64,000 nt of DNA. Origin: Haloarcula vallismortis ATCC 29715 (lineage in GTDB: Archaea > Halobacteriota > Halobacteria > Halobacteriales > Haloarculaceae). The translations under genes were made by a program, and so were the position numbers. The notes under the pieces were generated by a model that saw only the letters and a program-made list of their open reading frames with translations, had not been told where the DNA came from and ran no database searches. Below, one piece after another: positions 1 through 64,000 of this stretch (positions are counted from its first letter, which is position 1; each line of letters opens with the position of its first letter). The stretch is from positions 186,001 to 250,000 of the forward strand of contig NZ_AOLQ01000004.1 of NCBI RefSeq assembly GCF_000337775.1. The letters are read 5' to 3'.

Positions 1-83
1 GGGCGGGATAGCGTATCCCCGGACAGTGGTATAGCCGGTAGGGGCCTATACTTATTCGCTGTAACTGTTTCGGACGACAACAC

Positions 84-104
84 ATGTTACAGGGGTTGTA
101 ACAT
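84..104. promoter_or_regulatory. 8-bp inverted repeat, candidate operator
   Basis: Perfect inverted repeat ATGTTACA, five spacer bases, TGTAACAT. The centre-to-centre distance of about 13 bp fits a dimeric winged-helix repressor. It lies about 135 bp before the first gene, so it may also belong to a gene to the left of the window. The binding protein is unknown. Confidence 0.45.
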
Positions 105-172
105 CCGAGAAAGATCATTCCGTTTTACCACGGGGTGAGAGGTCATCTGGCGACAACAGTAGCTAGCGTTTC

Positions 173-211
173 TATACTGTCACCGAGGCTGAAATAATCG
201 CCGACAGTATA
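173..211 (+). promoter_or_regulatory. Long inverted repeat overlapping the promoter of the small HTH gene
   Basis: TATACTGTC (173-181) is repeated as the exact inverse GACAGTATA (203-211), 21 bases apart. The right arm overlaps a TATA-like stretch (207-215) about 25 bases before the ATG at 238, the normal distance for a leaderless haloarchaeal transcript. A protein bound to the right arm would block TFB/TBP, so repression, perhaps by the downstream HTH protein itself, is a reasonable inference. Confidence 0.5.
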
Positions 212-237
212 AGTATGTGGCAATCGTTGACAGAAGT

Positions 238-471
238 ATGTCTCCGCCTGGACGAGAGATCCAGTACACCGAATCGGACGTTATCGAGGTGTTCAAACAC
301 CGGAACGATTACGCGGAGCCACTCACGGCGTCGGAGGTAGCAGACAGACTCGGTTGTTCGCGCCGGACAGCACTGAACAAACTCCACGACCTCGAATCAG
401 AGACGGATATCACGAGCAAGAAAGTCGGGGGACGGTCGCGGGTGTGGTGGATTCCAGTCCGGGCAGACTGA
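238..471 (+). CDS. Small winged-helix DNA-binding protein
   Basis: A 77-residue protein that is essentially one helix-turn-helix domain. 'LTASEVADRLGCSRRTALNKL' at about residues 28-48 has the helix-turn-recognition helix pattern, and a wing with 'KKVGGRSRVWW' follows. No effector domain is present. A GTG 21 bases upstream in the same frame (217) is possible, but the ATG at 238 is well placed for a leaderless transcript from the TATA at 207-215. The inverted repeat over that promoter suggests autoregulation. Target genes are unknown. Confidence 0.75.
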   Translation: MSPPGREIQYTESDVIEVFKHRNDYAEPLTASEVADRLGCSRRTALNKLHDLESETDITSKKVGGRSRVWWIPVRAD

Positions 472-475
472 GCCG

Positions 476-1282
476 TCACGGCGGGTCGCCTTCGGAGTGA
501 AACCGGGGGCGTGTCGCGACGTACACACTGATGGCTCCGAGCAAGACTCCAAAGACGACGTCGGTCGCCCAGTGGATACCAAGCACCATCGTCGAGAGGA
601 TGACACTGCCGGCCAGGAACGTCGCGACCGGGAGCCAGCGGGGATATTCCGCCCGGAGGCGGTAAGCCATGAGCGCGACTGTCACCGACAGCGACGTGTG
701 CAACGACGGGAAGACGTTCGTATTGGCGTTGACCTGCGCCGTTACCAGCTGGAAGCGCGGTATCGTATCGAACAGGAGCGGTTCGACCATGTCCGGGGCG
801 AAGTTTCGCGGGCCGTACGCGACGAACAGTATGTAACAGAGCAAGCCGATGCCGTAGTTGACCGCGTAGGCAAAGGCGGTTTCCCTGAGATAGCGCGTCG
901 TCCCCAGCAGTAGCGTCAGCACCAGCGGAAACACCAGCAGGAACACGTAGCCGTATATGTACACGAACCCCAGATACAGCGTGAGCCACGCCGGTGCGAG
1001 CGACTGGAGCGAGGCGACAAACGCTCCCTCGACCGCGTAGATCGTTTTTGTGATATTACTCCCGATGAGCCAGGACAGTCCGACGCCGACATCACGGACG
1101 ACACTGTTGACCGCCAGTACAGCCACCAGCAAAAGGAGTGGACGGGCATTCTGCCGAAGCCGTGTCCGTAGCACGGGTAGTTCCGCCCGAATGCGGTCCG
1201 GGCCGACGACTGTGACGGCACCGACAGTGAGCAACAGCGAGACGACGACGGCGACTTCGGAGAAGACGGAGACGACGTTCAT
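476..1282 (-). CDS. PAP2-family membrane phosphatase
   Basis: A 268-residue protein with about six hydrophobic segments. The C-terminal half has the PAP2 signatures 'FPSLHTSLS' (PSxH-type motif) and 'GIHWATDVVFG' (SR/HxxxD-type motif). Enzymes of this superfamily remove phosphate from lipid phosphates or transfer phospho-head groups (AUR1/inositol-phosphorylceramide synthase-like branch). The long N-terminal membrane part resembles the AUR1-like branch, but the substrate cannot be read from sequence. It starts 4 bases after the stop of the upstream binding-protein gene, so the two are probably cotranscribed. Confidence 0.8.
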   Translation of the reverse strand: MNVVSVFSEVAVVVSLLLTVGAVTVVGPDRIRAELPVLRTRLRQNARPLLLLVAVLAVNSVVRDVGVGLSWLIGSNITKTIYAVEGAFVASLQSLAPAWLTLYLGFVYIYGYVFLLVFPLVLTLLLGTTRYLRETAFAYAVNYGIGLLCYILFVAYGPRNFAPDMVEPLLFDTIPRFQLVTAQVNANTNVFPSLHTSLSVTVALMAYRLRAEYPRWLPVATFLAGSVILSTMVLGIHWATDVVFGVLLGAISVYVATRPRFHSEGDPP

Positions 1283-1285
1283 ACG

Positions 1286-3070
1286 CTACGATTGGAGAAG
1301 CGTCCCCGAGTCGTACCGATAGCCGGCCTCCCGGAATGCCGACCGGACCTGCCCCGTGTCGAGTTCGCCGTTGGACCCGAGGAACGGGGTAACTGTGCCA
1401 CCTGGCACCCACTGCACTGTCTCCGGCACCAGCCCCGTCCCCGACAGCGGGCTGACGGCCGGCGTCGCGTAGCCGTCGAAGACGGTGTCGACGAGATGCT
1501 GGCGGTCGACGAGATGCGACAGGAGGTTGCGGAACCGGGAGTTCGACAGCGGCGCGGACCGGACGTTGAACCCGAGGAAGTAAAACGAGCCACTCTGGTC
1601 CAGCAACAGCGTGAGGTCGTCGGCCCGCCCGATACTCCGAACGAGGTCCGAGCCGACGCCGACGGCGGTCGCATCGGCATCGCCGCTCTCGACGAGTTCG
1701 ACGGCAGTGGCATCCGAGCCGACAAACCCGATCTCGACGGCGTCAAACGGCGGGTCGAGCGTGCTCGCTGCGACGCTGTCTGCGGGGTCCATTGCCGTAC
1801 TGAAGTGGTCATCGAACACCGTCAGCCGTAGCGACTCGCGGTCGCTCGCGGTGTCGAACTGCAGCGGGCCGCTCCCGACAGGTGGGATGGCATCAGTCAC
1901 GAGCGCTTCCGTCGTCGCGGCTCCGATACCGACCCCGCCGATGTCGGCCTCGTTCGCCCGCTCGCGCCAGACGTGCTCGGCCAACAGCGGCACGGTGAGC
2001 GCCCGCTCAGCGACGGCACGACTGCAGTCCGGACAGGCGAGTTCGACCGTCCGCTCGTCGACGACAGTGGCCTCGGTCACCACCGAGGCACGGCCCCGAT
2101 AGCGCGTCGGCGGCACCGCCTGCTCGAAGGCTCCGAGCGACGTGTCGGCCAACATCCGATAGGTGAACGCCACGTCAGCCGCGGTCAGCGCCTCGCCGTC
2201 GTGCCACTGGAGGTCGTCACGCAGTGTGACCCGCAGCACCGCCCCGCCGCGGCCGGTCGTATCCCACTCCCAATCGACTCCTGCCAAAGGGACTACTCCC
2301 CTGTGATACTGGCGGGCGAGCGAGTCGTACACGAGGCTCGTAATCCGGCCACGTCGGCGGAACGGGGCCATCAGCGGATTGAGGTTCCGCGTCACGCGGC
2401 TGTCCGTCGTCACGAGCCTGAGCGTCGTCGCCGCCGGGTCGACCCGGCCGAGAGTCAGCAGTCGGAGCGGTGACTCCCCGAACGCGCCGGTCCACCCGCT
2501 GAAGCGTGTCGTGTTCGCCGCGCGGATGCTGTCCGGCGTGCCGATGACGAGAAACGGGCAGACGTTCGCCAGTTGCTCCTGCAGCGACGCCAGCGTCTCG
2601 GCTCGGCGATCGCCGGACTGGCGGCGCTGTGCCGTCAGTAGCTCGTCGACTTCGAGGTCGGCGAATCCGAAGGGGTTCTGCCAGCCGCGCTCGGCGGCGA
2701 ACGACGAGTGGACCAGCGAGTACAGCGAGTCTGCCGTGGTCTGCCGGTAGGGGTAGCGGCCCACGAAGGCGTCGAACTCGTGGCTGAGGAGGGTCTGGCG
2801 GTACAGTTCCGCCGCCGTCACCGGCTGGACGGTGGTGTCGACGCCGGCGGTGTCGAACCACGACTCCAGTTCACGCGCGATACGCATCGCGCCCGGATCT
2901 TCGTCCGCTGGCCGCGTTTTGATGGAAAGCGAGACGGCGGAGGCTTCCTTGTTGCCCGCAAGCGTCCGCATCCGCTGCATACAGCCGCTCGTCGCTGCCA
3001 GTCCAGCAGCCGCGCTCCCCAGCACCGCTCGTCTGGAGAGGGTCCGTGGTGACTGGCTGCCTCCGTACAT
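1286..3070 (-). CDS. Lipoprotein substrate-binding protein, ABC family 5 (peptide/nickel type)
   Basis: Secreted solute-binding protein of the DppA/OppA/NikA class. The N-terminus has a twin-arginine signal ('SRRAVLGSAAAG') and a lipobox ending in 'TSGC'. The body has the family hallmark 'LRDDLQWHDGEALTAADVAFTYRML'. No permease or ATPase genes adjoin it, so it is an orphan component. Lying next to a cobalamin cluster, a metal or corrinoid ligand is conceivable but not shown. I chose the ATG at 3070 because a TATA box at 3096-3103 would start the transcript almost at that codon; a GTG at 3088 is the alternative. Confidence 0.8.
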   Translation of the reverse strand: MYGGSQSPRTLSRRAVLGSAAAGLAATSGCMQRMRTLAGNKEASAVSLSIKTRPADEDPGAMRIARELESWFDTAGVDTTVQPVTAAELYRQTLLSHEFDAFVGRYPYRQTTADSLYSLVHSSFAAERGWQNPFGFADLEVDELLTAQRRQSGDRRAETLASLQEQLANVCPFLVIGTPDSIRAANTTRFSGWTGAFGESPLRLLTLGRVDPAATTLRLVTTDSRVTRNLNPLMAPFRRRGRITSLVYDSLARQYHRGVVPLAGVDWEWDTTGRGGAVLRVTLRDDLQWHDGEALTAADVAFTYRMLADTSLGAFEQAVPPTRYRGRASVVTEATVVDERTVELACPDCSRAVAERALTVPLLAEHVWRERANEADIGGVGIGAATTEALVTDAIPPVGSGPLQFDTASDRESLRLTVFDDHFSTAMDPADSVAASTLDPPFDAVEIGFVGSDATAVELVESGDADATAVGVGSDLVRSIGRADDLTLLLDQSGSFYFLGFNVRSAPLSNSRFRNLLSHLVDRQHLVDTVFDGYATPAVSPLSGTGLVPETVQWVPGGTVTPFLGSNGELDTGQVRSAFREAGYRYDSGTLLQS

Positions 3071-3095
3071 ATGTTTAGGGGTCAACACGTCCTCC

Positions 3096-3103
3096 TATAT
3101 AAC
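3096..3103 (-). promoter_or_regulatory. TATA box of the binding-protein gene
   Basis: GTTATATA on the minus strand, about 27 bases from the ATG at 3070, fits a leaderless haloarchaeal promoter and supports that start. Confidence 0.45.
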
Positions 3104-3176
3104 ACTCTGTACTTCGACAGCTCTCGGGTGCCGCTGTCACGGGATAGAACCACATACAAGCGGGGCCGTCCAGCCC

Positions 3177-3731
3177 TCAGAACTCCCACTGCTGTGCGCG
3201 TTCGTGGGCTTCCGAGCGCGCCTGCTGTTTGATGGCCTCGATCTTCTCCGCGTCGTCGAGGAACGCTTCGACGGCGCTCTGTTCAGTAGCCCCACCCTCG
3301 GCGCTGCTTTCGTCGCTGTCCGTTGTCCTTAGCCGTTCGTCGGAGGCTGCCCGTCTGGTGCTGTCGGCCAGCGCCGGGTCGCCGCCCAGCCGTTCGGCGG
3401 GCATCCCGGGTGGGACTCGGAGGTCGGCCGCCTCGTGGGCCGATTCGAGGTTGGCGGCGTCGAGTGCGTATATCGAGACGTGGTATGGCCCGGGGATAGC
3501 GAGGTCGGCAAGCGCTGGCGGGCCACCGCGGTCCGTCCCGGTGTGGTAGACCAGTACGGGGACACCGTCGGTAAACGTGATGAGGCCCCGGCCCTCGCCG
3601 TCAAGCAAGAGCGTCTCCTGGGACTCGAAGACGGCGTAGCCGGTCAGCTCGCGGTCGAGCACGTCGGCGAGTGTGTCCCGCGGGTCCGTGACGACGCGGG
3701 ACTTGTCGAGTCGGCCGCGAGGCACCTTCAT
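3177..3731 (-). CDS. Unrecognised protein coupled to the ParA-like ATPase
   Basis: A 184-residue protein with no family I recognise. The first 120 residues look like a compact alpha/beta domain ('TGYAVFESQETLLLDGEGRGLITFTDGVPVLVYHTGTDRGG' region). The C-terminal 60 residues are acidic and polar with a predicted amphipathic helix ('AVEAFLDDAEKIEAIKQQARSEA'). Its ATG overlaps the stop of the upstream ATPase gene (ATGA at 3728-3731), which indicates translational coupling and a likely partner or regulator of that ATPase. Confidence 0.7.
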   Translation of the reverse strand: MKVPRGRLDKSRVVTDPRDTLADVLDRELTGYAVFESQETLLLDGEGRGLITFTDGVPVLVYHTGTDRGGPPALADLAIPGPYHVSIYALDAANLESAHEAADLRVPPGMPAERLGGDPALADSTRRAASDERLRTTDSDESSAEGGATEQSAVEAFLDDAEKIEAIKQQARSEAHERAQQWEF

Positions 3732-4495
3732 AGTGACTCGGGGATGACAGCGCTCCGGAATCGGTCGGCGGCATCGTCGGCTGCCCCGTTCTGGACTGTG
3801 AGTGCCTCGGCGGCCGCTCGATAGGCCGTTGCTGCCTCGCATTCGGGGGCGTGAGCAAGGAGCGGTCGGCCGGCACGCCGTGCCTCGCGGGCTCGCTCGC
3901 TCTCGGGAACCGACGCGAGCGTCGGCCCGTCGAAGTACCGCTCGGTCTTCTCCGAGACCCTCTCGATAGACTCGGACGCACGAACCTTGTTGAACAGGAG
4001 CCCCGCCACGTCCGTGTCGTAGGTCGTCGCGTACTCCTGGACCTTTAGCCCATCCGAGATAGCGGGAATCGTCGGCTGGAGGACGACCACGATGCGGTCT
4101 GCCAGCACGATTGGAAGGACGGCGGTCCGGCTGTCAAGTGCCGGCGGCGAATCGAGGAGGATGATATCCGTCTCTTCTGCAAGTGTCGCAACCACGTCTC
4201 GAAGCCGGTCCGGATTGGCGTCCCTGAAGCCGTCGAGGCTCGTTCCACAGGGAACGACCGTCAGTCCGAACCGGTCGTAGGTGGCTGCTTCGACTGGCGC
4301 GTCGTCGGCCAGCACGTCATGCAGCGTCGTCTCGGCGTCGGAGAGCCCGGCGTGAAAGAGGAGGTTCGCCATGCCGGTGTCGGCGTCGACGACTGTCACG
4401 TCGTAGCGGTCGGCCAGCGCCATCCCGAGGGCGACGGTGCTCGTCGTCTTGCCAGTCCCGCCCTTCCCACTGGCGACCGCGAACACTTCGACCAT
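3728..4495 (-). CDS. ParA/MinD-family ATPase
   Basis: A 255-residue deviant-Walker ATPase. The P-loop 'GKGGTGKTTS' is at residues 10-19 with the signature lysine, and 'DADTGMANL' and 'ILLDSPPALDS' follow as the switch regions. Proteins of this family make ATP-dependent dimers that position cargo on membranes or nucleoid. The adjacent coupled gene replaces the ParB or MinC/E expected elsewhere, so the cargo is unknown. A TATA-like stretch at about 4518-4528 lies upstream on the minus strand. Confidence 0.85.
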   Translation of the reverse strand: MVEVFAVASGKGGTGKTTSTVALGMALADRYDVTVVDADTGMANLLFHAGLSDAETTLHDVLADDAPVEAATYDRFGLTVVPCGTSLDGFRDANPDRLRDVVATLAEETDIILLDSPPALDSRTAVLPIVLADRIVVVLQPTIPAISDGLKVQEYATTYDTDVAGLLFNKVRASESIERVSEKTERYFDGPTLASVPESERAREARRAGRPLLAHAPECEAATAYRAAAEALTVQNGAADDAADRFRSAVIPESL

Positions 4496-4556
4496 TAGGA
4501 GAATATTGCGACCTGACTGTATATAAATTTCCGGAATTTATTGAAGTATCAAACGG

Positions 4557-6035
4557 TCACTGGTCGGGTAGCCCAAGCGGGCTGAGGTCGACGTGCTCGG
4601 CGACGAAGCCGGCCGCTCGGTCGTACGGGTCGCCACCCTCTCGCCCCTCTTCCGCTGGCGGGTCGATTCCGGCTGCCTCGAAGGTATTTCGTACGAAGGC
4701 ATCTCTAGCAGTGTCGTTAACGAAGAGGTCATGCAGGTAGGTTCCAAGAACGGTGTCGGTCGCCGCTCCGTCGCCGTCGAACGGGCGGGCTGCCGTATCC
4801 GTCAGCGTCGAGTCCCCCATATGGATTTCGTAGCCCCCGACGGTCCCGCTCGCGCCGGAGAGCGGTCCGACGCCGTCAAGAGTCCGTTCGACGTGTTCGA
4901 CCGTCTTCGATTCGCTGAACGCCGTCGTCACCGGGAGCAGACCCAGCCCCTCGATGTGGTCTGCGTCGCCGGTCCCCTCGATGTCGGCGTTCGTGATTTC
5001 CTCGCCGAGCATCTGGTAGCCACCACAGAGACCGACGACGGGGCCGTCGAACGACTGGAGGCGGTCCCTGAACCCGGCATCGGTCAGTGCCAGCAAGTCG
5101 TCGACGGTGTTCTTGCTCCCCGGCAGGACCACCGCATCGGCGTCGTCAAGTGCGGCCTCGGGCGGGACGTACGCCACCCTGACGCCGTGTTCACGGGCGA
5201 GCGGCTGGAGGTCGGTGAAATTCGAGATGCGCGGGAGCCGGGGGACCGCGACGGTGACGCTCTCGTCGTCGGGCGCGCTGTCGTCAGCGCCGACGACGGA
5301 CCGCTCGCCGACCGGCGGCAGCGCGACGCTGTCCTCCTCGGGGAGGCCCGGGTCGTCGTAGGGAAGCACGCCGAGGACGGGGACGCCGGTCCGGTCCTCG
5401 AACGCCTCGATGCCGGGGGCAAGCAGCGAGCGGTCGCCGCGGAACTTCGTGATGACCGCGCCGGCCACCTGCTCCCGGATGTCGTCGGGGACGAGTTCGA
5501 GCGTTCCGACGAGCGACGCGAACACGCCGCCACGCTCGATATCGGCGACGAGCAGGATGTCGGCGTCGGCAAAGCGGGCCGTCTCGACGTTCGCCAGGTC
5601 GCGGTCGTGGAGATTGATTTCGGCGATGGAGCCGGCTCCCTCGGCGATAATCACGTCGTGTGCCTGTGAGAGTCGGTCGTGGGCTACGCGGGCCGCATCA
5701 AGTGCGTCCGCCCAGTGTTCGTCGTAGTACCCGCGGGCCTCGAAATGCCCGACAGCCTCGCCGTCCAGTACGAGCTGTGACTCGCCGTCACCCCGCGGTT
5801 TCAACAGCACTGGATTGTGGTCGGTCGACGGCGTGACACCGGCCGCACGGGCTTGAACGTACTGCGAGACGCCGACTTCGCCGCCCGGCGTCGCCCGGGC
5901 GTTGTTGCTCATGTTCTGGGCCTTGAACGGCGCGACCGAAACATCACGGTCGGCCAGATAGCGGCAGAGCCCGGCCGCGACGGTCGACTTGCCGACGTGG
6001 CTCGCGGTGCCCGCGACGAGCAGGGTTTCGGCCAT
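4557..6035 (-). CDS. cbiP: Cobyric acid synthase
   Basis: Glutamine-dependent amidotransferase (CobQ/CbiP) that amidates four carboxyl side chains of adenosylcobyrinic acid a,c-diamide. The N-terminal synthetase domain has the P-loop '[10 protein letters not shown]' (8-17) and 'KAQNMSNNA'. The C-terminal class I-type glutaminase domain has '[12 protein letters not shown]' with the nucleophile cysteine, and 'TYLHDLF' near the end. At 492 residues it is of normal length. It stands at the downstream end of the cobalamin cluster. Confidence 0.95.
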
Positions 6036-6061
6036 TACGACGGTCTGGGACCGCTGGCATC

Positions 6062-6379
6062 ATGAGTGATTCGACGGGGTTCTTTGGGCTGGCCCGCCGA
6101 GGTCGGTTCGTGACCGACGAACGATTGCAGGCCCTCCACGAACACCTCGTAGAAACCGGAAATCGTCCGGTCGAACGCACGGCCAGCCGCTGGCTCGGGG
6201 AGGCCGAGGCCGTCGCCGCTGACATCGCTACGGGGAAACTCTCTGAGGACGTGTTAGCCGAGCGACTGGCGATCGTCGACCACATTCTCTCGAACGTCGA
6301 CGGCACCGACGATGCCGTCGCCGACGACCACGCCGAGGCGGCCCGTGAAATCGTTGATGACCTGCTGGACGAACTGTAA
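6062..6379 (+). CDS. Small acidic haloarchaeal protein of unknown function
   Basis: A 105-residue, mostly helical and strongly acidic protein with no catalytic motif that I can see. It is the only plus-strand gene between cbiP and the adenosyltransferase gene and reads divergently from cbiP with only 26 bases between the starts. That position suggests a shared promoter region, but gives no function. Confidence 0.65.
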   Translation: MSDSTGFFGLARRGRFVTDERLQALHEHLVETGNRPVERTASRWLGEAEAVAADIATGKLSEDVLAERLAIVDHILSNVDGTDDAVADDHAEAAREIVDDLLDEL

Positions 6380-6400
6380 CTCCGTTCGAGGATACCGGAC

Positions 6401-7051
6401 TCAGAACTCCGTCCCTTTCCGCGCGCCCTGCCCAGCATCGATTGGGTGCTTCTCCTTGCTGACTTCGGTAATGAGGTCCGCGTGATCGTTCAGGAACTCC
6501 GGTCGCTCGTGGCCGCCCGTGAGGACGAGTTCGAGGTTATCAGGCTTGGATTCGATGAGTCCAAGCACGTCTGCAGGGTCGACGAGGCCGCGGTTCGCAG
6601 CGTAGAGAACTTCGTCGAGGACGAGCATGTTGACCCCATCTTCTGGCGGGCCGTCGGCATCCTGTGGCGTCGAGAGGTCAGCGTCGGCGCTGGCCTGAAT
6701 TATCTCTCGTGCGCGGTCGAGCGCCCCCTTCGCGCGGGCCTCGTGTTCGTCGTCCTCGCTCCCGTCGAGGAACCCGTGCCAGCCGTAGTGGCCCGCGTTT
6801 TCGTAGGAAAAGCCCGGCAGTGCGGCGATGGCGTTGTACTCGCCGCGCACGTCCTCGACGGTGCTGGTCCCGCCTTTCATGAACTGCAGGAGGTGGACGC
6901 GGTAGCCGTGGCCGACGGCGCGGGTTGCCATTCCCAGCGCCGCCGTCGTCTTCCCTTTCCCGTCGCCCCACCAGACCTGCACCAGCCCGAACTCCTCGGG
7001 CGCGCTCGGCTCGATGGGTTCGGCGGTCGGGCCGGCCGTGTTATCGGTCAT
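6401..7051 (-). CDS. cobA: Cob(I)alamin/cob(I)yrinic acid adenosyltransferase, CobA/CobO type
   Basis: Transfers the 5'-deoxyadenosyl group of ATP to Co(I) of corrinoids. The P-loop 'VWWGDGKGKTTAALG' starts at about residue 26, and 'HLLQFMKGG' and 'VLDEVLYAANRG' are typical of the CobA/CobO/BtuR family. The 216-residue length matches. It lies downstream of cbiZ and cobD on the same strand, where it would make the adenosylated substrates those salvage steps use. Confidence 0.92.
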   Translation of the reverse strand: MTDNTAGPTAEPIEPSAPEEFGLVQVWWGDGKGKTTAALGMATRAVGHGYRVHLLQFMKGGTSTVEDVRGEYNAIAALPGFSYENAGHYGWHGFLDGSEDDEHEARAKGALDRAREIIQASADADLSTPQDADGPPEDGVNMLVLDEVLYAANRGLVDPADVLGLIESKPDNLELVLTGGHERPEFLNDHADLITEVSKEKHPIDAGQGARKGTEF

Positions 7052-7120
7052 GCCAGTCTGTTCGACCGGATTCTGTTTAGCCGTTTGGTCTCCGAGACTG
7101 TCCCGCGATAGCCGCTCGTC

Positions 7121-7837
7121 TCACGGCTCGAACACCTCCGTCTCGCGCCCTGTAATCACGCCGTATGCCGCATCCTCGACAGTCGGCAGGCCGTCACCGT
7201 CGTACCGGGCGGCCAGACTCGCCCTGATAGCGTCACGGACGCATGCCCGAGTGGCCGCGCCGACTTCGGTCGCACTCCCGGCGAAAGACGCAGGCTCAGC
7301 GCTCGGGACACAGCCGACGATGGCCGCGTCCGAGGTTGTTCCGGGCACGCCCGCCGCGTCCAGCAGCGTCGCGGCCTTCGCTTCGACGGCGCTGGCAAGC
7401 AGCGTTGCCAGTGCGCCATCGTCCAGCTCGCGGTCGGCCCCGACGATGACGTTGACCGTCCCTGGTCGCCAGTCGGGGCTATCCGCCGGATTCGACGCGG
7501 TTCCATCGGCGTCGACTGCTTCATCGCCTGCCGACATCGGCAGCGCCGCGGGGTTCGAGAGGCCCGCGGTCGCCAGCACCGACACCGGCCTGCTCTGGGC
7601 ACAGCGGGCGTGTTCCATATGGACGCCGGTGAGCAACGCCGGGCCGACATCGAAGCCGGCCCCGGACAGCCGCTCAGCGCGGTAGGCGTCGAGGTCGGTC
7701 CGCTCGAACCCCTCGGGCACGGTGACGTTGTAGACGGCATCCGCGGCCCGGTACCCACCATCCCACGCTGTCGAGAGCCAGCGGGCACCCTCGCGACGAA
7801 TCTGACAGACGCCGTCACGAACGGTCGTCTCAAACAT
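7121..7837 (-). CDS. cbiZ: Adenosylcobinamide amidohydrolase
   Basis: CbiZ cleaves the aminopropanol side arm of adenosylcobinamide to give adenosylcobyric acid, the archaeal route for salvaging incomplete corrinoids. The 238-residue protein contains 'ATAGLSNPAALP' and 'NVIVGADRELDDGALA', which I recognise as CbiZ features. The ATG at 7837 lies 8 bases inside the end of the upstream aminotransferase gene, so translation is coupled. Together with CbiP, CobD and CbiB the cell can re-attach aminopropanol phosphate. Confidence 0.88.
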   Translation of the reverse strand: MFETTVRDGVCQIRREGARWLSTAWDGGYRAADAVYNVTVPEGFERTDLDAYRAERLSGAGFDVGPALLTGVHMEHARCAQSRPVSVLATAGLSNPAALPMSAGDEAVDADGTASNPADSPDWRPGTVNVIVGADRELDDGALATLLASAVEAKAATLLDAAGVPGTTSDAAIVGCVPSAEPASFAGSATEVGAATRACVRDAIRASLAARYDGDGLPTVEDAAYGVITGRETEVFEP

Positions 7838-8888
7838 CCAGCGCGCCCAGCAGCCGGTCGTTTTCTTCGGGCGCTCTAACAGCGACGCGGATGTGTGAGT
7901 CCAGCCCGCGAAACGTCCGGGCGTCCCGGAGGGCAATGCCAGCCTCGCGGGCCGAGGCAAGGATACCGTCGACAGACGTGTCGGCGTCGCTGACCGACAG
8001 CAGGAGGAACGGTGCAGCAGAACGGAACACGTCGAACCGTGCGTTCAGCCGCTCCCGCATCCGCGCTCGTTCAGCGGTAACGCGGGCTTTCGTCTCCGCG
8101 ACGAACTCAGTTTGCTGGTAACAGTGTGCGCCGACAGCGGCCGCGGGGGCGCTCATCGACCAGGCGCGCCGGGCCGTCGCGAGGCGGTCGCGCTCGTCCC
8201 CGGTCCCGATGGCATAGCCCATCCGGATGCCGGGAAGGCCGAACAGCTTCGTCAGCGACCGCGCGACGATGACGCCCTCACGACCGGCCAGCGACGGCTC
8301 GTCGGTGAACCCGAGGAATGCCTCGTCGACCAGCAGCGTCGTCCCGGCCGCACGGCAGCGGTCGGCGAAGGCCCGGAGCGCCCCGCGCTCGGCGACCTCG
8401 CCCGTCGGATTGTTCGGATTGCAGACGACGGCGAGTGCGTGGCCGGCCGGGTCGGCGTCGAGCAGTTCGCCGTGGGAGGCGAACTTCGGGGTCGCGCCTT
8501 GTAGTCGCACTTCTCTGGCGTATTCGCCGAAGCTTGGATACGGGAGCAAGACGCTGTCTCCCGCCCGGACCGTCGTCTGTATCGCGAGGCGTATCGCTTC
8601 GAGGCCGCCGGCTGTGGGTAGCACCTGCGCCGGCTCGCAGTCGACGAACGCCGCCGCGGCCTCACGGAATTCGGGGTAGTCGTCGGCCGGGTACGAGCGG
8701 GCCGTCTCGAACGCCGCCCGATACGTCGCTTCGGCCTCCGGCGGGACGTGCGGGTTGGTGTTCGCGCTGAAATCCAGCACCTCCGGGTCGTCGCTGCTGC
8801 CGTGTGGCACGCGGCCGTCGGGGCCGATGGCGTCCGTGGGCCCGTCGCCGCCACTTGCCCGCACGCCCTCGACCGAGTCAGGGTCCAT
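7830..8888 (-). CDS. cobD: L-threonine-phosphate decarboxylase-like PLP enzyme (CobD type)
   Basis: A fold-type I aminotransferase of 352 residues. 'DFSANTNPHVPP' near the N-terminus, 'NPNNPTGE' and the PLP-lysine region 'VARSLTKLFGLPGIRMGY' are typical of the CobD/HisC branch. CobD makes (R)-1-amino-2-propanol phosphate, the linker CbiB attaches to cobyric acid. HisC-like enzymes share all these motifs, so the CobD call rests on its place between cbiZ and cobY-cobS-cbiB. Start taken at the ATG at 8888. Confidence 0.85.
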   Translation of the reverse strand: MDPDSVEGVRASGGDGPTDAIGPDGRVPHGSSDDPEVLDFSANTNPHVPPEAEATYRAAFETARSYPADDYPEFREAAAAFVDCEPAQVLPTAGGLEAIRLAIQTTVRAGDSVLLPYPSFGEYAREVRLQGATPKFASHGELLDADPAGHALAVVCNPNNPTGEVAERGALRAFADRCRAAGTTLLVDEAFLGFTDEPSLAGREGVIVARSLTKLFGLPGIRMGYAIGTGDERDRLATARRAWSMSAPAAAVGAHCYQQTEFVAETKARVTAERARMRERLNARFDVFRSAAPFLLLSVSDADTSVDGILASAREAGIALRDARTFRGLDSHIRVAVRAPEENDRLLGALDV

Positions 8889-8937
8889 GGACAGACCTAC
8901 GGCGGGCGGTGTGGAGAAAGTTTCGCGGTGCCGCCAG

Positions 8938-11900
8938 TCAGTCCGGGCCGTCGACGCCGCGGAACTCGAACCGTGCGCCGCCACTCGCGCTTTCGGTCAC
9001 GGTGACCGCCCAGCCGTGTGCCTCGGCGATTTCCCGGACAATAGCGAGGCCGAACCCGGTCCCGCTCTCGGCGGTTGAATAGCCGCTCCGGAACACCGTC
9101 TCTCGCTCGTCGTCGGGAATGCCGGACCCGTCGTCCGCGACGTAGAACCCCGTCCCGTCGTCGAGCGTCCCGACCGTCACAGTGATTCCACTCGCGCCGG
9201 CCCGGGCGCCGCTGGAGGGTGCCGACCCGTTGGAATGTGGCGTTACGTCGCCGTCCTGTGGCTCCCGCGGCGAGGCCGTCGACCCGTGTTCGACGCTGTG
9301 GTCGGACGCCGACCGACTGCTCGCGGAACCGTGTTCCGCGCTGTCGTCGGAGCCTGTCCGACTGCTCGTGACGCCATGCTCCACGCTGTTCCGGACGAGG
9401 TTCTCGAACAGTTGCTGGAGGCGGGTCGGGTCCGCTATGACCGCTCCCTCGATGTCGGTTTCGAGCGTCGCCGCGCCGGTCCGGACGCTCCGCCAGGCCT
9501 GCTCGACCGCGTTCTCGACGGCGACCGGCTGGATGTCAGTGACCGCCTCGCCCTGCCGTGCCAGCGCCAGAAGGTCGTCGATAAGTTCCTGCATGCGGTC
9601 AAGCGACCGCTCGATGGCTGTCAGGTGTTCCGCCGACGGGTCCGCCTCCGCGAGCCGCAGCCGCCCCCGCGCCACGTCGAGCGGGTTCCGGAGGTCGTGG
9701 GAGACGATGCTGGCGAACTCGTCGAGGCGCTCCTTCTGGCGCTCGACGTGGGCCTTGTACTCGGCGCGTTCGGTGATGTCGGTGGCGACGCCACAGATTC
9801 CGGTGACGTTCCCCTCGGCGTCGTATATCGGGTTTTTGAGCGTGAGGAAAGTCCGCGACCCGTGGGGCGTGGGGACTTCCTCCTCCCGCTCGATGGAGTT
9901 GCCGGTCTCGATTATCTCCCGGTCGTCAGCGCGTATCTGCTGGGCGATTTCGTCAGGAAACAGTTCTGCATCGGTCTTCCCGACCACGTCCATCGCCCCG
10001 TCGACGAGCACCTCCCGGAACCGCTCGTTTATCCGCTGGTACCGCCCGTCGCTGTCTTTCAGGAACACAAGCGCGGTCGTGGTTTCGAGAATCGTCTGGA
10101 GCTGTCGGTTCGTCCTGGCAAGCGCTTCCTCGCGCTCCTTGCGGGCCGAGATGTCCCGGCCGATGGCGACGGTCCGCCGCTCCCCCTCGGGCGTCTCGAC
10201 CCGGTCAAAGACGAACTCGTAGGGAACGGGGTTGCCCCTGTCGTCTACCAGCGGAAGCTCTATCGTAGTGTCGCCGGCCTGGCTCGCCTCCGCGACGGTC
10301 CCGCGGTCCGCCGGCCGGAAGAACGCGACCCCATCCATCGAGGCCAGGGCCTCGCCGTCGTAGCCGGTCACGCGTTCGAGCGACTCGTTCCAGCGCCGGA
10401 CCCGGCCGCGCTCGTCCAACAGGAAGAAGACGTCGTCGACGGCGTCGAAGATGTCGTCGGTGAACTCCTTGTACTGACTGAGCGTCCGCTCGCGCTCCCT
10501 GAGCGCCTGCGTCGTCTGTTTCTGTTCGGTGATGTCCAGCGTCGCCCCGCGGATGATGTCCGCCCGGTCGTCGGGCCGTTCCGAGATGACGCGGAGCCAG
10601 CGGTCCTCGCCCTCCCCGGAGACGATGCGGTACTCCTGTGTGAGTCCCTCGCCCTCCTCGATGAGCCGTTCCGTCTCGGCGGCCACGCGGTCGTGGTCAT
10701 CCGGGTGGACGAAACCAAGCACCTCGTCCGGCGTCATCGTGTCCCGGGGCGGTATCCCGAATATTTCGAAGAGCTGGTCAGTCCACGTCGCCTCGTACGG
10801 CGGCTCGGCGATGTCGAGTTCCCACCCGCCCACGTCTGCAATCTGTTGGGCGTGCCGGAGCAGGTCTGTCTTCCGTTCGAGCTCCGCTTCCTGTCGTTTC
10901 TGGTCAGTGATGTCGACCATCGCGCCGCGACACGTGTCGAACTCACCGTCCTCCTCGACGGGGACGCCGATGGACCGAATCCACCGCGTCTCACCGTCTG
11001 GCGTCACGATTCTGGCTTCGAGGTCGAACGGCTCTCCCTCGGTCAACAGCGTCGACAGGGCGTTCTCTACCCGCTCGCGGTCGTCCGGGTGGAGCAGTTC
11101 GCCCGTCTGCTCGACGGGAATCTGCTCGTCAGGACCGAGGCCGTGCAGGCGGTAGAACCCCGCAGTCGGGCTCCCCTCGTAGGGCGGGCCGTCGGAGACA
11201 TCGATCTCCCAGCCGCCGACAGACGCGAGTTGTTCGGTCTGTGAGAGCAGGTCGCGCGTCCGTTCGAGAGTCTCGGCACGCTCCCGTTTCGCCGTCACGT
11301 CGTGGCCCGACGCCACGAGCGAGACGATGTCACCATCGTCGTCCCTGACCGGCCGGATATACCCGTGGTAGCTGAACTCCGCCGGCCTGTCGGTGGTGTG
11401 GTCGATGTCGACCTCGACGTACTCGCCGCCCGCGGCGCGTTCGACCCACTCCTTGACCTCGGCCGAGTGGCCCTCGGGCCACCACGACAGTTCCCAGAAG
11501 GGCTGTCCGACGACCGCCTCGCGCGGTGCGTCGACCGCCTCCAGCGCAGTTCGGTTCGCCTTGCGGACCGTCCCGTCGGGATTGAGGACGCCGACCAGCG
11601 TCTGTGGGTCCTCGAAGACCGCCTCGAACCGCCGTTCGCTTCGCTCGCGCTCTCGGCGGGCGCGCCGGCGCTCGACCGCGTTCCGGACCCGGTTCGCCAG
11701 AATCGTGTACTGGTCCGTGCTCCCGTCTTTCTGCAGGTAGTCCGTGACGCCAGCTGTGATGGCCTCGCTGGCGACGGCCTCGTTCCCCTTCCCGGTGAAG
11801 AGGACAAACGGAAGGTCGGGATAGCGGTCCCGGACGGCGTCGAAGAGCTCCAGGCCGTTCCGTCCGGGCATCTCGTAATCGCTGACGACGCAGTCGATGC

Positions 11901-12045
11901 TCTCGTCGAGACGGGCCAGACCGTCGTCGGGGCTCGTCGCCGTCACGACCGTCAGGTCGTCGGCGACCCGCTCGAGATACTCGGCCGTCATCTCGGCGAA
12001 CCCCTGTGCGTCGTCAACGTGGAGCACACAAATGTTGTCGGCCAT
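8938..12045 (-). CDS. Receiver and multi-PAS sensor histidine kinase
   Basis: A 1,035-residue cytoplasmic signalling protein. An N-terminal receiver domain ('ICVLHVDDAQGFAEMTAEYL', phospho-acceptor region 'DCVVSDYEMPGRNG', 'LFTGKG') is followed by about five PAS/PAC units, recognisable from repeated 'WIRSIGVPV..DITDQKR', 'WLRVISERPDD..LDITEQKQ', 'TVAIGRDISARKER' and 'ICGVATDITERAEY' ends. Next come the dimerisation/phospho-acceptor helix 'IVSHDLRNPLDVARGRL' and a HATPase domain with 'VADDGSGIPDD' and 'GTGFGLAIV'. There is no membrane segment. A 67-residue low-complexity insert splits the HATPase N-box. It separates the two halves of the cobalamin cluster; a link to cobalamin control is only positional. 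Confidence 0.9.
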   Translation of the reverse strand: MADNICVLHVDDAQGFAEMTAEYLERVADDLTVVTATSPDDGLARLDESIDCVVSDYEMPGRNGLELFDAVRDRYPDLPFVLFTGKGNEAVASEAITAGVTDYLQKDGSTDQYTILANRVRNAVERRRARRERERSERRFEAVFEDPQTLVGVLNPDGTVRKANRTALEAVDAPREAVVGQPFWELSWWPEGHSAEVKEWVERAAGGEYVEVDIDHTTDRPAEFSYHGYIRPVRDDDGDIVSLVASGHDVTAKRERAETLERTRDLLSQTEQLASVGGWEIDVSDGPPYEGSPTAGFYRLHGLGPDEQIPVEQTGELLHPDDRERVENALSTLLTEGEPFDLEARIVTPDGETRWIRSIGVPVEEDGEFDTCRGAMVDITDQKRQEAELERKTDLLRHAQQIADVGGWELDIAEPPYEATWTDQLFEIFGIPPRDTMTPDEVLGFVHPDDHDRVAAETERLIEEGEGLTQEYRIVSGEGEDRWLRVISERPDDRADIIRGATLDITEQKQTTQALRERERTLSQYKEFTDDIFDAVDDVFFLLDERGRVRRWNESLERVTGYDGEALASMDGVAFFRPADRGTVAEASQAGDTTIELPLVDDRGNPVPYEFVFDRVETPEGERRTVAIGRDISARKEREEALARTNRQLQTILETTTALVFLKDSDGRYQRINERFREVLVDGAMDVVGKTDAELFPDEIAQQIRADDREIIETGNSIEREEEVPTPHGSRTFLTLKNPIYDAEGNVTGICGVATDITERAEYKAHVERQKERLDEFASIVSHDLRNPLDVARGRLRLAEADPSAEHLTAIERSLDRMQELIDDLLALARQGEAVTDIQPVAVENAVEQAWRSVRTGAATLETDIEGAVIADPTRLQQLFENLVRNSVEHGVTSSRTGSDDSAEHGSASSRSASDHSVEHGSTASPREPQDGDVTPHSNGSAPSSGARAGASGITVTVGTLDDGTGFYVADDGSGIPDDERETVFRSGYSTAESGTGFGLAIVREIAEAHGWAVTVTESASGGARFEFRGVDGPD
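9253..9387 (-). repeat. Three 45-bp coding repeats inside the kinase ATPase domain
   Basis: Three consecutive 15-residue units (SVEHGVTSSRTGSDD, SAEHGSASSRSASDH, SVEHGSTASPREPQD) lie right after 'FENLVRN', that is, inside the N-box of the HATPase domain. The period is exactly 45 bases, so the frame is kept. An acidic serine/glycine-rich stretch follows to about 9187. The first 'SVEHG' belongs to the N-box itself, so the repeats look like tandem duplications of that segment. Confidence 0.75.
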
Positions 12046-12139
12046 CACCACACACAACGTTCCGGGTGGTCATATTTGCTTTCCAACACGATGTTGCGGT
12101 GACCGCACTACCGGCGGGCTGTCCCGTACCTGCCGGCGG

Positions 12140-12694
12140 TCACAGCCACTGTTCCGCGACGCGGGCGTCAGCGAGCGTGTTGACGTTGACCGCGACGCGC
12201 CGGTCCCGCATGAGCCGGGCGTCATCGGGACCGTCGCCGACGACGTTGACGCCCGTCGGTGCGACTTCTCGGCCGCCGTCTTCGAACGTCGTGTCATCGC
12301 TCACGCCGAGCGCGCGTTTCAGCGAGGCCGGGACCAGAACCGTCAGCGAGCCACCCTCGTGGGTGTCGAGCACGCGGTCGACTACTTCGCCCTCAAGTAG
12401 CGGCAGGTCAGCGGCGACGGTCAGGGCCGGCCGCGAGAGTCGGTCGTCGGCCAGCGCCGTGTCGAGGTCCGCGACGTACCCCTCGCCCGGCGTCTCGATG
12501 CAGGGCACGTTCAGATGTGACCGCGTCTCCGGCGCGTTTGGGGACGTTACGGCGATAACCCGCTCGACAGCGCTATCCTGCAGTGCGCCGACGACCCGGT
12601 CGACCATCGGGACGCCGCCGACCCGGAACAGCGGTTTCTCGGCGTCGGTGTCCAATCGTGTCCCGCGTCCGCCACACATCACGAGAGCGTCCAT
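12140..12694 (-). CDS. cobY: GTP:adenosylcobinamide-phosphate guanylyltransferase, archaeal CobY
   Basis: A 184-residue nucleotidyltransferase that activates adenosylcobinamide phosphate with GTP, replacing bacterial CobU in archaea. The start 'ALVMCGGRGTRLDTDAEKPL' contains the GGxGTRL nucleotide-binding loop and the conserved downstream lysine. 'TVAADLPLLEG' holds the metal-binding aspartate. It overlaps cobS by 16 bases (12679-12694), as expected for a coupled CobY-CobS-CbiB nucleotide-loop assembly set. Confidence 0.93.
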   Translation of the reverse strand: MDALVMCGGRGTRLDTDAEKPLFRVGGVPMVDRVVGALQDSAVERVIAVTSPNAPETRSHLNVPCIETPGEGYVADLDTALADDRLSRPALTVAADLPLLEGEVVDRVLDTHEGGSLTVLVPASLKRALGVSDDTTFEDGGREVAPTGVNVVGDGPDDARLMRDRRVAVNVNTLADARVAEQWL

Positions 12695-13455
12695 GCGAGC
12701 ACCCCCCAGTCCCCGAGCGGCATGTCAAATAACGACCACGTGGCGACGCCGACGTGGAGCGCGGCGACGCGCGCGAGCTCGTTGGCCGCGCCGAAGGCGT
12801 CGCCGCCGATGCCACCCAGTCGGCGGTTTGCCCAGCCCGAGATTGCAAGTGCGACCAAGGGGCCGGTGAGAACCGCGGCCGCAGTCGCCGGAACGGCGAC
12901 GACGGCGGCTGGGACCGCGACGGCGAGCGAGGCGAGAAGCTGTCTCGGGCCGCTCCCGTCGACGACCGTCGACCCGAACCCCTCGTGGCTCGGGCGGCCG
13001 ATACAGGCCAACGTCGCCATCGCGAGCTTCGCGCCGACTTCGGCCGAGACCACGAGCGCGATAGCGACCAATGGCGGGAGCTCGGCAGCGGCCAGCGCGG
13101 CCAGCGCCAGCGCGAGGAGGACGGTCCCCAGCGCGAGGACCGCACCGACGCCGACGGTCGTGTCTCGCATCACATCGCGGCGCTCCGCCGGGTCGCCGTG
13201 AACGACGGCGGCGTCCCCGAGGTCAGCAAGGCCGTCGGCGTGGTTGACGCCGGTGACGAGGACGACGCTTCCGAGATACGCCGCGGTGACGACCGGGGCC
13301 GGGAGCAGGCCCGCGGCGAGGAACGGGAGTGCGACGAGGCCGCCGACGACGTAGCCCGCCAGCGGGAACGCCGCCGGTGTCCCGACGAAGGCGTCCCATG
13401 CTTGTTCGGTGTGACCCACTGGAAGCCGCGAGAGGAAGCCAAGCGCGCCCCGCAT
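12679..13455 (-). CDS. cobS: Adenosylcobinamide-GDP ribazoletransferase (cobalamin synthase)
   Basis: Integral membrane enzyme of 258 residues that joins adenosylcobinamide-GDP to alpha-ribazole (phosphate). 'LGFLSRLPVG' at the N-terminus, the metal-binding 'GVNHADGLADLGDA' and five or six hydrophobic segments are typical. I chose the ATG at 13455; an in-frame GTG at 13470 would overlap cbiB by 10 bases. The ATG lies 5 bases after the cbiB stop. Confidence 0.93.
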   Translation of the reverse strand: MRGALGFLSRLPVGHTEQAWDAFVGTPAAFPLAGYVVGGLVALPFLAAGLLPAPVVTAAYLGSVVLVTGVNHADGLADLGDAAVVHGDPAERRDVMRDTTVGVGAVLALGTVLLALALAALAAAELPPLVAIALVVSAEVGAKLAMATLACIGRPSHEGFGSTVVDGSGPRQLLASLAVAVPAAVVAVPATAAAVLTGPLVALAISGWANRRLGGIGGDAFGAANELARVAALHVGVATWSLFDMPLGDWGVLAWTLS

Positions 13456-13460
13456 CGCGG

Positions 13461-14384
13461 TCAGAACCACGCGAACACCCCCAGCCCGGCCAGCAGGTAC
13501 GCCGCCGCTCCGGCGACGCCGACCCGGGTCACGCTGCTGCGGGCCGTCGCCGCGTCGGGGAGCTGCCCGCCGGGATTCAACACGTAGACGCCGGGGTTCT
13601 CCAGCCGAACGTCTAGCGCCGCGGCGGCCGTCCCCATCGGCCACCCGGAGTTCGGCGAGGGCACGCCGTCCAGCCAGGCCCGCGCGCGGGCCACCGACCG
13701 GGGCGACCCGCAGGCGAGCGCGAGCAGGAGGGCGCCCAGTCGGGCCGGGAGCCACATCACGGCGTCGTCGAGCCGTGCCGCGGGCGTCCCGACGCGCTTC
13801 GAGCGGTAGCCAAGCATCGAGTCCATCGTGTTGACGGCCTTGACCCACGCCGCCACGCCGGCGGCGACGGGAAGCGGCGAGAGGCCGATGCCCGAGGCGA
13901 CGAGCCCGCCAAGAACGAATGCGGCCAGCGACGCGACGAGGCCGTCGGCGAGGTTCTCCGATGCGCTCTCGACAGCCGCGCTTCGGACTTCACCCGCCGA
14001 GAGCGCGCTGGCGTCGCGGCCGGCGAGTGCGAGCAGTCCGTCCCGAGCGGCCGGGAGGTCGCTCTCGGTGTCGGCGATGACGCCGCGGGCGGTCGAGAGA
14101 AGACTGCGAAGGCTCGTGGTCAGAAACAGCGTGAGGCCGGCGAGCGCGACGGCGGCCAGCGGTGCGAGGCTCGCGGCGAGTGCGACCCCCGCGCCGACCG
14201 CTGCGGCGGCTCCGAGCGGCAACACCACTACCGCGACCATTCCGACCGCGAGCGGCTGGTCCCACGCGCGGTCGACCGCCCCGACGAGCCGTCCGAACCA
14301 CGCGACCGGATGAAAGCGGGTCGGTGGTTCGCCGACGGCGAGTTCCAGCCCGCCGGCGACGGCGACGGCCAGCGCGCTCAGCAC
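13461..14384 (-). CDS. cbiB: Adenosylcobinamide-phosphate synthase
   Basis: Membrane enzyme of 307 residues that attaches aminopropanol phosphate to adenosylcobyric acid. 'GEPPTRFHPVAWFGRLVGAVDR' near the N-terminus, 'SENLADGLVASLAAF', 'VKAVNTMDSMLGY' and 'GWPMGTAAAALDV' are hallmark segments. The start is a GTG at 14384 that overlaps the stop of the HAD gene (GTGCTGA, 14378-14384); no nearby ATG is compatible with the family N-terminus. Confidence 0.92.
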   Translation of the reverse strand: MLSALAVAVAGGLELAVGEPPTRFHPVAWFGRLVGAVDRAWDQPLAVGMVAVVVLPLGAAAAVGAGVALAASLAPLAAVALAGLTLFLTTSLRSLLSTARGVIADTESDLPAARDGLLALAGRDASALSAGEVRSAAVESASENLADGLVASLAAFVLGGLVASGIGLSPLPVAAGVAAWVKAVNTMDSMLGYRSKRVGTPAARLDDAVMWLPARLGALLLALACGSPRSVARARAWLDGVPSPNSGWPMGTAAAALDVRLENPGVYVLNPGGQLPDAATARSSVTRVGVAGAAAYLLAGLGVFAWF

Positions 14385-15016
14385 AGTTCTCCCTCCCGGA
14401 GCTTTTCGGCTATCGCCGGCAGCGAGTGGTCCTCCAGCAGTATCGACTGTGCGCCCACGCGGCCCGCACCGCCGTCCGTCCGGGCGTCGTCGCCGACGTG
14501 GACGAGGTCGACGAGCGGCACGTCGAGTGTGTCGGCGGTCGTCTCGAAGATATTTGGATGGGGCTTTCGCCAACCGCAGCCGACGCTTGTGATGACAGCG
14601 TCGAACGAATGGCCGCTCTGTGATTCAATCCCTGCACGTTCGAGTGTCCGCTCGACCAGTCCCGGGACGCTGCAGTTCGAACAGACGGCGACCGGCCCCT
14701 GCCGTGCCGCGACGTCGAGTGCCTCGATTGCTCCGTCGCGGACGGTCACCGGACTATCGAACGCGTCGAGGACGGCCTCGGCCGCCGTCGCCTCAGTTAC
14801 TTCGACGCCGCGGCTGGCAAGCGCCAGCCGGACGTGCTCGTCCAGCGGCGCTTCCCGGCCGCGCTCGTAGTCGCGGTGGGCCGAGCGATAGGCGTCCTCC
14901 CAGTCGTCAGGCACCCGAACCGACCGGGCCGCGAGTGCCGCTGCGACGGCGTCCCACGGCTCTTCTGGCCGGTCTGCCCCGACGAGCGTCCCGAACAGAT
15001 CGAACGAGAGTGCCAC
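14378..15016 (-). CDS. HAD-superfamily phosphatase, first gene of the cbiB-cobS-cobY set
   Basis: A 212-residue HAD hydrolase. Motif I is 'SFDLFGTLVG' (DxFGT, nucleophile Asp6 and acid/base-like position), motif II lies in 'VAVCSNCS', motif III is the lysine in 'WRKPHPNIF', and motif IV is 'VHVGDDARTDGGAGRVG'. An alpha-helical cap lies between motifs I and II. It is translationally coupled to cbiB. The pathway needs a phosphatase for alpha-ribazole-5'-phosphate or adenosylcobalamin-5'-phosphate, and no CobC or CobZ gene is seen in the window, so this is a candidate for that step (inference). Confidence 0.85.
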   Translation of the reverse strand: MALSFDLFGTLVGADRPEEPWDAVAAALAARSVRVPDDWEDAYRSAHRDYERGREAPLDEHVRLALASRGVEVTEATAAEAVLDAFDSPVTVRDGAIEALDVAARQGPVAVCSNCSVPGLVERTLERAGIESQSGHSFDAVITSVGCGWRKPHPNIFETTADTLDVPLVDLVHVGDDARTDGGAGRVGAQSILLEDHSLPAIAEKLREGELC

Positions 15017-15082
15017 ACCTGTGTGGTTAGTGCAAGCTCACTTGAACTGTGGGGATGCCTATGGGTCGTGTTTTCGAGGCCA

Positions 15083-15511
15083 TTACTCAAACGGGTTATC
15101 GGCCGTCGTGAGACGGGTAATATCGGGAACGCCGTCGAAGCCGTCGTCGAAACTGTAGAGGTGTTCGATGCCGTCCCGCTGCATCGCTGCCACGATGATC
15201 GCGTCCGTCAGCGAGAGTGATTCGTACCGACGGAACAGCGAGCGGCCGGCATCGAAGTCAGACTTCGGCGTCTGTGTCATTTCGAACCCACTGCTTTCGA
15301 TGAGCGCATCCAGCGTTTCGGTCGCCACGTCGTGACCGGCTCTCGCCTGGAGATAATTAATTATCTCCGCAAGCACATCGCTCAGGACGTACGCTGTTGG
15401 GAGTGTGCCGTCGTCGATTGCATGCGAGATTGCTTCGCCACGCTGGTGATTCCGGTCTCTGGAGAGACGAGCCGCAATGACCACGTTCGCGTCCACGACG
15501 ACTGCGGCCAT
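15083..15511 (-). CDS. vapC: PIN-domain ribonuclease, VapC-type toxin
   Basis: A 142-residue PIN domain. 'VVVDANVVIAARLSRD' supplies the first acidic residue, 'VLSDVLAEIINYL' the second and 'SLTDAIIVAAM' the third, as in Mg-dependent PIN ribonucleases. The start codon shares one base with the stop of the AbrB-like gene (TGATG at 15509-15513), the usual antitoxin-toxin order. The RNA target is unknown. Confidence 0.85.
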   Translation of the reverse strand: MAAVVVDANVVIAARLSRDRNHQRGEAISHAIDDGTLPTAYVLSDVLAEIINYLQARAGHDVATETLDALIESSGFEMTQTPKSDFDAGRSLFRRYESLSLTDAIIVAAMQRDGIEHLYSFDDGFDGVPDITRLTTADNPFE

Positions 15512-15759
15512 CAGTAGTCTCCAGCGATGAGGTCGTGATCTTCGGCGGCGTCAGTCGGTTCACCGGTGTCGACCGGGTCGAGCTTCGAGAACGCGCCGTA
15601 CTGTTGCTTGACGAGTTTGACCGAGAGTGCCCCGTCGTCGTCAACGTGCCAGCGTAGTTTGTCGCCCGCCTCGACCCCAGCCGCTCGACGGACCGCTGCC
15701 GGAACCGTGACCGAGTAGCTCTCGTTCACCGTTGTTTCGTCCTCGACCTCGTGAGACAT
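15511..15759 (-). CDS. vapB: AbrB/MazE-type antitoxin
   Basis: An 82-residue protein with an N-terminal swapped-hairpin AbrB domain ('SYSVTVPAAVRRAAGVEAGDKLRWHVDDDGAL') and an acidic C-terminal tail that would wrap the PIN toxin. The ATG at 15759 is chosen because the family begins just before this domain. The AbrB domain normally binds the operon's own promoter, here the AT-rich stretch at about 15765-15800. Confidence 0.85.
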   Translation of the reverse strand: MSHEVEDETTVNESYSVTVPAAVRRAAGVEAGDKLRWHVDDDGALSVKLVKQQYGAFSKLDPVDTGEPTDAAEDHDLIAGDY

Positions 15760-15954
15760 ACCTGAAAGTTTGCCGCGCCAATAAAAATAATTTGCCATCA
15801 AATTAGCACGACGATAGGCAGATTCCACACAGCGGGACATCGGCAACGCCGTACACGTTCTGAGACACTCGGCCCGTTTCAATTTTCACGCCATCGACAG
15901 CCACGAACTAGGCGGACTGGATACTGGTAGCTGCGGCTTGCGGCATTCCAAACC

Positions 15955-15964
15955 GTTTATACCC
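15955..15964 (+). promoter_or_regulatory. TATA box of the aIF5A operon
   Basis: GTTTATACCC lies about 27 bases upstream of 15985, one base before the aIF5A ATG, so the transcript should be leaderless, the common arrangement in haloarchaea. Confidence 0.5.
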
Positions 15965-15985
15965 AAACAGGGGTAATCCGGCGGT

Positions 15986-16366
15986 ATGGCAAGAGAGCAG
16001 ACCGAAGTTCGAGAGCTCGACGAAGGTAGCTACGTCATGATCGAAGACACGCCGTGTAAGATCAACTCCTACAGCACGGCCAAGCCGGGCAAGCACGGCA
16101 GCGCCAAGGCCCGAATCGACGCCAAGGGCGTCTTCGACGGCAAGAAGCGCTCGCTGTCCCAGCCGGTCGACGCGAAGGTCTGGGTCCCGATCGTCAACCG
16201 GAAGCAGGGGCAGGTCGTCTCCACCGACGGTAACGACGCCCAGGTCATGGACCTCGACACCTACGACACGTTCACGATGCGCGTCCCCGAGGACATCGAC
16301 CTCCAGCCTGACGACGAGATTGAGTACCTCCAGTACGAAGAGCAGCGCAAGATCACACGCTCGTAA
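15986..16366 (+). CDS. eif5A: Translation factor aIF5A
   Basis: A 126-residue archaeal IF5A, which helps the ribosome through difficult peptide bonds. The N-terminal SH3-like domain carries the modification loop '[13 protein letters not shown]'; the lysine in 'GKHG' is the (deoxy)hypusination site by family knowledge. An OB-fold domain follows from about residue 72. The next gene, 2 bases downstream, is an agmatinase-like hydrolase, and deoxyhypusine synthase is encoded at 25413. Confidence 0.97.
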
Positions 16367-16368
16367 CG

Positions 16369-17172
16369 ATGTTGCCCGGTGCGGGGGCCGACCGCGGGGC
16401 GGCCGACTACGCGCTTGTGGGCGCACCACTCGACGCGTCGACGTCGTTTCGCCCCGGGGCCCGCTTTGGACCGCGTCGTGTCCGGCAGTTCGGCCAACAG
16501 TTCGACGATTTCGACCACCGCACCGGCCAGCACTTCACTGACTGTTCCGTCTACGACCACGGCGATATCGGCCCCACGGCCGACGTCGCCGAGTACCTCA
16601 CCTTCCTCCAGGGCACCCTCTCGGATTTCGAGAGCGAGGGGGCTGTCCCCATTGTCGTCGGCGGCGAACACACCGTCTCCGTCGCCGGCGTGCGCGCCGT
16701 AGAGCCCGATGTGTTCGTCTGTCTGGACGCCCATCTGGACCTGCGGGAGTCCTACGCCGGCGACGAGTACTCCCACGCGACGGTGACCCACCACGCGCTC
16801 TCAGTGGCTGACGAAGCGATTGTCCTGGGCGCACGCACCGGCTCGGAGGCCGAATGGGACCGAGCGAGCGAAGCCGACGTGACCGTGGTCCCCCCCGAAG
16901 ACGTGGGCGACTGGACACCCGGGTTCGAAGATGAGCGAGTATACCTCTCCGTCGACATCGATGCCGCGGACCCCGGGTTTGCGCCGGGCACCGGAACGCC
17001 GGAGCCGTTCGGTCTCGAACCGCGTGAGATGCACACCGTGGTCCGAGCCGTCGCACCGCAGGCCGTGGGCTTCGACGTGGTCGAGGTCAACGACTGTGAC
17101 GACGGCCAGGCGGCGACGCTAGCCGCGAAACTACTCCGGGCGTTCGTGTTCGCCCACGCGGCCCGGCGCTAA
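16369..17172 (+). CDS. speB: Agmatinase-like ureohydrolase
   Basis: A 267-residue ureohydrolase. The dimanganese site is complete: 'GGEHTVS' (His), 'DAHLDLRESY' (DxHxD) and 'SVDIDAADPGFAPGTGTPEPFG' (DxD). The start follows the aIF5A stop by 2 bases, so both are one operon. In Haloferax volcanii the orthologous neighbour has been implicated in making deoxyhypusine from an agmatine-modified IF5A. A role in that route rather than free polyamine synthesis is therefore likely (knowledge plus inference). Confidence 0.92.
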   Translation: MLPGAGADRGAADYALVGAPLDASTSFRPGARFGPRRVRQFGQQFDDFDHRTGQHFTDCSVYDHGDIGPTADVAEYLTFLQGTLSDFESEGAVPIVVGGEHTVSVAGVRAVEPDVFVCLDAHLDLRESYAGDEYSHATVTHHALSVADEAIVLGARTGSEAEWDRASEADVTVVPPEDVGDWTPGFEDERVYLSVDIDAADPGFAPGTGTPEPFGLEPREMHTVVRAVAPQAVGFDVVEVNDCDDGQAATLAAKLLRAFVFAHAARR

Positions 17173-17208
17173 TCCGAAACGTATCGGGAACTATTCTCGC
17201 CGTTCTCT

Positions 17209-18234
17209 TCAGCAGACAACTCGTTCGATATCCAGCGGCGACGCTCGCCGAACAACCGCATCGACTGGGTCGGCCACGGCCGAGAGGTTGTCCGAGTCGC
17301 CGTCAAGGACCAGCAGTGCGGCCCGGCAGCCGGGTTCGATGACGCCACAGTCGAGGCCGACTGCGTCGGCCCCAGCGGTCGTCGCCATCCGCAGGACTGT
17401 CCGGGACGGGAGGTCAAACGTCTTCGCGGTGTACTCCATCTCACGGAACATCGACGGTGCGTTCAACATTACGTTATCAGTCCCGAGCGCGACGTCAGTG
17501 TACTCCAGAAGGGTCTCAATCGGCGGTCGGCCGACGTCGAGGACGCGGTTCGCGCGCGGACAGACCGCGATGGGGACGTCCTGCTCGGCCACTCGTTCGA
17601 GGTGCTCCGCCTCGGCGTGGACCATGTGGACCAACAGGTCTGGCTCCAGATCCAGCGCCGGGTGGATATCGGTGGCGTCCGGTTCACCGGCGTGGATAGC
17701 AAACGGGACCGCACGCTTCCTGGCGGCGGCTCGCCGGGCGGTGAAATCGTCGTCGTTCGCGCCACTGGCACCGAACCCGTCGGCCACGTCCAGCACTGCG
17801 GGGTCATCGCTACCGAAGATGAAGTCCTCGATATCGAGTCCCTCGGCGGCTTCGCGTAGCGCGTTCGCACCGTCGACGCCGAACTCCCGGAAGTCGAGGA
17901 ACGCCCCGGAGCCGGTTCGCTGCATAAACCGGAGCGTGCGGTGCATCTCGTCGATCAGCGTCTCGTCGTCTGCCGCTGCGATCTGCTGATGCTTCAGGCT
18001 GTCCGGCGGCACCACCGCCTTTTCGAGACCAAGTCCGACGGCCGCCTCCTTTGCAACTGAATCCCCAACGTGGGTGTGGGCGTTCACGAACGCTGGCAGG
18101 ACGATACGGTCCTGGTCGTGCTCACGCTCAGGTGTCTCCTCGACGGCCGTTATGTGACCATCCTCGACGACGACCCGGCCCTGAACCGGCTCGAACGACC
18201 GTCCGGCGAGAATCGTCCCCTCGACTGTCTCCAT
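17209..18234 (-). CDS. Metal-dependent amidohydrolase
   Basis: A 341-residue TIM-barrel amidohydrolase of the chlorohydrolase/cytosine deaminase-like type. 'VLPAFVNAHTHVGDS' gives the HxH motif, 'FAIHAGEPDAT' a metal-ligand histidine, 'MVHAEAEHLERV' the next, and 'VALGTDNVMLN' the catalytic aspartate. The N-terminal beta-sandwich 'GTILAGRSFEPVQGRVVVEDG' is typical. The substrate is likely an aminated or halogenated ring but cannot be named. The ATG at 18234 is chosen because the family starts just before the beta-sandwich. Confidence 0.85.
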   Translation of the reverse strand: METVEGTILAGRSFEPVQGRVVVEDGHITAVEETPEREHDQDRIVLPAFVNAHTHVGDSVAKEAAVGLGLEKAVVPPDSLKHQQIAAADDETLIDEMHRTLRFMQRTGSGAFLDFREFGVDGANALREAAEGLDIEDFIFGSDDPAVLDVADGFGASGANDDDFTARRAAARKRAVPFAIHAGEPDATDIHPALDLEPDLLVHMVHAEAEHLERVAEQDVPIAVCPRANRVLDVGRPPIETLLEYTDVALGTDNVMLNAPSMFREMEYTAKTFDLPSRTVLRMATTAGADAVGLDCGVIEPGCRAALLVLDGDSDNLSAVADPVDAVVRRASPLDIERVVC

Positions 18235-18340
18235 ATCGGAGCGAGGGAACGGAAGTATATGTGTCCCATGGAGAGACACTCCGTTCTCGTGCGTGCTGAC
18301 TCGGGGTATACTGATACGTCCGGGGCTGGAGTGTTCGCGT

Positions 18341-19309
18341 ATGAGTTCCGGCACCACAGTCCCCGTGGATCGTGCGCTATCGCCCGATGACTGGCCCCAT
18401 CCAGCGGAGCGAGACTACGCGGATGCCCAGGCCCGTCTCGCTGACCACTACGATGTCGCCGCCGAATCCAGAGTGACTGAGACAGACGCTGTGGGCCGGG
18501 TTCATTATCTCGTGGGCGGGGACCCAGACAGTGACCCCGTGGTCCTTCTTCACGGAGTGGGCACACCGGCCGCGACGTGGCTCCCCCTGTTCCCAGCGCT
18601 CACCCACGAGTACCGCGTGTACGCTCCCGACCGACCCGGCCTCGGCCTTTCGGCCGCTCCGAGCTACCGGAATCGGGACCTTCGGTCGTTTCTAGTCGCG
18701 TACCTGCTGGATCTCCTCGATGACCTCGCTGTCGAGCGGCCACATGTGGTCGGCAACTCACACGGCGGTCTCCAGTCGTTCCTGCTCGCAATCGACCACG
18801 ACCGGGTGGACCGACTGCAACTGGTCGGTGCGCCGGGCGGCGTTTCGCGGGACCTCCCGCTCCTGTTTCGCCTGCTGACGGTCCGCGGCCTCAACCGCGT
18901 CCTCCTGTGGCTGCTCAACCGTGGCGACCCGGTCGAGAACGCGCGGCAGTCGATGCAGCGAGTCAACGTCGTCGAGGCCTCGGCCATCCCCGAGGTATTC
19001 TACGAACTGCTCGCCGCCGGCCAGGGTCTGCCCGGCCGGGGGGAAAGCCAGCGGTCGCTGGCGACCGCACAGGGGTCGTACGGTCGCGCCCATCCGCTGT
19101 TTGATATTCGGAACGAAATCACGCAGATCCACCGCCCGACGCAGTTCGTCTGGGGGACGGATGACGCCTTCTGGTCGCCCGGCGTTGGTCGTCCCGTCGC
19201 CGAAACGATGCCCGACGCGCAGTTCCACGAACTCCCCGGCCACGGCCACACGCCGTGGCTGGAACCGGACGATGCTGCTGCCGAACTCGTCCGGGAATTC
19301 CTCGACTGA
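18341..19309 (+). CDS. Alpha/beta-hydrolase
   Basis: A 322-residue alpha/beta-hydrolase. 'VVLLHGVGTPAATWLPLFPAL' holds the oxyanion segment, 'VVGNSHGGLQSFLLA' the nucleophile elbow (Gly-Asn-Ser-His-Gly), 'FVWGTDDAFWSP' the acid, and 'LPGHGHTPWLEPDD' the catalytic histidine. Substrate unknown. The gene reads divergently from the amidohydrolase, 106 bases apart. Confidence 0.85.
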   Translation: MSSGTTVPVDRALSPDDWPHPAERDYADAQARLADHYDVAAESRVTETDAVGRVHYLVGGDPDSDPVVLLHGVGTPAATWLPLFPALTHEYRVYAPDRPGLGLSAAPSYRNRDLRSFLVAYLLDLLDDLAVERPHVVGNSHGGLQSFLLAIDHDRVDRLQLVGAPGGVSRDLPLLFRLLTVRGLNRVLLWLLNRGDPVENARQSMQRVNVVEASAIPEVFYELLAAGQGLPGRGESQRSLATAQGSYGRAHPLFDIRNEITQIHRPTQFVWGTDDAFWSPGVGRPVAETMPDAQFHELPGHGHTPWLEPDDAAAELVREFLD

Positions 19310-19391
19310 GTGTATGCGAGTGATTACAGAGTATACGCAGGGTTGGTGGACGGATCTTGCCATGGGCACCGGTGGACAACCGGACGGCTAC

Positions 19392-20264
19392 TCAACCGTC
19401 TGCCCCACTGACGCTGACGGCCCGCTCAGTGACGAGTACCCATCCCAGCGTGTCTAACCGCACCTCACCGTCGTCTAGCGTCACCAAGTCGTTCTCGATG
19501 AGCTCTTCGAGAAGAGCCGGCGGGTCTGCCGATTCGCGTGCCAGTACGCTTCTGGAATCCGTGCGCCCCCCGTGTGCATAGAGCCGCGTCAGCGTCCGGA
19601 CGACGGGGTCTGGGGGATCGAGCTCCCGCAACTCGCGCCGCTGACGAGCGTATCTGCGCCGGAGGTACCGCCCGAGCAGATTGAGCTTCCGTGGCGGGTT
19701 CAGCGACAGGTCGACCCCCACGACGACGCCCTGTCTGACGTATCGGAGGTCGACAGTCGGTTCCTGACGGCCCAGAAGTTCTTTTTCAGCGCGGCTGACG
19801 CCCACTATGGTTTCGAGGTCGACATTAAGCGGTTGCCTGATACCGGTACACCCGACTCTGCCGGGGGTGACTCGGAGCTCGCCGATCTCGAAGCGTCGCT
19901 CTGTCACCCGCCCTCCGATTGTCGCGGGGTGGCACACGGCCACCTCGGTCCCGTCGAGCAACCGACGGAACAGTAACCCGCTGACCCGATCTAACGTCGA
20001 TTCTTCCCCGTCTATGAACAGAACGACGCGCTGGCCACCGCGCTCGAACCCGACTGTGAGAACTGTCCCCGAGAGAGCTCCTGCCGCGGCCTGTGGAGGC
20101 CGTCCTAGCCGAATATCAAAGATCTCGTCCAGCCCGGCCTCCTCCGCGAGCTGGCCACCCTCGACAGCGATCCCTGTGTTGTCGAGCCGAAACTGCGCCT
20201 GGCTCGGCTCCGCGGAGACGGACGGGCACAGCACAGTCGTCGAGAGTTCGATTGTCCGGGTCAC
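19392..20264 (-). CDS. CheF-like taxis protein (DUF439)
   Basis: A 290-residue protein that I recognise as CheF-like from the beta-rich N-terminal two thirds ending in 'LSLNPPRKLNLLGRYLRRRYARQ' and the C-terminal winged-helix-like end ('ALLEELIENDLVTLDDGEVRLDTLGWVLV'). CheF links CheY and CheC/D to the archaellum switch in haloarchaea. Here it is alone, far from any archaellum or che cluster in the window, so it may be a paralogue with another output. The assignment is from memory of the family, without a search. Confidence 0.65.
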   Translation of the reverse strand: MTRTIELSTTVLCPSVSAEPSQAQFRLDNTGIAVEGGQLAEEAGLDEIFDIRLGRPPQAAAGALSGTVLTVGFERGGQRVVLFIDGEESTLDRVSGLLFRRLLDGTEVAVCHPATIGGRVTERRFEIGELRVTPGRVGCTGIRQPLNVDLETIVGVSRAEKELLGRQEPTVDLRYVRQGVVVGVDLSLNPPRKLNLLGRYLRRRYARQRRELRELDPPDPVVRTLTRLYAHGGRTDSRSVLARESADPPALLEELIENDLVTLDDGEVRLDTLGWVLVTERAVSVSGADG

Positions 20265-20398
20265 GGTCGGTCTCCTCTCAGACCATACGTCGTGGTTACA
20301 TGGACGGGGAACGGCCTGACTTGGGAGTATTCAGGTCGCCGTGCTATCGTTCGCAGTGACAGCACACCAGACGAGATGGCCACGGTCAGTGTAGCAAC

Positions 20399-20410
20399 TA
20401 TACCGGTATA
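20399..20410 (+). promoter_or_regulatory. 12-bp perfect palindrome at a promoter
   Basis: TATACCGGTATA is a perfect palindrome 36 bases upstream of the ATG at 20446, in the region shared with the divergent CheF-like gene. Its right half can serve as a TATA box, so it may be both promoter element and operator. Confidence 0.45.
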
Positions 20411-20445
20411 AGCATTTTAGTGAGCAGCATCTCCACGTAGTGAGC

Positions 20446-21243
20446 ATGGACCAGCTATCGTCGTGTTACTTCTGTGCCGGCGCCCTTGATGTCTCACTCT
20501 CCGAGTATCCGATTATCCCGAAATCACTGGACCCGGAAGCCGAAAAGCAGGGAACCGTCGTACTCTGTTCGACGTGTCGAGAGAAGCTTGCGACCATTGT
20601 CGAGCCGGCCGTCAAGGCGGCGAAGGCGGACGCCCGTGACGCAGCGAAGGCGGCTACCGACACTGGGACTGCGGGGCCGACGGGCCTGTCTGACGATGCA
20701 AAGACGACGACGAGCGCGGACCCGACGGCAACTGACAGCGTGGTCGAGCCGGCCGACGACGGCTCGCTACTGGGCGACGACAGCGCAACCGCAGACGACC
20801 AGAAGAGATCGGTGCAGTCGGCAGAGACAGCGGCCGCAGCCCCGGAACAGGATGTGGCGAAGCCGGCGAACTCGACGGCGGAATCGGATGCAACGGGAAC
20901 GGCCGAGGCAGACACCCCAGACGAGCGAACGGCGGACCCGACCGAAACAAATGACACAGGAGCGGCCGCAGCCGAGACGGAAAGCGGAGACACCGACAGC
21001 AGCGACACCAGCGACACCAGCGATAGCAGCGCCGACGGCCCCTCGCTGACGAAACTGGAGTACAACAAGGTGATGCGGCTGCTCCAGAACCGCGAGATGC
21101 CCGTCGACCGCACGGAGATACGAGAGGTCGCGGTCAACGCCTACGACATCGACGGTGAGCAGTTCGATGCTATCATCGACGCCGCCGTGGACCGGGACCT
21201 CATCGGGCAAGAAAACGGCCAGTTGGTCGAATCGGACGGGTAG
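20446..21243 (+). CDS. Zinc-finger protein with long acidic linker, unknown function
   Basis: A 265-residue protein in three parts. The N-terminus has two CxxC knuckles ('CYFCAGAL' and 'CSTCREKL') for one zinc. Residues about 60-200 are low-complexity, rich in Ala, Asp, Ser and Thr with short repeats of 'DTSDTSDS'. The C-terminal 65 residues form a helical domain ('LTKLEYNKVMRLLQNREMPVDRTEIREVAVNAYDI'), probably winged-helix-like. A GTG at 20440 is an alternative start. It looks like an adaptor with two binding ends; no known homologue comes to mind. Confidence 0.75.
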   Translation: MDQLSSCYFCAGALDVSLSEYPIIPKSLDPEAEKQGTVVLCSTCREKLATIVEPAVKAAKADARDAAKAATDTGTAGPTGLSDDAKTTTSADPTATDSVVEPADDGSLLGDDSATADDQKRSVQSAETAAAAPEQDVAKPANSTAESDATGTAEADTPDERTADPTETNDTGAAAAETESGDTDSSDTSDTSDSSADGPSLTKLEYNKVMRLLQNREMPVDRTEIREVAVNAYDIDGEQFDAIIDAAVDRDLIGQENGQLVESDG

Positions 21244-21294
21244 CCCGACGCCAGTAGAGAAAAGCATACCACCGGCCCTCTCGAAGCCCGCGCT

Positions 21295-22062
21295 ATGAAC
21301 GCAGGCAACATCGCGACGCGTCTCGACGACCGACTCGACACAGAGGCCTACGCCGACATCGACGCCAGTCCGAACGGCCTGCAGGTCGGGCCGGCGAGCC
21401 AACCGGTCGAGCACGTCGCCTTCGCGGTTGATGCGGCCGTCGAGACTGTCGACCGTGCCGCCGAGGCGGGCGCTGACCTGCTCGTGACCCATCATGGCAT
21501 CGTCTGGGGCGGGATGGAGCGCGTGACCGGAACCAACTACCGCCGGGTCGCACCGCTGATCGACAACGACCTCGCGCTGTACGTTGCCCATCTCCCGCTG
21601 GACGGCCACCAGTCGCTCGGTAACGCTGCCGGCGTCGCGGACCTGCTGGGCCTCGACAACCGTGCGCCGTTCGGGTCGATGGGCGGCGAACACATCGGCC
21701 AACGCGGGGTCCTTACAGAACCTCAGACGGTCTCTGAATTGGCTGATACCCTCGAAGGAAAGGTAGACACCGACGGACAGCCAGTTCAGGTGCTCGATTT
21801 CGGCCCATCGACTGTCGAAGATGTCGCAATCGTCACCGGCAGCGGCGTCGACTGGCTGCAGGAGGCAGTCGAGAAAGACGCCGACGTGCTCATCACTGGC
21901 GAGGGGAAACAGAAGGCATTCCACGAGGCACGTGAGCAGGGAATCCACGTCATTCTCGCCGGCCACTACGCGACGGAGACGCTCGGCGTCCAGTCGCTCC
22001 AGACTGTCGCACAGGACTGGGGGCTGGAGACGACCTACATCGACTGTCCAACCGGTCTCTGA
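21295..22062 (+). CDS. Nif3-like dinuclear metal protein
   Basis: A 255-residue Nif3/YbgI family protein. 'LLVTHHGIVWGG' gives the metal-binding histidine pair, 'AHLPLDGHQSLGNA' and 'DVLITGEGKQKAFHEAREQG' are conserved segments, and 'LAGHYATET' supplies the last metal ligands. The family has a conserved dimetal centre of debated function (reported as a GTP cyclohydrolase-like or metal-chaperone protein). The SprT-like gene starts 4 bases downstream, so they likely share a transcript. Confidence 0.88.
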   Translation: MNAGNIATRLDDRLDTEAYADIDASPNGLQVGPASQPVEHVAFAVDAAVETVDRAAEAGADLLVTHHGIVWGGMERVTGTNYRRVAPLIDNDLALYVAHLPLDGHQSLGNAAGVADLLGLDNRAPFGSMGGEHIGQRGVLTEPQTVSELADTLEGKVDTDGQPVQVLDFGPSTVEDVAIVTGSGVDWLQEAVEKDADVLITGEGKQKAFHEAREQGIHVILAGHYATETLGVQSLQTVAQDWGLETTYIDCPTGL

Positions 22063-22066
22063 GGCG

Positions 22067-22630
22067 ATGGACGATAGCGTTTCGTACGAAGGTATTCGCT
22101 CGGATGCGGCCCTCATCGACTGGTCGCAGCAATACTGCCGACAGGTCCGCCGCGAGCGGGGCGTCTCGGTTCGGTTCGACCTCGTCGACTGGGCGGTGTC
22201 CCATCGCGCCAAGCGCCGAGCCGCAGCAGTCAAGCGACCGAAACTGGACGCCGCCACCATCGGCGAGCGATACGACTGGGGCAGTATCGACGGGAGCGAC
22301 GGCCGCCCGCTTCCCTGCACAGTGTCGCTGACGTGGGACGCGTTTTCGGCCTTCGACCGAGCGGAGTGGGAGTCAACGCTGCGGCACGAACTGGTCCACG
22401 TCGAACAGTACCAGCGCGATGGAACGACTGACCACGGGACCGCGTTCCGAGAGCGGGCCGCTCAGCTCGACACTGCTGTCCACTGTCCGGCCTTCGCCGA
22501 GCCGAAGCACGTCCTCACCTGCGGGGCCTGTGGCGAGCTCGTTGCTCGTCGCTATCGGGACTGCAAACTCGTCGAACAGCGCGAGCAGTACCGGTCTGAC
22601 TGCTGTGGGGCGTCGCTAGAACTGGCCTGA
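22067..22630 (+). CDS. SprT-like zinc metalloprotease domain protein
   Basis: A 187-residue SprT/Spartan-like protein. 'WESTLRHELVHVEQYQRDG' carries the HExxH zinc site, and the histidine of 'TTDHGTAF' is a candidate third ligand. The C-terminus has a zinc ribbon ('LTCGACGELVARRYRDC' and 'SDCCGASL'). Eukaryotic Spartan cleaves DNA-protein crosslinks; whether this small archaeal form does so is unknown. Start at the ATG 4 bases after the Nif3-like gene. Confidence 0.82.
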   Translation: MDDSVSYEGIRSDAALIDWSQQYCRQVRRERGVSVRFDLVDWAVSHRAKRRAAAVKRPKLDAATIGERYDWGSIDGSDGRPLPCTVSLTWDAFSAFDRAEWESTLRHELVHVEQYQRDGTTDHGTAFRERAAQLDTAVHCPAFAEPKHVLTCGACGELVARRYRDCKLVEQREQYRSDCCGASLELA

Positions 22631-22740
22631 AGCGGCAGTCTGGAGCTCGGTGATAGCGCCGTCACCCCGGACTCACATCGTCCTTCGGGCTGTCTTGGAG
22701 CGCACACAAGGCATTTACTCACAGCCCTGGGGATGTGCGT

Positions 22741-23511
22741 ATGAAACGCCGCCGTGCCCTCCAGATAGTCGGTGCTACACTTCCCGTGACGGGCTGTGTA
22801 ACGACACCCGACACTGACAGCGGACCCGCCCAGTCGGCGGCCGACACCCCAGCAGAAAACAGTGCGTACGAACTCGGTGACGAGGCCAGCGTTGACGGCC
22901 TCGGGCCAGTCACCGTCGAATCGGTCACCCTGCAGCGGTCCCTCATCCACCACCACCTCCACCGCGAACTGTACGAGCCAGCCGACGCACAGCTGCTTGT
23001 ACTCCTCGGGGAGATCCCAGAGGATGTCGACCCCGAGTTCGATATCCAGTTTGCGGCCCGACTCGACGGCGACATAGTCAATTCTGCGGCACAGACCTGG
23101 CTCAACACCAAAACCCGGATTTACGCGCTTTCCGTGCCAGTCGACGCCGTGGATGACGCGGCCGTACAGCTGCAACGCGGCGAACGGCCGACGTGGTCAC
23201 TCCCTGAAACCGTTACCGAGAGGATCTCTGTGGCCCCGGAGTTTGCGCTTCGAGGTGCGGAGATATCTGACCGAGCGGACCGGACCGTGCTCAGGCTCAC
23301 TGTCGAGAACCACGGTTCCCGCGACGGCGTATTTCGCGGGGTAGCCGAACACTCCAGCGCCGCCGACGCGGACGCCGCAATCCGATTTCCAGTTCCGGCC
23401 GGCGACACCGTCACGGAGACTCTCGGCTCAGCGATAATTGATAGCTGGTCTGCCGGCGCGGAGTTCGCCCACGAGATTTCGGAGCGAACGCGTGTCTTCG
23501 CCGTCGCGTAG
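22741..23511 (+). CDS. Putative lipoprotein, unknown function
   Basis: A 256-residue exported protein. The N-terminus 'MKRRRALQIVGATLPVTGC' is a short signal with a lipobox (VTGC). The mature part has an acidic linker and two regions that look like immunoglobulin-like beta sandwiches ('LRLTVENHGSRDGVFRGVAEHS'). No enzyme motif seen. A GTG 6 bases upstream is a possible alternative start. Confidence 0.75.
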   Translation: MKRRRALQIVGATLPVTGCVTTPDTDSGPAQSAADTPAENSAYELGDEASVDGLGPVTVESVTLQRSLIHHHLHRELYEPADAQLLVLLGEIPEDVDPEFDIQFAARLDGDIVNSAAQTWLNTKTRIYALSVPVDAVDDAAVQLQRGERPTWSLPETVTERISVAPEFALRGAEISDRADRTVLRLTVENHGSRDGVFRGVAEHSSAADADAAIRFPVPAGDTVTETLGSAIIDSWSAGAEFAHEISERTRVFAVA

Positions 23512-23768
23512 GCCCAGCCCCGGAGTTGCTGCAACCGGCGATACAATCGTATGCTGGATGTATCATCGTCCAGAGCCAGGTCACCTGACCCTGTCGACGC
23601 TTCCACCCGGCGCAGTACTGCATACACCGGTGAATGCGGGGCGCTCGCCGCTGCGTCTGGTCACTTCCGAAATTCATGATAACATCTAACAAACTCTGGG
23701 CCGATGGTACAGGTAGCGCTCCCGATGGCAGAGACTCCTGCCGGGAGCGCCGGAGGCGAGGAACGACG

Positions 23769-24203
23769 ATGTCAACAACCGAAACCTCGAACGCGGACAC
23801 TGTCAGGCAGTACCTGCACGCGTTCAACGAGCGAGACTTGGAGACGCTGGACGAGTTGCTCGCCGACGACGTGGTTGAGCATGGTATTCACGAAACATTA
23901 CACGGCCCCGAGGAAGTCATCGAGTTTCTGGAGTCGCACTTCGAGCGGTTCCCGGACTACGCCGGCACGACAAACGCGATAGTCGCAGAGGGGGATACAG
24001 TCGCTGTTCGCTACTCCGCGATGGGGACCCACAAAGGGGAGTTCCTTGACGTCGAGCCGACCGGACACGAAGCCGAGTGGACCGGGATGGCGATGTACCG
24101 GCTCGAAGACGGCGAGATCGCGGAGGTGTGGGTCGAAGAGAACCGGCTCGGGCTGCTAGAACAGTTAGAAGCCGTCGACCCGCCGGCACACCTGCGAATC
24201 TGA
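23769..24203 (+). CDS. SnoaL-like polyketide cyclase family protein
   Basis: A 144-residue alpha+beta barrel protein. 'VRQYLHAFNERDLETLDELLADDVVEHG', 'GPEEVIEFLESHFERFPDY' and 'GMAMYRLEDGEIAEVWVEEN' match the SnoaL/ester-cyclase-like group. Its real substrate is unknown; many members are small-molecule isomerases or hydrolases. Start chosen at 23769, just before the domain; upstream sequence in this frame is not protein-like. Confidence 0.8.
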   Translation: MSTTETSNADTVRQYLHAFNERDLETLDELLADDVVEHGIHETLHGPEEVIEFLESHFERFPDYAGTTNAIVAEGDTVAVRYSAMGTHKGEFLDVEPTGHEAEWTGMAMYRLEDGEIAEVWVEENRLGLLEQLEAVDPPAHLRI

Positions 24204-24255
24204 CGTGCGGGGCCAGGCGGGGCCCCTCTTCACCGTCGTTGCGCCGACCGCTCGG

Positions 24256-24597
24256 TCAAACGCCGACCGGGAGCAGAAACCGGACCACCCAGAGGACGCC
24301 CATCCCAGTCACCATCGTGGCGAACACGTCCTCGGTCTTCCAGGCGACGCCTGCCGCGAGCGCGCCGGCGATGAACTTGTCTGCGGCGAAACCACTGGCG
24401 TCGAGGGTCACGAACGACGGGAGGACAAGCGCGGCGAGGACGGCAGCGGGGACGAACCGCAACACCTGTTCGACGACCGGCGGAATCTCGTCGAGCCGAC
24501 CGAACAGCGCGATAAAGGAGAGGCGACAGGCGTACGTTAACACGCCGATGACGGCGATGACGCCGGCTATCTCAACTGGGCCGTAATTAGTCGCCAT
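24256..24597 (-). CDS. azlD: AzlD-type small subunit of a branched-chain amino acid exporter
   Basis: A 113-residue membrane protein with four hydrophobic helices. 'VLTYACRLSFIALFGRLDEIPP' and 'RFVPAAVLAALVLPSFV' are AzlD signatures. It pairs with AzlC, whose gene overlaps its start by 11 bases. The pair exports branched-chain amino acids or analogues in bacteria. Confidence 0.88.
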   Translation of the reverse strand: MATNYGPVEIAGVIAVIGVLTYACRLSFIALFGRLDEIPPVVEQVLRFVPAAVLAALVLPSFVTLDASGFAADKFIAGALAAGVAWKTEDVFATMVTGMGVLWVVRFLLPVGV

Positions 24598-25279
24598 CGG
24601 TCCCTCCCGTGGCGGACTCCGTGAGAACGCCAGCAGTGATACCGACACCGGCCGCGACGAGCAACCCGAGATTGAGCGGGAGACCAGCGCCGACGACGGC
24701 AACGGTGCCACCGACGACAGCGGCGACGCCGGTCGCCGCGTCTTCGATTGCCGGCACCAGAATCGCGAGGAAGACAAGCGGGATCGCGAATTCGAGGCCC
24801 CAGGCGTCGGGGACGCCAGTGCCGAGCAGCGCCCCGGCGATTGTTGTGACCTGCCAGACTCCCCAGAGCGTCAGGGCGACACCGAGGTAGTACCACTTCC
24901 GGTCCGTCTCACGGTCCGACCGGTAACTAGCGACAGAGAGCGCGTACGCTTGGTCGGTCAACACGTAAGCGAGCACCGCTTTCCACCGGCCGGTGAACTC
25001 CCGAAAGTACGGCGCGATCGATGCCGAGTACATCAGCAGTCGGAGGTTGATGACGACGGCTGTCGCGACGACAACTGTCAGTGGTGCGTTCTGTCCGAGC
25101 AGCTCCAGCGCTGCGAGCTGTGATGCGCCGGCGAAGACGACCACCGAGAGACCGACTGCGGTCGGTAGCCCCAGTCCGGCATTGACGGTAGCGATGCCGG
25201 CAACGAGGCCAAACGGAATAATTCCCAGCAGTAGCGGCGCAACATCGCGAACGCCGCGCCTGAACGCAGCAGTATCCAT
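24587..25279 (-). CDS. azlC: AzlC-family branched-chain amino acid export permease
   Basis: A 230-residue permease with about seven membrane helices. 'FRRGVRDVAPLLLGIIPFGLVAG' at the N-terminus and 'NLRLLMYSASIAPYF' plus 'LTDQAYALS' are typical of AzlC. It is first in a two-gene operon with azlD. Confidence 0.9.
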   Translation of the reverse strand: MDTAAFRRGVRDVAPLLLGIIPFGLVAGIATVNAGLGLPTAVGLSVVVFAGASQLAALELLGQNAPLTVVVATAVVINLRLLMYSASIAPYFREFTGRWKAVLAYVLTDQAYALSVASYRSDRETDRKWYYLGVALTLWGVWQVTTIAGALLGTGVPDAWGLEFAIPLVFLAILVPAIEDAATGVAAVVGGTVAVVGAGLPLNLGLLVAAGVGITAGVLTESATGGTDGD

Positions 25280-25412
25280 AGCTCCCAGTCCAACGCAGGG
25301 GCGTCTAAGCCCTCCGTTTCAGTGACAGTGTGTGATGACATGACGACACATAGCCTGTAACCGTCACGGCGAACCACGACGTTGAAACCCACCCGCGCTC
25401 GACTGCACAGCA

Positions 25413-26426
25413 ATGAGCGACCACACCGACGAGCGAGAGACGTTCCATCACGACCCCATCGGCCACGCGGAAGCCCGGGCCGGAATGACGGTCGGCGAAC
25501 TGGCTGACAGCTACGGCGAGGCCGGCATCGGCGCGAGCGATATCCACGAGGCCGTCGACATCTACAGCGAGATGCTCGACGACGACGTGACGACCTTCTT
25601 TGGGCTGGCCGGCGCGATGGTCCCGACCGGGATGCGGGCCATCGTCAGCGAACTCATCCGCGACGGCCACATCGACGTACTCGTGACGACAGGCGCGAAC
25701 TGCACCCACGACAGCATCGAGGCCATCGGTGGTAAGCACCACCACGGCGAGGTCACGCCCGAGGGGCAAACGGAGCGCGAACACGACGAGACGCTCCGTG
25801 ACGAGGGCGTCGACCGCATCTACAACGTCTACCTGCCCCAGGAGCATTTCGCCCTGTTCGAGAACCACCTCCGCGACGAGGTGTTCTCGACGCTGGAAGA
25901 GGAGGGCGCGGTCTCGATCCAGCGCATGACCGAGGAACTCGGCCGCGCCAACAGCGCGGTCAACGAGCGCGAGGACGTGCCCGAAGACGCCGGCGTGCTG
26001 GCGGCGGCCTACGAAAACGACGTACCGGTGTACTGTCCGGCATTCCAGGACTCGGTGCTGGGCCTGCAGGCGTGGATGTACTCCCAGACCAGCGAGTTCA
26101 CCGTGGACGCGCTCGCCGATATGACCTCGATTACGGACATCGCCTACGAGGCCGACAGCGCCGGCGCGATGGTCGTCGGCGGCGGTGTCCCGAAGAACTA
26201 CGTCCTCCAGACGATGCTGGTCTCGCCCGACGCCTACGACTATGCCGTTCAGTTGACGATGGACCCGTCGAACACCGGCGGCCTCTCCGGTGCGACGCTC
26301 GATGAGGCCCGCTCGTGGGGGAAACTTGAAAAGGACGCCCGGAATGTCTCGGTGTATGCCGATGCGACGATTACTCTCCCACTGGTCGTGGCCGCGGCCC
26401 GTGAGCGCCACAGTACGGACGCGTGA
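25413..26426 (+). CDS. dys: Deoxyhypusine synthase
   Basis: A 337-residue enzyme that modifies the lysine of aIF5A with an aminobutyl-type group in an NAD-dependent reaction. 'TTFFGLAGAMVPTGMR', 'LVTTGANCTHDSIEA' and the C-terminal 'DEARSWGKLEKDARNVSVYADAT' are hallmark segments; the lysine in 'SWGK' is the catalytic one. In haloarchaea agmatine is thought to replace spermidine as donor, which would tie this gene to the agmatinase-like gene at 16369. Confidence 0.95.
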   Translation: MSDHTDERETFHHDPIGHAEARAGMTVGELADSYGEAGIGASDIHEAVDIYSEMLDDDVTTFFGLAGAMVPTGMRAIVSELIRDGHIDVLVTTGANCTHDSIEAIGGKHHHGEVTPEGQTEREHDETLRDEGVDRIYNVYLPQEHFALFENHLRDEVFSTLEEEGAVSIQRMTEELGRANSAVNEREDVPEDAGVLAAAYENDVPVYCPAFQDSVLGLQAWMYSQTSEFTVDALADMTSITDIAYEADSAGAMVVGGGVPKNYVLQTMLVSPDAYDYAVQLTMDPSNTGGLSGATLDEARSWGKLEKDARNVSVYADATITLPLVVAAARERHSTDA

Positions 26427-26537
26427 CCCGTTCGACGTAGACGGCTACAGACCCGGCGGTTGTGGGTCACGTCTACTGAGAGACATATATCCCTCATATA
26501 AACGGTCTTTCACGACCGGTTGCCAGCCGTATCTATC

Positions 26538-27536
26538 ATGTCACAGTATCTCGGCCGGCGGACATTTGTTGCAGGCTCAGCGGCGGCACTGGCAGGTGCG
26601 GGGCTCGTGGGGAGTACACTGCAGGAATCGGACGGCAGCGAAACGACCAACAATGACACAGACGACAGCGAGCACGAAACGATGACCGACGACACAACTC
26701 TCATCGCCCATCGCGGGTTCGCTGGCGCGTACCCGGAGAACACGGAACTGGCCGTCGAGGCGGCCTCGTTCGGCGGCCCGGGGTCACAGACAATCCACCG
26801 GCGCGCCGACATGATTGAGGTCGATATCGTGCCAACGGCCGACGGCACGCTGGTCACCTTTCACGACAACGGGCTAGCCGAACGCGACGGCGGCGAACGC
26901 GGCCTGACTGACACTGAGGGACTGATCTTCGAGACCGACACCGAAACCGTGACGAGCGCGACCGTCCTCGGGACCGAGGAGACGGTTCCGACGCTCGAAA
27001 CGGTCATGGACTCGATTCCGCCGAGCGTCACCGTCAATCTGGAGTTCAAAAACCCCGGCAGTCAGGACCTCCGATTCGCCGAGTCGGTGCCGGATAAGAC
27101 GCTGTCAACGCAACGAGAGCTGTGGCGACCATACACCGAGCGCGCGCTCGACCTCGTCAGCGAGTACGACAACGACATTCTCGTCTCGTCGTTCTACGAG
27201 GCCGCGCTCGCGACTGCCCGGGACCACGACGACTCGATTCCCATTGCCTGTCTCTTCTGGGACGACATCGAGGCGGGACTGGAGATCACCCGCCGCTACG
27301 ACTGCGAGGCGATGAACGTCCCACGGAACATGGTTCAGGGAACGCCCTTCTTCAACGACAGCGGCTACATCGACTCCGACCTGAGCGACGTCAACCTCGC
27401 CGAAATCGCCGCTGACGAAGGCCGGGAACTGAACGTCTGGACGGTCAGTACGTGGTATCAGGCCCGCGAACTTGTCCGGGCCGGCGTCGACGGAGTCATC
27501 TCCGACTACCCGACCGTGCTCTCGTTCCAGGACTGA
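26538..27536 (+). CDS. Tat-exported glycerophosphodiester phosphodiesterase
   Basis: A 332-residue GDPD with a TIM-barrel. The signal is twin-arginine-like ('LGRRTFVAGSAAALAGAGLVG'). 'LIAHRGFAGAYPENT' gives the catalytic histidine-arginine pair, 'MIEVDIVPTADGTLVTFHD' the metal and second histidine, and 'GVDGVISDYP' the C-terminal signature. It would hydrolyse glycerophosphodiesters from lipid turnover outside the membrane. The ATG at 26538 follows TATA-like stretches at about 26485-26500. Confidence 0.88.
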   Translation: MSQYLGRRTFVAGSAAALAGAGLVGSTLQESDGSETTNNDTDDSEHETMTDDTTLIAHRGFAGAYPENTELAVEAASFGGPGSQTIHRRADMIEVDIVPTADGTLVTFHDNGLAERDGGERGLTDTEGLIFETDTETVTSATVLGTEETVPTLETVMDSIPPSVTVNLEFKNPGSQDLRFAESVPDKTLSTQRELWRPYTERALDLVSEYDNDILVSSFYEAALATARDHDDSIPIACLFWDDIEAGLEITRRYDCEAMNVPRNMVQGTPFFNDSGYIDSDLSDVNLAEIAADEGRELNVWTVSTWYQARELVRAGVDGVISDYPTVLSFQD

Positions 27537-27585
27537 CGCATATCGAGGCCGAATGTTGAAGGGGCGACCGGCCGACAACGACAGT

Positions 27586-28056
27586 ATGGACGCACCGACC
27601 GGGGATGCAGGAATCTACGCGCGTGAGTCGTCGTATCTCGACCGATACGTCCAGCTCGGTGAGGCCGGCGACCGGATCATCTCGCTGTCGTTCCCGTCAC
27701 AGCCAGCGGCCGACGCCGGCGATGACCACGCCCTGCTCGACCGTATCGACGACTATCTTCAGGGAGTCGAGGACGATTTCACGGACATCACTGTCGGTCT
27801 CACGGTCCCGACGGACCAGCGCACAGTGCTAGAAGCCGTCCGAGAGATTCCCTACGGCGAGGACGCGTCCGTTACACAGGTCGCGCGGATGACGCCCGAC
27901 CTAGACGATGACGACGAGGACGACATAGCGCAGGTCCGGGAGGCGCTGGCCGCGAACCCTGTGCCGCTGCTGATTCCGGACCACCGGGTTCGCGACGGAC
28001 CGAGTGCCGCGCCCCCGCCCGTCGAGCAGAAACTCCGCGCTATCGAGGGCCTCTAG
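27586..28056 (+). CDS. MGMT/ATL-like DNA-binding domain protein lacking the catalytic cysteine
   Basis: A 156-residue protein whose C-terminal part follows the O6-alkylguanine alkyltransferase fold ('VLEAVREIPYGEDASVTQVARM ... ALAANPVPLLIPDHRV'). The acceptor motif PCHR is PDHR here, with Asp132 in place of the cysteine, and the helix that normally carries the arginine finger reads 'DIAQVREAL' with alanine at that place. A self-sacrificing methyl transfer is therefore impossible. The N-terminal half resembles the MGMT N-terminal domain weakly. Its last bases overlap the end of the convergent CPBP gene. Confidence 0.75.
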   Translation: MDAPTGDAGIYARESSYLDRYVQLGEAGDRIISLSFPSQPAADAGDDHALLDRIDDYLQGVEDDFTDITVGLTVPTDQRTVLEAVREIPYGEDASVTQVARMTPDLDDDDEDDIAQVREALAANPVPLLIPDHRVRDGPSAAPPPVEQKLRAIEGL

Positions 28057-28874
28057 GCCCAGAGCCGGTCGACACCCAGCCCCTCGTGGACAATCAGTTC
28101 GAGGGCGTTGACGAGGTAGTGGGCGACGACGACGGCCAGCAGGCTGTTTGTCGCAATGAACAGGCCCGCGAGCGCAAGTCCCAGCGTGCCGGTGACGATA
28201 ATTCCCACTCGGCCCTGTGCGCCGTGGCCCAGCGCAAAGGCAACAGAGGCGATGATGGCCATCGCCCACGCCGGCGCGTTGAGCCCGGCTACGGGGACAC
28301 CGATAGCCCCCGCCCGGAACAGGAGTTCCTCTACGATTGCAATAACCGGCAGAACACCGCCAAGCAGGACGACCCAACCGCCGGCCGAGTCCGGGGCGAG
28401 CAGTTCCCGCAACGACTCGTCGAAGGTGACGCCGAAGCCGTCGGCCACAGCGGCGGCGAGTTCGTTGCCCAGCCAGAACCCGACCCCCGCGCCGATACCG
28501 ACAGCTAGCGCTGGAAGTCCCGTTGAGAGTGCATCATTCGCAATGCCGAACGCACCAGCCGGGATTTCGAAGTAGAACGCGCCGGCGACGAGCAGGACAC
28601 CGAACAGCCCCTGCGTGAACGCGACGTTGGCAAGCAACGCTCCGGTCGAGAGGTCACTCGGCGCGAGCGTGTCGCGCATCTGCCGCCGCTGGGCCGCTGC
28701 CCGCTGGGTCTCGAAACGCGGGATGGTCGGGTCTCCCTCGGGTATCGAGACGCCGTCGACTGTGGACGACACACCGCCGTCGGGCCGTACAGCTCCCTGT
28801 GAGAGTCGTGCGAGACCGAGAAGCGCGGTTAAAAGAAACCCCGTTAGGCCGACGAACGCGGCCCACTCGGGCAT
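28053..28874 (-). CDS. CPBP-family intramembrane metalloprotease
   Basis: A 273-residue protein with about eight membrane helices. 'VIAIVEELLFRAGAIGVP' supplies the EExxxR motif and 'VAFALGHGAQG' the following histidine motif of the CAAX-protease/bacteriocin-processing family. It starts directly after the lonB stop (TAA then ATG with no gap), so the two membrane proteases form one operon. Confidence 0.88.
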   Translation of the reverse strand: MPEWAAFVGLTGFLLTALLGLARLSQGAVRPDGGVSSTVDGVSIPEGDPTIPRFETQRAAAQRRQMRDTLAPSDLSTGALLANVAFTQGLFGVLLVAGAFYFEIPAGAFGIANDALSTGLPALAVGIGAGVGFWLGNELAAAVADGFGVTFDESLRELLAPDSAGGWVVLLGGVLPVIAIVEELLFRAGAIGVPVAGLNAPAWAMAIIASVAFALGHGAQGRVGIIVTGTLGLALAGLFIATNSLLAVVVAHYLVNALELIVHEGLGVDRLWA

Positions 28875-31004
28875 TTATTGGGGACTTGGACTGCCACCCT
28901 GCCGGCCGACCTCGTGGTCGAGTGCCTTGCCCGTGATGGACTTGAGGCGGTCGACCAGCGAGTCTTTTTCCGCTTCGCCGGCGAGGGCGACTTCGAGGAC
29001 CTCGGAGATGTGCGAGACGGGGATGATCTCGATCATGTCCTCGTACTCGTCTTCGATCATCACGTCCTGCGTGTTCGCTTCGGGGATGATGACCGTATCG
29101 AGGCCGGACTTTGCGGCCGCCTCGATCTTGTGCGTGACGCCGCCGACCGGGAGCACGTCACCTCGGACCGACAGCGAACCGGTCATGGCGAGGTTCTGCT
29201 TGATCGGCACGTCCTCTATCGCGGAGATAACCGCGGTGGCGACGGTGATGGAGGCGGAGTCGCCGTCGACGCCGCCTTCACCGGCCTGGACGAACTGGAT
29301 GTGGACGTCCTTCTCGGAGATGTCCTCGTCGGAGAACTTCTTGATGATCGCCGAGACGTTCTGGACGGCCTCTTCGGCCATTTCCTTGAGCTGTCCGGTG
29401 GCGATGACCTGGCCAGGACCCTGTGACGGGCTGACCTCGGCCATGACGGGGAGAACGATACCGCTGTCCTCACCCATGACGGCGAGCCCGTTGACGCGCC
29501 CGACAACGTCGCCCTGGTTGACGGTGAGCTCGTAGTCTTTGCGGCGCTCGATGTAGTTGTCCGCAAGCTGTTGCTCGATGGACCGGGAGCGGCGTTTGGC
29601 CTGCAGCACGTCCGCTCGCTCAGTGCGCTCGCGGTCCTCGGCGCGGGCGATGTCGCCGGCGACGCGGACCAGCCCACCGAGGTCACGGAACTTCAGGCTG
29701 AGGTGGCCTTTGCGGCCGGCGCGACGCCGGGCCTCAAGGATGACCTCCTGAACAGCCTCCTCAGTGAAGTGCGGGAGTCGACCGTCGTTTTCGACCTCCT
29801 GCGCGACGAAGCGTGCGTACTTGCGTCGCATCTCGGGGTCGTCCTCGATGGTGTCGTCCATGTACACCTCGTACCCGTACCCCTTGATACGGGAGCGCAG
29901 CGCAGGGTGCATGTTCTCCATCGCGTCGAGGTTCCCCGCCGCGATCATGATGAAGTCACAGGGGACGGGCTCGGTCTGGACCATCGCGCCCGAGGAGCGC
30001 TCGGACTGGCCCGTAATGGAGAACTCGCCCTCCTGGATGGCCGTCATCAGCTTCTGCTGGCTGCGGATGTCGAGCGTGTTGATCTCGTCGACGAACAGCA
30101 CGCCCTTGTTGGCCTGATGGATGGCGCCGGGCTCGACGCGGTCGTGGCTCGGCGTCTCCATCCCACCGGACTGGAACGGGTCGTGGCGAACGTCGCCCAG
30201 CAGCGCACCGGCGTGGGCGCCCGTGGCGTCCTCGAACGGCGCGGTCTTCTGGTTGGCGTTGTTGACCAGCAGGTTCGGAATCATCGCGTCGCTGCCACGC
30301 GAGCCGTAGCGGAAGGCGAGATAGATGACACCGGCCGCGAGAATCCCCAGCAGGACTTGCTGGACGAGGATCAGGGCGTAGCCGATGACGATGGCGATGA
30401 TGATCCACATGAGGAAGGTCCGCATCTGGTTGCGCTTGCGGGCCTCCTCCTTGTGGGCCTCGACAATCTGTTCCCCTTTGCCGCCGGGGACAGTGCGTAC
30501 TTTCGGTTCATTGCCGTCGTCGGGATTGTGGTAGACGAGAACGTCTTGCAGTTCCTCTCGTGGGAGCAACTGGGACATCGCCTTCGCCAGCATCGACTTC
30601 CCCGTTCCGGGGGAGCCGATCATCATCACGTGGCGGCGCTGTTTGGCCGCCTTCTTGATCACGTCACGGGCGTGGTCCTGCCCGATGACTTGGTCGACGA
30701 GTCGGTCCGGGACCTCGATGTCGGCGGTCGATTCGATTTCGAGGCCGCCGAGGAGGTTCTCCTCGTCTCCCTCCAGTTCGGACTCGCCGTCAACTTGGAC
30801 ATCGCTTCCGAGTGTCGTTTCGGACGTTTCTCCCTCGCCGCCCCATCGGTCCTCAGGCGGGTCGGATGGCTCGTCGGCCGAGGGCTCAGAGGCAGGTTCG
30901 TCGGGGTCCTGTTTGGCCCCGTTGGTCGACGCCTCTTCCTCCCCAGCGTCGGATGCCTCCCGGTCGGGGTCGGGAGTCGCGTCGGTGTCGGTGTTGTCGC
31001 TCAT
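28875..31004 (-). CDS. lonB: Membrane-anchored ATP-dependent Lon protease, archaeal LonB
   Basis: A 709-residue archaeal Lon. It has an acidic disordered start (1-95), then an AAA+ domain with Walker A 'GSPGTGKS' (130-137). Two membrane helices are inserted at about 196-233 and Walker B 'LFVDEIN' is at 303-309. The C-terminal protease domain has the Ser-Lys dyad at Ser583 ('GDSAS') and Lys626 ('THKIEAA'). In haloarchaea LonB is essential and controls carotenoid and lipid enzymes; carotenoid genes lie about 10 kb away. Confidence 0.96.
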   Translation of the reverse strand: MSDNTDTDATPDPDREASDAGEEEASTNGAKQDPDEPASEPSADEPSDPPEDRWGGEGETSETTLGSDVQVDGESELEGDEENLLGGLEIESTADIEVPDRLVDQVIGQDHARDVIKKAAKQRRHVMMIGSPGTGKSMLAKAMSQLLPREELQDVLVYHNPDDGNEPKVRTVPGGKGEQIVEAHKEEARKRNQMRTFLMWIIIAIVIGYALILVQQVLLGILAAGVIYLAFRYGSRGSDAMIPNLLVNNANQKTAPFEDATGAHAGALLGDVRHDPFQSGGMETPSHDRVEPGAIHQANKGVLFVDEINTLDIRSQQKLMTAIQEGEFSITGQSERSSGAMVQTEPVPCDFIMIAAGNLDAMENMHPALRSRIKGYGYEVYMDDTIEDDPEMRRKYARFVAQEVENDGRLPHFTEEAVQEVILEARRRAGRKGHLSLKFRDLGGLVRVAGDIARAEDRERTERADVLQAKRRSRSIEQQLADNYIERRKDYELTVNQGDVVGRVNGLAVMGEDSGIVLPVMAEVSPSQGPGQVIATGQLKEMAEEAVQNVSAIIKKFSDEDISEKDVHIQFVQAGEGGVDGDSASITVATAVISAIEDVPIKQNLAMTGSLSVRGDVLPVGGVTHKIEAAAKSGLDTVIIPEANTQDVMIEDEYEDMIEIIPVSHISEVLEVALAGEAEKDSLVDRLKSITGKALDHEVGRQGGSPSPQ

Positions 31005-31174
31005 ACAAACGTTGCTAACATACTCATGGAAGGCCTGTCGACTGATATACTTTCTCCCCGTGTCGGTTGTTGCAACATCCCGAAAACCGCAGTACAGCGG
31101 CCGAATTAGGCGGGGATATATACCGGCAGTACCGCGTCGTCGGGTTTATCAAACCACCACACCCACTGGGGAAT

Positions 31175-31741
31175 ATGCGTGGGTTCTACATCGGCCGCTT
31201 CCAGCCCTACCACAACGGCCATCACTCGATGGTCGAGCGCATCGCCGAGGAAGTCGATGAGCTCGTGCTGGGCATCGGAAGCGCCGACGATTCACACACC
31301 ACACATGACCCCTTTACCGCCGGTGAGCGGATCATGATGATCACGAAAGCCGTCGCGGAGTACGACCTGACGACCTACGTCGTACCCCTTGAGGACATCA
31401 ACCGCAACGCCGTCTGGGTGAGTCACGTCGAGAGTATGTGTCCGGATTTCGACGTGGCCTACTCGAACAACCCGCTCGTCGTCCGCCTGTTCGAGGAGGC
31501 CGGCATCGAAGTCCGCCAGTCGCCGATGTTCGACCGCGACCGACTAGAAGGCAGCGAGATCCGCCAGCGGATGATCGACGACGAGTCTTGGCGCGACCGC
31601 GTCCCGTCGTCTGTCGTGGAGGTCATCGAAGAGATCCACGGTATCAAGCGGCTCCAGCATGTCTCCGACAGCGACTCGCTCGAACGGTACACAGCCGCCG
31701 ACGAGTCGGTCGAGAAGTCCATCGAAGACCTTGACGACTGA
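31175..31741 (+). CDS. nadM: Nicotinamide-nucleotide adenylyltransferase
   Basis: A 188-residue archaeal NadM that makes NAD+ from NMN and ATP. 'GFYIGRFQPYHNGHHSMVERI' holds the GRFQPxHxGH nucleotidyltransferase motif, and 'GSEIRQRMI' is the ISSTxxR-type C-terminal motif. Length is normal. The next gene starts on the last base of its stop codon. Confidence 0.95.
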   Translation: MRGFYIGRFQPYHNGHHSMVERIAEEVDELVLGIGSADDSHTTHDPFTAGERIMMITKAVAEYDLTTYVVPLEDINRNAVWVSHVESMCPDFDVAYSNNPLVVRLFEEAGIEVRQSPMFDRDRLEGSEIRQRMIDDESWRDRVPSSVVEVIEEIHGIKRLQHVSDSDSLERYTAADESVEKSIEDLDD

Positions 31742-32517
31742 TGATTACGCTGAGTTCCGACTTCGGCTCACCGTATCCCGCAGCAATGAAAGGGGTCATC
31801 TGCCGGGCGACAGACGCCCGCATCGAGGACATCGCCCACGACTTCCCGCGCCAGGACGTGCGAGCGGCGGCCTTCTGGCTCACGCAAACGCTCCCGTACT
31901 TCCCGCCGGCAGTCCACTGCGTCGTTGTCGACCCGGGCGTCGGGACCGACCGGGACGCGCTTGTGGTCCGGGCGGGCGAACACGCGCTCGTGGGTCCGGA
32001 CAACGGCGTCCTGCTGCCGGTCGCCCGGGAACTGGCCGAAACCGAGAGCGACGGGGCGGACGCCTTCGAGGTGTTCACCTGGGCGTACGACGACCCCGCA
32101 AGTACGACCTTCCACGGGCGGGACGTGTTCGCGCCCGCCGCCGCAGCGGTCCACGACACCGGCGTCGCGGACATCGAAACGCGGCCCGAAATCGATCCGA
32201 CCGACGACTATGCCGACCTCCGGTTCCCGGCGGCCACAGTCGAGGGCGACAGAGCGTCCGGCGAGGTGCTCGTCGTTGATGACTTCGGGAACGCCGTGAC
32301 GAACATTCCCGGCGACGTGCTTGCCGACCGGTTCGGCGAGGCGGTCAGCGTTGGCGGTGTCGAGGCTTCGGTCGGCCGAGCCTACGCTGCCGTCGACCGG
32401 GGACAACGACTCGTCACTGTCGGGAGCCACGGGAACGTCGAACTCGCCGTCAACCGCGGCCGTGGGGACGAAGCGTTCGGTGTCAGTACCGGGGACATCG
32501 TGGACCTATCGCTGTGA
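31741..32517 (+). CDS. SAM hydroxide adenosyltransferase (DUF62 family)
   Basis: A 258-residue enzyme of the family related to SAM-dependent chlorinases and fluorinases; archaeal members hydrolyse S-adenosylmethionine to adenosine and methionine. 'ITLSSDFGSPYPAAMKGVI', 'VHCVVVDPGVGTDRDALVV', 'GPDNGVLLPVA' and 'FHGRDVFAPAAAAV' are conserved, including the His of 'FHGRD'. It overlaps nadM by one base, so SAM breakdown and NAD synthesis are made together. Confidence 0.9.
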   Translation: MITLSSDFGSPYPAAMKGVICRATDARIEDIAHDFPRQDVRAAAFWLTQTLPYFPPAVHCVVVDPGVGTDRDALVVRAGEHALVGPDNGVLLPVARELAETESDGADAFEVFTWAYDDPASTTFHGRDVFAPAAAAVHDTGVADIETRPEIDPTDDYADLRFPAATVEGDRASGEVLVVDDFGNAVTNIPGDVLADRFGEAVSVGGVEASVGRAYAAVDRGQRLVTVGSHGNVELAVNRGRGDEAFGVSTGDIVDLSL

Positions 32518-32574
32518 TACCGCGTTACCGTCCAGTGGTTTAGGGGCACCAAAACATCGGTGGGCTTAAGTCTT

Positions 32575-32588
32575 TTAGGTCGCCCTAA
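32575..32588 (+). promoter_or_regulatory. TTAGG-N4-CCTAA box, candidate iron-responsive (DtxR/Idr-type) operator
   Basis: TTAGGTCGCCCTAA ends 8 bases before the ATG at 32597. The TTAGG...CCTAA half-sites resemble the DtxR-family consensus TTAGGTTAG-type sequence. A second site with the same half-sites and spacing lies at 35112-35127. Position over the start region suggests repression. Confidence 0.6.
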
Positions 32589-32596
32589 TCAGTTGT

Positions 32597-35062
32597 ATGC
32601 CACAGAGACGTGACTTGCTGAAGACAGTGGGGATCGCTGCGACGGGACTGCTTGCCGGGTGTCCCAGCCAGGGGTCGTCAGAATCGAACACAGCATCAGC
32701 AGACACCGAAACGACAGAACAGGACGCAACTGCAGGCACAGACGACAGCGGCGAAAGCGGCGCTTCGGTCGGGCCGATGACCGCTGTCGCGACAGAGTGG
32801 AACGCCTACCGAGCACGGCTGTACGATGCCGTCGCGCTGGGCCGGGCCGGTGCACCCGGTGCCGGGGCGACCGTCGCACAGAACATCTTTGCTCGCTTCG
32901 AGGGCGCGTCCGGCGAGTACGGTGCGCACGAACAGCTCGAATCGACGTCCGAGTCAGCATACGAGGGGTTCGAGGATGCGCTCGGCACAGTCCAGTCGTC
33001 GCTGTCCGAGGGCGACGTGTCCGGAGCCGCTTCGGCCGCAGACGAGGCGTCGGGCCATCTACAGACGGCCCAGCAGGCCGCTGCCGGACAGCAGGCCACC
33101 AGAGTGCTGGACCTGCTCGTGCTGGGGAGTCGGGCGAGCAATGCCGCCGTGGCCGGGACGCTGGGCGCTTTCGAGGGGGCCGCCACTATCGCGGAGGAGA
33201 CGATGACCGCGTTCGAGGACGCGCTGGTGTACAGCCAGATCGAGGATGCGGACGCGGAGTCGTACGAAGCCTTCGAGAACGCACTGGCCGGTATCGGCTC
33301 CGCCGCGGGCAACGAGGACGCGAGCGGCGTCACCGAACAGGCCCGTGCCGCGCTCGATGCGACCGTTTCGGGCGCGTATGCGCTGGTCCAGCAGGAGGCA
33401 GTCGCCGGCGCGGGCCACCTCGCAACGATGCAGGCCCGCGGCTGGGACGCAGACGCGCTCGCCTCCGCCGGCGGTCCCGGACACGCATACGCCCACACGG
33501 TCACGCTGAACAGCTATCGCGCCCGTGTCGCCGACGCTGATTGGCTTGCGGCAAACGACGCGGCGGATGCGGCGTCGACGGCCGTCGAGAACGTCTTCGC
33601 CCACTTCGAAGGGGCGGACGCACACGACGCGCTGGAGGAGGCCGACGACGAGGCATACGAGACCTTCGAGGGCGGGCTGGAGGACCTCTCCAGTGCCATC
33701 GAGAACGGCAATGCTGACGGTATCGACAGCGCCACCGAAACGGTCGATACGAACCTCGTGACCGGTATCGAAGCGCTGGTCGGCGGCGAGGACACGCGGG
33801 CGGCACTCGAATCCGGATTCTTCCGCGCCCGCATCGCGGACGCCCGCGAACTGTATCGCCTCGGCGACGCTGACAGCGCGGCGACTATCGTCTCGGACGT
33901 GTTCGCCCGCTTCGAGAGGGATGAACTCGGCTTCCACGAGACGATGGAACACGAGAGCGAAGACCTCTACCATCGCTTCGAGGAGGAGCACCTCACGTCG
34001 CTGCAGTCGGCCTACGAGGACGACGACAGTGAGGCCGTGGCGACCCACCACGACGGGGTCCAGCAGGCCTTGATCGACTTCGAAGCGGCCCTGTCGACAC
34101 CTGTCGCCAGCGGGGCGGAGACGGACTACATGATCGGTCGGGCCTTCGACGCGGCGGGACTCGCGGCGCTGTCAGAGACTGACCGCGCGGCGACTGTCAT
34201 TCAGGACACCTTCGCCCACTTCGAGCGCGGTGCGGCGGGCTTCCACGAGGCGCTGGAGGAAGCCGACGAGGAAATCTACGAAAGCTTCGAAGCGACGCTC
34301 ACGGACGTTCGCACTGCGGCCGAGGACGGTGGGGATGTCACCGCCGCGGCGACGGCGTTCAACGACGAGGCCGTCGCGGCGGCGTACGCCATCGCCGGAA
34401 GCGCCGGCGGCAACGGGGAGGCCGCAGCGGCCATCATCCAGGATGTCTTCGCGACGTTCGAGGAGGCGCGGGTCCACGAGATGCTGGAGGACGCGGACCA
34501 CGACGCCTACGAGAACTTCGAGGCCGCGCTGACCGACTACTCGCAGGGACTCACGGGCGGAGACGCAGATCCGGCGGTGCTCGCGGACGCGACGCGAACC
34601 GCGCAGTTCGCCGTCGTCGGGGCTGTCGACAGCGCCCCGAGCGGCTCCGGCGGCCACGGCGGCGAGGAGTCCGAGGAAACCGAGTCATCACTGTCCGGCG
34701 GCCCGAACGTTGTTGAGGGCGTCCCCGACGACGCCGACCACGTCGTCGATATGGAGACAGTGGCGTTCAACCCGGAGGAACTCACCGTTAGCGTCGGCGA
34801 CACGGTCGCCTGGAAACACGTCGGCGGCGAGGCACACAACGTCGTCGCATACGAAGAGGAACTCCCGGAAGACGCGACCTACTGGGCCTCCGGCGGGTTC
34901 GAAAGCGAGTCGGCCGCACGCGAGGGCTGGGAGAACGGGGAGGGGGCTGTTCAGTCCGGCCAGAGCTACGTTCACACGTTCGAAACGGCCGGCGAGCACG
35001 GATACTTCTGTGTGCCACACGAGGCCGCGGGGATGGCTGGCACCGTCATCGTCGAGGAATAA
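32597..35062 (+). CDS. Lipoprotein with HExxE-type helical repeats and C-terminal cupredoxin
   Basis: An 821-residue exported protein. A Tat-like signal with lipobox ('MPQRRDLLKTVGIAATGLLAGC') is followed by an acidic linker and five or six diverged helical units of about 105 residues. These share 'FARFE' or 'FAHFE' and then a H(E/D)xxE helix: His111, His343, His447, His550 and His627, each followed by 'YExFE'-like segments. The last 110 residues are a plastocyanin-type cupredoxin with ligands His747, Cys805, His808 and Met813. I think it belongs to the haloarchaeal DUF5059 group. HxxE helices plus cupredoxin recall EfeO-type iron-uptake proteins (inference). The upstream TTAGG box supports a metal role. 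Confidence 0.8.
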   Translation: MPQRRDLLKTVGIAATGLLAGCPSQGSSESNTASADTETTEQDATAGTDDSGESGASVGPMTAVATEWNAYRARLYDAVALGRAGAPGAGATVAQNIFARFEGASGEYGAHEQLESTSESAYEGFEDALGTVQSSLSEGDVSGAASAADEASGHLQTAQQAAAGQQATRVLDLLVLGSRASNAAVAGTLGAFEGAATIAEETMTAFEDALVYSQIEDADAESYEAFENALAGIGSAAGNEDASGVTEQARAALDATVSGAYALVQQEAVAGAGHLATMQARGWDADALASAGGPGHAYAHTVTLNSYRARVADADWLAANDAADAASTAVENVFAHFEGADAHDALEEADDEAYETFEGGLEDLSSAIENGNADGIDSATETVDTNLVTGIEALVGGEDTRAALESGFFRARIADARELYRLGDADSAATIVSDVFARFERDELGFHETMEHESEDLYHRFEEEHLTSLQSAYEDDDSEAVATHHDGVQQALIDFEAALSTPVASGAETDYMIGRAFDAAGLAALSETDRAATVIQDTFAHFERGAAGFHEALEEADEEIYESFEATLTDVRTAAEDGGDVTAAATAFNDEAVAAAYAIAGSAGGNGEAAAAIIQDVFATFEEARVHEMLEDADHDAYENFEAALTDYSQGLTGGDADPAVLADATRTAQFAVVGAVDSAPSGSGGHGGEESEETESSLSGGPNVVEGVPDDADHVVDMETVAFNPEELTVSVGDTVAWKHVGGEAHNVVAYEEELPEDATYWASGGFESESAAREGWENGEGAVQSGQSYVHTFETAGEHGYFCVPHEAAGMAGTVIVEE

Positions 35063-35073
35063 CTGGCAATCTA

Positions 35074-35080
35074 TTTTTTT
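35074..35080 (+). terminator. T-tract terminator after the cupredoxin gene
   Basis: Seven consecutive T residues begin 12 bases after the stop codon, the usual archaeal intrinsic termination signal. Confidence 0.6.
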
Positions 35081-35111
35081 GGCCTGCCTAGAAACCGATG
35101 CCTTTTTGTGT

Positions 35112-35127
35112 TTTAGGGTAGCCTAAA
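35112..35127 (+). promoter_or_regulatory. Second TTAGG-N4-CCTAA box
   Basis: TTTAGG, GTAG, CCTAAA forms a perfect 6-bp inverted repeat with four spacer bases. The ATG at 35135 follows after 7 bases, and the start context (TTGTATGCC) is the same as at the first box (ATG 32597). The pair looks like a duplicated promoter-operator unit. Confidence 0.6.
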
Positions 35128-35134
35128 CAATTGT

Positions 35135-35251
35135 ATGCCGGACGAACAGGCCACATCGAGGCGGGATATCTGTCGCCGTAGCGAGTCGGGTACTGCCGTC
35201 CCTGTCGTCCGCGCAAACGCCGCCCGACAGGAGGTGAGAGCCAGGACGTGA
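35135..35251 (+). pseudogene. Relic start of an exported protein behind the second TTAGG box
   Basis: A 38-codon frame beginning 'MPDEQATSRRDICRR' and ending at a TGA at 35249. The 'SRRD' resembles the twin-arginine start of the gene at 32597, but no hydrophobic stretch follows and the frame soon ends. The 250 bases up to the next gene show no coding frame that I can support. I read it as the decayed remainder of a second iron-regulated lipoprotein gene; a genuine small protein is the alternative. Confidence 0.35.
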
Positions 35252-35503
35252 CCGGGCACTGACCTGTCAGTCTCGACCATCTTTCGCGGCGACGACCACC
35301 GTGGGCATAGCCCGTCGCCGCACGCCACGAGCTTTTCGTGTCTGTCCCGTGGGCGTCTCGCCCCAAGGACGCCCCATTTCAGGTCCTTCGCCGTGGACCA
35401 CGCTGGAACCACTGATTCTCGGTAGCCGCCGGTAGGCGCTGCGTCCGCACTGGTGTCATCTTCTCGGACAGACATTTTGGTTCCACCAGCCCTAGCACCG
35501 GGT

Positions 35504-36337
35504 ATGCGCGACGAGGAACCAGCGGAGAACATCAGCGGCGGGACCGCTGGCGGTGGTCAGTCGGCACCGTTCGACCCGGAAACGGCAGGAACGCGAGCTG
35601 AAACTATCGTCGACCGTCTCGGTGAACTGTACTGGACGAAGACCTACGGCGGCCGGGACGCCTTCGAGTGTCTCGTCCGGACGGTTCTCAGTCAGAACAC
35701 CACTGACAAGGTGAGCCAGCCGGCCCACGACGAACTGATGGCGCGGTACGGGAGCGACGGCGGGCCTGCGAGCGGTGGCGACACCGATGCAGATCTCGCC
35801 CGCGCGCTGGCCGACGCCGACCAGCCTGAACTCGCCGAGACCATCTCCTCGGCCGGGCTGTACAACCAGAAATCCAAGCGCATTATCACACTGGCACAGC
35901 GTATCTGCGAGGAGTACGGCGGCGAGGATGGCTTCGACGAGTTCGTCAGGGAGGGCGACCCCGATGAGGTTCGGTCGACGCTACTCGACATGAACGGCGT
36001 CGGCCCGAAGACCGCCGACTGCGTCCTGCTGTTCGCAGGCGGCCGTGGCGGCGTGTTTCCCGTGGACACGCACGTCCATCGCATCACCCGCCGGATGGGG
36101 CTGGCCCCGGCAGAGGCCGACCACGAGACCGTCCGTGAGTATCTGGAACGCGACGTGCCCGCAGCGAAGTGCGGCTTCGGCCACACCGCGATGATTCAGT
36201 TCGGCCGCGAGTACTGCTCGGCCAGAAAGCCGGCCTGTCTGGACGACCCCGACGCCTGTCCGCTCGCGGGCCACTGCGACCAGGTCGGCGTGTATCCGGC
36301 CTCCGGTGACGTTGTCGACCCATCGGAAACGGTCTGA
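35504..36337 (+). CDS. nth: Endonuclease III
   Basis: A 277-residue DNA glycosylase/AP lyase for oxidised pyrimidines. The helix-hairpin-helix 'LLDMNGVGPKTADCVLL' carries the catalytic lysine, and 'FPVDTHVHRITRRMGL' the catalytic aspartate. The iron-sulphur loop has four cysteines (CxxxxxxC, CxxxxxxC, CxxxxxC in 'CSARKPACLDDPDACPLAGHC'), with the middle spacing longer than the usual CxxC. The N-terminal 40 residues are a polar extension. Start chosen at 35504. Confidence 0.92.
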   Translation: MRDEEPAENISGGTAGGGQSAPFDPETAGTRAETIVDRLGELYWTKTYGGRDAFECLVRTVLSQNTTDKVSQPAHDELMARYGSDGGPASGGDTDADLARALADADQPELAETISSAGLYNQKSKRIITLAQRICEEYGGEDGFDEFVREGDPDEVRSTLLDMNGVGPKTADCVLLFAGGRGGVFPVDTHVHRITRRMGLAPAEADHETVREYLERDVPAAKCGFGHTAMIQFGREYCSARKPACLDDPDACPLAGHCDQVGVYPASGDVVDPSETV

Positions 36338-36457
36338 TACCATATTGTACGCTGTCAGTACTACTGCTGTGTGCTGGCGTAGACTCTCTCGTATCAGAGA
36401 CCGAACTGAAGTACGTTTCAGGAAGACGTTTAGTTACCTGATAGTGACACGTTCCGT

Positions 36458-37768
36458 ATGCTCGGACCGGTATCCGACAGTGGATTAGTGCGCCGGTACT
36501 ACCTGTACCGTGCCACGATTGCTGTCGGATTCATAACACCTGTTTTCACCCTGTTTCTCCTGCGAACGCTGACCTTCACACAGGTCGGTGCCCTCTCAGC
36601 GACCTACTCAGCGTTCTCAGCCGTTGGCGAGATACCAACAGGCTACGTCGGTGACAGGCTGGGGCGGCGAGCAAGTCTCCTCCTCAGCGTGTTTTTCACC
36701 GTTCTTTCTCTGACAGGCTTCATTTTCGCTTCGGGGTTCTTCTGGTATTGTCTGCTCTATCTCTTATGGGCGCTGGCACTGACATTTCGCTCAGGCAGTA
36801 TGGATGCGTGGCTGTACGACATCCTCTCTGAACGACTCGATAGCGGGCAGTTCAGCCACGTTCGTGGCCGGGGTGACGCAGTACAGAACTGGACCGCGGC
36901 AGTATCGATGGTTATCGGTGGCCTGCTGTACGGGCTGCACCCAACTTATCCGTTTATCGCTACGGTCGTTTTCAACAGCCTCGGCTCCCTTGCGCTGCTC
37001 TCACTGCCGAAGAATCGCCAGTACACTGACCGGGGTGGCGACAGCTGCTCCGGCGACCGTCTCGAGCCACTGGAAACGATCTCTGTCATCCGTACAGCTC
37101 TGGCTCGCCCGCCGCTCCGAGCGCTGGTCCTGTACATCGGACTGTTCTATTCTGTCTTGGGCGTTGCTCACTCCTACGTCCAGCCCATGGTCGTCGAGAC
37201 GTTGGGTCCGTACGCTGCCGGTATCGGCGTTCAGGTTCCTGCTGGAGGAGCGATTACGGCGGCACGAGCAGGTGAGGCCGGCGCGGCGCTTGCGCTTGGC
37301 CTGGGCGTGCTGTACGCCGCCATGACAGCCGTCTCATCGGCTGGCGGCTACTACGCCGGCGCAATTGAGGAACGGCTCGGCGTCCGCAAAGCCGTAATCG
37401 TCGTGCCAGCCCTGACGGCTGTCGTGCTCGTGGTCCCGCTGTGGATTGCGCTCGTGGCTCTCCCGGCCTTCGCGACGATGCGAACCGCAAAGCCGCTGGT
37501 CCAGCCGATTGCCAATGGGTATATTAGCGATCATGTCGAGATGGCTGGGCGAGCAACGTTGCTTTCTGCGGTATCGATGTCGTATATGGGTCTCCGAGCA
37601 CCACTGGCACTTGCTGCCGGAATGGTGGCAGATACAACCACGGCGACCACAGCAGTTGCAGCGCTTGGCGGCCTGTTTCTCGCCGCTGGCGGCGCAGTCT
37701 GGCTGCTCGGGGAGATCGCCCCCGAGACAGCCACCGCTTCGGGTGACAGGGCCAGCAAATCAGCGTGA
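36458..37768 (+). CDS. Major facilitator superfamily transporter
   Basis: A 436-residue, 12-helix MFS protein. The loop between helices 2 and 3 has 'GDRLGRRASLLL', the MFS motif A. 'GSMDAWLYDILSERLDSGQFSHVRGRGDAVQNW' is typical of the subgroup of uncharacterised exporters. No neighbour indicates the substrate. Confidence 0.85.
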   Translation: MLGPVSDSGLVRRYYLYRATIAVGFITPVFTLFLLRTLTFTQVGALSATYSAFSAVGEIPTGYVGDRLGRRASLLLSVFFTVLSLTGFIFASGFFWYCLLYLLWALALTFRSGSMDAWLYDILSERLDSGQFSHVRGRGDAVQNWTAAVSMVIGGLLYGLHPTYPFIATVVFNSLGSLALLSLPKNRQYTDRGGDSCSGDRLEPLETISVIRTALARPPLRALVLYIGLFYSVLGVAHSYVQPMVVETLGPYAAGIGVQVPAGGAITAARAGEAGAALALGLGVLYAAMTAVSSAGGYYAGAIEERLGVRKAVIVVPALTAVVLVVPLWIALVALPAFATMRTAKPLVQPIANGYISDHVEMAGRATLLSAVSMSYMGLRAPLALAAGMVADTTTATTAVAALGGLFLAAGGAVWLLGEIAPETATASGDRASKSA

Positions 37769-37879
37769 GACATCCAGCAGCAGTCTGTCGGGAGTTTCCA
37801 CACCGTGGTTAGATAGAACTCTTCTGCGGGCGAGAAGTGAGCCCCTGACTATAACGGGCCCTGTCCGCTCGTGTCTCCG

Positions 37880-38911
37880 TCACTCCCTGTGACCCCACCG
37901 CTCCCCGTCGTCGCCGTACCGCGCACTCACGATGCGGTTGAACTGGTCGTCGGACAGCGAGATGTCGGCCGCCCCGACGTTCTCGTCGAGCTGGTCGACG
38001 GTGCGGGCGCCGACGATAGGGACGCAGGTGATGTCGGGCTGTTCGATGAGCCAGCGGAGCGCGACCTGCGCGGGCGTGGCGTCGAGTTCGTCCGCAACAG
38101 CACGGAGTTCGTCGAGCACGTGCCAGCCACGCTCGGAGAGGTAGAAGTCCTCGAAGCGGTCGGACAGCGAGCCGCGAGCGCCTTCCGGCCCCTCGAAGGC
38201 CGTCGGGTCGTCGTCGTCCGTGCGCTCGTACTTGCCCGTGAGGAAGCCGCCGGCCAGCGGCGAGTACGGACAGACAGCGATGTCTTGGTCGGCACAGACG
38301 TCGAGGTAGTCTTTCACGTCGTCGCGGTAGCCGGCGTGGAACAACGGTTGTGTCACCTCGAAGCGCTCGTAATCCTCGACGTCGCTTTTCCAGAGGGCCT
38401 TCGTTAGCTGCCAGGCGGCCATCGTCGACGCGCCGAGGTGATGGACCTTGCCCGCACGGACGAGGTCGTCGAGCGTCGACAGCGTCTCCTCGATGTCGCT
38501 GTGCTCGTCCCAGCGGTGGATGTAGTAGAGGTCAAGATAGTCCGTGTCGAGGCGGTCCAGCGTCCCCTCGATCTGTGCGCGGATGTGTTTGCGGCCCAGG
38601 CCCGAATCGTTGGGGCCGGGTTCGCCGCGGCCGTCGAAGGGGAAGTACACCTTCGAGGCGATGACGAAGTCCTCGCGGTCGTAGTCCTCCAGCCACTCGC
38701 CGATGTACTCTTCGCTAGTGCCGTTTGGGTTGCCGTAGACGTTGGCGGTGTCGATGAAGTTGATGCCCCGTTCCCACGCCGCGTCGAGCAGGTCGTGGGC
38801 TTCCTCGCGGTCGGTTTCGACGACGCCGCCGGTCTCCCGGCCGAAGCGCCACGTGCCGAAACACAGCTGTGACACTGTCGTCCCGGTCGAACCGAGTCTG
38901 GTGTATTCCAT
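37880..38911 (-). CDS. Aldo/keto reductase
   Basis: A 343-residue NAD(P)H-dependent oxidoreductase. 'YTRLGSTGTTVSQLCFGTWRFG' is the family start, 'INFIDTANVYGN' has the catalytic aspartate and tyrosine, 'DFVIASKVYFPFDG' the lysine, and 'YYIHRWD' the histidine. 'CVPIVGARTVDQLDENVGA' binds the nucleotide. It belongs to the YghZ/KCNAB-like set; the substrate is not predictable. The start at 38911 agrees with the family N-terminus. Confidence 0.9.
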   Translation of the reverse strand: MEYTRLGSTGTTVSQLCFGTWRFGRETGGVVETDREEAHDLLDAAWERGINFIDTANVYGNPNGTSEEYIGEWLEDYDREDFVIASKVYFPFDGRGEPGPNDSGLGRKHIRAQIEGTLDRLDTDYLDLYYIHRWDEHSDIEETLSTLDDLVRAGKVHHLGASTMAAWQLTKALWKSDVEDYERFEVTQPLFHAGYRDDVKDYLDVCADQDIAVCPYSPLAGGFLTGKYERTDDDDPTAFEGPEGARGSLSDRFEDFYLSERGWHVLDELRAVADELDATPAQVALRWLIEQPDITCVPIVGARTVDQLDENVGAADISLSDDQFNRIVSARYGDDGERWGHRE

Positions 38912-38973
38912 ATCGGGGCCACGACGGGCTAGCGGAAAAAGCGACGCGGTCCCGGCGAAGACTGTCCGGTACT

Positions 38974-39393
38974 CTACGGCCGCTTCACGGACGCCGTGAC
39001 AATCAGCCCGGTCACCAGGAGAAACGCCGTCAGTGAGAGGTTCGGCACAGTCAGTCCAAGCACCCGATACTGTATCTGTGCACAACTGACCGCTCCGAGG
39101 CCGCAGGTCGTCTGGCTCACCTGCAGCCAGGAGTGATACGCGGCGATAGCGGCTCCCGGCACCGAAAGTGGGAGCGCCGTCCGGACGACGCCGGGGCGGC
39201 CTTCAACGGCGGCAACGCCGAGAACGACCACCAGCGGATACATGAGGATGCGCTGATACCAGCAGAGCCGGCAGGGCGTGAGTCCGAGACCCAGCGAGAG
39301 ATAGAGGCTGCCGGCCGTCGCAACGGTCGCGACGACAGTCGCGGCGGCCAGCAGGAATCGAGATCGGCCGGAGACGAATCGGAAGTCGACCAC
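38974..39393 (-). CDS. dsbB: Disulfide bond formation protein, DsbB family
   Basis: A 139-residue four-helix membrane protein that passes electrons from a thiol oxidase to quinones. 'LTPCRLCWYQRILMYPL' holds the CxxC active site after helix 1, and 'TTCGLGAVSCAQ' the second cysteine pair. The most likely start is the GTG at 39393, because the frame upstream lacks membrane character. Confidence 0.9.
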   Translation of the reverse strand: MVDFRFVSGRSRFLLAAATVVATVATAGSLYLSLGLGLTPCRLCWYQRILMYPLVVVLGVAAVEGRPGVVRTALPLSVPGAAIAAYHSWLQVSQTTCGLGAVSCAQIQYRVLGLTVPNLSLTAFLLVTGLIVTASVKRP

Positions 39394-39492
39394 AGCGAAA
39401 CTGACGACGGCCGGCAAAAAAGCGTTCCGAGACCCGCGTTGGGGTGGCTTGGCAACACTCGCTTTTTCAGTCCCGCCGCCGACAGCCAGCGT

Positions 39493-39795
39493 ATGCCCGA
39501 CGATTCTGATCCCGAGGCGAACCTCGAACAGTGGAAGTCCGCGATGCAAGAAGAACACGCCGAGGCCATCTCGAACCCGGACCCCGACGAGTCCCATCAG
39601 ATAGAGGGTGTGGCACAGGTCACGTATCGAGTGACCTTCGACTACGACGCCGAGGACGACGCGCTCGAACGGGCAAGTGCGGAGGAGGTCGACGACCTGA
39701 CCGACCCCGAACTGCTCTCCTGTGCGTGTGGCGTCCGCGGGATGACGCCCGCGGAAGCCAGAGAGCACATTGCTGCCGCTGTCGAGCGAGAATAA
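39493..39795 (+). CDS. Small conserved haloarchaeal protein of unknown function
   Basis: A 100-residue acidic protein. The C-terminal part 'LLSCACGVRGMTPAEAREHIAAAVERE' has a CxC that could bind metal or be redox active. No family recognised. It starts about 100 bases from the divergent dsbB. Confidence 0.7.
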   Translation: MPDDSDPEANLEQWKSAMQEEHAEAISNPDPDESHQIEGVAQVTYRVTFDYDAEDDALERASAEEVDDLTDPELLSCACGVRGMTPAEAREHIAAAVERE

Positions 39796-39814
39796 GCCGG
39801 TCCGAACTGCCGAC

Positions 39815-40363
39815 TCAGTCGTGGATGGTCACGCCGTCTTGGTCGACCGAGATATCGAGCAGACTGGTCACCTCGTAGTCGGTGTTGTCAAGGGCCGACT
39901 CGCCCTGTTTGCGGAAGACGACGACGATGTCCGAGATGTTCGCCCCGATGTCGTCGAGCGCCTCGCAGATGGAAGCCATCGTCCCGCCGGTCGAGAGCAG
40001 GTCGTCGACGATGAGCAGGTCGTCGCCCGCCTCGATGTCGTTGATGAACATCTCCGACTCGGAGTAGCCGGTGGTCTTGTGCAGCGGGACCTCGTCTTCG
40101 AGCCCGTAGGAGCGCTTGCGGATGACCACGAGCGGGATATCCGTCTGGAGCGAGAGCGCGGTCGCGATGTGGATACCCATCGCTTCCGGTGCAACGATCT
40201 TGTCCACGTCGAGATCGGCCGCCCGTGTCACGCCGACGACGACCTCGCGGAGGAGTTCCGGCTCTAGCATCGGGACGCCGTTGCTGAGCGGGTGGACTAG
40301 GTAGGAGTATCCATCCTTGTCGATAATCGGGGCCTCGTGTAGCGACTCGCGGAGCTTCTCCAT
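39815..40363 (-). CDS. hpt: Hypoxanthine/purine phosphoribosyltransferase
   Basis: A 182-residue type I PRTase for purine salvage. 'DDLLIVDDLLSTGGTMASI' is the PRPP-binding loop. 'MEKLRESLHEAPIIDKDGYSYLVHPLSNGVPMLEPELL' is the archaeal Hpt-type N-terminus, and 'IRKRSYGLEDEV' the flexible loop. The specificity for hypoxanthine or adenine cannot be told from sequence alone. Start set at 40363. Confidence 0.9.
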   Translation of the reverse strand: MEKLRESLHEAPIIDKDGYSYLVHPLSNGVPMLEPELLREVVVGVTRAADLDVDKIVAPEAMGIHIATALSLQTDIPLVVIRKRSYGLEDEVPLHKTTGYSESEMFINDIEAGDDLLIVDDLLSTGGTMASICEALDDIGANISDIVVVFRKQGESALDNTDYEVTSLLDISVDQDGVTIHD

Positions 40364-40460
40364 GCCTCCGTTACCTGAAGGGAGATAATAAACTGTTCGA
40401 GGGCGGGCCGTGGTGTGCGCCGATTCACGATGGCGGTGCGTTCGACAAAACTGAGCGGCC

Positions 40461-41984
40461 TCAGTCCGCCGTCGAGGCCGACCGGTCCCCGTTCGTCTCG
40501 AACGGGCTGTCCTCGATGATGTCCCGGGCGGTGTGTTCGCCGCTGATGAGACACATCGGCATCCCGATGCCGGGCGTCGTGTAGGCCCCGGTGTAGTAGA
40601 GTCCGTCAAGGCCGGCGCGGTGGCCGGGGCGGAGCGGCCCGGTCTGGAACAACGTGTGTGCCAGCCCGAGCGCCGTTCCCTGCGGGTCGCCGAAGCGGTC
40701 GGCGAACTCGCGGACACATGCCGTCTCCTCGACGACGATGCGGTCCCGGAGGTCCACGCCGGTCTGTTCGGCGAGGTCGGAGAGCACGAACTCGCGGTAC
40801 TCCTCGCGAATCTCGGGGCCGTCGTCCAGCCCCGGCGCGATGGGGACGAGGACGACGACGGCGTGGTGGCCGTCGGGAGCGACCGTCTCGTCGGTCTTGG
40901 ACGTGACTGAGAGGTAATAGGCGGGGTCGTCGGGCCACGCCGGGCGGTCGAATATCTGCTCGAAGTGGCCGTCCCAGTCCGTCGGCAGGACCAGCGAGTG
41001 GTGGGCCAGCGGGTCTACGTCGCCCTCGACGCCGAGATACAGCATGAACGCCGACGGCGCGTACGTCTGGTCGTTCCAGTGATCCGGGTCGTGGTCACGA
41101 ACGGCGGGATCGAGCAGATTCTGTTCGGTGTAGGCGGGGTTGGCGTTGCTGACCACGAGGTCGGAGGCGACGACGCCGTCCTCGGTGGTCAGTTCGAACT
41201 CCCCTGCCTCGCCGGCGATGTGCTGGACCTCGGTCCCTGTCTGAATTTCGACGCCGAGTTCGCGGGCCAGCGACCCGAGGCCGTCGACGACGCCGGCGAT
41301 ACCGCCTTCGGGGTAGAACACGTTCATGTTCAGGTCGACGTGGCTCATGATGCTGTACAGCGCCGGGGTGTTGTGTGGCGCGCCGCCCAGAAACACCAGC
41401 GTGTATTCGAGCAACTGGCGGAGCTTGGGGTGGTCGACGTAGCGGCTGACGTAGTCGTCCATCGAGCCAAAGAGCCGCGCCCGCGGCGCGAGCGGGAGCA
41501 GGTCGGTGTCGACGTAGTCACGCAGCCGTTCGCGACCCTCGTAGACGACCCGCTCCATCGCCAGGTCGTAGTTCTGTTCGGCCCGTTCGAGATACTCGGC
41601 CAGCGCGTCGCCGGCCCCCTCCTCGTAGGACTCGAACACCTCGCGGGCGTTCTCGCGGTTCGGCCGCATCGTTACGCGGTCGCCGTCCTTCCAGAACACC
41701 CGGTACTGGGGGTCCAGCCGCTCCAGTTCGTAGTAGTCCGCGGGCTCGCGGTCGAAGTGGCCGAAGAATCGCTCGAACACGTCGGGCATCAGGTACCACG
41801 ACGGACCGGTGTCGAACCGGAAGCCGTCGCGTTCGAGGACGCCCGCGTGGCCGCCGAGGCGGTCGTGGCGTTCGAGCAGTCGCACGTCGGCCCCGGCGTC
41901 GGCGAGATAGCACGCGGCGGAGAGGCCGCCGAAGCCGCCGCCGACGACGGTCACCGTTTGGTCGTGGGTGAGCCCATCACGCAT
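40461..41984 (-). CDS. crtI: Carotenoid (phytoene-type) desaturase
   Basis: A 507-residue FAD-dependent desaturase. 'VTVVGGGFGGLSAACYLADAGADVRLLERHDRLGG' is the FAD-binding Rossmann start, 'FRFDTGPSWYLMPDVFERFF' the family signature, and 'GLYYTGAYTTPGIGMPMCLISG' the C-terminal FAD segment. Haloarchaea have several CrtI/CrtD homologues; this is most likely phytoene desaturase, but a carotenoid 3,4-desaturase cannot be excluded. It is divergent from a Brp/Blh-like gene, which points to retinal or bacterioruberin metabolism. Confidence 0.88.
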   Translation of the reverse strand: MRDGLTHDQTVTVVGGGFGGLSAACYLADAGADVRLLERHDRLGGHAGVLERDGFRFDTGPSWYLMPDVFERFFGHFDREPADYYELERLDPQYRVFWKDGDRVTMRPNRENAREVFESYEEGAGDALAEYLERAEQNYDLAMERVVYEGRERLRDYVDTDLLPLAPRARLFGSMDDYVSRYVDHPKLRQLLEYTLVFLGGAPHNTPALYSIMSHVDLNMNVFYPEGGIAGVVDGLGSLARELGVEIQTGTEVQHIAGEAGEFELTTEDGVVASDLVVSNANPAYTEQNLLDPAVRDHDPDHWNDQTYAPSAFMLYLGVEGDVDPLAHHSLVLPTDWDGHFEQIFDRPAWPDDPAYYLSVTSKTDETVAPDGHHAVVVLVPIAPGLDDGPEIREEYREFVLSDLAEQTGVDLRDRIVVEETACVREFADRFGDPQGTALGLAHTLFQTGPLRPGHRAGLDGLYYTGAYTTPGIGMPMCLISGEHTARDIIEDSPFETNGDRSASTAD

Positions 41985-42133
41985 AGCAGACGCTAGCGAC
42001 TATGCCTGAAAAAGGGTTGTCTGGATTCTCAGGACCTCATAACAGACACCGTCATAATTAATTCACTGGTCCGTTCTCAGTTCGCTGGAATCCCTTGTTT
42101 CGTTTATACTGAGCTTTTCCCTAGGGTCGCCGT

Positions 42134-43198
42134 ATGCGAACAATCAGCCTGGGGTCCGTCTGGAACCGGCACCGGGACACCGACCGTCACCCGTCGCTCT
42201 GGCTCTCACGGGCGAGCCTGCTGATTCTCGCCGTCGCCTTCGGTCTCCTCGGCGCTGTCGGTGTCAGGGTTCCCCTCCGTGCCCAGATGGTCGTGTACCT
42301 CGTCGGGATGGTCGCGCTCAATCTCCCGCATGGCGGCTACGAGCACTTCGAGAACCTCCGTCGCCGTCGCCCCTCCTTTCGCTGGCGATACGTCGCGGTG
42401 TATCTGGCGGCCATCGGCGGGTTCGTCGGCCTGTTCCTTGCCGCACCCGTTGCCGGCCTCGCGCTGGCCCTGACCGTCGCCATGGCGAAGGGTGGCCTTG
42501 GCGGCCTGCAGGTGCTGGCGGCCACGAGCGGCACCGAGCACCTTCAGACACGGTTCCAGCGGGGGCTGGCGGCGGCCGTCCGGGGCGGCGCGGTGATGCT
42601 CGTCCCAATCGTGTTCTGGCCAGAGACGTTCCACGCCTTCAGTTCGCTGATGGTCGGCCTCGTCGAACCCGGGGCACTCTCGGCGTACGCAGGCTCGTTC
42701 GACACGACCCGGCTCGTCATCGGGTCTGGCTACGGCCTCGCGCTGACAACGCACATCCTGCTGGGTTACGTGCGCGGCGGCGGCCGCTCCTGGCTCGTTG
42801 ACGCGGGCGAGTCGCTGCTGCTGACGGCGTACTTCGCGTTCGTTCCGGTCCTCGTCGCCGTCGGCCTGTACTTCCCGTTCTGGTACTCCGCCAGACAGGT
42901 GGCGCGGACGGCGACCGTCGAGGACGAGCCGGTCGGCGACGAGCGCTGGGACCTGCTGGGCGGCGCGGACCCCTCGACTGTCGCATTGCGCGCCTGGGTC
43001 GTCCTCGTCGTCGGGGCGCTTGCCACCTTCGGCGTCCTCGTCGGCGTCTACTGGGCGTTCCCGAACCCGCTGGGCACGAGCGACCTACTCCCCGGCGCGG
43101 TGGCGTTCTGGAGTATGTTCATCAGTATCGTCGCGCTACCCCACATCGTCGTCGGGTCAGTCCTGGACCGGGACCGGGGTATCTGGTACGTGCCGTGA
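42134..43198 (+). CDS. Divergent Brp/Blh-like membrane protein
   Basis: A 354-residue membrane protein with about nine helices. 'VALNLPHGGYEHFENL' and 'FVPVLVAVGLYFPFWYSARQVAR' align by pattern with the Brp/Blh beta-carotene 15,15'-dioxygenase family. In that family, from memory, the second segment is WHxxRH with two iron-ligand histidines; here they read Tyr and Gln. The first segment keeps PHG and a later His. Dioxygenase activity is therefore doubtful. It faces crtI across a 149-base shared upstream region. Confidence 0.6.
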   Translation: MRTISLGSVWNRHRDTDRHPSLWLSRASLLILAVAFGLLGAVGVRVPLRAQMVVYLVGMVALNLPHGGYEHFENLRRRRPSFRWRYVAVYLAAIGGFVGLFLAAPVAGLALALTVAMAKGGLGGLQVLAATSGTEHLQTRFQRGLAAAVRGGAVMLVPIVFWPETFHAFSSLMVGLVEPGALSAYAGSFDTTRLVIGSGYGLALTTHILLGYVRGGGRSWLVDAGESLLLTAYFAFVPVLVAVGLYFPFWYSARQVARTATVEDEPVGDERWDLLGGADPSTVALRAWVVLVVGALATFGVLVGVYWAFPNPLGTSDLLPGAVAFWSMFISIVALPHIVVGSVLDRDRGIWYVP

Positions 43199-43276
43199 GG
43201 GCCCACTCCCGCGAAGGACTGTGACACCGACCCGCAGATGACTAGGTTTCTGTAGCTGGCGGACACCTGGAACGAT

Positions 43277-44455
43277 ATGTCCGAGCTGCGCCCTGTCCCG
43301 GTGACCGACTGTGAAGCCTGCCAGCGGATACTCCAGTACGCGTTTACGCCCGAAACGGGTCCGGTGACACCGGATTCAGACGGCGACTGGCCGCCGTCAC
43401 TGTTCGACCAGCGAGGCCTTTACCACGACGATAGCCTCCGTGCGGTCTGCAAGCTCTACTATCTCGACACGACCGTTCGCGGCGCGGCGACGACGGTCGG
43501 CGGCCTCGGTGCGGTTGCGACGCCACCCGAACAACGCGGACAGGGATACGCCGCCGACCTCTGTCGGCACGCACTGCGTGAGTATCGCGAGGCCGGCGTC
43601 GACTTCGTCACGCTCTGGCCGTTTTCGACCCCGTTCTACCGTCGTCTGGGCTGGGGCACGGCGAACACCTATCGGCGCTTCGACCTGCCGCCGTCGGCGC
43701 TTCCGGACTCCGACGTTGCTGGACAAATGGTCCGCCTTGACGCTGACGACTGGGAGCGGCTCCGTCAGGTCGAGACCGCGAGGACGCTCTCGCTCCGCCG
43801 CTCGGAAGCGTGGTGGCGCGAGCGGACGCTCGCCGACTGGGACGGCGGCGGCGTCCCGTACTGCTACGGCTACGAACGTGACGGGGACCTCCGTGGATAT
43901 CTCGTGTACACTGTCGCGGACGATGCCGACCGCACGCTCTCGGTTTCGAACTTCGCGGCCGTCGACGAGGAGGCCCGCCGCGCGCTGTTCGCATTTCTCG
44001 AGAATCACGGGGCACAGATCGAGCGCGTCACGCTCCAGCTGCCACCCGACGCCGACCTCCTCCACCGCGTCGACGACCCCGGCGCGGTCGACTGTACAGT
44101 CGAGTCCGGACCGATGGTTCGGCTCACCGACGTGGGGCATCTCGAACGTCTCGACTGGCCCGATAGTGACCTCGCCTGTACCCTCGCAATCAGTGATCCG
44201 CTGCTCGACCGCAACGACGGCCTGTTCGAACTGTCAGTGAACGGTGGCACCGCGACGGTCGACCCGCTTTCGTCCAGTGACTCGACGGCCGACGTGACCG
44301 TCGACATTGCGACCCTTTCCCAGCTGGCCGTCGGCACGCACGGCGTCGACGCCGCTGAACGCCTGTCCGGGCTGGAGATACGCGACGAGTCGGTTCGCGA
44401 CCCGCTCGAAGACGTTTTCCAGCCCGAATCCGTCTATCTGGGCGAGTTCTTTTGA
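43277..44455 (+). CDS. GNAT acetyltransferase, Eis-like
   Basis: A 392-residue protein with tandem N-acetyltransferase folds and an SCP2-like C-terminal domain, as in the Eis family. The acetyl-CoA loop is 'VATPPEQRGQGYAADLCRHAL', and 'LWPFSTPFYRRLGWGTANTYRRF' is the usual follow-up. Mycobacterial Eis acetylates aminoglycosides and proteins; the archaeal substrate is unknown. The C-terminus '...YLGEFF' ends in a carboxylate that serves as the general base in Eis. Confidence 0.85.
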   Translation: MSELRPVPVTDCEACQRILQYAFTPETGPVTPDSDGDWPPSLFDQRGLYHDDSLRAVCKLYYLDTTVRGAATTVGGLGAVATPPEQRGQGYAADLCRHALREYREAGVDFVTLWPFSTPFYRRLGWGTANTYRRFDLPPSALPDSDVAGQMVRLDADDWERLRQVETARTLSLRRSEAWWRERTLADWDGGGVPYCYGYERDGDLRGYLVYTVADDADRTLSVSNFAAVDEEARRALFAFLENHGAQIERVTLQLPPDADLLHRVDDPGAVDCTVESGPMVRLTDVGHLERLDWPDSDLACTLAISDPLLDRNDGLFELSVNGGTATVDPLSSSDSTADVTVDIATLSQLAVGTHGVDAAERLSGLEIRDESVRDPLEDVFQPESVYLGEFF

Positions 44456-44463
44456 ACGGGCCG

Positions 44464-45843
44464 TCACTCAGCCGACGGCGAGTCGTCGACATCGCCCTCG
44501 CTGACTCGGATCGTCGAGATGCGGGTTCCGTCAACGCCTGTCACCTCGAACACGTGTCCGGCCGCTTCGGCGGTATCGCCGACATCCGGCGCGCGGTCGA
44601 GCTGACTCAACACCAGCCCGCCGATGGTTTCGACCGCGTCGCTGTCGAGGTCGACACCGAGCGCTTCACTGACTGTCGACAGCGGAACGCCGCCGTCGGC
44701 GTCGTAGCTCCCGTCGCTTTGCTTGCGGATGGCGTGTTCGCGGCCGTCGACGTCGAACTCGTCGCGCAAGTCGCCGACGACGGCCTCGACCACGTCCTCG
44801 ATGGTCGCGATGCCTTCGAGCGACCCCCATTCGTCGATGACCGCGGCCATCTGCCGGCGGTCTTGCCGGAACTGCAACAGGAGGTCGTTGATAGCGGTCG
44901 TCTCCGGGACGACCGGTATCTCGTGAGCGATGTCGCCGGCAGTCGTGTTCTCGTTGCCGTCTTCGCCGGCCCGTAGCACGTCCTTGACGTCGATGAACCC
45001 GACGATCTGGTCGCTGTCGTCGGCTTCGACCACCGGATAGCGGGTATGGCCCTCGTCGAAAACGACCGACCGGATATCCGACAGTGTGGCGTCGGCCGGC
45101 ACGCTCACGACGTCGGGGCGCGGGACCATGACTTCCCGGACGACCGTATCGTCGAGGTCGAACACGCTCTCTATCATGGCGACCTCCGCCGCGTCGATGT
45201 TCCCCTCTTCGCCGGACCGGGCCAGCACTCGGCGTATCTCACGCTCGCCGAGCGTCTCGTCCGTTTCCGAGGCCGGTGGGACGCCAAGCAGTTGCGTAAA
45301 GGCGTTGGCCGAGCCGTTAAACACGACGATACCGGGATAGAACAGGTAATAAAACAGCTTCATCGGCGGCGCGAGCAATCGCGAGAGTCGCTCGGTCCGG
45401 GCAATCGCGAACGTCTTCGGCGCGAGTTCGCCGAAGACGACGTGGAGGAACGTGATGATTGTGAACCCGACCGCGAACGCCACGAGATGGAGGAGGCTCT
45501 CCGGGAGGACCGGGGCCAGCACAGGTTCCAGCAGCGCCGCCACGGCGGGCTCACCGACCCACCCCAGTCCCAGCGAGGCGAGCGTAATTCCGAGTTGGGT
45601 CACCGCGAGGTAGTTGTCTAAGTCCGCCATCACTGCCTGCAGCGAGCCTGCGCCGGCCTTCCCCTCGTCGGCGAGCTGTTCGACAGACGTGCCGCGAACG
45701 CGAACGAAGGCGAACTCAGCGGCGACGAAAAAGCCGTTCAATCCCACGAGCACCAGCGCCAAGACGAGCTGTGCCGCCGAAAGCGCGAGATTTACCATCG
45801 CAGCCTCCGGGCCGAAAGCGTCAGCGTGTTCATACACACCCAT
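44464..45843 (-). CDS. CNNM/CorC-type membrane protein with CBS pair
   Basis: A protein of about 459 residues. An N-terminal DUF21 membrane domain of four helices ('LVLVGLNGFFVAAEFAFVRVRGT') is followed by two CBS domains ('VMVPRPDVVSVPADATLSDIRSVV' and 'IPVVPETTAINDLLLQFRQDRRQMAAVIDEWG') and a C-terminal CorC/HlyC FAD-like domain ('VGDTAEAAGHVFEVTGVDGTRI'). Members transport or regulate Mg or Na ions; CBS domains usually bind adenine nucleotides. The start is uncertain among 45852, 45843 and 45795. Confidence 0.87.
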   Translation of the reverse strand: MGVYEHADAFGPEAAMVNLALSAAQLVLALVLVGLNGFFVAAEFAFVRVRGTSVEQLADEGKAGAGSLQAVMADLDNYLAVTQLGITLASLGLGWVGEPAVAALLEPVLAPVLPESLLHLVAFAVGFTIITFLHVVFGELAPKTFAIARTERLSRLLAPPMKLFYYLFYPGIVVFNGSANAFTQLLGVPPASETDETLGEREIRRVLARSGEEGNIDAAEVAMIESVFDLDDTVVREVMVPRPDVVSVPADATLSDIRSVVFDEGHTRYPVVEADDSDQIVGFIDVKDVLRAGEDGNENTTAGDIAHEIPVVPETTAINDLLLQFRQDRRQMAAVIDEWGSLEGIATIEDVVEAVVGDLRDEFDVDGREHAIRKQSDGSYDADGGVPLSTVSEALGVDLDSDAVETIGGLVLSQLDRAPDVGDTAEAAGHVFEVTGVDGTRISTIRVSEGDVDDSPSAE

Positions 45844-45899
45844 CTCCGTCACCGTACTAAAGTGCTGGAATGTCCGCGCCAGTCCCGCCGTCGACTGCC

Positions 45900-47489
45900 T
45901 CAGCGGTACGCAGCGCGAACAGTGTCCGCGAGAACACTGGGTTTCCGGTAGTGTTTGGTCACCGGGGGAACCTCGCGGTCGAGGTCGAGCATCTCGTAGA
46001 CGGCGGTCATCGCCGACCGAACGGAGTACTCGACGGTAAACACCACATCCCGCGGCTGTTCGGCGTACTGCCCGAGGAACGCCAGATTGTTCGAGCCGTC
46101 CGGGACGACCTCTGGCCTGTCACCGGGCTCCCGGGGCTGGAAGTGCGCCGTAATGAACGGCATCATCGCCGGGATGCAAGTCACATCGTCGAGTAGCTCC
46201 GGGAGCCGGTCCTCGCACTGCAGGTGGTAACACAGTTCCTGCAGGATTTCCCGGCCGGTACACTCGGACATCGGTTTCTCCACGTAGTTCCCCTCGCGGT
46301 CCGGGAACAGCGCGTAGCCCCAGAACACCTTCACGTCGTCCGGCTGGTTCGCGAAGTGTGGCTGGGCGGCGACGACCGTCGACAACAGCCAGTTCGACCC
46401 GAGGTAGGTGACGAGCCCGTTGCCCGGCTCTTCGTTCGTGAAGTCGACGATATGGTCGAACAGCTCGGTGTTGTGCAGGGTGACAGTGAACGACTCCCAT
46501 TTCGTCTCCGTGACGTTATCAGCAAACACCGATGGGTTGCCGAACTGTGGGTTGTCCTCGGCGATGGACTTCCACAGTTCCCACGACGCGCCGGTTTTGT
46601 TCAGTTCCGGGGCCTCGTCCATCCCGCCGATAGACGAGCCGTCGGTCATCGACCCGTTCGTCACGAACACGAGGTCGGACGGCTCGACGGGGACCGATTC
46701 GGTGCCGCTGTCGGTCTCACAGTAGAGCCGCTCGACGGTGCGCCCCGCCCGCGATGGGACGATATCCATATCCGTCACCTCGTGGCCGTACTCGAAGGAG
46801 ACGCCCCTGTCTTCGAGCCAGCGCCGGAGCGGGAGGATCATCGAATCGTACTGGTTGTACTTCGTCCGGTCGATCCCCTCCATGGTGTGCAGGCGCGGGA
46901 ACTCGTGGAGGAACCGGTACATGTACCGTCGGACTTCGGCGACGCTGTGCCACGGCTGGAACGCGAAGATGGTCGCCCAGACGTACCAGAAGTTCGTCTC
47001 CAGGAACGACTCGTCGAACCACTCCTCGATGCGCGTCTCACCGAGTCGCGGTTCGGGCGTGAGAAGCAACCGAACTATCGACTGTCGGTGCTGGCGCGTC
47101 AGTCCGTACTCGCCCGCGTCGATTCGTTCGCCCTCGTGCATCAGCCGCGTTTTCGCGTACGAGGGGTTCGCTTCGTTGAACTCGTCCATCACGGCTTTGA
47201 CCGACCGCGAATCGTCTTCGAGGGATGGAATCGTCTCGAAGAGGTCCCACGTACATTCGTACGTCGGGTAGTTGAACATCCGGCCACCCCGAATGAGATA
47301 CGCCTCGTCCGGGTCGCCGGCCCCGTCCATCGCGCCACCGACGACGTCCAGCTTTTCGTAGACGTGGATGTTCTCGCCGGGCATATTGCCGTCCCGGACG
47401 AGGAACGCTGCGCCGGCGAGAGAGGCGATACCGCCCCCGATGAAGTGGGCGTCGCGGTCAGTGACGTGTGGGTGCTGGTGAATGGTCAT
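45900..47489 (-). CDS. ohyA: Oleate hydratase
   Basis: A 529-residue FAD protein of the oleate hydratase/MCRA family. 'AHFIGGGIASLAGAAFLVRDG' binds FAD, and 'VYEKLDVVGGAMDGAG', 'RGGRMFNYPTYECTWDLFETIPSL' and 'MEGIDRTKYNQYDSMILPLRRWLEDRGV' are strongly conserved in this family. The enzyme adds water to cis-9 double bonds of free fatty acids. Because archaeal membranes have isoprenoid lipids, it probably acts on external fatty acids, for detoxification or use. A minus-strand TATA-like CTTATAAAC lies near 47560. Confidence 0.93.
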   Translation of the reverse strand: MTIHQHPHVTDRDAHFIGGGIASLAGAAFLVRDGNMPGENIHVYEKLDVVGGAMDGAGDPDEAYLIRGGRMFNYPTYECTWDLFETIPSLEDDSRSVKAVMDEFNEANPSYAKTRLMHEGERIDAGEYGLTRQHRQSIVRLLLTPEPRLGETRIEEWFDESFLETNFWYVWATIFAFQPWHSVAEVRRYMYRFLHEFPRLHTMEGIDRTKYNQYDSMILPLRRWLEDRGVSFEYGHEVTDMDIVPSRAGRTVERLYCETDSGTESVPVEPSDLVFVTNGSMTDGSSIGGMDEAPELNKTGASWELWKSIAEDNPQFGNPSVFADNVTETKWESFTVTLHNTELFDHIVDFTNEEPGNGLVTYLGSNWLLSTVVAAQPHFANQPDDVKVFWGYALFPDREGNYVEKPMSECTGREILQELCYHLQCEDRLPELLDDVTCIPAMMPFITAHFQPREPGDRPEVVPDGSNNLAFLGQYAEQPRDVVFTVEYSVRSAMTAVYEMLDLDREVPPVTKHYRKPSVLADTVRAAYR

Positions 47490-47609
47490 ATTGGGTCACC
47501 GTCATGTAGTGGTACACAAGTCACAGCCCTAACCGTTGCCAACATATGTACAGCAGTTTATAAGAGGTTGAGATATCGCCGAAACAGCCGCTCGCTGGCT
47601 AGTTTGCTG

Positions 47610-48254
47610 TCACTGTTCGGAGCTGGCAATCGTGTGGTCGATCAACTGGTCCGTCCCACGGCGGAGGCGCTCCGAGATTGCGGACGTGGTCGCGTCGAGT
47701 TCCGCTGAAAGGTCCGTCAGGTCTGCCCCGCGGGGGACGGTGAAATATCCCAGCCGGTGGGCTGCCAGCAGCGCCTCTCGCTGTGGCGCGCTGAGTCCGT
47801 AGTCCTCGCCGCCGTGCTCCGTCTCACAGAGCCGGTGCGGGCGGAACGTGACACTGCGTGACTGACAGGCGTCCCGGAACGCTTCGAGGTCCGCTCGGTT
47901 GGCGAACTGCGTGCTCACCTTCCACCCGTGTTCGGTCACGAGCGCACCCATCGGATACGTCTGCCGGTCGACGAGCTGGGTGTACATCTCGACGTAGTCC
48001 GTATCGAGGATGACCCGGTACCGGGACTCGACGATAGCCGAGTCCATGGCGACGAACTCAACGACTGACTCGTCGCCAAGCAACGCTGATTCGAGGGCGT
48101 CCGGGTCGACACCTGTCGCGGAGAACACGAGCGCCGGTTCCGCAGTCGTTCCGGGGACGACGGTATCCACGATTAGTCGGGTGTCCAGTTCGGCAGCGAC
48201 CGCACACAGCGGCATATCCGCGGACTGCAACTCGAATTCACAGATGACGCTCAT
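47610..48254 (-). CDS. Bat-type HTH transcription regulator
   Basis: A 214-residue haloarchaeal regulator. The N-terminal 130 residues form a beta-rich sensor domain common in this class. The C-terminal HTH-10 domain is 'YGLSAPQREALLAAHRLGYFTVPRGADLTDLSAELDATTSAISERLRRG', the bacterio-opsin activator type. It lies upstream of, and on the same strand as, oleate hydratase, 120 bases away, so that gene is a possible target. Start fixed at 48254. Confidence 0.88.
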   Translation of the reverse strand: MSVICEFELQSADMPLCAVAAELDTRLIVDTVVPGTTAEPALVFSATGVDPDALESALLGDESVVEFVAMDSAIVESRYRVILDTDYVEMYTQLVDRQTYPMGALVTEHGWKVSTQFANRADLEAFRDACQSRSVTFRPHRLCETEHGGEDYGLSAPQREALLAAHRLGYFTVPRGADLTDLSAELDATTSAISERLRRGTDQLIDHTIASSEQ

Positions 48255-48484
48255 ATCTGTTGCTCGGCCGACCAAAATAAAGGCGTACTGGGGATTCTCA
48301 CGCACCGAAACCGACCGGCGGCATCGGAGTCACTCGGCGAACAGCTATGACGGGACGGACTGCGACTACATCACTAACTGTATCGGGCCGTGTCGCGCGT
48401 TGTGGTGGCTACACGTAGCGAAACGGCAGAGAAAAGTGCATACTGGACCGCTTCGAGCGCCAGCCGTGTTCACGCTGTTGTCGA

Positions 48485-50917
48485 TCAGTGGTCCCGGGAG
48501 TGTTCGCCCTCGTCGACACTGACCTCAAACTCCGACAGTAGCGTCTTGAGCTGCTCTGCCTGTCCGTTCAGCGATTTGATGCTGTCGTTGATCTCCGACA
48601 TCGAGGCCGCCTGCTCTTCTGCAGCGGCGGACACGCTCTGGACTTCATCGGCAGTGGATTCGCTGAGGTCAGCGACTTCCTCGGTCATCGACACCGCCTC
48701 TTCAGTGCTGGCGGCCTGGTCATCAGTGGTGTCGCTGATCCCCTGAACGCCGGCGTCTGTTTTGTCGGCGTACTCCGATACTTCTGTGAACGCCGCCATG
48801 ACCTCTTCGACCGCGTCGATGCCTGCCTCCATCGATTCCTCAGCTACTCTGGCTTCGTTGACAGTTGTCTCCGTCTGTGACTGGACATCGGTAATGAGCT
48901 GCTCTATTTCGGTCGCCGATGCCTGCGTTTCCCCGGCGAGTTCCTTGACCTCGTCGGCCACGACGGCAAACCCGTCGCCGTCTTTGTCGGCACGTGCAGC
49001 TTCGATGTTCGCGTTCAGCGCGAGCATATTCGTCTGCTCGGCGATGTCAGCGATCAGCTCAACGATGGTGCTGATCTCTGCCATTTGCTCGTCCAACTGT
49101 TCGACGTTCTCGACAGTTGTGTCGATAGCTTCCTGTACCCTGCGCGAACTTTCGAGCGCGACTCTGGCCGTGTCCTCGCCTTCTCGGGCGACATCAGCGG
49201 TCTGATTCGAGTGTTCTGCAACCGAGTCAGCGGACGCGGCTACCTCTTCGATGGCTGCCGAAAGGTCAGTCATCTCTCCCGAGACCGTGTCCAGCATATC
49301 GCGTTGCTCGTCGGCGGCAGCCGCGATCTCCTGCACCGATTCGCTGACCTCGCCACTCGCACGCTCGGCGTCAGCCGCCCCGACTTCGGCCTCCTCGCTG
49401 GCGGCTGTGACGGTATCCGCGAACTCCTGAATGTCGACGATAGTGCGCTCCCACTGTGCGAGCATATCGTTGAACGACGACGCGATAGCCGCCATCGCCT
49501 CGTTGTCGGTCTCGCTTTCGGGGAGACGACGGGTCAGGTCGCCGTCCGCGCACGCTTCCATCACGTCGCTGTATATCTCTGCTTGCTGTTCCAGTTCCGC
49601 CGCCAGCGTCTCAGCCTCTTCCTTTGCCTGCTCGGCGCGGGCACGCTCTTCCTCCGCTTCTTGCTGGGCGTCTGTTGCTTGCTCACGGGCAGCCTCAGCT
49701 TCGTCGATGTTCGAGACGAGTGCATCGCGCATACTCCCGATTGACGTGAACAACTGCCCGATTTCGTCTCGCCGAGAGCTCGAAACGCTGACATCGTACT
49801 CTCCCTGCTCGATGGCAGTGGCGGCCGCAGAGAGCTGTTGCACGGACGTCGCCGTGTTCCGGCCAATCGTTCCACCGACGACGACAACACCACCGAGCGC
49901 GAGCAGAATGAACGCCAGGATATCAGTCCGAATCTGCTCGCTCAGCGCGAACGCGTTCGCCGCGGGTGTGTGTTTGATAACGACCCAGTTTGTGCCGGGG
50001 ATGGTCGCGTACGCGGCGACGTGTTCGGTGTCGAGCAGTTCTTCCTTTGTCGGCGAACTAGTGAAGGTGCCCTGCTCCGTCGCTGTGCTAATCTCTGGGA
50101 TGGCAGACTGCGACGCGTTCGGGATGTACGGCTGCCCGACAGCATCGGTACCAGCGTCTGAGAACAGGACTTCAGTCGAACTCGACGTCGGACGAACGAC
50201 CTGTGTGAACGTGCCATCGATACCAGTGCTGAACTGCTTGCTCAGGTCGGTAGCGTCGTACTCGACTACAAGTACGTGTGTGAAGTCGGCGGCGACACTC
50301 ATCGAACTGACCACTCGTTTGCCGTTCGCGTTCGTGTACGGGTTCGATGAGACTACTGTGTCCCGACCGATAGACCGAGTGCGGTCCACCCACGGATGGC
50401 TGTCCGATGTGACGCGCGTTCCGCGGAGCGTGTCGTCAGTGCTCGCCACAATCCTTGCCTCCCCTGCTGTGCCGACCGTGGGATCTGCAAGGTGGACGGC
50501 AGCGACGCGGTCGGACTGCAGTTCATCTGCGGCGAGCCTTTCGGTGTAGGCCTGCTGATCTCCGCGAGTCGCGTTGAAACCGAGCAACGGATTGTTTGAC
50601 GCAACCAGCACCGGCCGCTCGTTGCGCTCAACCCACTCGTTCAACAGGCCGGCTTCGGCGTTGACCTCCTGTACGAGCTGTTGTGCTGTGTCGTCTTCGA
50701 GTGTGGCAGTTGCGTTCCCCTGTACCCAGAACCCGCCGGCCGCGATGAGTACCACAATCACGAGCAATGCAACAGCGAACTTGACGAGGTACGACCGAAC
50801 TGGCAGTAGCGCAATGGCTTTCGCTCGCTCCAGCCCTGTCGTGTCCGAGGCCGTTGGCTCTGTCGGGTCCGCTGATTCGTCGCCACCGTTGCCTGAATGT
50901 GCTGTAGATTCGTCCAT
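48485..50917 (-). CDS. cosT: Membrane chemotaxis transducer (CosT-like)
   Basis: An 810-residue Htr-type transducer. The first membrane helix is at about 45-65, then an extracellular sensor domain of about 270 residues (dCache-like), the second helix near '[20 protein letters not shown]', a HAMP segment and a cytoplasmic signalling domain with '[31 protein letters not shown]', the kinase-contact tip. The adjacent OpuAC-like binding protein makes it look like CosT of Halobacterium, which senses compatible solutes through CosB. Confidence 0.88.
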
Positions 50918-50923
50918 ACTGAT

Positions 50924-51943
50924 TCAGATGAAGCCGTTGGCCTTGAGGTGGTCAACAACCGCCTGCTGGCTGCCGACCTCGGTTGCATGGCTGTTCAGCT
51001 CTTGCATCGTCTTCGCGTCAGGAATGGCATCCGGCATCTTGTTCAGTGCCGACACCACGGCGTCCGTTGCGACATCCTCGTGAACAACACCGACCGGGTG
51101 GAAAAACGGCCAGAAGTTCCGGTCGTCATCGAGGTACACGATGTCTTCGACGGTTGTGAGCCACGCGCTGGTGCTGTACCCAAAGCTGAGGTCAGCATAC
51201 CCTTCGTCGACAGCCGTGCCAGCTGCCTGCGCTGACGCCGCCTCGATGAACTCCTGTTCTGCCTCCCAGCGCTCCACGTGTTCGGCCTCAAATCCGTAGT
51301 ACTTAACTAAGGCATCGAAGCCGTCGCTACGAGTCCTGAATCCGTCGCCAAACGCAGGTCTAATATCGTAGTTCCCGTCGTTGACGTAGCCGGCAAGGTC
51401 ACTGATTGTCTCGATACCGGTTCCTTCGATAGCGTCCTCGCGGATAAATACGGCCCACGTGTTCTGCCACTCTGCGCGGTCGAGAATCCGAATTGGGTGT
51501 TCTGATTCCATCTCAGATTTCAACGCTTCGTACTGCTCGTCAGGTGTCTCGAAGTCGGCTTCGTCGTGACTGGGTGGGTGCGTAGCCCACAGTGACCCCA
51601 TGTAGTCGTAGTACGCGTGGATGTCGCCGGCCTGATACGCCTCGGCGTGTGCAGCGTTCCCGCCGAAGCCGGTTTCATCCACGAGACTCGCACTCGTGTT
51701 GCTGGCGAGCAATTCGTACGCGATGTACCCGAGGTTTAACTGCTCCGTGTAGCCTTTCGAACTGACAACGACTGACAATGAACCGTCGGCGGACCCGGCG
51801 GCTCCGGCCCCGCTCTCAGCTGTACTCGATTCTGTGTCTCCGCCGCTCGAGCAACCAACTAGTGTGGCGGTTCCACCAGTCGCGAGCATTCCGAGCAACC
51901 GTCGCCGGCTTCCGGTCCACGGCTGCCGTCTTTCATCTACCAT
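50924..51943 (-). CDS. cosB: Compatible-solute (quaternary amine) binding lipoprotein (CosB-like)
   Basis: A 339-residue OpuAC-type binding protein. The signal is Tat-like with lipobox ('SRRRLLGMLATGGTATLVGC'). 'LSVVVSSKGYTEQLNLGYIAYELL' and 'GDIHAYYDYMGS' are typical of choline/betaine/proline-betaine binders, with aromatic residues for a cation-pi cage. There is no permease nearby; instead the transducer gene starts 6 bases after the stop. That arrangement matches CosB-CosT, where the protein serves taxis rather than uptake. Confidence 0.88.
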   Translation of the reverse strand: MVDERRQPWTGSRRRLLGMLATGGTATLVGCSSGGDTESSTAESGAGAAGSADGSLSVVVSSKGYTEQLNLGYIAYELLASNTSASLVDETGFGGNAAHAEAYQAGDIHAYYDYMGSLWATHPPSHDEADFETPDEQYEALKSEMESEHPIRILDRAEWQNTWAVFIREDAIEGTGIETISDLAGYVNDGNYDIRPAFGDGFRTRSDGFDALVKYYGFEAEHVERWEAEQEFIEAASAQAAGTAVDEGYADLSFGYSTSAWLTTVEDIVYLDDDRNFWPFFHPVGVVHEDVATDAVVSALNKMPDAIPDAKTMQELNSHATEVGSQQAVVDHLKANGFI

Positions 51944-52269
51944 TGCTCAACCTGTAGCTAATGAGAGTCAAAAAGCCGTTGCCGAGAGTATCAACAGTGA
52001 TACTAGAACAGTACAATCGTGTACAATTTAGAGTCTAGCTATCGGCAGTGTCCACAGAGGGCCTCTCTACAGAGGTGGCATCACAATGACTGACGTGCTA
52101 AATACTGTTCATGTCCGTTGAAATTGAGATGTTGGAACACACTCGACGAACCGTCGTCAGCTACAGCTACCAGTTGGGGAAAGCCTCGGCACTCATAAGG
52201 TATCGAGTTGACACCAATAATAAAAGAATTGACACGCAAACACTGGTAGAGGTGAAGAGGTGTTGTTGA
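51944..52269. other. Non-coding boundary between core chromosome and AT-richer element
   Basis: No credible reading frame. Base composition drops visibly in GC across this stretch (e.g. the AT-rich part at 52195-52235). The promoter of the binding-protein gene should lie near 51960-51990 and that of the RHH gene at about 52218-52235. I found no tRNA gene or obvious attachment repeat. Confidence 0.5.
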
Positions 52270-52764
52270 ATGACGGATAGCCCCGGCTATGCTACTCGTG
52301 CGGAAGACACGGCAGAAGTCAAGATATACCCTCCAGAAGAGGTAGCCGACGAGTGGCGTCAAGAGGCCGAAGAGCACAACAGAAGCCTATCTAAACACTT
52401 GCAAAAGCTGATATATGAAGCCCGAAGTTTCAAAGAACACGGACTAATCGGTACGGGAGAGACCAGTCAGAAACGCGTTCAGGAACTGGAGGAAAAAGTC
52501 GCCCGGTTAGAGAAACGGCTACAGCAGAAGGAATCCGAGTCTACTGACGCGGTCACGTTCAACCCTGAAACCCTGAAGCAGGAGGTATTGACAGGGCAGT
52601 ACCAGGAATTGGAGGACATTCTCAGAAACATAGTCGAGTCAGGTATCCTCGACGACGCACTGCGGCAGCCTGTAGAGAATCAGCTGTATTTCTTGGCTGC
52701 TGAAGATGAGGTGGAGTACGAGCGTGGCTGGGGCTGGAAACTGAAGCAGGGAGGTGACGAGTAG
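52270..52764 (+). CDS. Ribbon-helix-helix-like protein with coiled coil, upstream of the integrase
   Basis: A 164-residue protein. Residues about 15-50 ('AEVKIYPPEEVADEWRQEA...SLSKHLQKLIYEAR') have the strand-helix-helix pattern of an Arc/CopG-like DNA binder. Residues about 70-95 ('VQELEEKVARLEKRLQQKE') form a heptad coiled coil. The C-terminal third looks helical. The integrase gene begins 2 bases after its stop, so it is likely a control or excision partner of the recombinase (inference). Confidence 0.72.
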   Translation: MTDSPGYATRAEDTAEVKIYPPEEVADEWRQEAEEHNRSLSKHLQKLIYEARSFKEHGLIGTGETSQKRVQELEEKVARLEKRLQQKESESTDAVTFNPETLKQEVLTGQYQELEDILRNIVESGILDDALRQPVENQLYFLAAEDEVEYERGWGWKLKQGGDE

Positions 52765-52766
52765 CG

Positions 52767-53738
52767 ATGCCGAAGAAGCAGAAGCACGAGGTCCTGATGG
52801 ACGGAGATACGTGGGATGAGAAAGTGTTCAAGAACGAGCACGACATCATCAACCGCTGGTTGGAGAGCAAGGACTCGGTTGACACCTCTCGGCGTACCTT
52901 GAACTCGTACAGCAGGACGGCAGCAGTGTTCTTCCACGAGAAGTTTCCGGAGATCTCGCCGGAAGAAGTGTACGTGGAGCACGTGGAACAGTATCTCCGG
53001 GAGTTGGATGAACGCGGTGTAGCTCAGAATACGAAGAGGCGGTACGTAGAGTCGTTGTCCAGTTTCTACGACTGGGCCTCGAAACGCCGGTCGACGGATA
53101 TCTCCTATAACCCGGCAGGCGTCGTCTTAGAGCAATTGGATAAGGTGAAGCGGGAGCGTCCGGAGACCGCTACCTGGGAGAACGGGAAGAAGATTATCCA
53201 GGAGATCCCGGACCCTCGTGACAAGACCTGTGCTATCCTGATGGCGAAAACCGGTGTCCGTACGAAGGAGGCGTTGACCGTGACCGAGGAGGACCTGATG
53301 CTGGATGATGGTTTCATCCGGTTCACGGATCGGAAAGGAGGTACGACTACGAAGAACCCGGTCGACGATGAAACAGTCAGAGCCGTCAGGCGTCTTCAAG
53401 CGGTCAGCAGCGATGACAGCGAGTACCTGTTTACCGCGATTCACGGAGGCCGAGTCAAGAGAGAAAGGATTAGAAGGGAGGTTCGACGTGGAGCTGTCCG
53501 TGCCGGAGTCATGGAAGACGAAAACGAGCAGAGATGGCATCACAAATTTACTCCACACTACTACAGGACGATCTTCACGTCCTTGATGCGGAACAGCGAG
53601 CCTGGATTGAAGGATCACTGGGTCGGCTACCTCCGTGGAGACAGTGACCAGAGTATCAAAGACCTCTACACCCGGACGCCTCACGAGAAAATCAGGAAAC
53701 GGTACCTGGAGACCATCAAACCCTTGAACCTGTACTGA
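52767..53738 (+). CDS. Tyrosine recombinase / integrase
   Basis: A 323-residue site-specific recombinase. The N-terminal SAM-like DNA-binding domain is at about 40-115. The catalytic domain has all residues: Arg165 ('KTGVRTKEAL'), Lys190 ('FTDRKGG'), His264-x-x-Arg267 ('PHYYRTIF'), His284 ('KDHWVGY') and the nucleophile Tyr301 ('KDLYTRT'). It probably integrates and excises the AT-rich element it stands in. No tRNA target is visible next to it. Confidence 0.9.
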   Translation: MPKKQKHEVLMDGDTWDEKVFKNEHDIINRWLESKDSVDTSRRTLNSYSRTAAVFFHEKFPEISPEEVYVEHVEQYLRELDERGVAQNTKRRYVESLSSFYDWASKRRSTDISYNPAGVVLEQLDKVKRERPETATWENGKKIIQEIPDPRDKTCAILMAKTGVRTKEALTVTEEDLMLDDGFIRFTDRKGGTTTKNPVDDETVRAVRRLQAVSSDDSEYLFTAIHGGRVKRERIRREVRRGAVRAGVMEDENEQRWHHKFTPHYYRTIFTSLMRNSEPGLKDHWVGYLRGDSDQSIKDLYTRTPHEKIRKRYLETIKPLNLY

Positions 53739-53757
53739 ACGGAGGTGAGAATCAGAA

Positions 53758-53886
53758 TTGGGAGAACACAGAATTGAACCGGTGAAGAACAGGGACGGCG
53801 ACGTTGTCGGCGCTCCTGTTTTCCTGTCACCGGAGGAAATAGAGGAGCTTGAAAAGACTGGGAGTGTAGAAATCACACAGGGATGA
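53758..53886 (+). CDS. 42-residue protein with TTG start
   Basis: The frame starts at a TTG 9 bases after a strong Shine-Dalgarno sequence (GGAGGTGA, 53741-53748), which is rare in this window and decides the start. The protein is acidic: 'GEHRIEPVKNRDGD', then 'GAPVFLSPEEIEELEKTG' and 'SVEITQG'. Its stop overlaps the next ATG (ATGA at 53883-53886), so it is coupled to the phosphoesterase. Function unknown; the helix 'SPEEIEELEKTG' and size suggest a small antitoxin-like or regulatory peptide, but that is a guess. Confidence 0.6.
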   Translation: MGEHRIEPVKNRDGDVVGAPVFLSPEEIEELEKTGSVEITQG

Positions 53887-54575
53887 AGCTCGGCGTTATC
53901 TCGGATATCCACGCGAATCTACCTGCCTTGGAATCTGTCCTGAGTGATATGCCCGAGAGTGTGGACCAACTGGTCTGTCTCGGTGACGTGGTCGGGTACA
54001 ATGCCTCTCCTGCGGAGTGTGTCGACCTCGTCCGTGAGGAATGTGACGTGGTGCTTCAGGGAAACCACGACAGGAACGTAGAGAACCCGGAGACTTACAG
54101 CAGTAATAGGCAGGCAGAGGCCGGGCTTCAGTACGCGAAAGAAGAACTGGGTGACGAGCAGGTCCAGTACCTGTTGGAGCGTCCTGAACGCGAAGACGTA
54201 GGTGATTTCTTGGCGGTTCATAGCCACCCTGAAACCATGGATGAGTACGTCTTCCCCAGTGATTTCCCGGAGATGAGGACGTATCTTGACAGCTACGACG
54301 GGGTTTTCCTCGGGCATACTCACGTCCAGCACGAGGCAGTTATCGACGACAAATTGGTTTTGAATCCGGGTAGTGTCGGTCAGCCTCGGGACGGTACAGC
54401 TGCGAGGTACGCAGTGGTGGATACCGAGTCCTTGGAGACTGAACTGTGTTCGACCGGCTACGATATCCAAGAGGCTGTTGAAGCGGTCAAGGATGCTGGT
54501 TTGCCGGATGCAACGGCTGAAAGACTTGTACCGGAGCAGCAGGGTAGCCGTCGATCCCGGAACCCGTGGCGATAA
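53883..54575 (+). CDS. Calcineurin-like metallophosphoesterase (YfcE/MJ0936 type)
   Basis: A 230-residue phosphodiesterase. 'LGVISDIHANLPAL' (DxH), 'LVCLGDVVGYN' (GDxxGY), 'LQGNHDRNV' (GNHD), 'AVHSHPE' and 'LGHTHVQ' (GHTH) give a complete dimetal site. Such enzymes cleave cyclic or linear phosphodiesters in vitro. It is coupled to the 42-residue gene in front, inside the mobile element, so a role in the element's own regulation or defence is possible. Confidence 0.9.
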   Translation: MKLGVISDIHANLPALESVLSDMPESVDQLVCLGDVVGYNASPAECVDLVREECDVVLQGNHDRNVENPETYSSNRQAEAGLQYAKEELGDEQVQYLLERPEREDVGDFLAVHSHPETMDEYVFPSDFPEMRTYLDSYDGVFLGHTHVQHEAVIDDKLVLNPGSVGQPRDGTAARYAVVDTESLETELCSTGYDIQEAVEAVKDAGLPDATAERLVPEQQGSRRSRNPWR

Positions 54576-54627
54576 CCCGGGGTAAGTGGAGCAAATTGTT
54601 TATCGCAGTATCTGGTTTATTGTATGT

Positions 54628-54828
54628 ATGAGTGATGGAGAGGCTTTGGAGGAACTGGCGGCAGCGATGTACCATTTGCAGATGGCGGAGGCGGAAGCAG
54701 AGACAGAATCAATCCAGAATATGCTGAAGAACTCGCTGGATGATTTGGATATGCAGGCTCAGGAAATCCTGATGATTCTTGGCGAGAAGGAGTACCAGTC
54801 CGGAGAAATCCACGACGGGTCAAGCTGA
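54628..54828 (+). CDS. Small acidic helical protein
   Basis: A 66-residue, strongly acidic, all-helical protein ('MSDGEALEELAAAMYHLQMAEAEAE' region). No family recognised. The ATG at 54628 is preceded by the TATA-like GTTTATTG. A strong hairpin follows the stop. Confidence 0.55.
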   Translation: MSDGEALEELAAAMYHLQMAEAEAETESIQNMLKNSLDDLDMQAQEILMILGEKEYQSGEIHDGSS

Positions 54829-54841
54829 AAAAGACCGGTTC

Positions 54842-54867
54842 CCACCTTTTGATACCTGAAAAGGTGG
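54842..54867 (+). promoter_or_regulatory. 9-bp inverted repeat (hairpin) between two genes
   Basis: CCACCTTTT (54842-54850) and AAAAGGTGG (54859-54867) pair perfectly around an 8-base loop. It lies 13 bases after the small gene's stop and 7 bases before the open frame at 54875. It could end the first transcript or, because the right arm AAGGTGG is ribosome-binding-site-like, hide the start of the next gene in RNA structure. Confidence 0.5.
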
Positions 54868-54874
54868 TCCGTAG

Positions 54875-55786
54875 ATCGACGTCGACGAAGCACAGCAACT
54901 CTCCTACGCAGCAGTATCATTCAGACACCCTTTCAGCACCGAGGCATACGAACTCGGGTTCGCACCCGGCGTCAGAGAAGACTACACGTACCAGGCAGAC
55001 GACCTGCCGAACGTTGATTTACCGGTTGTATTCCTTGACAACGATTTCCACGACCCGGATCTGGACAGGTTCCTGGAAAAGTTCAACGAGTACGATCCAT
55101 CAGTGGCCGTCCTTGGGGATGCCTACACAGAAAGTGAAGCACGGGAGTTGAATCAGGCCGCTTGTGAGATACTGGAGGAGCAGCCCTACAAGCATCCAGT
55201 GGTGGTACCGAAATGTAGAGAGGCATTCGATGTGCTTGACAGCGAAGTCATCAAAGGCTACCCGAACGGTTACTCAGAACTGAAGCCCGAAGACTACAGC
55301 AATATCTCAGACTGGCGCGGCGAACCTGTACACATACTCGGAGGCAGCCCCGAGTTGCAGTGGGAGGAAATTCAGAAGCTGACGCAGCCCAATCTTGCTG
55401 GAGACCCTCCTGCTGATATACGTGGGGTTGACTGGAACGGGTTCCAGAAGATCGCTTACCTCGGAGAGTACTGGAGTCCGGATGGTTGGCAGGAAGCTGA
55501 CCACCTCAGCATCCGTGAAACAGTCAGGAAGAGCTTGGAGGAGATCAAGAAGTACTGGCAGGAAAAGAATGTGTGGCCGGAGACCGTGCCACAGGATATC
55601 TACGGTGACGCCGTCGAGGAGCCGGACGAGTACCTGTGGATGGATGACGGCGGCGACCCAATTACTGGAAGAGAAGAACTGGAGAAGGCCTACATCGGAG
55701 AATATGAGGAGAAAGGGAAGCTGGCGTTTAAGAGCGAAGCGGAGAAGAAATTCATCGAGTACCGAGAGGACCTGACCTTGGTATAG
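54875..55786 (+). CDS. Haloarchaeal element protein (DUF6610-like), start unclear, possible frameshift
   Basis: A frame of 303 codons that looks coding from its first codon after a TAG at 54872 ('IDVDEAQQLSYAAVSF', 'VDLPVVFLDNDFHDP', 'VVVPKCREAFDVL', 'VHILGGSPELQWEEIQKLTQPNLAGDPPADI', 'WNGFQKIAYLGEYWSPDGWQ'). No ATG, GTG or TTG occurs before the GTG at 55103, well inside the domain. In another frame a TTG at 54849 gives 'LIPEKVVR' right up to the break, so a 1-base loss or 2-base gain near 54873 would explain it. I associate it, from memory, with the DUF6610 group on halophilic plasmids and viruses. The function is unknown; the central part resembles a TIM-barrel-like fold. Confidence 0.6.
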   Translation: MDVDEAQQLSYAAVSFRHPFSTEAYELGFAPGVREDYTYQADDLPNVDLPVVFLDNDFHDPDLDRFLEKFNEYDPSVAVLGDAYTESEARELNQAACEILEEQPYKHPVVVPKCREAFDVLDSEVIKGYPNGYSELKPEDYSNISDWRGEPVHILGGSPELQWEEIQKLTQPNLAGDPPADIRGVDWNGFQKIAYLGEYWSPDGWQEADHLSIRETVRKSLEEIKKYWQEKNVWPETVPQDIYGDAVEEPDEYLWMDDGGDPITGREELEKAYIGEYEEKGKLAFKSEAEKKFIEYREDLTLV

Positions 55787-55860
55787 CAGAGGTCTGTCCC
55801 ACTGACTCCGGAGTTAAGATACTCTTCACTCAACAATAGTCCATCCGCTGAGTACTAAGT

Positions 55861-56010
55861 TCAGAACTCATACCTAGCGATATCCTCGAACCCACAGCTG
55901 GGGCACTTGTCGGCGGCCTTATCGAGAATTGTTCCGCAGCGCCTGCATTCGTATAATTCGCTGTCTGAAGGTCTGAGAAACTGTTTAACGTCTGCCAGCA
56001 ACGAACTCAT
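55861..56010 (-). CDS. 49-residue zinc-ribbon protein
   Basis: Small protein with two zinc knuckles, 'YECRRCGTIL' and 'KCPSCGFEDI', forming one ribbon in the C-terminal half, after a short helix. Its ATG overlaps the stop of the next small gene upstream (ATGA at 56007-56010), so the two are made together. Confidence 0.65.
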   Translation of the reverse strand: MSSLLADVKQFLRPSDSELYECRRCGTILDKAADKCPSCGFEDIARYEF

Positions 56011-56162
56011 TCTGGGTGGACTACTTCGCTGCAGGCGGGGCACTCTGTCCACACCTCCTCTTCACCTGTCCGGGTTTCGTACCGGATGAGGATATGGTGC
56101 GGAAGTATCTCTTCATGGCAGGACGGACAGACTCCGAGCGGTGAAGGTTCCTGAGCAGCCAT
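56007..56162 (-). CDS. 51-residue double-CxxC zinc-finger protein
   Basis: The frame from the ATG at 56162 encodes 'MAAQEPSPLGVCPSCHEEI' then a beta stretch with 'IRYETRTGEEEVWTECPACSEVV'. Two CPxC knuckles make one zinc ribbon. It is coupled to the following 49-residue zinc-ribbon gene by ATGA overlap. A longer frame on the same strand (from 56215) is not protein-like. Confidence 0.65.
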   Translation of the reverse strand: MAAQEPSPLGVCPSCHEEILPHHILIRYETRTGEEEVWTECPACSEVVHPE

Positions 56163-56359
56163 ACTTGTTTTTCTGGAAGAGGGGGAACAGAGGGGTTCGG
56201 GGGAGCGTGTGACATTGAGCGCCTCCGATAACGCCCTCTAACAAGGCCTGAATACTGGCTACCACATATAACTCAGGCAACCACAGTGGAAGTAAAGTGG
56301 AATTTGCTCTTAGTGATAGAGTAACGAATAATTGCCCAGAGTGCTTAGGAACGACGCCA

Positions 56360-56665
56360 ATGCCGGGTCACGAACCTCGTCAGAAATATATGATCAAGGC
56401 CGAACTCGCTGCCGAAGTAGCAGACATGGTCGGCATTGAGTCCTATGACCCGGAAAGGGAAGCACATGGCCCAGCGGATTTTCGTCGGGAGGAGATCGAG
56501 CAGATCTACGAAACGATCACTGGTGAAAACGGAGAGGAGCTATCTCAACGAGAAATGAACAACCTGATGATGCGAGAATTAGGTTCAGATCTCCACTCAA
56601 AATATCCCTTCGACCTTTCTCGAAAAGACCTCAAGGTTATCCACAAAGCTCTCTCCGGAGACTGA
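56360..56665 (+). CDS. Small protein of unknown function in the element
   Basis: A 101-residue helical protein ('YMIKAELAAEVADMVGIESYD', 'LSQREMNNLMMRELGSDLHSKYPFDLSRKDLKVIHKAL'). The end resembles a three-helix DNA-binding or adaptor fold, without clear family. The ATG at 56360 has AGGA 8 bases upstream; an in-frame GTG at 56297 would add 21 residues including a CPEC. Confidence 0.55.
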   Translation: MPGHEPRQKYMIKAELAAEVADMVGIESYDPEREAHGPADFRREEIEQIYETITGENGEELSQREMNNLMMRELGSDLHSKYPFDLSRKDLKVIHKALSGD

Positions 56666-56679
56666 ACGGGCGGGCAGAT

Positions 56680-57696
56680 CTATATTTGACTCTGGAAGTT
56701 CCCGACAAAATCAGAGTAATCGGTTAGATCTATTTCTCCAAAGTCTACACTCTTGAACTCTGATTTCGGTATCATAAGTGTTTGAGTCCGTCCACCGGTC
56801 ATTCCTGGGCCGCCGCCCTGAATTTGCCAAGCTGAAGCTCTAACTACATCAGATAACTGGATGGAGTGCCAATCCACAAACTCACGGTTGAATACGTGGA
56901 GTTCATCTGCTTCCTCCACCTCTCGGACGATGTAGATTGGATCAAGGCCCTTCGTCAATGCCACACGTAGCATCACGATTAGCCGACTTACGTCCAGCCC
57001 GAATAGCTCAGTAGCATCTTGGTACGCTGTCTTTTCCTTGATCTCATAGGGAACGATCTCCGAACCACTGACCAAGAGGCCATCAACGTCGAAATAGGTC
57101 CCCGTGAAGCTGTATACGTTCTTCAGATGATGGGAAAAGAAATGCTCCTTGTAGAACATCTCTTTCAGCACATCATCAGAGAAGTCAGACACAGCCTCAG
57201 TAAACTCATCTATGTAGTCTCCATCATCTTCAGTACTCCTTCCCCGCGTTCTCCACGCCTCGGTTTCGTCCTCAATATCCACCTGCTCCAGCTCTCCACT
57301 ATCGAAGTTGTAAGAGCGCCACTCCCACTCTAACTCATGTTCAGGCGGAGTATCTCCTGACCCTCCTCGAAAACTACTCAGGCCTGATTGATCGCTCTCC
57401 ACTACTGACGGGAAAATAACAGTTGTACCAGCGCTCTCCATCAGCTTTGTGGCCTCAACTTGTGCAGTTGATAGAGTATCTTCCTCCGCTGCATCCAGAA
57501 TGAATGTGTAGATATTTTCCCACGGTTGGAACTCATCGTTCTCAGGCTTCGGCTGGAACAGCATTACCTCTGAGATCGGCTCGATATCAGTTGCTTCGAG
57601 CCTGTTAAGGAAGCGAGCTTCAGCAATCATTCCTACTGCCTTCTGCTGCGCCCAGTAAGTGTGGAGGTACTCGAGATATTCCGTTCGTTCCGTCAT
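56680..57696 (-). CDS. Predicted PD-(D/E)xK nuclease-like protein
   Basis: A 338-residue protein. The middle-to-C-terminal part contains 'TGTYFDVDGLLVSGSEIVPYEIKEKTAYQ', that is, Asp-x12-Glu-x-Lys, the core of a PD-(D/E)xK nuclease, with a Tyr/Gln pair just after it. The following 'LFGLDVSRLIVMLRVALTKGLDPIYIVREV' fits the fold's helix and strand. N-terminal 150 residues unrecognised. It is divergent from the paired restriction-type nucleases, sharing their 147-base promoter region. Confidence 0.6.
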   Translation of the reverse strand: MTERTEYLEYLHTYWAQQKAVGMIAEARFLNRLEATDIEPISEVMLFQPKPENDEFQPWENIYTFILDAAEEDTLSTAQVEATKLMESAGTTVIFPSVVESDQSGLSSFRGGSGDTPPEHELEWEWRSYNFDSGELEQVDIEDETEAWRTRGRSTEDDGDYIDEFTEAVSDFSDDVLKEMFYKEHFFSHHLKNVYSFTGTYFDVDGLLVSGSEIVPYEIKEKTAYQDATELFGLDVSRLIVMLRVALTKGLDPIYIVREVEEADELHVFNREFVDWHSIQLSDVVRASAWQIQGGGPGMTGGRTQTLMIPKSEFKSVDFGEIDLTDYSDFVGNFQSQI

Positions 57697-57740
57697 AATC
57701 GACAGAAGTCGCGCCCGATCCGAAAGAGGAGATTACAAGA

Positions 57741-57785
57741 TACACACTATATACACACAATCTTCTGTATCCTATCTCGTGTGTA
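57741..57785. promoter_or_regulatory. Tandem TACACAC operator with inverted copy, divergent promoter
   Basis: TACACAC occurs at 57741-57747 and 57752-57758 (11 bp apart, one helical turn) and inverted as GTGTGTA at 57779-57785. Within it, ATATACACACAAT (57749-57761) is the exact inverse of ATTGTGTGTATAT at 61717-61729 in the methyltransferase/winged-helix promoter region. A common regulator is likely. Confidence 0.6.
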
Positions 57786-57843
57786 AAGAGTGTTTAAGAT
57801 GTAATCTGTTCTCTTTGCGGTTTAATGAGTCACTTTCGGACAG

Positions 57844-58917
57844 ATGGCAGATTATTCCGGAGACCCCTCCGAGTTCAAGGTGTATTGGTTTGCCCGCGAT
57901 CTCGTTGCCTCCAGCTATGGTAGTTACGCTACTAAGGAAACACAGACTCTGAAGCAGCTTTCCTCCCGACTGGGTAATGAACTCGAAGGAGAAGGCCTGT
58001 TGAACGAAACAGACCTTGAAACGCAGAAACAGCAGATCAGAGACACAATCACCGGCTCCGTCAACAAAACATACGGTGGCGATATCTCGAAGCGCTATAG
58101 ACAGACCGAGGACCTAGCAGAAAGAATACTGCGAAGAATTGAAGAAGAGGATGATATCCGTGAATTTCGAATAGCGATTGACGCTGTCGTTCGTACCAGC
58201 GAAATTCTGGATACAGCTCCAAGCTTTGGAAAACAGGAAATCATCCGTATAGTGAACGAAACCCTCGAAACGGATAGAGGAGATCTTGATCCTTCAAAGG
58301 CCTATGATGCACTGTACAACGTCGATTTTGAGGGAGAAGCTTATCAGCTCGGAGCTCAACGAGAACCCCTGATCGACTATGTCTATGAGGAAATGGCAGA
58401 ACTTCGAGATAGCCCGCACATCGAGCAAAGAGAAGTAGCCAGAATAATCTCTGGGATAGTTCAAGAGTACGAACGTAGAGCCGGTCAGAGCCGGGCCTCT
58501 ACAGCCGGGAATGTTCTCGAAACCGGTCTCCAGCATATCTTCAATCAATTCCAGATTCCTGCTACTGGAGACCCTGCGCACTTCGGAGACCTTGAAATCG
58601 ACAACATGGTCGACGGTCCGGAAGGCAGCATCGGGTTCTCCTGCAAACGAACCCTCCGCGAACGTTTCCGCCAGAGCCTTTCGAGAGAGGCGGAGATTGG
58701 AGTGGATGAAGTCTGGTTTGTCTCTCTATTGATGGCTGACGTCTCCAAGGAGAAACTGCAGGACATCAGCAACGATGGAAGCAGGATCTACGTCCCACGG
58801 GACTCCTTCGTCTGGAACCGATACAACAACGACGACGGTCTTTCCTACACGCTTCGGCCTGCTGACCAGTTTATCGAGGACGTGGTCGAGTTCACAGGGG
58901 TTTCAGCCGATCTATGA
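57844..58917 (+). CDS. Restriction endonuclease-like subunit A (K-x3-RER motif)
   Basis: A 357-residue protein. Residues 1-215 are mostly helical and unrecognised. The C-terminal nuclease domain has 'RASTAGNVLETGLQHIF' (Glu226), 'LEIDNMVDG' (Asp253) and 'FSCKRTLRERF' with Lys268, Arg272, Glu273 and Arg274. The SxK...RER signature is that of CCGG-reading type II enzymes such as Ecl18kI, where lysine is catalytic and R-E-R contacts CC/GG. The next gene overlaps by 4 bases and encodes a homologous domain. Confidence 0.75.
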   Translation: MADYSGDPSEFKVYWFARDLVASSYGSYATKETQTLKQLSSRLGNELEGEGLLNETDLETQKQQIRDTITGSVNKTYGGDISKRYRQTEDLAERILRRIEEEDDIREFRIAIDAVVRTSEILDTAPSFGKQEIIRIVNETLETDRGDLDPSKAYDALYNVDFEGEAYQLGAQREPLIDYVYEEMAELRDSPHIEQREVARIISGIVQEYERRAGQSRASTAGNVLETGLQHIFNQFQIPATGDPAHFGDLEIDNMVDGPEGSIGFSCKRTLRERFRQSLSREAEIGVDEVWFVSLLMADVSKEKLQDISNDGSRIYVPRDSFVWNRYNNDDGLSYTLRPADQFIEDVVEFTGVSADL

Positions 58918-59621
58918 ATGGAGATGTAAAATCTCGGATTGAGCGATACACCTACTGGGATATCTTCGAGGACGACGTTAACCGCAGAACCGACCGTGAA
59001 ATCCTCACAGATATAGAGGGCCTGATGACCAACGTAGTCGACGAGGTTACAGAACGGGCACGAGAGAATGGAAAAGATGTCTCACAGGTCCGTTCCAACG
59101 TTGCTGGGAATTACTTCCAGGCACTGGTCTCATACGCTACAGCCGACGTTGCAGCTGAAAATGGGCTAAGACTCCTTCACAGCAAAAAGCTTGAGTCGAC
59201 AGAACTAGCGGATGCAGTTCCCATAATCGGTGGAGAAGATGAGACTATCCTATCGCCCGACTCTGATATAGTCTACTACGATCCGGATGGAGGACCTATC
59301 TTCATTATCTCGTGTAAGACAAGTTTCCGTGAAAGAATGGCTCAGAGCGGTATGTGGAAGCTGATGTTTGAGGTCGCCACGCATTCCTGTACTGATCCTG
59401 ATTGCCCTACGCACAACTATTCTTTCTCAGGAGAGTTTGAACGGGATATCTACATGGGATTCGGTACGGTTGATTTCTACGACGACGTCGAATCCAAAGA
59501 TATTGTAGAACTATTCGACTTCGGATATGCGCCTACAGTAGATGAAGGAACTTCTGGAGTAGCCTATCCCATGGAACGACTGATAGACCACATCGAGGAC
59601 GAATGGAGCAGCTTTAGATAA
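58914..59621 (+). CDS. Restriction endonuclease-like subunit B (K-x3-RER motif)
   Basis: A 235-residue nuclease, essentially one domain. 'VRSNVAGNYFQALVSYA' parallels subunit A but has Gln where A has Glu226. 'LSPDSDIVYYDPDGGPIFIISCKTSFRERM' gives Asp116/Asp118 and Ser133, Lys135, Arg139, Glu140, Arg141. This resembles BsaWI-type enzymes (from memory). 'HSCTDPDCPTHNYSF' is an additional Cys/His cluster, possibly zinc-binding. Translation starts in the stop of subunit A (ATGA, 58914-58917). A heteromeric restriction enzyme is the simplest reading. Confidence 0.75.
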   Translation: MNGDVKSRIERYTYWDIFEDDVNRRTDREILTDIEGLMTNVVDEVTERARENGKDVSQVRSNVAGNYFQALVSYATADVAAENGLRLLHSKKLESTELADAVPIIGGEDETILSPDSDIVYYDPDGGPIFIISCKTSFRERMAQSGMWKLMFEVATHSCTDPDCPTHNYSFSGEFERDIYMGFGTVDFYDDVESKDIVELFDFGYAPTVDEGTSGVAYPMERLIDHIEDEWSSFR

Positions 59622-60246
59622 CTCCGCCCCACTGCTTTGCCATGGCTTCTGCTACACCTGGGAAGAACCTGCTTCTTTCTTTACTTCTTTCTTCGCTGGG
59701 GGGCATCCTGTGTACTCTTGCTTCTCTTTTGTCTTCATCCTCGATTACATCTGTAGGTTCGAGTTTGGGAAGATTCTTCAACCATAGACATATCCCTTTT
59801 TTCTCGGGTTCTCCGAACTGCCATGGCTGAATGGTTTGTCTCTGTTCCTCAGGGTAGTCTTCAATGCCTGCTACCTTCTTCCCCCATTTGTGCATAACAG
59901 GGTTTTCTACCGCTATATGCGGTATTTTTTCACAATTCAGTAATTTTCTGAAGAACACTCCGCCTTCAACCATATCCTGCCATCTTTCCTCTTTCTCATA
60001 CAACCATCTTACCCCTGAATTACTGAGATAGGTACATGGTGGATGTGCAATCATCAAATCAAACTCTTCGCCTCTCTCCTCTAACAGTTCCAAGACATCT
60101 CCCTGAATATGATACTCGCTATTTTTTTCGGTCTCCTCCAGATCACAGCTTACAGCATCAAACCCTTCGTTTCTGAAAGCGTCTCTCACTATTCCTGAAA
60201 ATTCGCAGGCAACCAGCACTTTACCGCTATTGCTTTCTGCAGCCAT
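59614..60246 (-). CDS. Short phage-type DNA methyltransferase-like protein (PPC/ENP)
   Basis: A 210-residue protein of a group common in phages. 'KVLVACEFSGIVRDAFRNEGFDAVSCDLEETE' is a SAM-binding-like start, 'LMIAHPPCTYLSNSGVRWLY' carries PPC as in C5-cytosine methyltransferase motif IV, and 'HIAVENPVMHKWG' looks like the ENV motif VI. 'QTIQPWQFGEPEKKGICLWLKNLP' follows. No target-recognition domain fits in this length. Its 3' end overlaps the end of nuclease B by 8 bases (convergent). Confidence 0.72.
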   Translation of the reverse strand: MAAESNSGKVLVACEFSGIVRDAFRNEGFDAVSCDLEETEKNSEYHIQGDVLELLEERGEEFDLMIAHPPCTYLSNSGVRWLYEKEERWQDMVEGGVFFRKLLNCEKIPHIAVENPVMHKWGKKVAGIEDYPEEQRQTIQPWQFGEPEKKGICLWLKNLPKLEPTDVIEDEDKREARVHRMPPSEERSKERSRFFPGVAEAMAKQWGGVI

Positions 60247-60299
60247 ATTTGTTTATCTTGAAATTTATTTTTAAATTATTTATTCTAAAACAGAGGGAG

Positions 60300-61658
60300 T
60301 CAATCTGCCTCCTGCGGTTCCTCTTCTTGGATAGGCTGATTGAAGATCTCCGTCCGAATAGCAGTGCCGAGAGCTTGAGCCAGTAACGGCGGAACGGCGT
60401 TACCCACCTGTTTGAAGGCGTGAGTGCGTGAGACGGGGAACTCGAATGTGTCCTTGAACGATTGCAGCCGTGCTGCCTCTCGAACCGTGATTGAACGGGC
60501 CTCATTCGGATGGATGAACATATGCCCGTCCTTGTAGAGATGTGCCACAATCGTGGTGGACGGTTCCTTCGGGTTCTGCTTTTTCAGTTTATCCGGGAAG
60601 ATATCAGTCCGGTAGGGCTGGTGCTCCTCTGGGATATCTCCAATGATATACGAGGTCCCTTCTCCAAGAAGTTTGTAGAGAGTCAGGTCACGCATATTAT
60701 GGCCACGGCACTCGTGGTTCAAGAGATCTTGTTCCTCCCAGTCCTGTTCCTCGTCGAGATCTCTTGCCCAGTACTGGTACTCTGAAACTGGACCTATTTC
60801 ATATTCTTCTGCTTTGGTTGGCGGTGTCTCACCCTTGGGGGAGACAGGAGGGAGGTCGAAGATACCATCAGCCACAGTGTTCCAGGGCTCTTTATTCCGC
60901 TTGTTCTTGCGGAAAGTGGGAAACTCTTCTTCTTCACGGTTGTCGACGAAACCGTCGAGTGTGTGCTGATCTTCTTCGGAGCGCTTGGAGGGATCTTTCT
61001 TGTACTTGATTTTCTTCTCTTCCTCATTCTTGGGAGGCCGGTGTGTCTCCCACTGCTCCATATCCGGGTTTTCCGCACCTAATCGGTTTCCAATAAAGAA
61101 CAGCCGACTCCGGTGTTGGGGTACGCCGTAGTTCGCGGAGTCCAAAAGCTGGACCTTGACATTATAGTCTAGGTCAAGATCCATATCTGCGACCTCTCTT
61201 TCGCCACGCATTTGTTCCTTGATGGTGTCGACGACAGGTTTGCCGTCCTCGTTTTCTGCGGAGAGCATACCCTCGACGTTTTCCATCAGGAAGGCCTTTG
61301 GCTGATAGTGGTCGACGAATCGAAGAAACTCCTCGTAAAGGAGGTGACGTTCGTCACTCTGGTTATCGCGTCCTTCAAGTGAATTGATCTTGCTGCGGCC
61401 GACAAGTGAGAAAGTTGGGCAGGGTGGTCCACCTGCGACGAGGTCCAGTTCGCCTTCCTCTAAGCCGAGGTCTGGTGGCTCTTCTTCACGGATGTCGCCC
61501 ACCGTCATTTCGCATTCATGGTTTGCATCGTAGGTGGGCTTCGTATTCTCTTCGTGGTCAATTCCCCAGAGAACTTCGAACCCGGCGTCGTGGAGGCCTT
61601 GAGATAGGCCGCCGGCCCCGCAGAAGAGGTCGATAGCTGTGAGACGTTCCTCGGTCAT
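60300..61658 (-). CDS. DNA C5-cytosine methyltransferase
   Basis: A 452-residue methyltransferase with the ordered motifs: I 'IDLFCGAGGLSQGL', IV 'VAGGPPCPTFSLVGRSK' with the catalytic Cys80, VI 'AFLMENVEGML', VIII 'PQHRSRLFFIG', IX 'TVREAARLQSF' and X 'QVGNAVPPLLAQAL'. The target-recognition region between VIII and IX is about 210 residues and strongly charged. It should methylate the site cut by the nuclease pair. Divergent from the winged-helix gene across a promoter with the shared 13-bp motif. Confidence 0.93.
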   Translation of the reverse strand: MTEERLTAIDLFCGAGGLSQGLHDAGFEVLWGIDHEENTKPTYDANHECEMTVGDIREEEPPDLGLEEGELDLVAGGPPCPTFSLVGRSKINSLEGRDNQSDERHLLYEEFLRFVDHYQPKAFLMENVEGMLSAENEDGKPVVDTIKEQMRGEREVADMDLDLDYNVKVQLLDSANYGVPQHRSRLFFIGNRLGAENPDMEQWETHRPPKNEEEKKIKYKKDPSKRSEEDQHTLDGFVDNREEEEFPTFRKNKRNKEPWNTVADGIFDLPPVSPKGETPPTKAEEYEIGPVSEYQYWARDLDEEQDWEEQDLLNHECRGHNMRDLTLYKLLGEGTSYIIGDIPEEHQPYRTDIFPDKLKKQNPKEPSTTIVAHLYKDGHMFIHPNEARSITVREAARLQSFKDTFEFPVSRTHAFKQVGNAVPPLLAQALGTAIRTEIFNQPIQEEEPQEAD

Positions 61659-61713
61659 CTGTTCAGACGAATGTAGCGGCGGTCGTTTAAAGTTCCTATT
61701 CGGGGCATGTGCT

Positions 61714-61731
61714 TATATTGTGTGTATATTG
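61714..61731. promoter_or_regulatory. Direct-repeat operator between methyltransferase and winged-helix genes
   Basis: TATATTG, TGTG, TATATTG: two copies one helical turn (11 bp) apart. The core ATTGTGTGTATAT (61717-61729) is identical, inverted, to 57749-57761 in front of the nuclease genes. It lies about 56 bases before the methyltransferase start and 44 before the winged-helix ATG. Confidence 0.6.
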
Positions 61732-61774
61732 TAACCAACTTAAATACTTCGCTACGGCAAATTCCCTGTACTGA

Positions 61775-62029
61775 ATGGACGTCGAGGAATATTCGTGGGT
61801 GAAAGCCAGCGAGTACCGTGAGAATCTTCTGCTCGCGCTCGAGGATAAACCTCGTACGCCGAAAGAGCTGTCAGAGATGACTGACTACTACCTGAGCCAC
61901 GTCAGCAATGTTCTCTCAGATCTGGACGATCACGGCCTCGCAGAATGCATAACACCCGACCGGAAGAAAGGCCGTCTATGGAAAGTGACCGAAAAAGGCG
62001 AAGAAATAATTGAGGACCTGAAACGGTGA
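61775..62029 (+). CDS. Small winged-helix regulator of the restriction-modification locus
   Basis: An 84-residue ArsR-like winged helix. 'TPKELSEMTDYYLSHVSNVLSDLDDHGLAECITPDRKKGRLWKVTEKGEEIIEDL' shows the HTH, wing and terminal helix. The only DNA-binding domain protein between the methyltransferase and glycosylase, it is the natural candidate to bind the 13-bp motif, acting like a restriction-modification controller protein (inference). Its stop overlaps the GTG start of the next gene. Confidence 0.78.
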   Translation: MDVEEYSWVKASEYRENLLLALEDKPRTPKELSEMTDYYLSHVSNVLSDLDDHGLAECITPDRKKGRLWKVTEKGEEIIEDLKR

Positions 62030-62820
62030 CCGAGCAATCATCCCTACCATTTGGAAAGACTGACGTCACCAGCGAAGAACTCAAACAGCTAATTGATACA
62101 GAAGAGGCCATCATACAGGCAAAAAAAGGAGGAGTAAAAGATACAGAGCAGCAGATCAGCGATTTTATCAACTGTATTCCTAACCTCTTGAACTGGCTTG
62201 AAGACCATGGGCGAAGGTATCCGTGGAGGGAAACAGAGGATCCGTGGAAAGTCTACTTAGCTGAGATTCTCCTCCAGCGAACACGAGGAGATGCCGTTGA
62301 GAAAATATACTCGGACGTAATTCAACAGTTTCCGACCCCAGAAGCTCTGAATCAGGCCTCAGAAGAAGAGATTAGGGAAGTCGTTCACTCTCTCGGCTTT
62401 GTGAATCACAGACAGAGAACGCTAGAAGAGGTCGGGAGAATTTTCACCCAAGAGTTCAATGGAGAAATCCCGAACTCCATCGAGGATTTGAAGAAACCAT
62501 GGCGAGTGGGTGACTACTCTGCGAGGGCTACCCAGCTATTTGCAAGGGGAGAACCCATGGCCTTGGTCGATTCCAACTTCGCCAGAGTAATCGGCAGAGT
62601 TCTTGGATATGAAATGCCACAGCAACCTCACAAGAGCGATGACGTGTATGCACTGCTGGATGCGCTCACACCAACTGATTCAGATATTACACGGAGTTTC
62701 AATTTAGCCGTTCTCGATCTCGGAGCTCTCGTATGCACGCCTGACAGCCCAAATTGTGAATCGTGCCCTATTAGCGCTGCCTGCCACTACTACCGGTTAA
62801 CAAGGATGGAGGGCGACTAA
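62026..62820 (+). CDS. HhH-GPD DNA glycosylase, Mig.Mth-like G/T mismatch type
   Basis: A 264-residue glycosylase with GTG start overlapping the winged-helix gene (GTGA). 'HGRRYPWRETEDPWKVYLAEILLQRT' is MutY/Mig-like. Tyr164 ('VGDYSARA') and Asp182 ('LVDSNFARVIGRVLG') match the active residues of the thermophilic archaeal mismatch glycosylase Mig.Mth, not the lysine of endonuclease III. The [4Fe-4S] cysteines are 237, 244, 247 and 253 (C-x6-C-x2-C-x5-C). Such an enzyme repairs T opposite G formed when 5-methylcytosine deaminates, which fits the neighbouring C5 methyltransferase. Confidence 0.85.
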   Translation: MTEQSSLPFGKTDVTSEELKQLIDTEEAIIQAKKGGVKDTEQQISDFINCIPNLLNWLEDHGRRYPWRETEDPWKVYLAEILLQRTRGDAVEKIYSDVIQQFPTPEALNQASEEEIREVVHSLGFVNHRQRTLEEVGRIFTQEFNGEIPNSIEDLKKPWRVGDYSARATQLFARGEPMALVDSNFARVIGRVLGYEMPQQPHKSDDVYALLDALTPTDSDITRSFNLAVLDLGALVCTPDSPNCESCPISAACHYYRLTRMEGD

Positions 62821-62822
62821 AT

Positions 62823-63272
62823 ATGGCATACTTTTGGCTGAATCAGAAAGGAACTGATGGAAGCAACTACCATGATGAGGTCGGAGAGGTCTACCACTAC
62901 AGAGGGAACACGCCTGGAGCAAACCAGCTTTCCGAGGGTGACAAATTCATCTACTACCGTCCCGGTGATTATGTGATATTCGGAGCGGGAGAGATAGATC
63001 ATATTGAGCGAAAAGAACGAGACCTTGACTCTGAATCGGGGGTTGCTGTGGATTACTTCGCGCACATCACCAACTACCAGCCTTTTGAACCGCCGATAAG
63101 GCTCAAAGGTGTGAACGAGAGTGCCTTGAAGAACAAGATCTCCTTCCTCAAGGATAAACCGGGGCTAACGGGAGTTCCACAACATAGCATACACCAGATA
63201 TCCAAAGAGGATTTTAAGGCAATTATTGAGGCAGGAGAGAAAGAGGTCGGCCCAACTGGGGCAAGAGAATAA
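62823..63272 (+). CDS. PUA/EVE-like single-domain protein
   Basis: A 149-residue protein. 'NYHDEVGEVYHYRGNTPGANQLSEGDKFIYYRPGDYVIFGAGEIDHIE' followed by 'YFAHITNYQPFEPPIRL' has the arrangement of EVE/PUA-like domains that sit at the N-terminus of HNH or McrA-type modification-dependent endonucleases. Here no nuclease is fused. It starts 2 bases after the glycosylase stop. Reading of modified cytosine is plausible but not proven. Confidence 0.55.
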   Translation: MAYFWLNQKGTDGSNYHDEVGEVYHYRGNTPGANQLSEGDKFIYYRPGDYVIFGAGEIDHIERKERDLDSESGVAVDYFAHITNYQPFEPPIRLKGVNESALKNKISFLKDKPGLTGVPQHSIHQISKEDFKAIIEAGEKEVGPTGARE

Positions 63273-63296
63273 CCTTCTCGGAGACAATATTGATTT

Positions 63297-63533
63297 ATGG
63301 GGCAATACGATGTCGCCAAGGTGATTCTCGAGTCTGATGGCGGTCTGGAAAAGTCACAACTTATCCGCCAGATAGACCTTTCCAAGAGTGCCGTCGAAGC
63401 GAGTATTCATGACCTCTTGGAGAAAGATTACATCACCGAATCAGAGGACGGGCGACTAATCTGGAATCCAGATATTTCTGAAGAGAAGATAGATAATATC
63501 CGTCCACGTTCGCTTAGTGAGCTGGATTTCTGA
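63297..63533 (+). CDS. Second small winged-helix protein
   Basis: A 78-residue protein with one winged helix: 'DVAKVILESDGGLEKSQLIRQIDLSKSAVEASIHDLLEKDYITESEDGRLIWN'. It is the last plus-strand gene of the restriction-modification stretch, 24 bases after the EVE-like gene. Targets unknown. Confidence 0.7.
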   Translation: MGQYDVAKVILESDGGLEKSQLIRQIDLSKSAVEASIHDLLEKDYITESEDGRLIWNPDISEEKIDNIRPRSLSELDF

Positions 63534-63538
63534 AGGTA

Positions 63539-64000
63539 TTAGTCCTGTGCTGGCTGTTGTTTTAGTTCCTCGAGGATTGCCCATTCAAGCCCGGCAGCGA
63601 GAGATAGTGCAGTGTAGTCGTACCAGAACTCGAAGTCCTGACCTTCGTCGAGGTACTGCATGATGTGGTCGTTAGCTGCGCCGTTGTAGAACTCATCAGT
63701 GTAGGCCTCTTCCAGTTCCTGAAGCTCTTTGAGAATATCGCTGGTCGTGTGTTTCATAAGATAGGACTCATGGGTGAGGCTGTGGACTATATCCTCTACG
63801 GATTTTTCACTGTTTTCGGCTTTCTTCTTTGCGAGCGCAGCGAACTCTTCCACTTTCTCTTCCATCGAGTCCGCGGTCATCACCGGCTCCCATTCGTCGT
63901 TGTACATCGTTGACTCAGTATTGACAGGCCGCCACTTTGTATCTTCGTGTGAACCGCTGAACTGTAGACAGTCAGAACGAGTCCAGTGCGGCTTGGTCTT
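63539..64000 (-). CDS. Unknown protein, probably continuing beyond the window
   Basis: From an ATG at 63907 the frame encodes 122 residues: acidic, helical ('MEEKVEEFAALAKKKAENSEKSVEDIVHSL', 'FEFWYDYTALSLAAGLEWAILEEL'). The same frame stays open and protein-like to the window edge ('KTKPHWTRSDCLQFSG', 'KWRPVNTEST'), so the real start may lie beyond position 64000. No family recognised. Confidence 0.5.
   Translation of the reverse strand, partial: KTKPHWTRSDCLQFSGSHEDTKWRPVNTESTMYNDEWEPVMTADSMEEKVEEFAALAKKKAENSEKSVEDIVHSLTHESYLMKHTTSDILKELQELEEAYTDEFYNGAANDHIMQYLDEGQDFEFWYDYTALSLAAGLEWAILEELKQQPAQD

What the first reader, a model, noticed from the sequence alone, without database searches (positions are those of the whole stretch)
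57741..61731. An identical 13-bp motif links the nuclease and methyltransferase promoters
Seen: ATATACACACAAT at 57749-57761 recurs as its exact inverse at 61717-61729. Both sites are built from two direct half-repeats 11 bp apart (TACACAC...TACACAC and TATATTG...TATATTG). One site precedes the nuclease pair and the divergent nuclease-like gene, the other lies between the C5 methyltransferase and an 84-residue winged-helix gene. Inferred: the winged-helix protein acts like a controller protein that times methylation before cutting.
Basis: partly seen in the sequence, partly recalled or inferred. Interest (0 to 1): 0.7.

Follow-up and report, generated by a model that had tools for sequence, protein, structure and literature searches.

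The report
Archaeal restriction system's private operator circuit
In salt-loving archaea, a gene cluster that marks and cuts DNA carries its own small regulator gene and a matching set of repeated DNA sites in front of the marking, regulator and cutting genes, which looks like an archaeal, independently built version of the bacterial switch that delays cutting until the genome is protected.

Summary
The 13-mer occurs exactly twice in the 3.92-Mb genome, with no extra copy at one mismatch, but it is part of a larger element: three tandem half-sites, nnnATGT-N3-TATMTTGT-N3-TATATTGT, 11-bp period.

The arrays recur in all ten genomes found with the regulator (74-100% identity). Matrices trained on O1 of other genomes rank the nuclease site 1st-4th of 32,000-38,000 positions in 11 of 11 loci. 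Two relatives that keep methyltransferase and nuclease but lack the regulator lack the arrays.

Arrays end 38-44 bases before start codons. Methyltransferase and regulator promoters have conserved TATA boxes; nuclease promoters show none. I infer an autoregulated, activator-type controller of a haloarchaeal restriction-modification island, analogous to bacterial C proteins but from another protein family. Binding, activation and timing are untested.

The parts
61703..61732 (+).
   Evidence: Aligned in 10 genomes; rank 1 of its locus in 10 of 10 with matrices from the other genomes; genome-wide model hit E 1.2e-5
57735..57764 (-).
   Evidence: Same array in the 3 genomes with this gene next to nucA; model hit E 9.4e-5
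57773..57802 (+).
   Evidence: Rank 4 of 37,944 with a matrix from O1 of other genomes; equivalents in 10 other loci; model hit E 0.0024
61775..62029 (+). 84-aa winged-helix protein, proposed controller
   Evidence: Pfam HVO_A0261_N 28.3 bits, HTH_5 20.1 bits, EarA 16.9 bits, all below cut-off; 9 close homologues; alignment
60300..61658 (-). C5 cytosine DNA methyltransferase, 452 aa
   Evidence: PF00145 E 3.9e-63
57844..58917 (+). nucA, predicted type II restriction endonuclease, 357 aa
   Evidence: EcoRII-C E 9.6e-5, 23 bits against cut-off 25; invariant GFSCKRTLRERF stretch in 12 of 12
58914..59621 (+). nucB, second predicted restriction endonuclease, 235 aa, overlapping nucA by 4 bases
   Evidence: RE_BsaWI E 5e-9, 36.6 bits, above cut-off
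56680..57696 (-). nucL, 338 aa, nuclease-like by its D-x-D-G...YEIKEK stretch (motif reading is mine); no library hit
   Evidence: No family in Pfam, PADLOC or NCBIfam; 3 homologues aligned
62026..62820 (+). Mismatch-type DNA glycosylase, 264 aa, overlapping the controller gene by 4 bases
   Evidence: HhH-GPD E 4.5e-16; best PDB match 1kea, 'possible G-T mismatches repair enzyme', E 1.6e-34
62823..63272 (+). EVE-domain-like protein, 149 aa
   Evidence: PF01878 E 7e-4, 20 bits against cut-off 23
61740..61747 (+). TATA-box-like TTAAATAC of the controller promoter, 7 bases after O1
   Evidence: Conserved at this place in 10 of 10 loci, with variants ATACATAC (2) and ATAAATAC (1)
61686..61691 (-). 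TATA-box-like TTTAAA of the methyltransferase promoter
   Evidence: TTTAAA in 9 of 10 loci

Best explanation
The sites are operators of a self-contained regulon inside a haloarchaeal type II restriction-modification island, and the 84-aa winged-helix protein is their cognate regulator. It binds, probably head to tail, to three half-sites that lie 11 bp apart on one face of the DNA (shown: the sites and their conservation; inferred: the binding). Each array sits directly upstream of the promoter core of its target. O1 lies between the methyltransferase and regulator genes, both of which have conserved TATA boxes and should fire without help when the island enters a cell. The nuclease promoters carry an array at the same distance but no recognisable conserved TATA box, so they most likely need the bound regulator to recruit TBP or TFB. 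Nuclease expression would then lag until regulator, and with it methyltransferase, has accumulated. This works like a bacterial C protein but uses another protein family and archaeal promoter logic. Activation rather than repression (about 60:40) and the delay itself are inference.
For: Locus specificity: 13-mer only here in the genome; over 16 genomes all 23 model matches with E<=0.036 are these arrays (22 of them training sites, 1 new), the next best is E 0.385. Prediction across genomes: nucA site ranked 1-4 of 31,944-37,944 positions in 11 of 11 loci, two of these loci found after the operator set was fixed; 300 column-permuted matrices reach rank<=5 in 0.47 loci on average, 7 at most. Linkage to the regulator: arrays in 10 of 10 genomes with it; none in G294 and G190, which keep methyltransferase and nucA; of 25 methyltransferase loci, 9 with regulator score 27.7-39.4 and 16 without score <=8.5. 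Distant group: GTGTGTA upstream in 3 of 3 methyltransferase-linked regulators against 0 of 20 unlinked ones. Geometry: 38-44 bases to the start codon, TATA boxes at methyltransferase and regulator, none conserved at nucA/nucL. Archaeal activators bind just upstream of the BRE at weak promoters, EarA at four tandem sites (PMC5512572 passages; PMC5937170 passages).
Against: No binding, expression or transcript-start data. ArsR- and MarR-like winged-helix proteins are often repressors (general knowledge). O1 also abuts the methyltransferase promoter, so the regulator may affect methylation too, which weakens a simple timing story. Own-genome O2 is the weakest of the three arrays. Only two loci with the enzymes but without the regulator exist as contrast. 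The whole-genome model search scores a limited number of candidates (150 of 212 in G000) and did not list the G140 nucA site. In the distant group the model finds only G219, at E 0.218, and the short pattern is common in those genomes.
Confidence: 0.6

Rival explanations
1. Same operators and same binder, but the winged-helix protein is a repressor of the whole island: it holds down its own, the methyltransferase and the nuclease promoters and is relieved by infection or by dilution on transfer.
For: Arrays abut the predicted BRE, where a bound protein could block TFB; RptR, a small autoregulated repressor, binds three repeats in a restriction-system promoter (PMC12255303, abstract and Discussion).
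Against: RptR sites overlap the -10 box, whereas these arrays lie upstream of the TATA position; nuclease promoters lack a conserved TATA box, which suits need for activation.
Confidence: 0.3
2. Another protein binds the sites, for example the C5 methyltransferase itself (as M.SsoII regulates its own system) or a host factor.
For: Methyltransferases that regulate their own genes are known (M.SsoII, abstract start in the listing); binding by the regulator is not shown.
Against: G294 and G190 keep the methyltransferase (81%, 76%) without arrays; 16 of 16 methyltransferase loci without the regulator lack them; four sampled genomes without the regulator (G294, G190, G082, G083) have no model match and G016 only one at E 0.385; the second winged-helix gene 63297-63533 was found at high identity only in own, G154 and G357.
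Confidence: 0.07
3. Chance, shared A+T-rich promoter composition, or a recombination repeat without regulatory function.
For: Short A+T-rich sequence; the reversed control pattern also has 2 matches at up to one mismatch.
Against: Conserved place, orientation and sequence in 11 loci of four families; column-permuted matrices of the same composition do not reproduce it; absent where the regulator is absent.
Confidence: 0.03

Closest known systems
C (controller) proteins of bacterial type II restriction-modification systems (PvuII, BamHI, AhdI, Csp231I types)
   Same: Small autoregulated regulator encoded with the system; operators in front of its own gene and of nuclease genes; methyltransferase divergent from the regulator gene; predicted delay of the nuclease (passages of PMC12707154, and PMC3874152)
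   Different: C proteins are HTH proteins resembling lambda cI (PMC12255303 Discussion); this is a winged-helix protein of another family. Operators are three direct half-sites 11 bp apart upstream of an archaeal promoter, and nuclease promoters are separate from the regulator gene
EarA, archaeal activator of the archaellum operon
   Same: Small archaeal regulator binding several short tandem sites immediately upstream of the BRE of a weak promoter (PMC5512572 passages; PMC10665913 passages); weak Pfam similarity
   Different: Below the Pfam cut-off for EarA; different regulon; half-site TATATTGT rather than TACATA
RptR, repressor of type I restriction-modification islands
   Same: Small autoregulated protein, three repeats in the promoter, conserved with its site across genomes (PMC12255303)
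   Different: Bacterial four-helix protein, repressor overlapping the -10 box, 6-bp palindromes, type I system
BrxR, regulator of BREX systems
   Same: Transcriptional regulator of a phage defence system encoded with it (PMC9122589, title and abstract start)
   Different: WYL protein of bacteria; BREX, not a type II system
Mig.Mth-type glycosylase beside an archaeal C5 methyltransferase
   Same: The glycosylase next to the controller is closest to 1kea
   Different: I recall no regulator or operator described there; not checked

Membership tests
Bacterial C-protein family | lambda cI / XRE-type HTH domain | tested here: not met
   12 Pfam families listed up to E 0.1, all winged-helix or unrelated, none of the cI/XRE type; so it is not filed as a C protein
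Bacterial C-protein family | Operators at its own gene and at the nuclease gene of the same system | tested here: met
   O1 and O2/O3 arrays
Bacterial C-protein family | Binds and activates nuclease transcription, delaying it | not testable with these tools
   Needs binding and expression assays
EarA (PF07381) | Score above the Pfam gathering cut-off | tested here: not met
   16.9 bits against 22
HVO_A0261 N-terminal domain (PF25213) | Score above the Pfam gathering cut-off | tested here: not met
   Window protein 28.3 bits against 35; two distant-group members pass with 38 and 43.6, so probably a divergent branch
Type II restriction-modification system | C5 methyltransferase | tested here: met
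   PF00145 E 3.9e-63, above cut-off
Type II restriction-modification system | Cognate restriction endonuclease | tested here: inconclusive
   nucB above the BsaWI cut-off, nucA just below the EcoRII-C cut-off; same target as the methyltransferase not tested; no PDB match for nucA

The most novel reading that the evidence does not exclude
Archaea built their own restriction-modification controller circuit, independent of bacterial C proteins: a small winged-helix activator binds three helically phased half-sites directly upstream of the BRE, runs its own gene and the methyltransferase from TATA promoters, and switches on TATA-poor nuclease promoters only once it has accumulated. The same regulator lineage serves at least two unrelated nuclease types (nucA, and the 325-residue gene of G219, G418 and G422).
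Probability: 0.5. Interest if true: 0.72.

Novelty: new variant of a known kind. Interest (0 to 1): 0.6.

Why it matters
How mobile restriction systems enter an archaeal cell without destroying its DNA seems undescribed: six searches of the paper library showed, judged from their listings, no archaeal controller protein, and a survey of restriction systems in Halobacteria (PMC6471742) holds none of the terms controller, promoter, winged or helix-turn-helix. The library is incomplete, so this is weak evidence of absence. If the reading holds, it is the same timing logic evolved separately on a eukaryote-like promoter, and a compact archaeal gene circuit whose regulator, operators and targets are all predicted to the base and can be tested in Haloferax.

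Tried and rejected
Rejected: chance or recombination repeat; methyltransferase, glycosylase, EVE protein or second winged-helix protein as the binder; a genome-wide regulator.

Led nowhere: AlphaFold models of nucA (mean pLDDT 53.7) and nucL (38.4) are too poor and were not searched against fold libraries. PDB sequence searches with nucA and with the winged-helix profile gave nothing, and with nucB only a chance-level match at E 0.3. No relatives in viral contigs; in plasmids only regulator homologues below 60% identity and no nucA. A possible co-variation between O1 and O2 (A for G in the spacer in G218 and G178 at both sites) was seen by eye but rests on too few cases to claim.

Limits: the genome search scores only part of its first-look candidates and did not list the G140 nucA operator that the script found, so a stray genomic site could be missed. 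Class and order samples cover 292, 392 and 352 genomes drawn from a larger group; the own family was searched with 146 genomes, 5 of which have the regulator.

Full report
Observation. ATATACACACAAT lies at 57749-57761 and, inverted, at 61717-61729. The genome (3,923,205 bases) has exactly these two copies and no further one at one mismatch; the backwards control pattern has two at up to one mismatch. The 11-bp half-repeats are as described.

What the element is. Aligning homologous promoters showed a unit of 30 bp: three half-sites, nnnATGT, TATMTTGT and TATATTGT, separated by three bases each, so a GT step recurs every 11 bp. The window has three arrays: O1 (61703-61732, towards the winged-helix gene), O3 (57735-57764, towards nucL) and O2 (57773-57802, towards nucA).

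The island. Methyltransferase 60300-61658 is PF00145 (E 3.9e-63). nucA 57844-58917 resembles EcoRII-C just below the cut-off; nucB 58914-59621 passes the BsaWI model. The gene after the regulator is closest in the PDB to 1kea, a possible G-T mismatch repair enzyme, which would fit repair of deaminated methylcytosine (general knowledge). The regulator is a winged-helix protein with only sub-threshold family hits. nucL has no family hit.

Relatives. Protein searches found the regulator at 74-96% identity in nine other genomes: eight in a class sample of 292 and one more (G357) in the own family of 146; the order sample of 392 returned the same eight plus one at 48%. In all ten, own included, the regulator lies divergently beside the methyltransferase with 114-118 bases between the start codons, and nucA is near, or about 17 kb beyond the methyltransferase in G140.

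Test 1, prediction. A matrix built only from O1 sites of the other genomes ranks the best site in the 100 bases before nucA at 4, 3, 3, 1, 2, 2, 2, 2, 2, 2 and 3 among 31,944-37,944 positions in 11 loci (ten genomes plus a relic in G304). With 300 column-permuted matrices the number of loci at rank 5 or better was 0.47 on average and 7 at most. In G218 the best-ranked position is shifted by one 11-bp repeat. G140's nucA and G304 were fetched after the operator set was fixed.

Test 2, specificity. Model R1 (22 sites, sequence only) over 16 genomes gave 23 matches at E<=0.036, all at the arrays: the 22 training sites, which match by construction, and the G304 relic. Everything else is at E 0.385 or worse. 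The G140 nucA site was not listed there, a limit of that search.

Test 3, who is the partner. G294 and G190 have the methyltransferase (81%, 76%) and nucA (62%, 46%), and G294 also glycosylase and EVE genes, but no close regulator and no array; their best scores are 4.8 and 8.5, not at these promoters. Of the 25 methyltransferase loci held (27 matches), the 9 with the regulator score 27.7-39.4 and the 16 without score at most 8.5. G304 keeps an N-terminal nucA fragment and its array but no close regulator or methyltransferase, so one array without a regulator exists, which I read as a relic.

Test 4, distant group. G219, G418 and G422 carry regulators 40-48% identical, divergent from a methyltransferase 31-33% identical over most of its length, and followed directly by a gene of about 325-356 residues with no Pfam hit and only a weak type II nuclease hit (E 0.0024 for G219, 7.5e-5 for G418). 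GTGTGTA occurs within 300 bases upstream of the regulator match in 3 of 3 and in 0 of 20 other homologues. G219 has two copies 11 bp apart (matrix score 21.7), G422 two copies 33 bp apart, G418 one (score 11.1). Against this, G422 scores only -0.5 with the matrix, R1 lists only G219 (E 0.218), and the short pattern is not rare in these genomes. The 13 methyltransferase-linked regulators lie on one side of a branch (99/93); they share N where 19 of 20 controls have R in the putative recognition helix, and a cysteine that the controls lack.

Mechanism. O1 ends 41-43 bases before the regulator's ATG and a TATA-like box follows; in the window it begins 44 bases from the methyltransferase ATG, whose promoter has TTTAAA in 9 of 10 loci. 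At nucA (38-41 bases) and nucL (38 bases) the array has the same place but no conserved TATA box follows. Papers read in passages say that archaeal activators typically bind upstream of the BRE and serve promoters with weak TATA or BRE, with EarA using four tandem sites (PMC5512572; PMC5937170). Hence activation is favoured over repression, and a lag of the nucleases follows as in C-protein systems (passages of PMC12707154; PMC3874152). None of these last steps is shown.

Membership. The regulator is not a member of the bacterial C-protein family by domain content, although it appears to work like one; nor does it pass the Pfam cut-off for EarA or HVO_A0261_N.

Noticed in passing
L036 7547-12371 and the stretch between it and nucA in L060 (G140): Between nucA and the methyltransferase of G140 lie about 17 kb, including three genes (554, 547, 507 aa) with weak hits to defence models (mad8, LmuB, JetC3): another defence system seems inserted inside this one.
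   Followed up: partly
61775-62029, residue 58: All 13 methyltransferase-linked regulators have a cysteine (C58 here) where 20 of 20 unlinked homologues have none; a sensing role is possible.
   Followed up: no
L012 509-1486, L103 6386-7360, L047 6383-7453: A gene of about 325-356 residues with no Pfam hit follows the distant-group regulators directly; its D...VLVLEKT stretch looks like a PD-(D/E)XK nuclease (my reading).
   Followed up: partly
59614-60246: 210-aa gene downstream of the methyltransferase with only marginal methyltransferase hits and a PPCTYL motif; found as a close homologue only in G154 and G357.
   Followed up: no
52767-53738: A gene that looks like a tyrosine recombinase (my reading of the sequence) lies about 3 kb left of the island; no tRNA gene was found in the window.
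   Followed up: no
L075, L076, L077, L080: Four of 27 methyltransferase matches carry one in-frame stop (TAG in three, TGA in one); decay or recoding not examined.
   Followed up: no
L063 about 9385-9577 (G304): Relic with only the first 41 residues of nucA and an intact-looking operator, without close regulator or methyltransferase in that genome.
   Followed up: partly

Follow-up and report, generated by a model that had tools for sequence, protein, structure and literature searches.

Two overlapping haloarchaeal genes for predicted CCGG-family restriction endonucleases: a likely EcoRII-type restriction-modification system with an added BsaWI-branch nuclease

The question raised by this locus is whether two overlapping genes, A and B, encode the subunits of one restriction enzyme or two separate enzymes. 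The window, a stretch of 64,000 nucleotides, was analysed together with related loci from other genomes. An earlier note had described A and B as homologous nucleases and proposed that they form one heteromeric enzyme for a CCGG-containing site. The two open reading frames, their ATGA overlap and the SCK-x3-RER motif (S266-C-K268-RTL-R272-E273-R274 in A and S133-C-K135-TSF-R139-E140-R141 in B) were all found as described there, as were the acidic residues N-terminal to the lysine of this motif (D249/E251/D253 in A and D116/D118 in B). The R-x(3-4)-AGN motif is present in both proteins (R217-x3-A221-G222-N223 and R60-x3-A64-G65-N66), but its asparagine is not kept among B proteins, being AGK in G027 and AGS in a distant relative. 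Comparison of G000 with G277 revealed a dN/dS of 0.03-0.04 for both A and B, indicating strong purifying selection. Structure predictions, made from two input sequences each, were of low confidence (pLDDT 38 for A and 40 for B).

Overall, our analysis favours as likely a reading in which B acts autonomously, as a further CCGG-family nuclease placed in a variable slot of an EcoRII-type restriction-modification (R-M) system. In that reading A, the methyltransferase M, the small wHTH protein and the glycosylase would constitute one Type II R-M system of EcoRII type. M would methylate cytosine in what is probably CCWGG and A would cleave unmethylated sites; T:G mismatches arising from deamination of 5-methylcytosine would be repaired by the glycosylase, and the wHTH protein would balance expression via an element in both promoters. 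B would be a BsaWI-branch addition that follows A within the variable A-M interval; it would most likely work as a homodimer or homotetramer of B alone, on a related site protected by M. The sites, the catalysis by B, its protection by M and the role of the regulator are the parts that we infer.

Table 1. Features of the locus, with positions in the window.
Feature	Position	Strand	Length	Description
N	56680..57696	-		Possible nuclease, unclassified; has a D-x14-E-x-K motif; gene divergent from A
A	57844..58917	+	357 aa	EcoRII-C/Ecl18kI-like predicted restriction endonuclease, ~200-residue N-terminal extension
ATGA, A stop/B start overlap	58914..58917	+		Read in sequence; identical in G277 and G027
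B	58914..59621	+	235 aa	BsaWI/PfoI-branch predicted restriction endonuclease, optional
Short C5-methyltransferase-like protein	59614..60246	-		Phage type; phrog_757 DNA methyltransferase, 7e-57
M	60300..61658	-		C5-cytosine DNA methyltransferase; Pfam DNA_methylase, 3.9e-63; convergent with A/B
Promoter element GTTACAATATACACACA	61719..61735	-		Intergenic, common to M and the wHTH gene
Small wHTH protein	61775..62029	+		Candidate controller; weak wHTH family matches; present in 10/12 A loci
HhH-GPD DNA glycosylase	62026..62820	+		MIG-like (T:G mismatch repair); 1kea (MIG), 1.6e-34
EVE-domain-like protein	62823..63272	+		Pfam EVE, 7e-4, below cut-off

Judged by their family matches, A and B are both members of the CCGG family of restriction endonucleases, which bears out the family assignment made earlier. 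A matched Pfam EcoRII-C (PF09019) with an E-value of 9.6e-5 and 23 bits, 2 bits short of the curated cut-off of 25 bits, and a profile built from 15 A-like proteins matched the solved EcoRII structures 3hqg (3e-5) and 1na6 (2e-4). B matched Pfam RE_BsaWI (PF18643) with 5e-9 and 36.6 bits, above the cut-off of 26.2, the match covering profile positions 18-65 of 105; the alignment of the B profile with PfoI is weak (E 0.76) but in register. Direct comparison of A with B gave one 22-residue match by BLASTP (E 0.006) and 18 columns by profile-profile alignment. Their homology, claimed earlier, thus stands at the level of the superfamily, while pairwise comparison yields this single stretch, which suggests that A and B represent different branches and not a recent duplication. 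A recent duplication of A as the origin of B is ruled out, the pairwise similarity being almost nil.

The C-terminal domain of A (residues 193-317) aligns with EcoRII, including the K-T-x-(K/R)-(D/E)-R-(W/F)-R-Q block. EcoRII, Ecl18kI and PspGI, the enzymes against which A was set, have CCWGG or CCNGG as their sites. Unlike EcoRII, A has an N-terminal region in which neither a family match nor the EcoRII effector domain was recognised, and its second active-site acid lies at K+14 (not invariant) or K+16 (invariant) and not at K+13. Candidate active-site residues invariant in all 12 A proteins are E226, D249/E251/D253, K268, R272-E273-R274 and E284. Other EcoRII-C proteins have the catalytic lysine replaced, reading SCLTTMRDR or SYLTTLRDR (L034 7191-8222, L035 7330-8364 and L036 6229-7197); their genes are close to two C5 methyltransferase genes, with a HEC-05-like gene between in L034 and L035. 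Their sequences raise the question of whether this active site is inactive or permuted.

Analysis of 391 sampled genomes of the class revealed full-length A in 12. A was accompanied by M in all 12 loci, 11 times inside the region fetched and in G165 at a distance of 17 kb on the same contig. The genus sample gave the same pairing: the four genomes with M at 80% identity or more are the four with full-length A. In a further genome, G030, A is reduced to its first 41-42 residues (L033, about 7885-8007; 7e-19), by its sequence a vestige of a copy of the system that was lost. B was found in three of the 391 genomes (G000, G277 and G027), each time overlapping A by ATGA, so that its haloarchaeal occurrences are solely directly behind A. 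Neither A nor B matched the plasmid collection or the viral contigs, and B gave no match in the phage collection. The B-bearing loci are scattered and not grouped on the A tree, suggesting repeated gain or loss of B, or its exchange. In the comparison of G000 with G277, dS amounts to 0.61 in B, as against 1.02 in M and 1.65 in A, the larger values being near saturation; the lower value suggests that the B segment was exchanged more recently than A and M.

This gene content argues against the proposal of a single heteromeric A-B enzyme. In nine of its 12 loci A has no B, and the contig carrying a relative of B lacks A, on which grounds an obligate A-B heteromer is rejected. The earlier note had suggested a search for genomes with both genes in tandem, and B follows A in only three of the 12 loci; homologues of A and B are found apart, which it had foreseen as contrary to its proposal and which counts at least against an obligate heteromer. 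It had further read A's extension and B's glutamine as signs of possibly unequal subunits. All 12 A loci encode the extension, the nine without B among them, and glutamine at the helix position after AGN also occurs in other BsaWI-like enzymes, the relatives of B; neither feature, therefore, argues for unequal subunits.

The Type IIT enzymes BbvCI and Bpu10I, and BslI, resemble the present pair in having two adjacent restriction subunit genes. They differ from it in that here A is mostly alone and only one full-length methyltransferase is present; the regular joint encoding of subunits that marks Type IIT is not seen, with B behind A in three of 12 loci. It would still be conceivable, though we consider it quite improbable, that where both occur A and B combine, for example as A2B2, into a mixed assembly whose site, strand bias or regulation is altered. 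The ATGA overlap is retained in all three B-bearing loci despite 18-25% divergence of the proteins, and A and B belong to the same superfamily. However, the nine loci with A alone, the relative of B without A on its contig and the very low A-B similarity speak against such assembly, as does the single M, since asymmetric Type IIT enzymes generally come with two methyltransferases (PMC4081073). A joint role of A and B would also explain that in the sampled haloarchaea B was never found away from A (three of three loci).

Outside these loci the branch of B occurs without A. Of 393 genomes searched across the phylum, 19 had BsaWI-family matches, and for ten BsaWI-like loci from other archaea the flanking sequence was retrieved as well. 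No A-family match was present in any of the ten, flanks included, and a methyltransferase gene was near the BsaWI-like gene in all ten as judged from translated ORFs; Pfam confirmed methyltransferases at three of them, of N6/N4 type in two and C5 type in one. The presence of BsaWI-like genes beside methyltransferases and without A indicates that this branch can serve R-M loci of its own. The nearest distant relative of B belongs to another archaeon (G538, L132; 29% over 189 aa, 4e-22), where its neighbours are a C5 methyltransferase, a glycosylase (38%) and a homologue of N; A has no match on this 28-kb contig. Elsewhere on the contig of this relative (L142), a by-eye reading of translations revealed pieces like a split M-like C5 methyltransferase and drmB/drmA-like ORFs (22-1044 and 6019-12395).

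Comparison of active sites bears on whether B cuts DNA. The active site of BsaWI (site W/CCGGW) consists of E92, D145, K165 and D175 (PMC4652773). B, whose RE_BsaWI match places it beside this enzyme, retains D116-x-D118, K135 and R-E-R but has Gln69 at the E92 position and Ser145, not an acid, at the D175 position, where other relatives vary too, as well as a His/Cys-rich insert. With PfoI (site T/CCNGGA) B shares in register, within the weak alignment given above, the minor-groove glutamine, the acid-x-D and the lysine. PfoI, an active enzyme, has an E-x-D...K core, and its helix glutamate mutant retains just 2% activity (PMC6344858). B is probably catalytically active, since PfoI works with such a core and the glutamine recurs in B's relatives; it may be weak or inactive, since it is without the helix glutamate and second acid known from BsaWI. 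The glutamine as the mark of a dead subunit is weakened, as relatives carry the same residue. What sets B apart from both BsaWI and PfoI is its setting, behind an EcoRII-type enzyme and adjoining a C5 methyltransferase. All three B proteins share H157-x-C159-x4-C164-x2-H167 without change (59382-59414; residues 157-167), and its two cysteines also occur in the distant relative, making this cluster a possible zinc site.

The two substitutions, together with the restriction of B to positions behind A in the sampled haloarchaea, would fit B being a catalytically weak relative that binds sites near those of A and serves A as an accessory (effector or regulator), not as a nuclease in its own right. 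We regard this as unlikely, as the D-x-D...K core is intact family-wide, PfoI cleaves with a similar core, and relatives sharing the glutamine adjoin methyltransferases.

The short methyltransferase-like gene lies between B and M in G000 and G277 only and is absent from the ten other A genomes. It is adjacent to B there, tail-to-tail with an 8-bp overlap, and its product falls in a phage methyltransferase family, so that B and this gene could be viewed as a second R-M pair, complete in itself, that was inserted into the A-M interval. This is very doubtful, however: G027 has an intact B and no homologue of the short methyltransferase anywhere in its genome, which makes B and the short gene unlikely as one unit. 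In G027 the single C5 methyltransferase detected (E<=1e-10) is M, and M may thus protect the site of B too, as the autonomous-nuclease reading supposes; alternatively, G027 may have amino-methyltransferases that do so.

Analysis of sampled sequence revealed depletion of CCWGG in A-bearing genomes, with observed/expected (O/E) ratios of 0.17 in G015, 0.15 in G318 and 0.06 in G172, of 0.40-0.63 in G165, G420, G000, G027, G277 and G068, and of 0.94 in G017, several of these values being based on only 10-36 kb. CCSGG showed O/E of about 1 in the sampled sequence of A-bearing genomes. CCWGG was also depleted in a relative without A (G011, 0.64). At the whole-genome level, with TCCWGGA and TCCSGGA as stand-ins for CCWGG and CCSGG and with comparison genomes that were not randomly drawn, the three lowest W/S double ratios among 58 genomes were from A-bearing genomes (Mann-Whitney p = 0.022, kinship ignored). 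These results give moderate support to CCWGG as probably the site of the A/M system. Depletion of TCCNGGA, ACCGGT or WCCGGW, looked for as a pointer to the site of B, was not seen. Irrespective of the system, CTCGAG and GGCGCC were strongly depleted (O/E 0.08-0.21) and GATC was depleted to about 0.4-0.5 in the sampled sequence of G015, G027, G000 and G011.

Most A loci retain the glycosylase in the vicinity of M; among solved structures this protein matched archaeal MIG (1kea) at 1.6e-34 versus 5e-30 for MutY, and its NCBIfam mutY match was under the cut-off. A C5 methyltransferase and a MIG-like glycosylase in one locus recall the MthTI-MIG type of archaeal 5-methylcytosine R-M system, from which the present loci differ in their restriction enzymes, the wHTH regulator and the variable slot. 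The candidate element GTTACAATATACACACA or a close variant, a motif chosen by eye, occurs upstream of M in wHTH-bearing loci, in looser form in G318 and others, and related inverse half-sites occur upstream of A (about 57732-57805 in the window). A search of G017 and G297, the two loci that lack the wHTH gene, gave neither element nor half-sites. This pattern suggests that the wHTH protein is controller-like and part of a candidate archaeal controller-protein circuit.

Comparison of the 12 loci further revealed that the A-M interval varies. In six loci the distance from the stop codon of A to that of M is -4 to 218 bp; it grows to 708 bp where B alone intervenes (G027) and to 1.3-1.4 kb where B is joined by the short methyltransferase (G000 and G277). 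In G068 it is 1.7 kb, filled by an unclassified 551-aa ORF (L024 4791-6446), and in G420 it is 5.5 kb, with a four-gene ATPase/LmuB-like cassette (L025 8195-13513). The 17 kb of G165 (L061 188-16871) hold drmE-like, drmA, drmB and drmC genes and a three-gene ATPase/LmuB-like cassette homologous to that of G420. A DISARM has been reported to modify CCWGG (PMC11676413). M resembles C5 methyltransferase models of DISARM, scoring 9.5e-82 with a DrmMII model, but it scores better with a Type II methyltransferase model (2.5e-90), and a scan of nine proteins around A-B-M in the window gave no match to drmA, drmB, drmC or drmE. A speculative and rather unlikely extension would be that the A-M space serves as a slot for exchangeable cargo, be it another restriction enzyme, the drm genes of DISARM or an ATPase/LmuB-like cassette, and that this cargo is selected for reading a common cytosine-methylation mark, one methyltransferase protecting the host from several stacked effectors.

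Should B cut alone under the protection of M, two distantly related restriction enzymes would share a single methyltransferase. Viral escape through the loss of one site type would then become harder, and the locus would show R-M systems gathering further effectors around a single self-mark. The haloarchaeal loci offer natural pairs with and without B.

Gene N gave no match in family searches. It recurs beside A in G277, G420 and G181, in the last broken by an insert, and its homologue adjoining the distant B relative (L132 6134-7225) aligns at 31% over 221 aa. N is possibly another nuclease of these systems.
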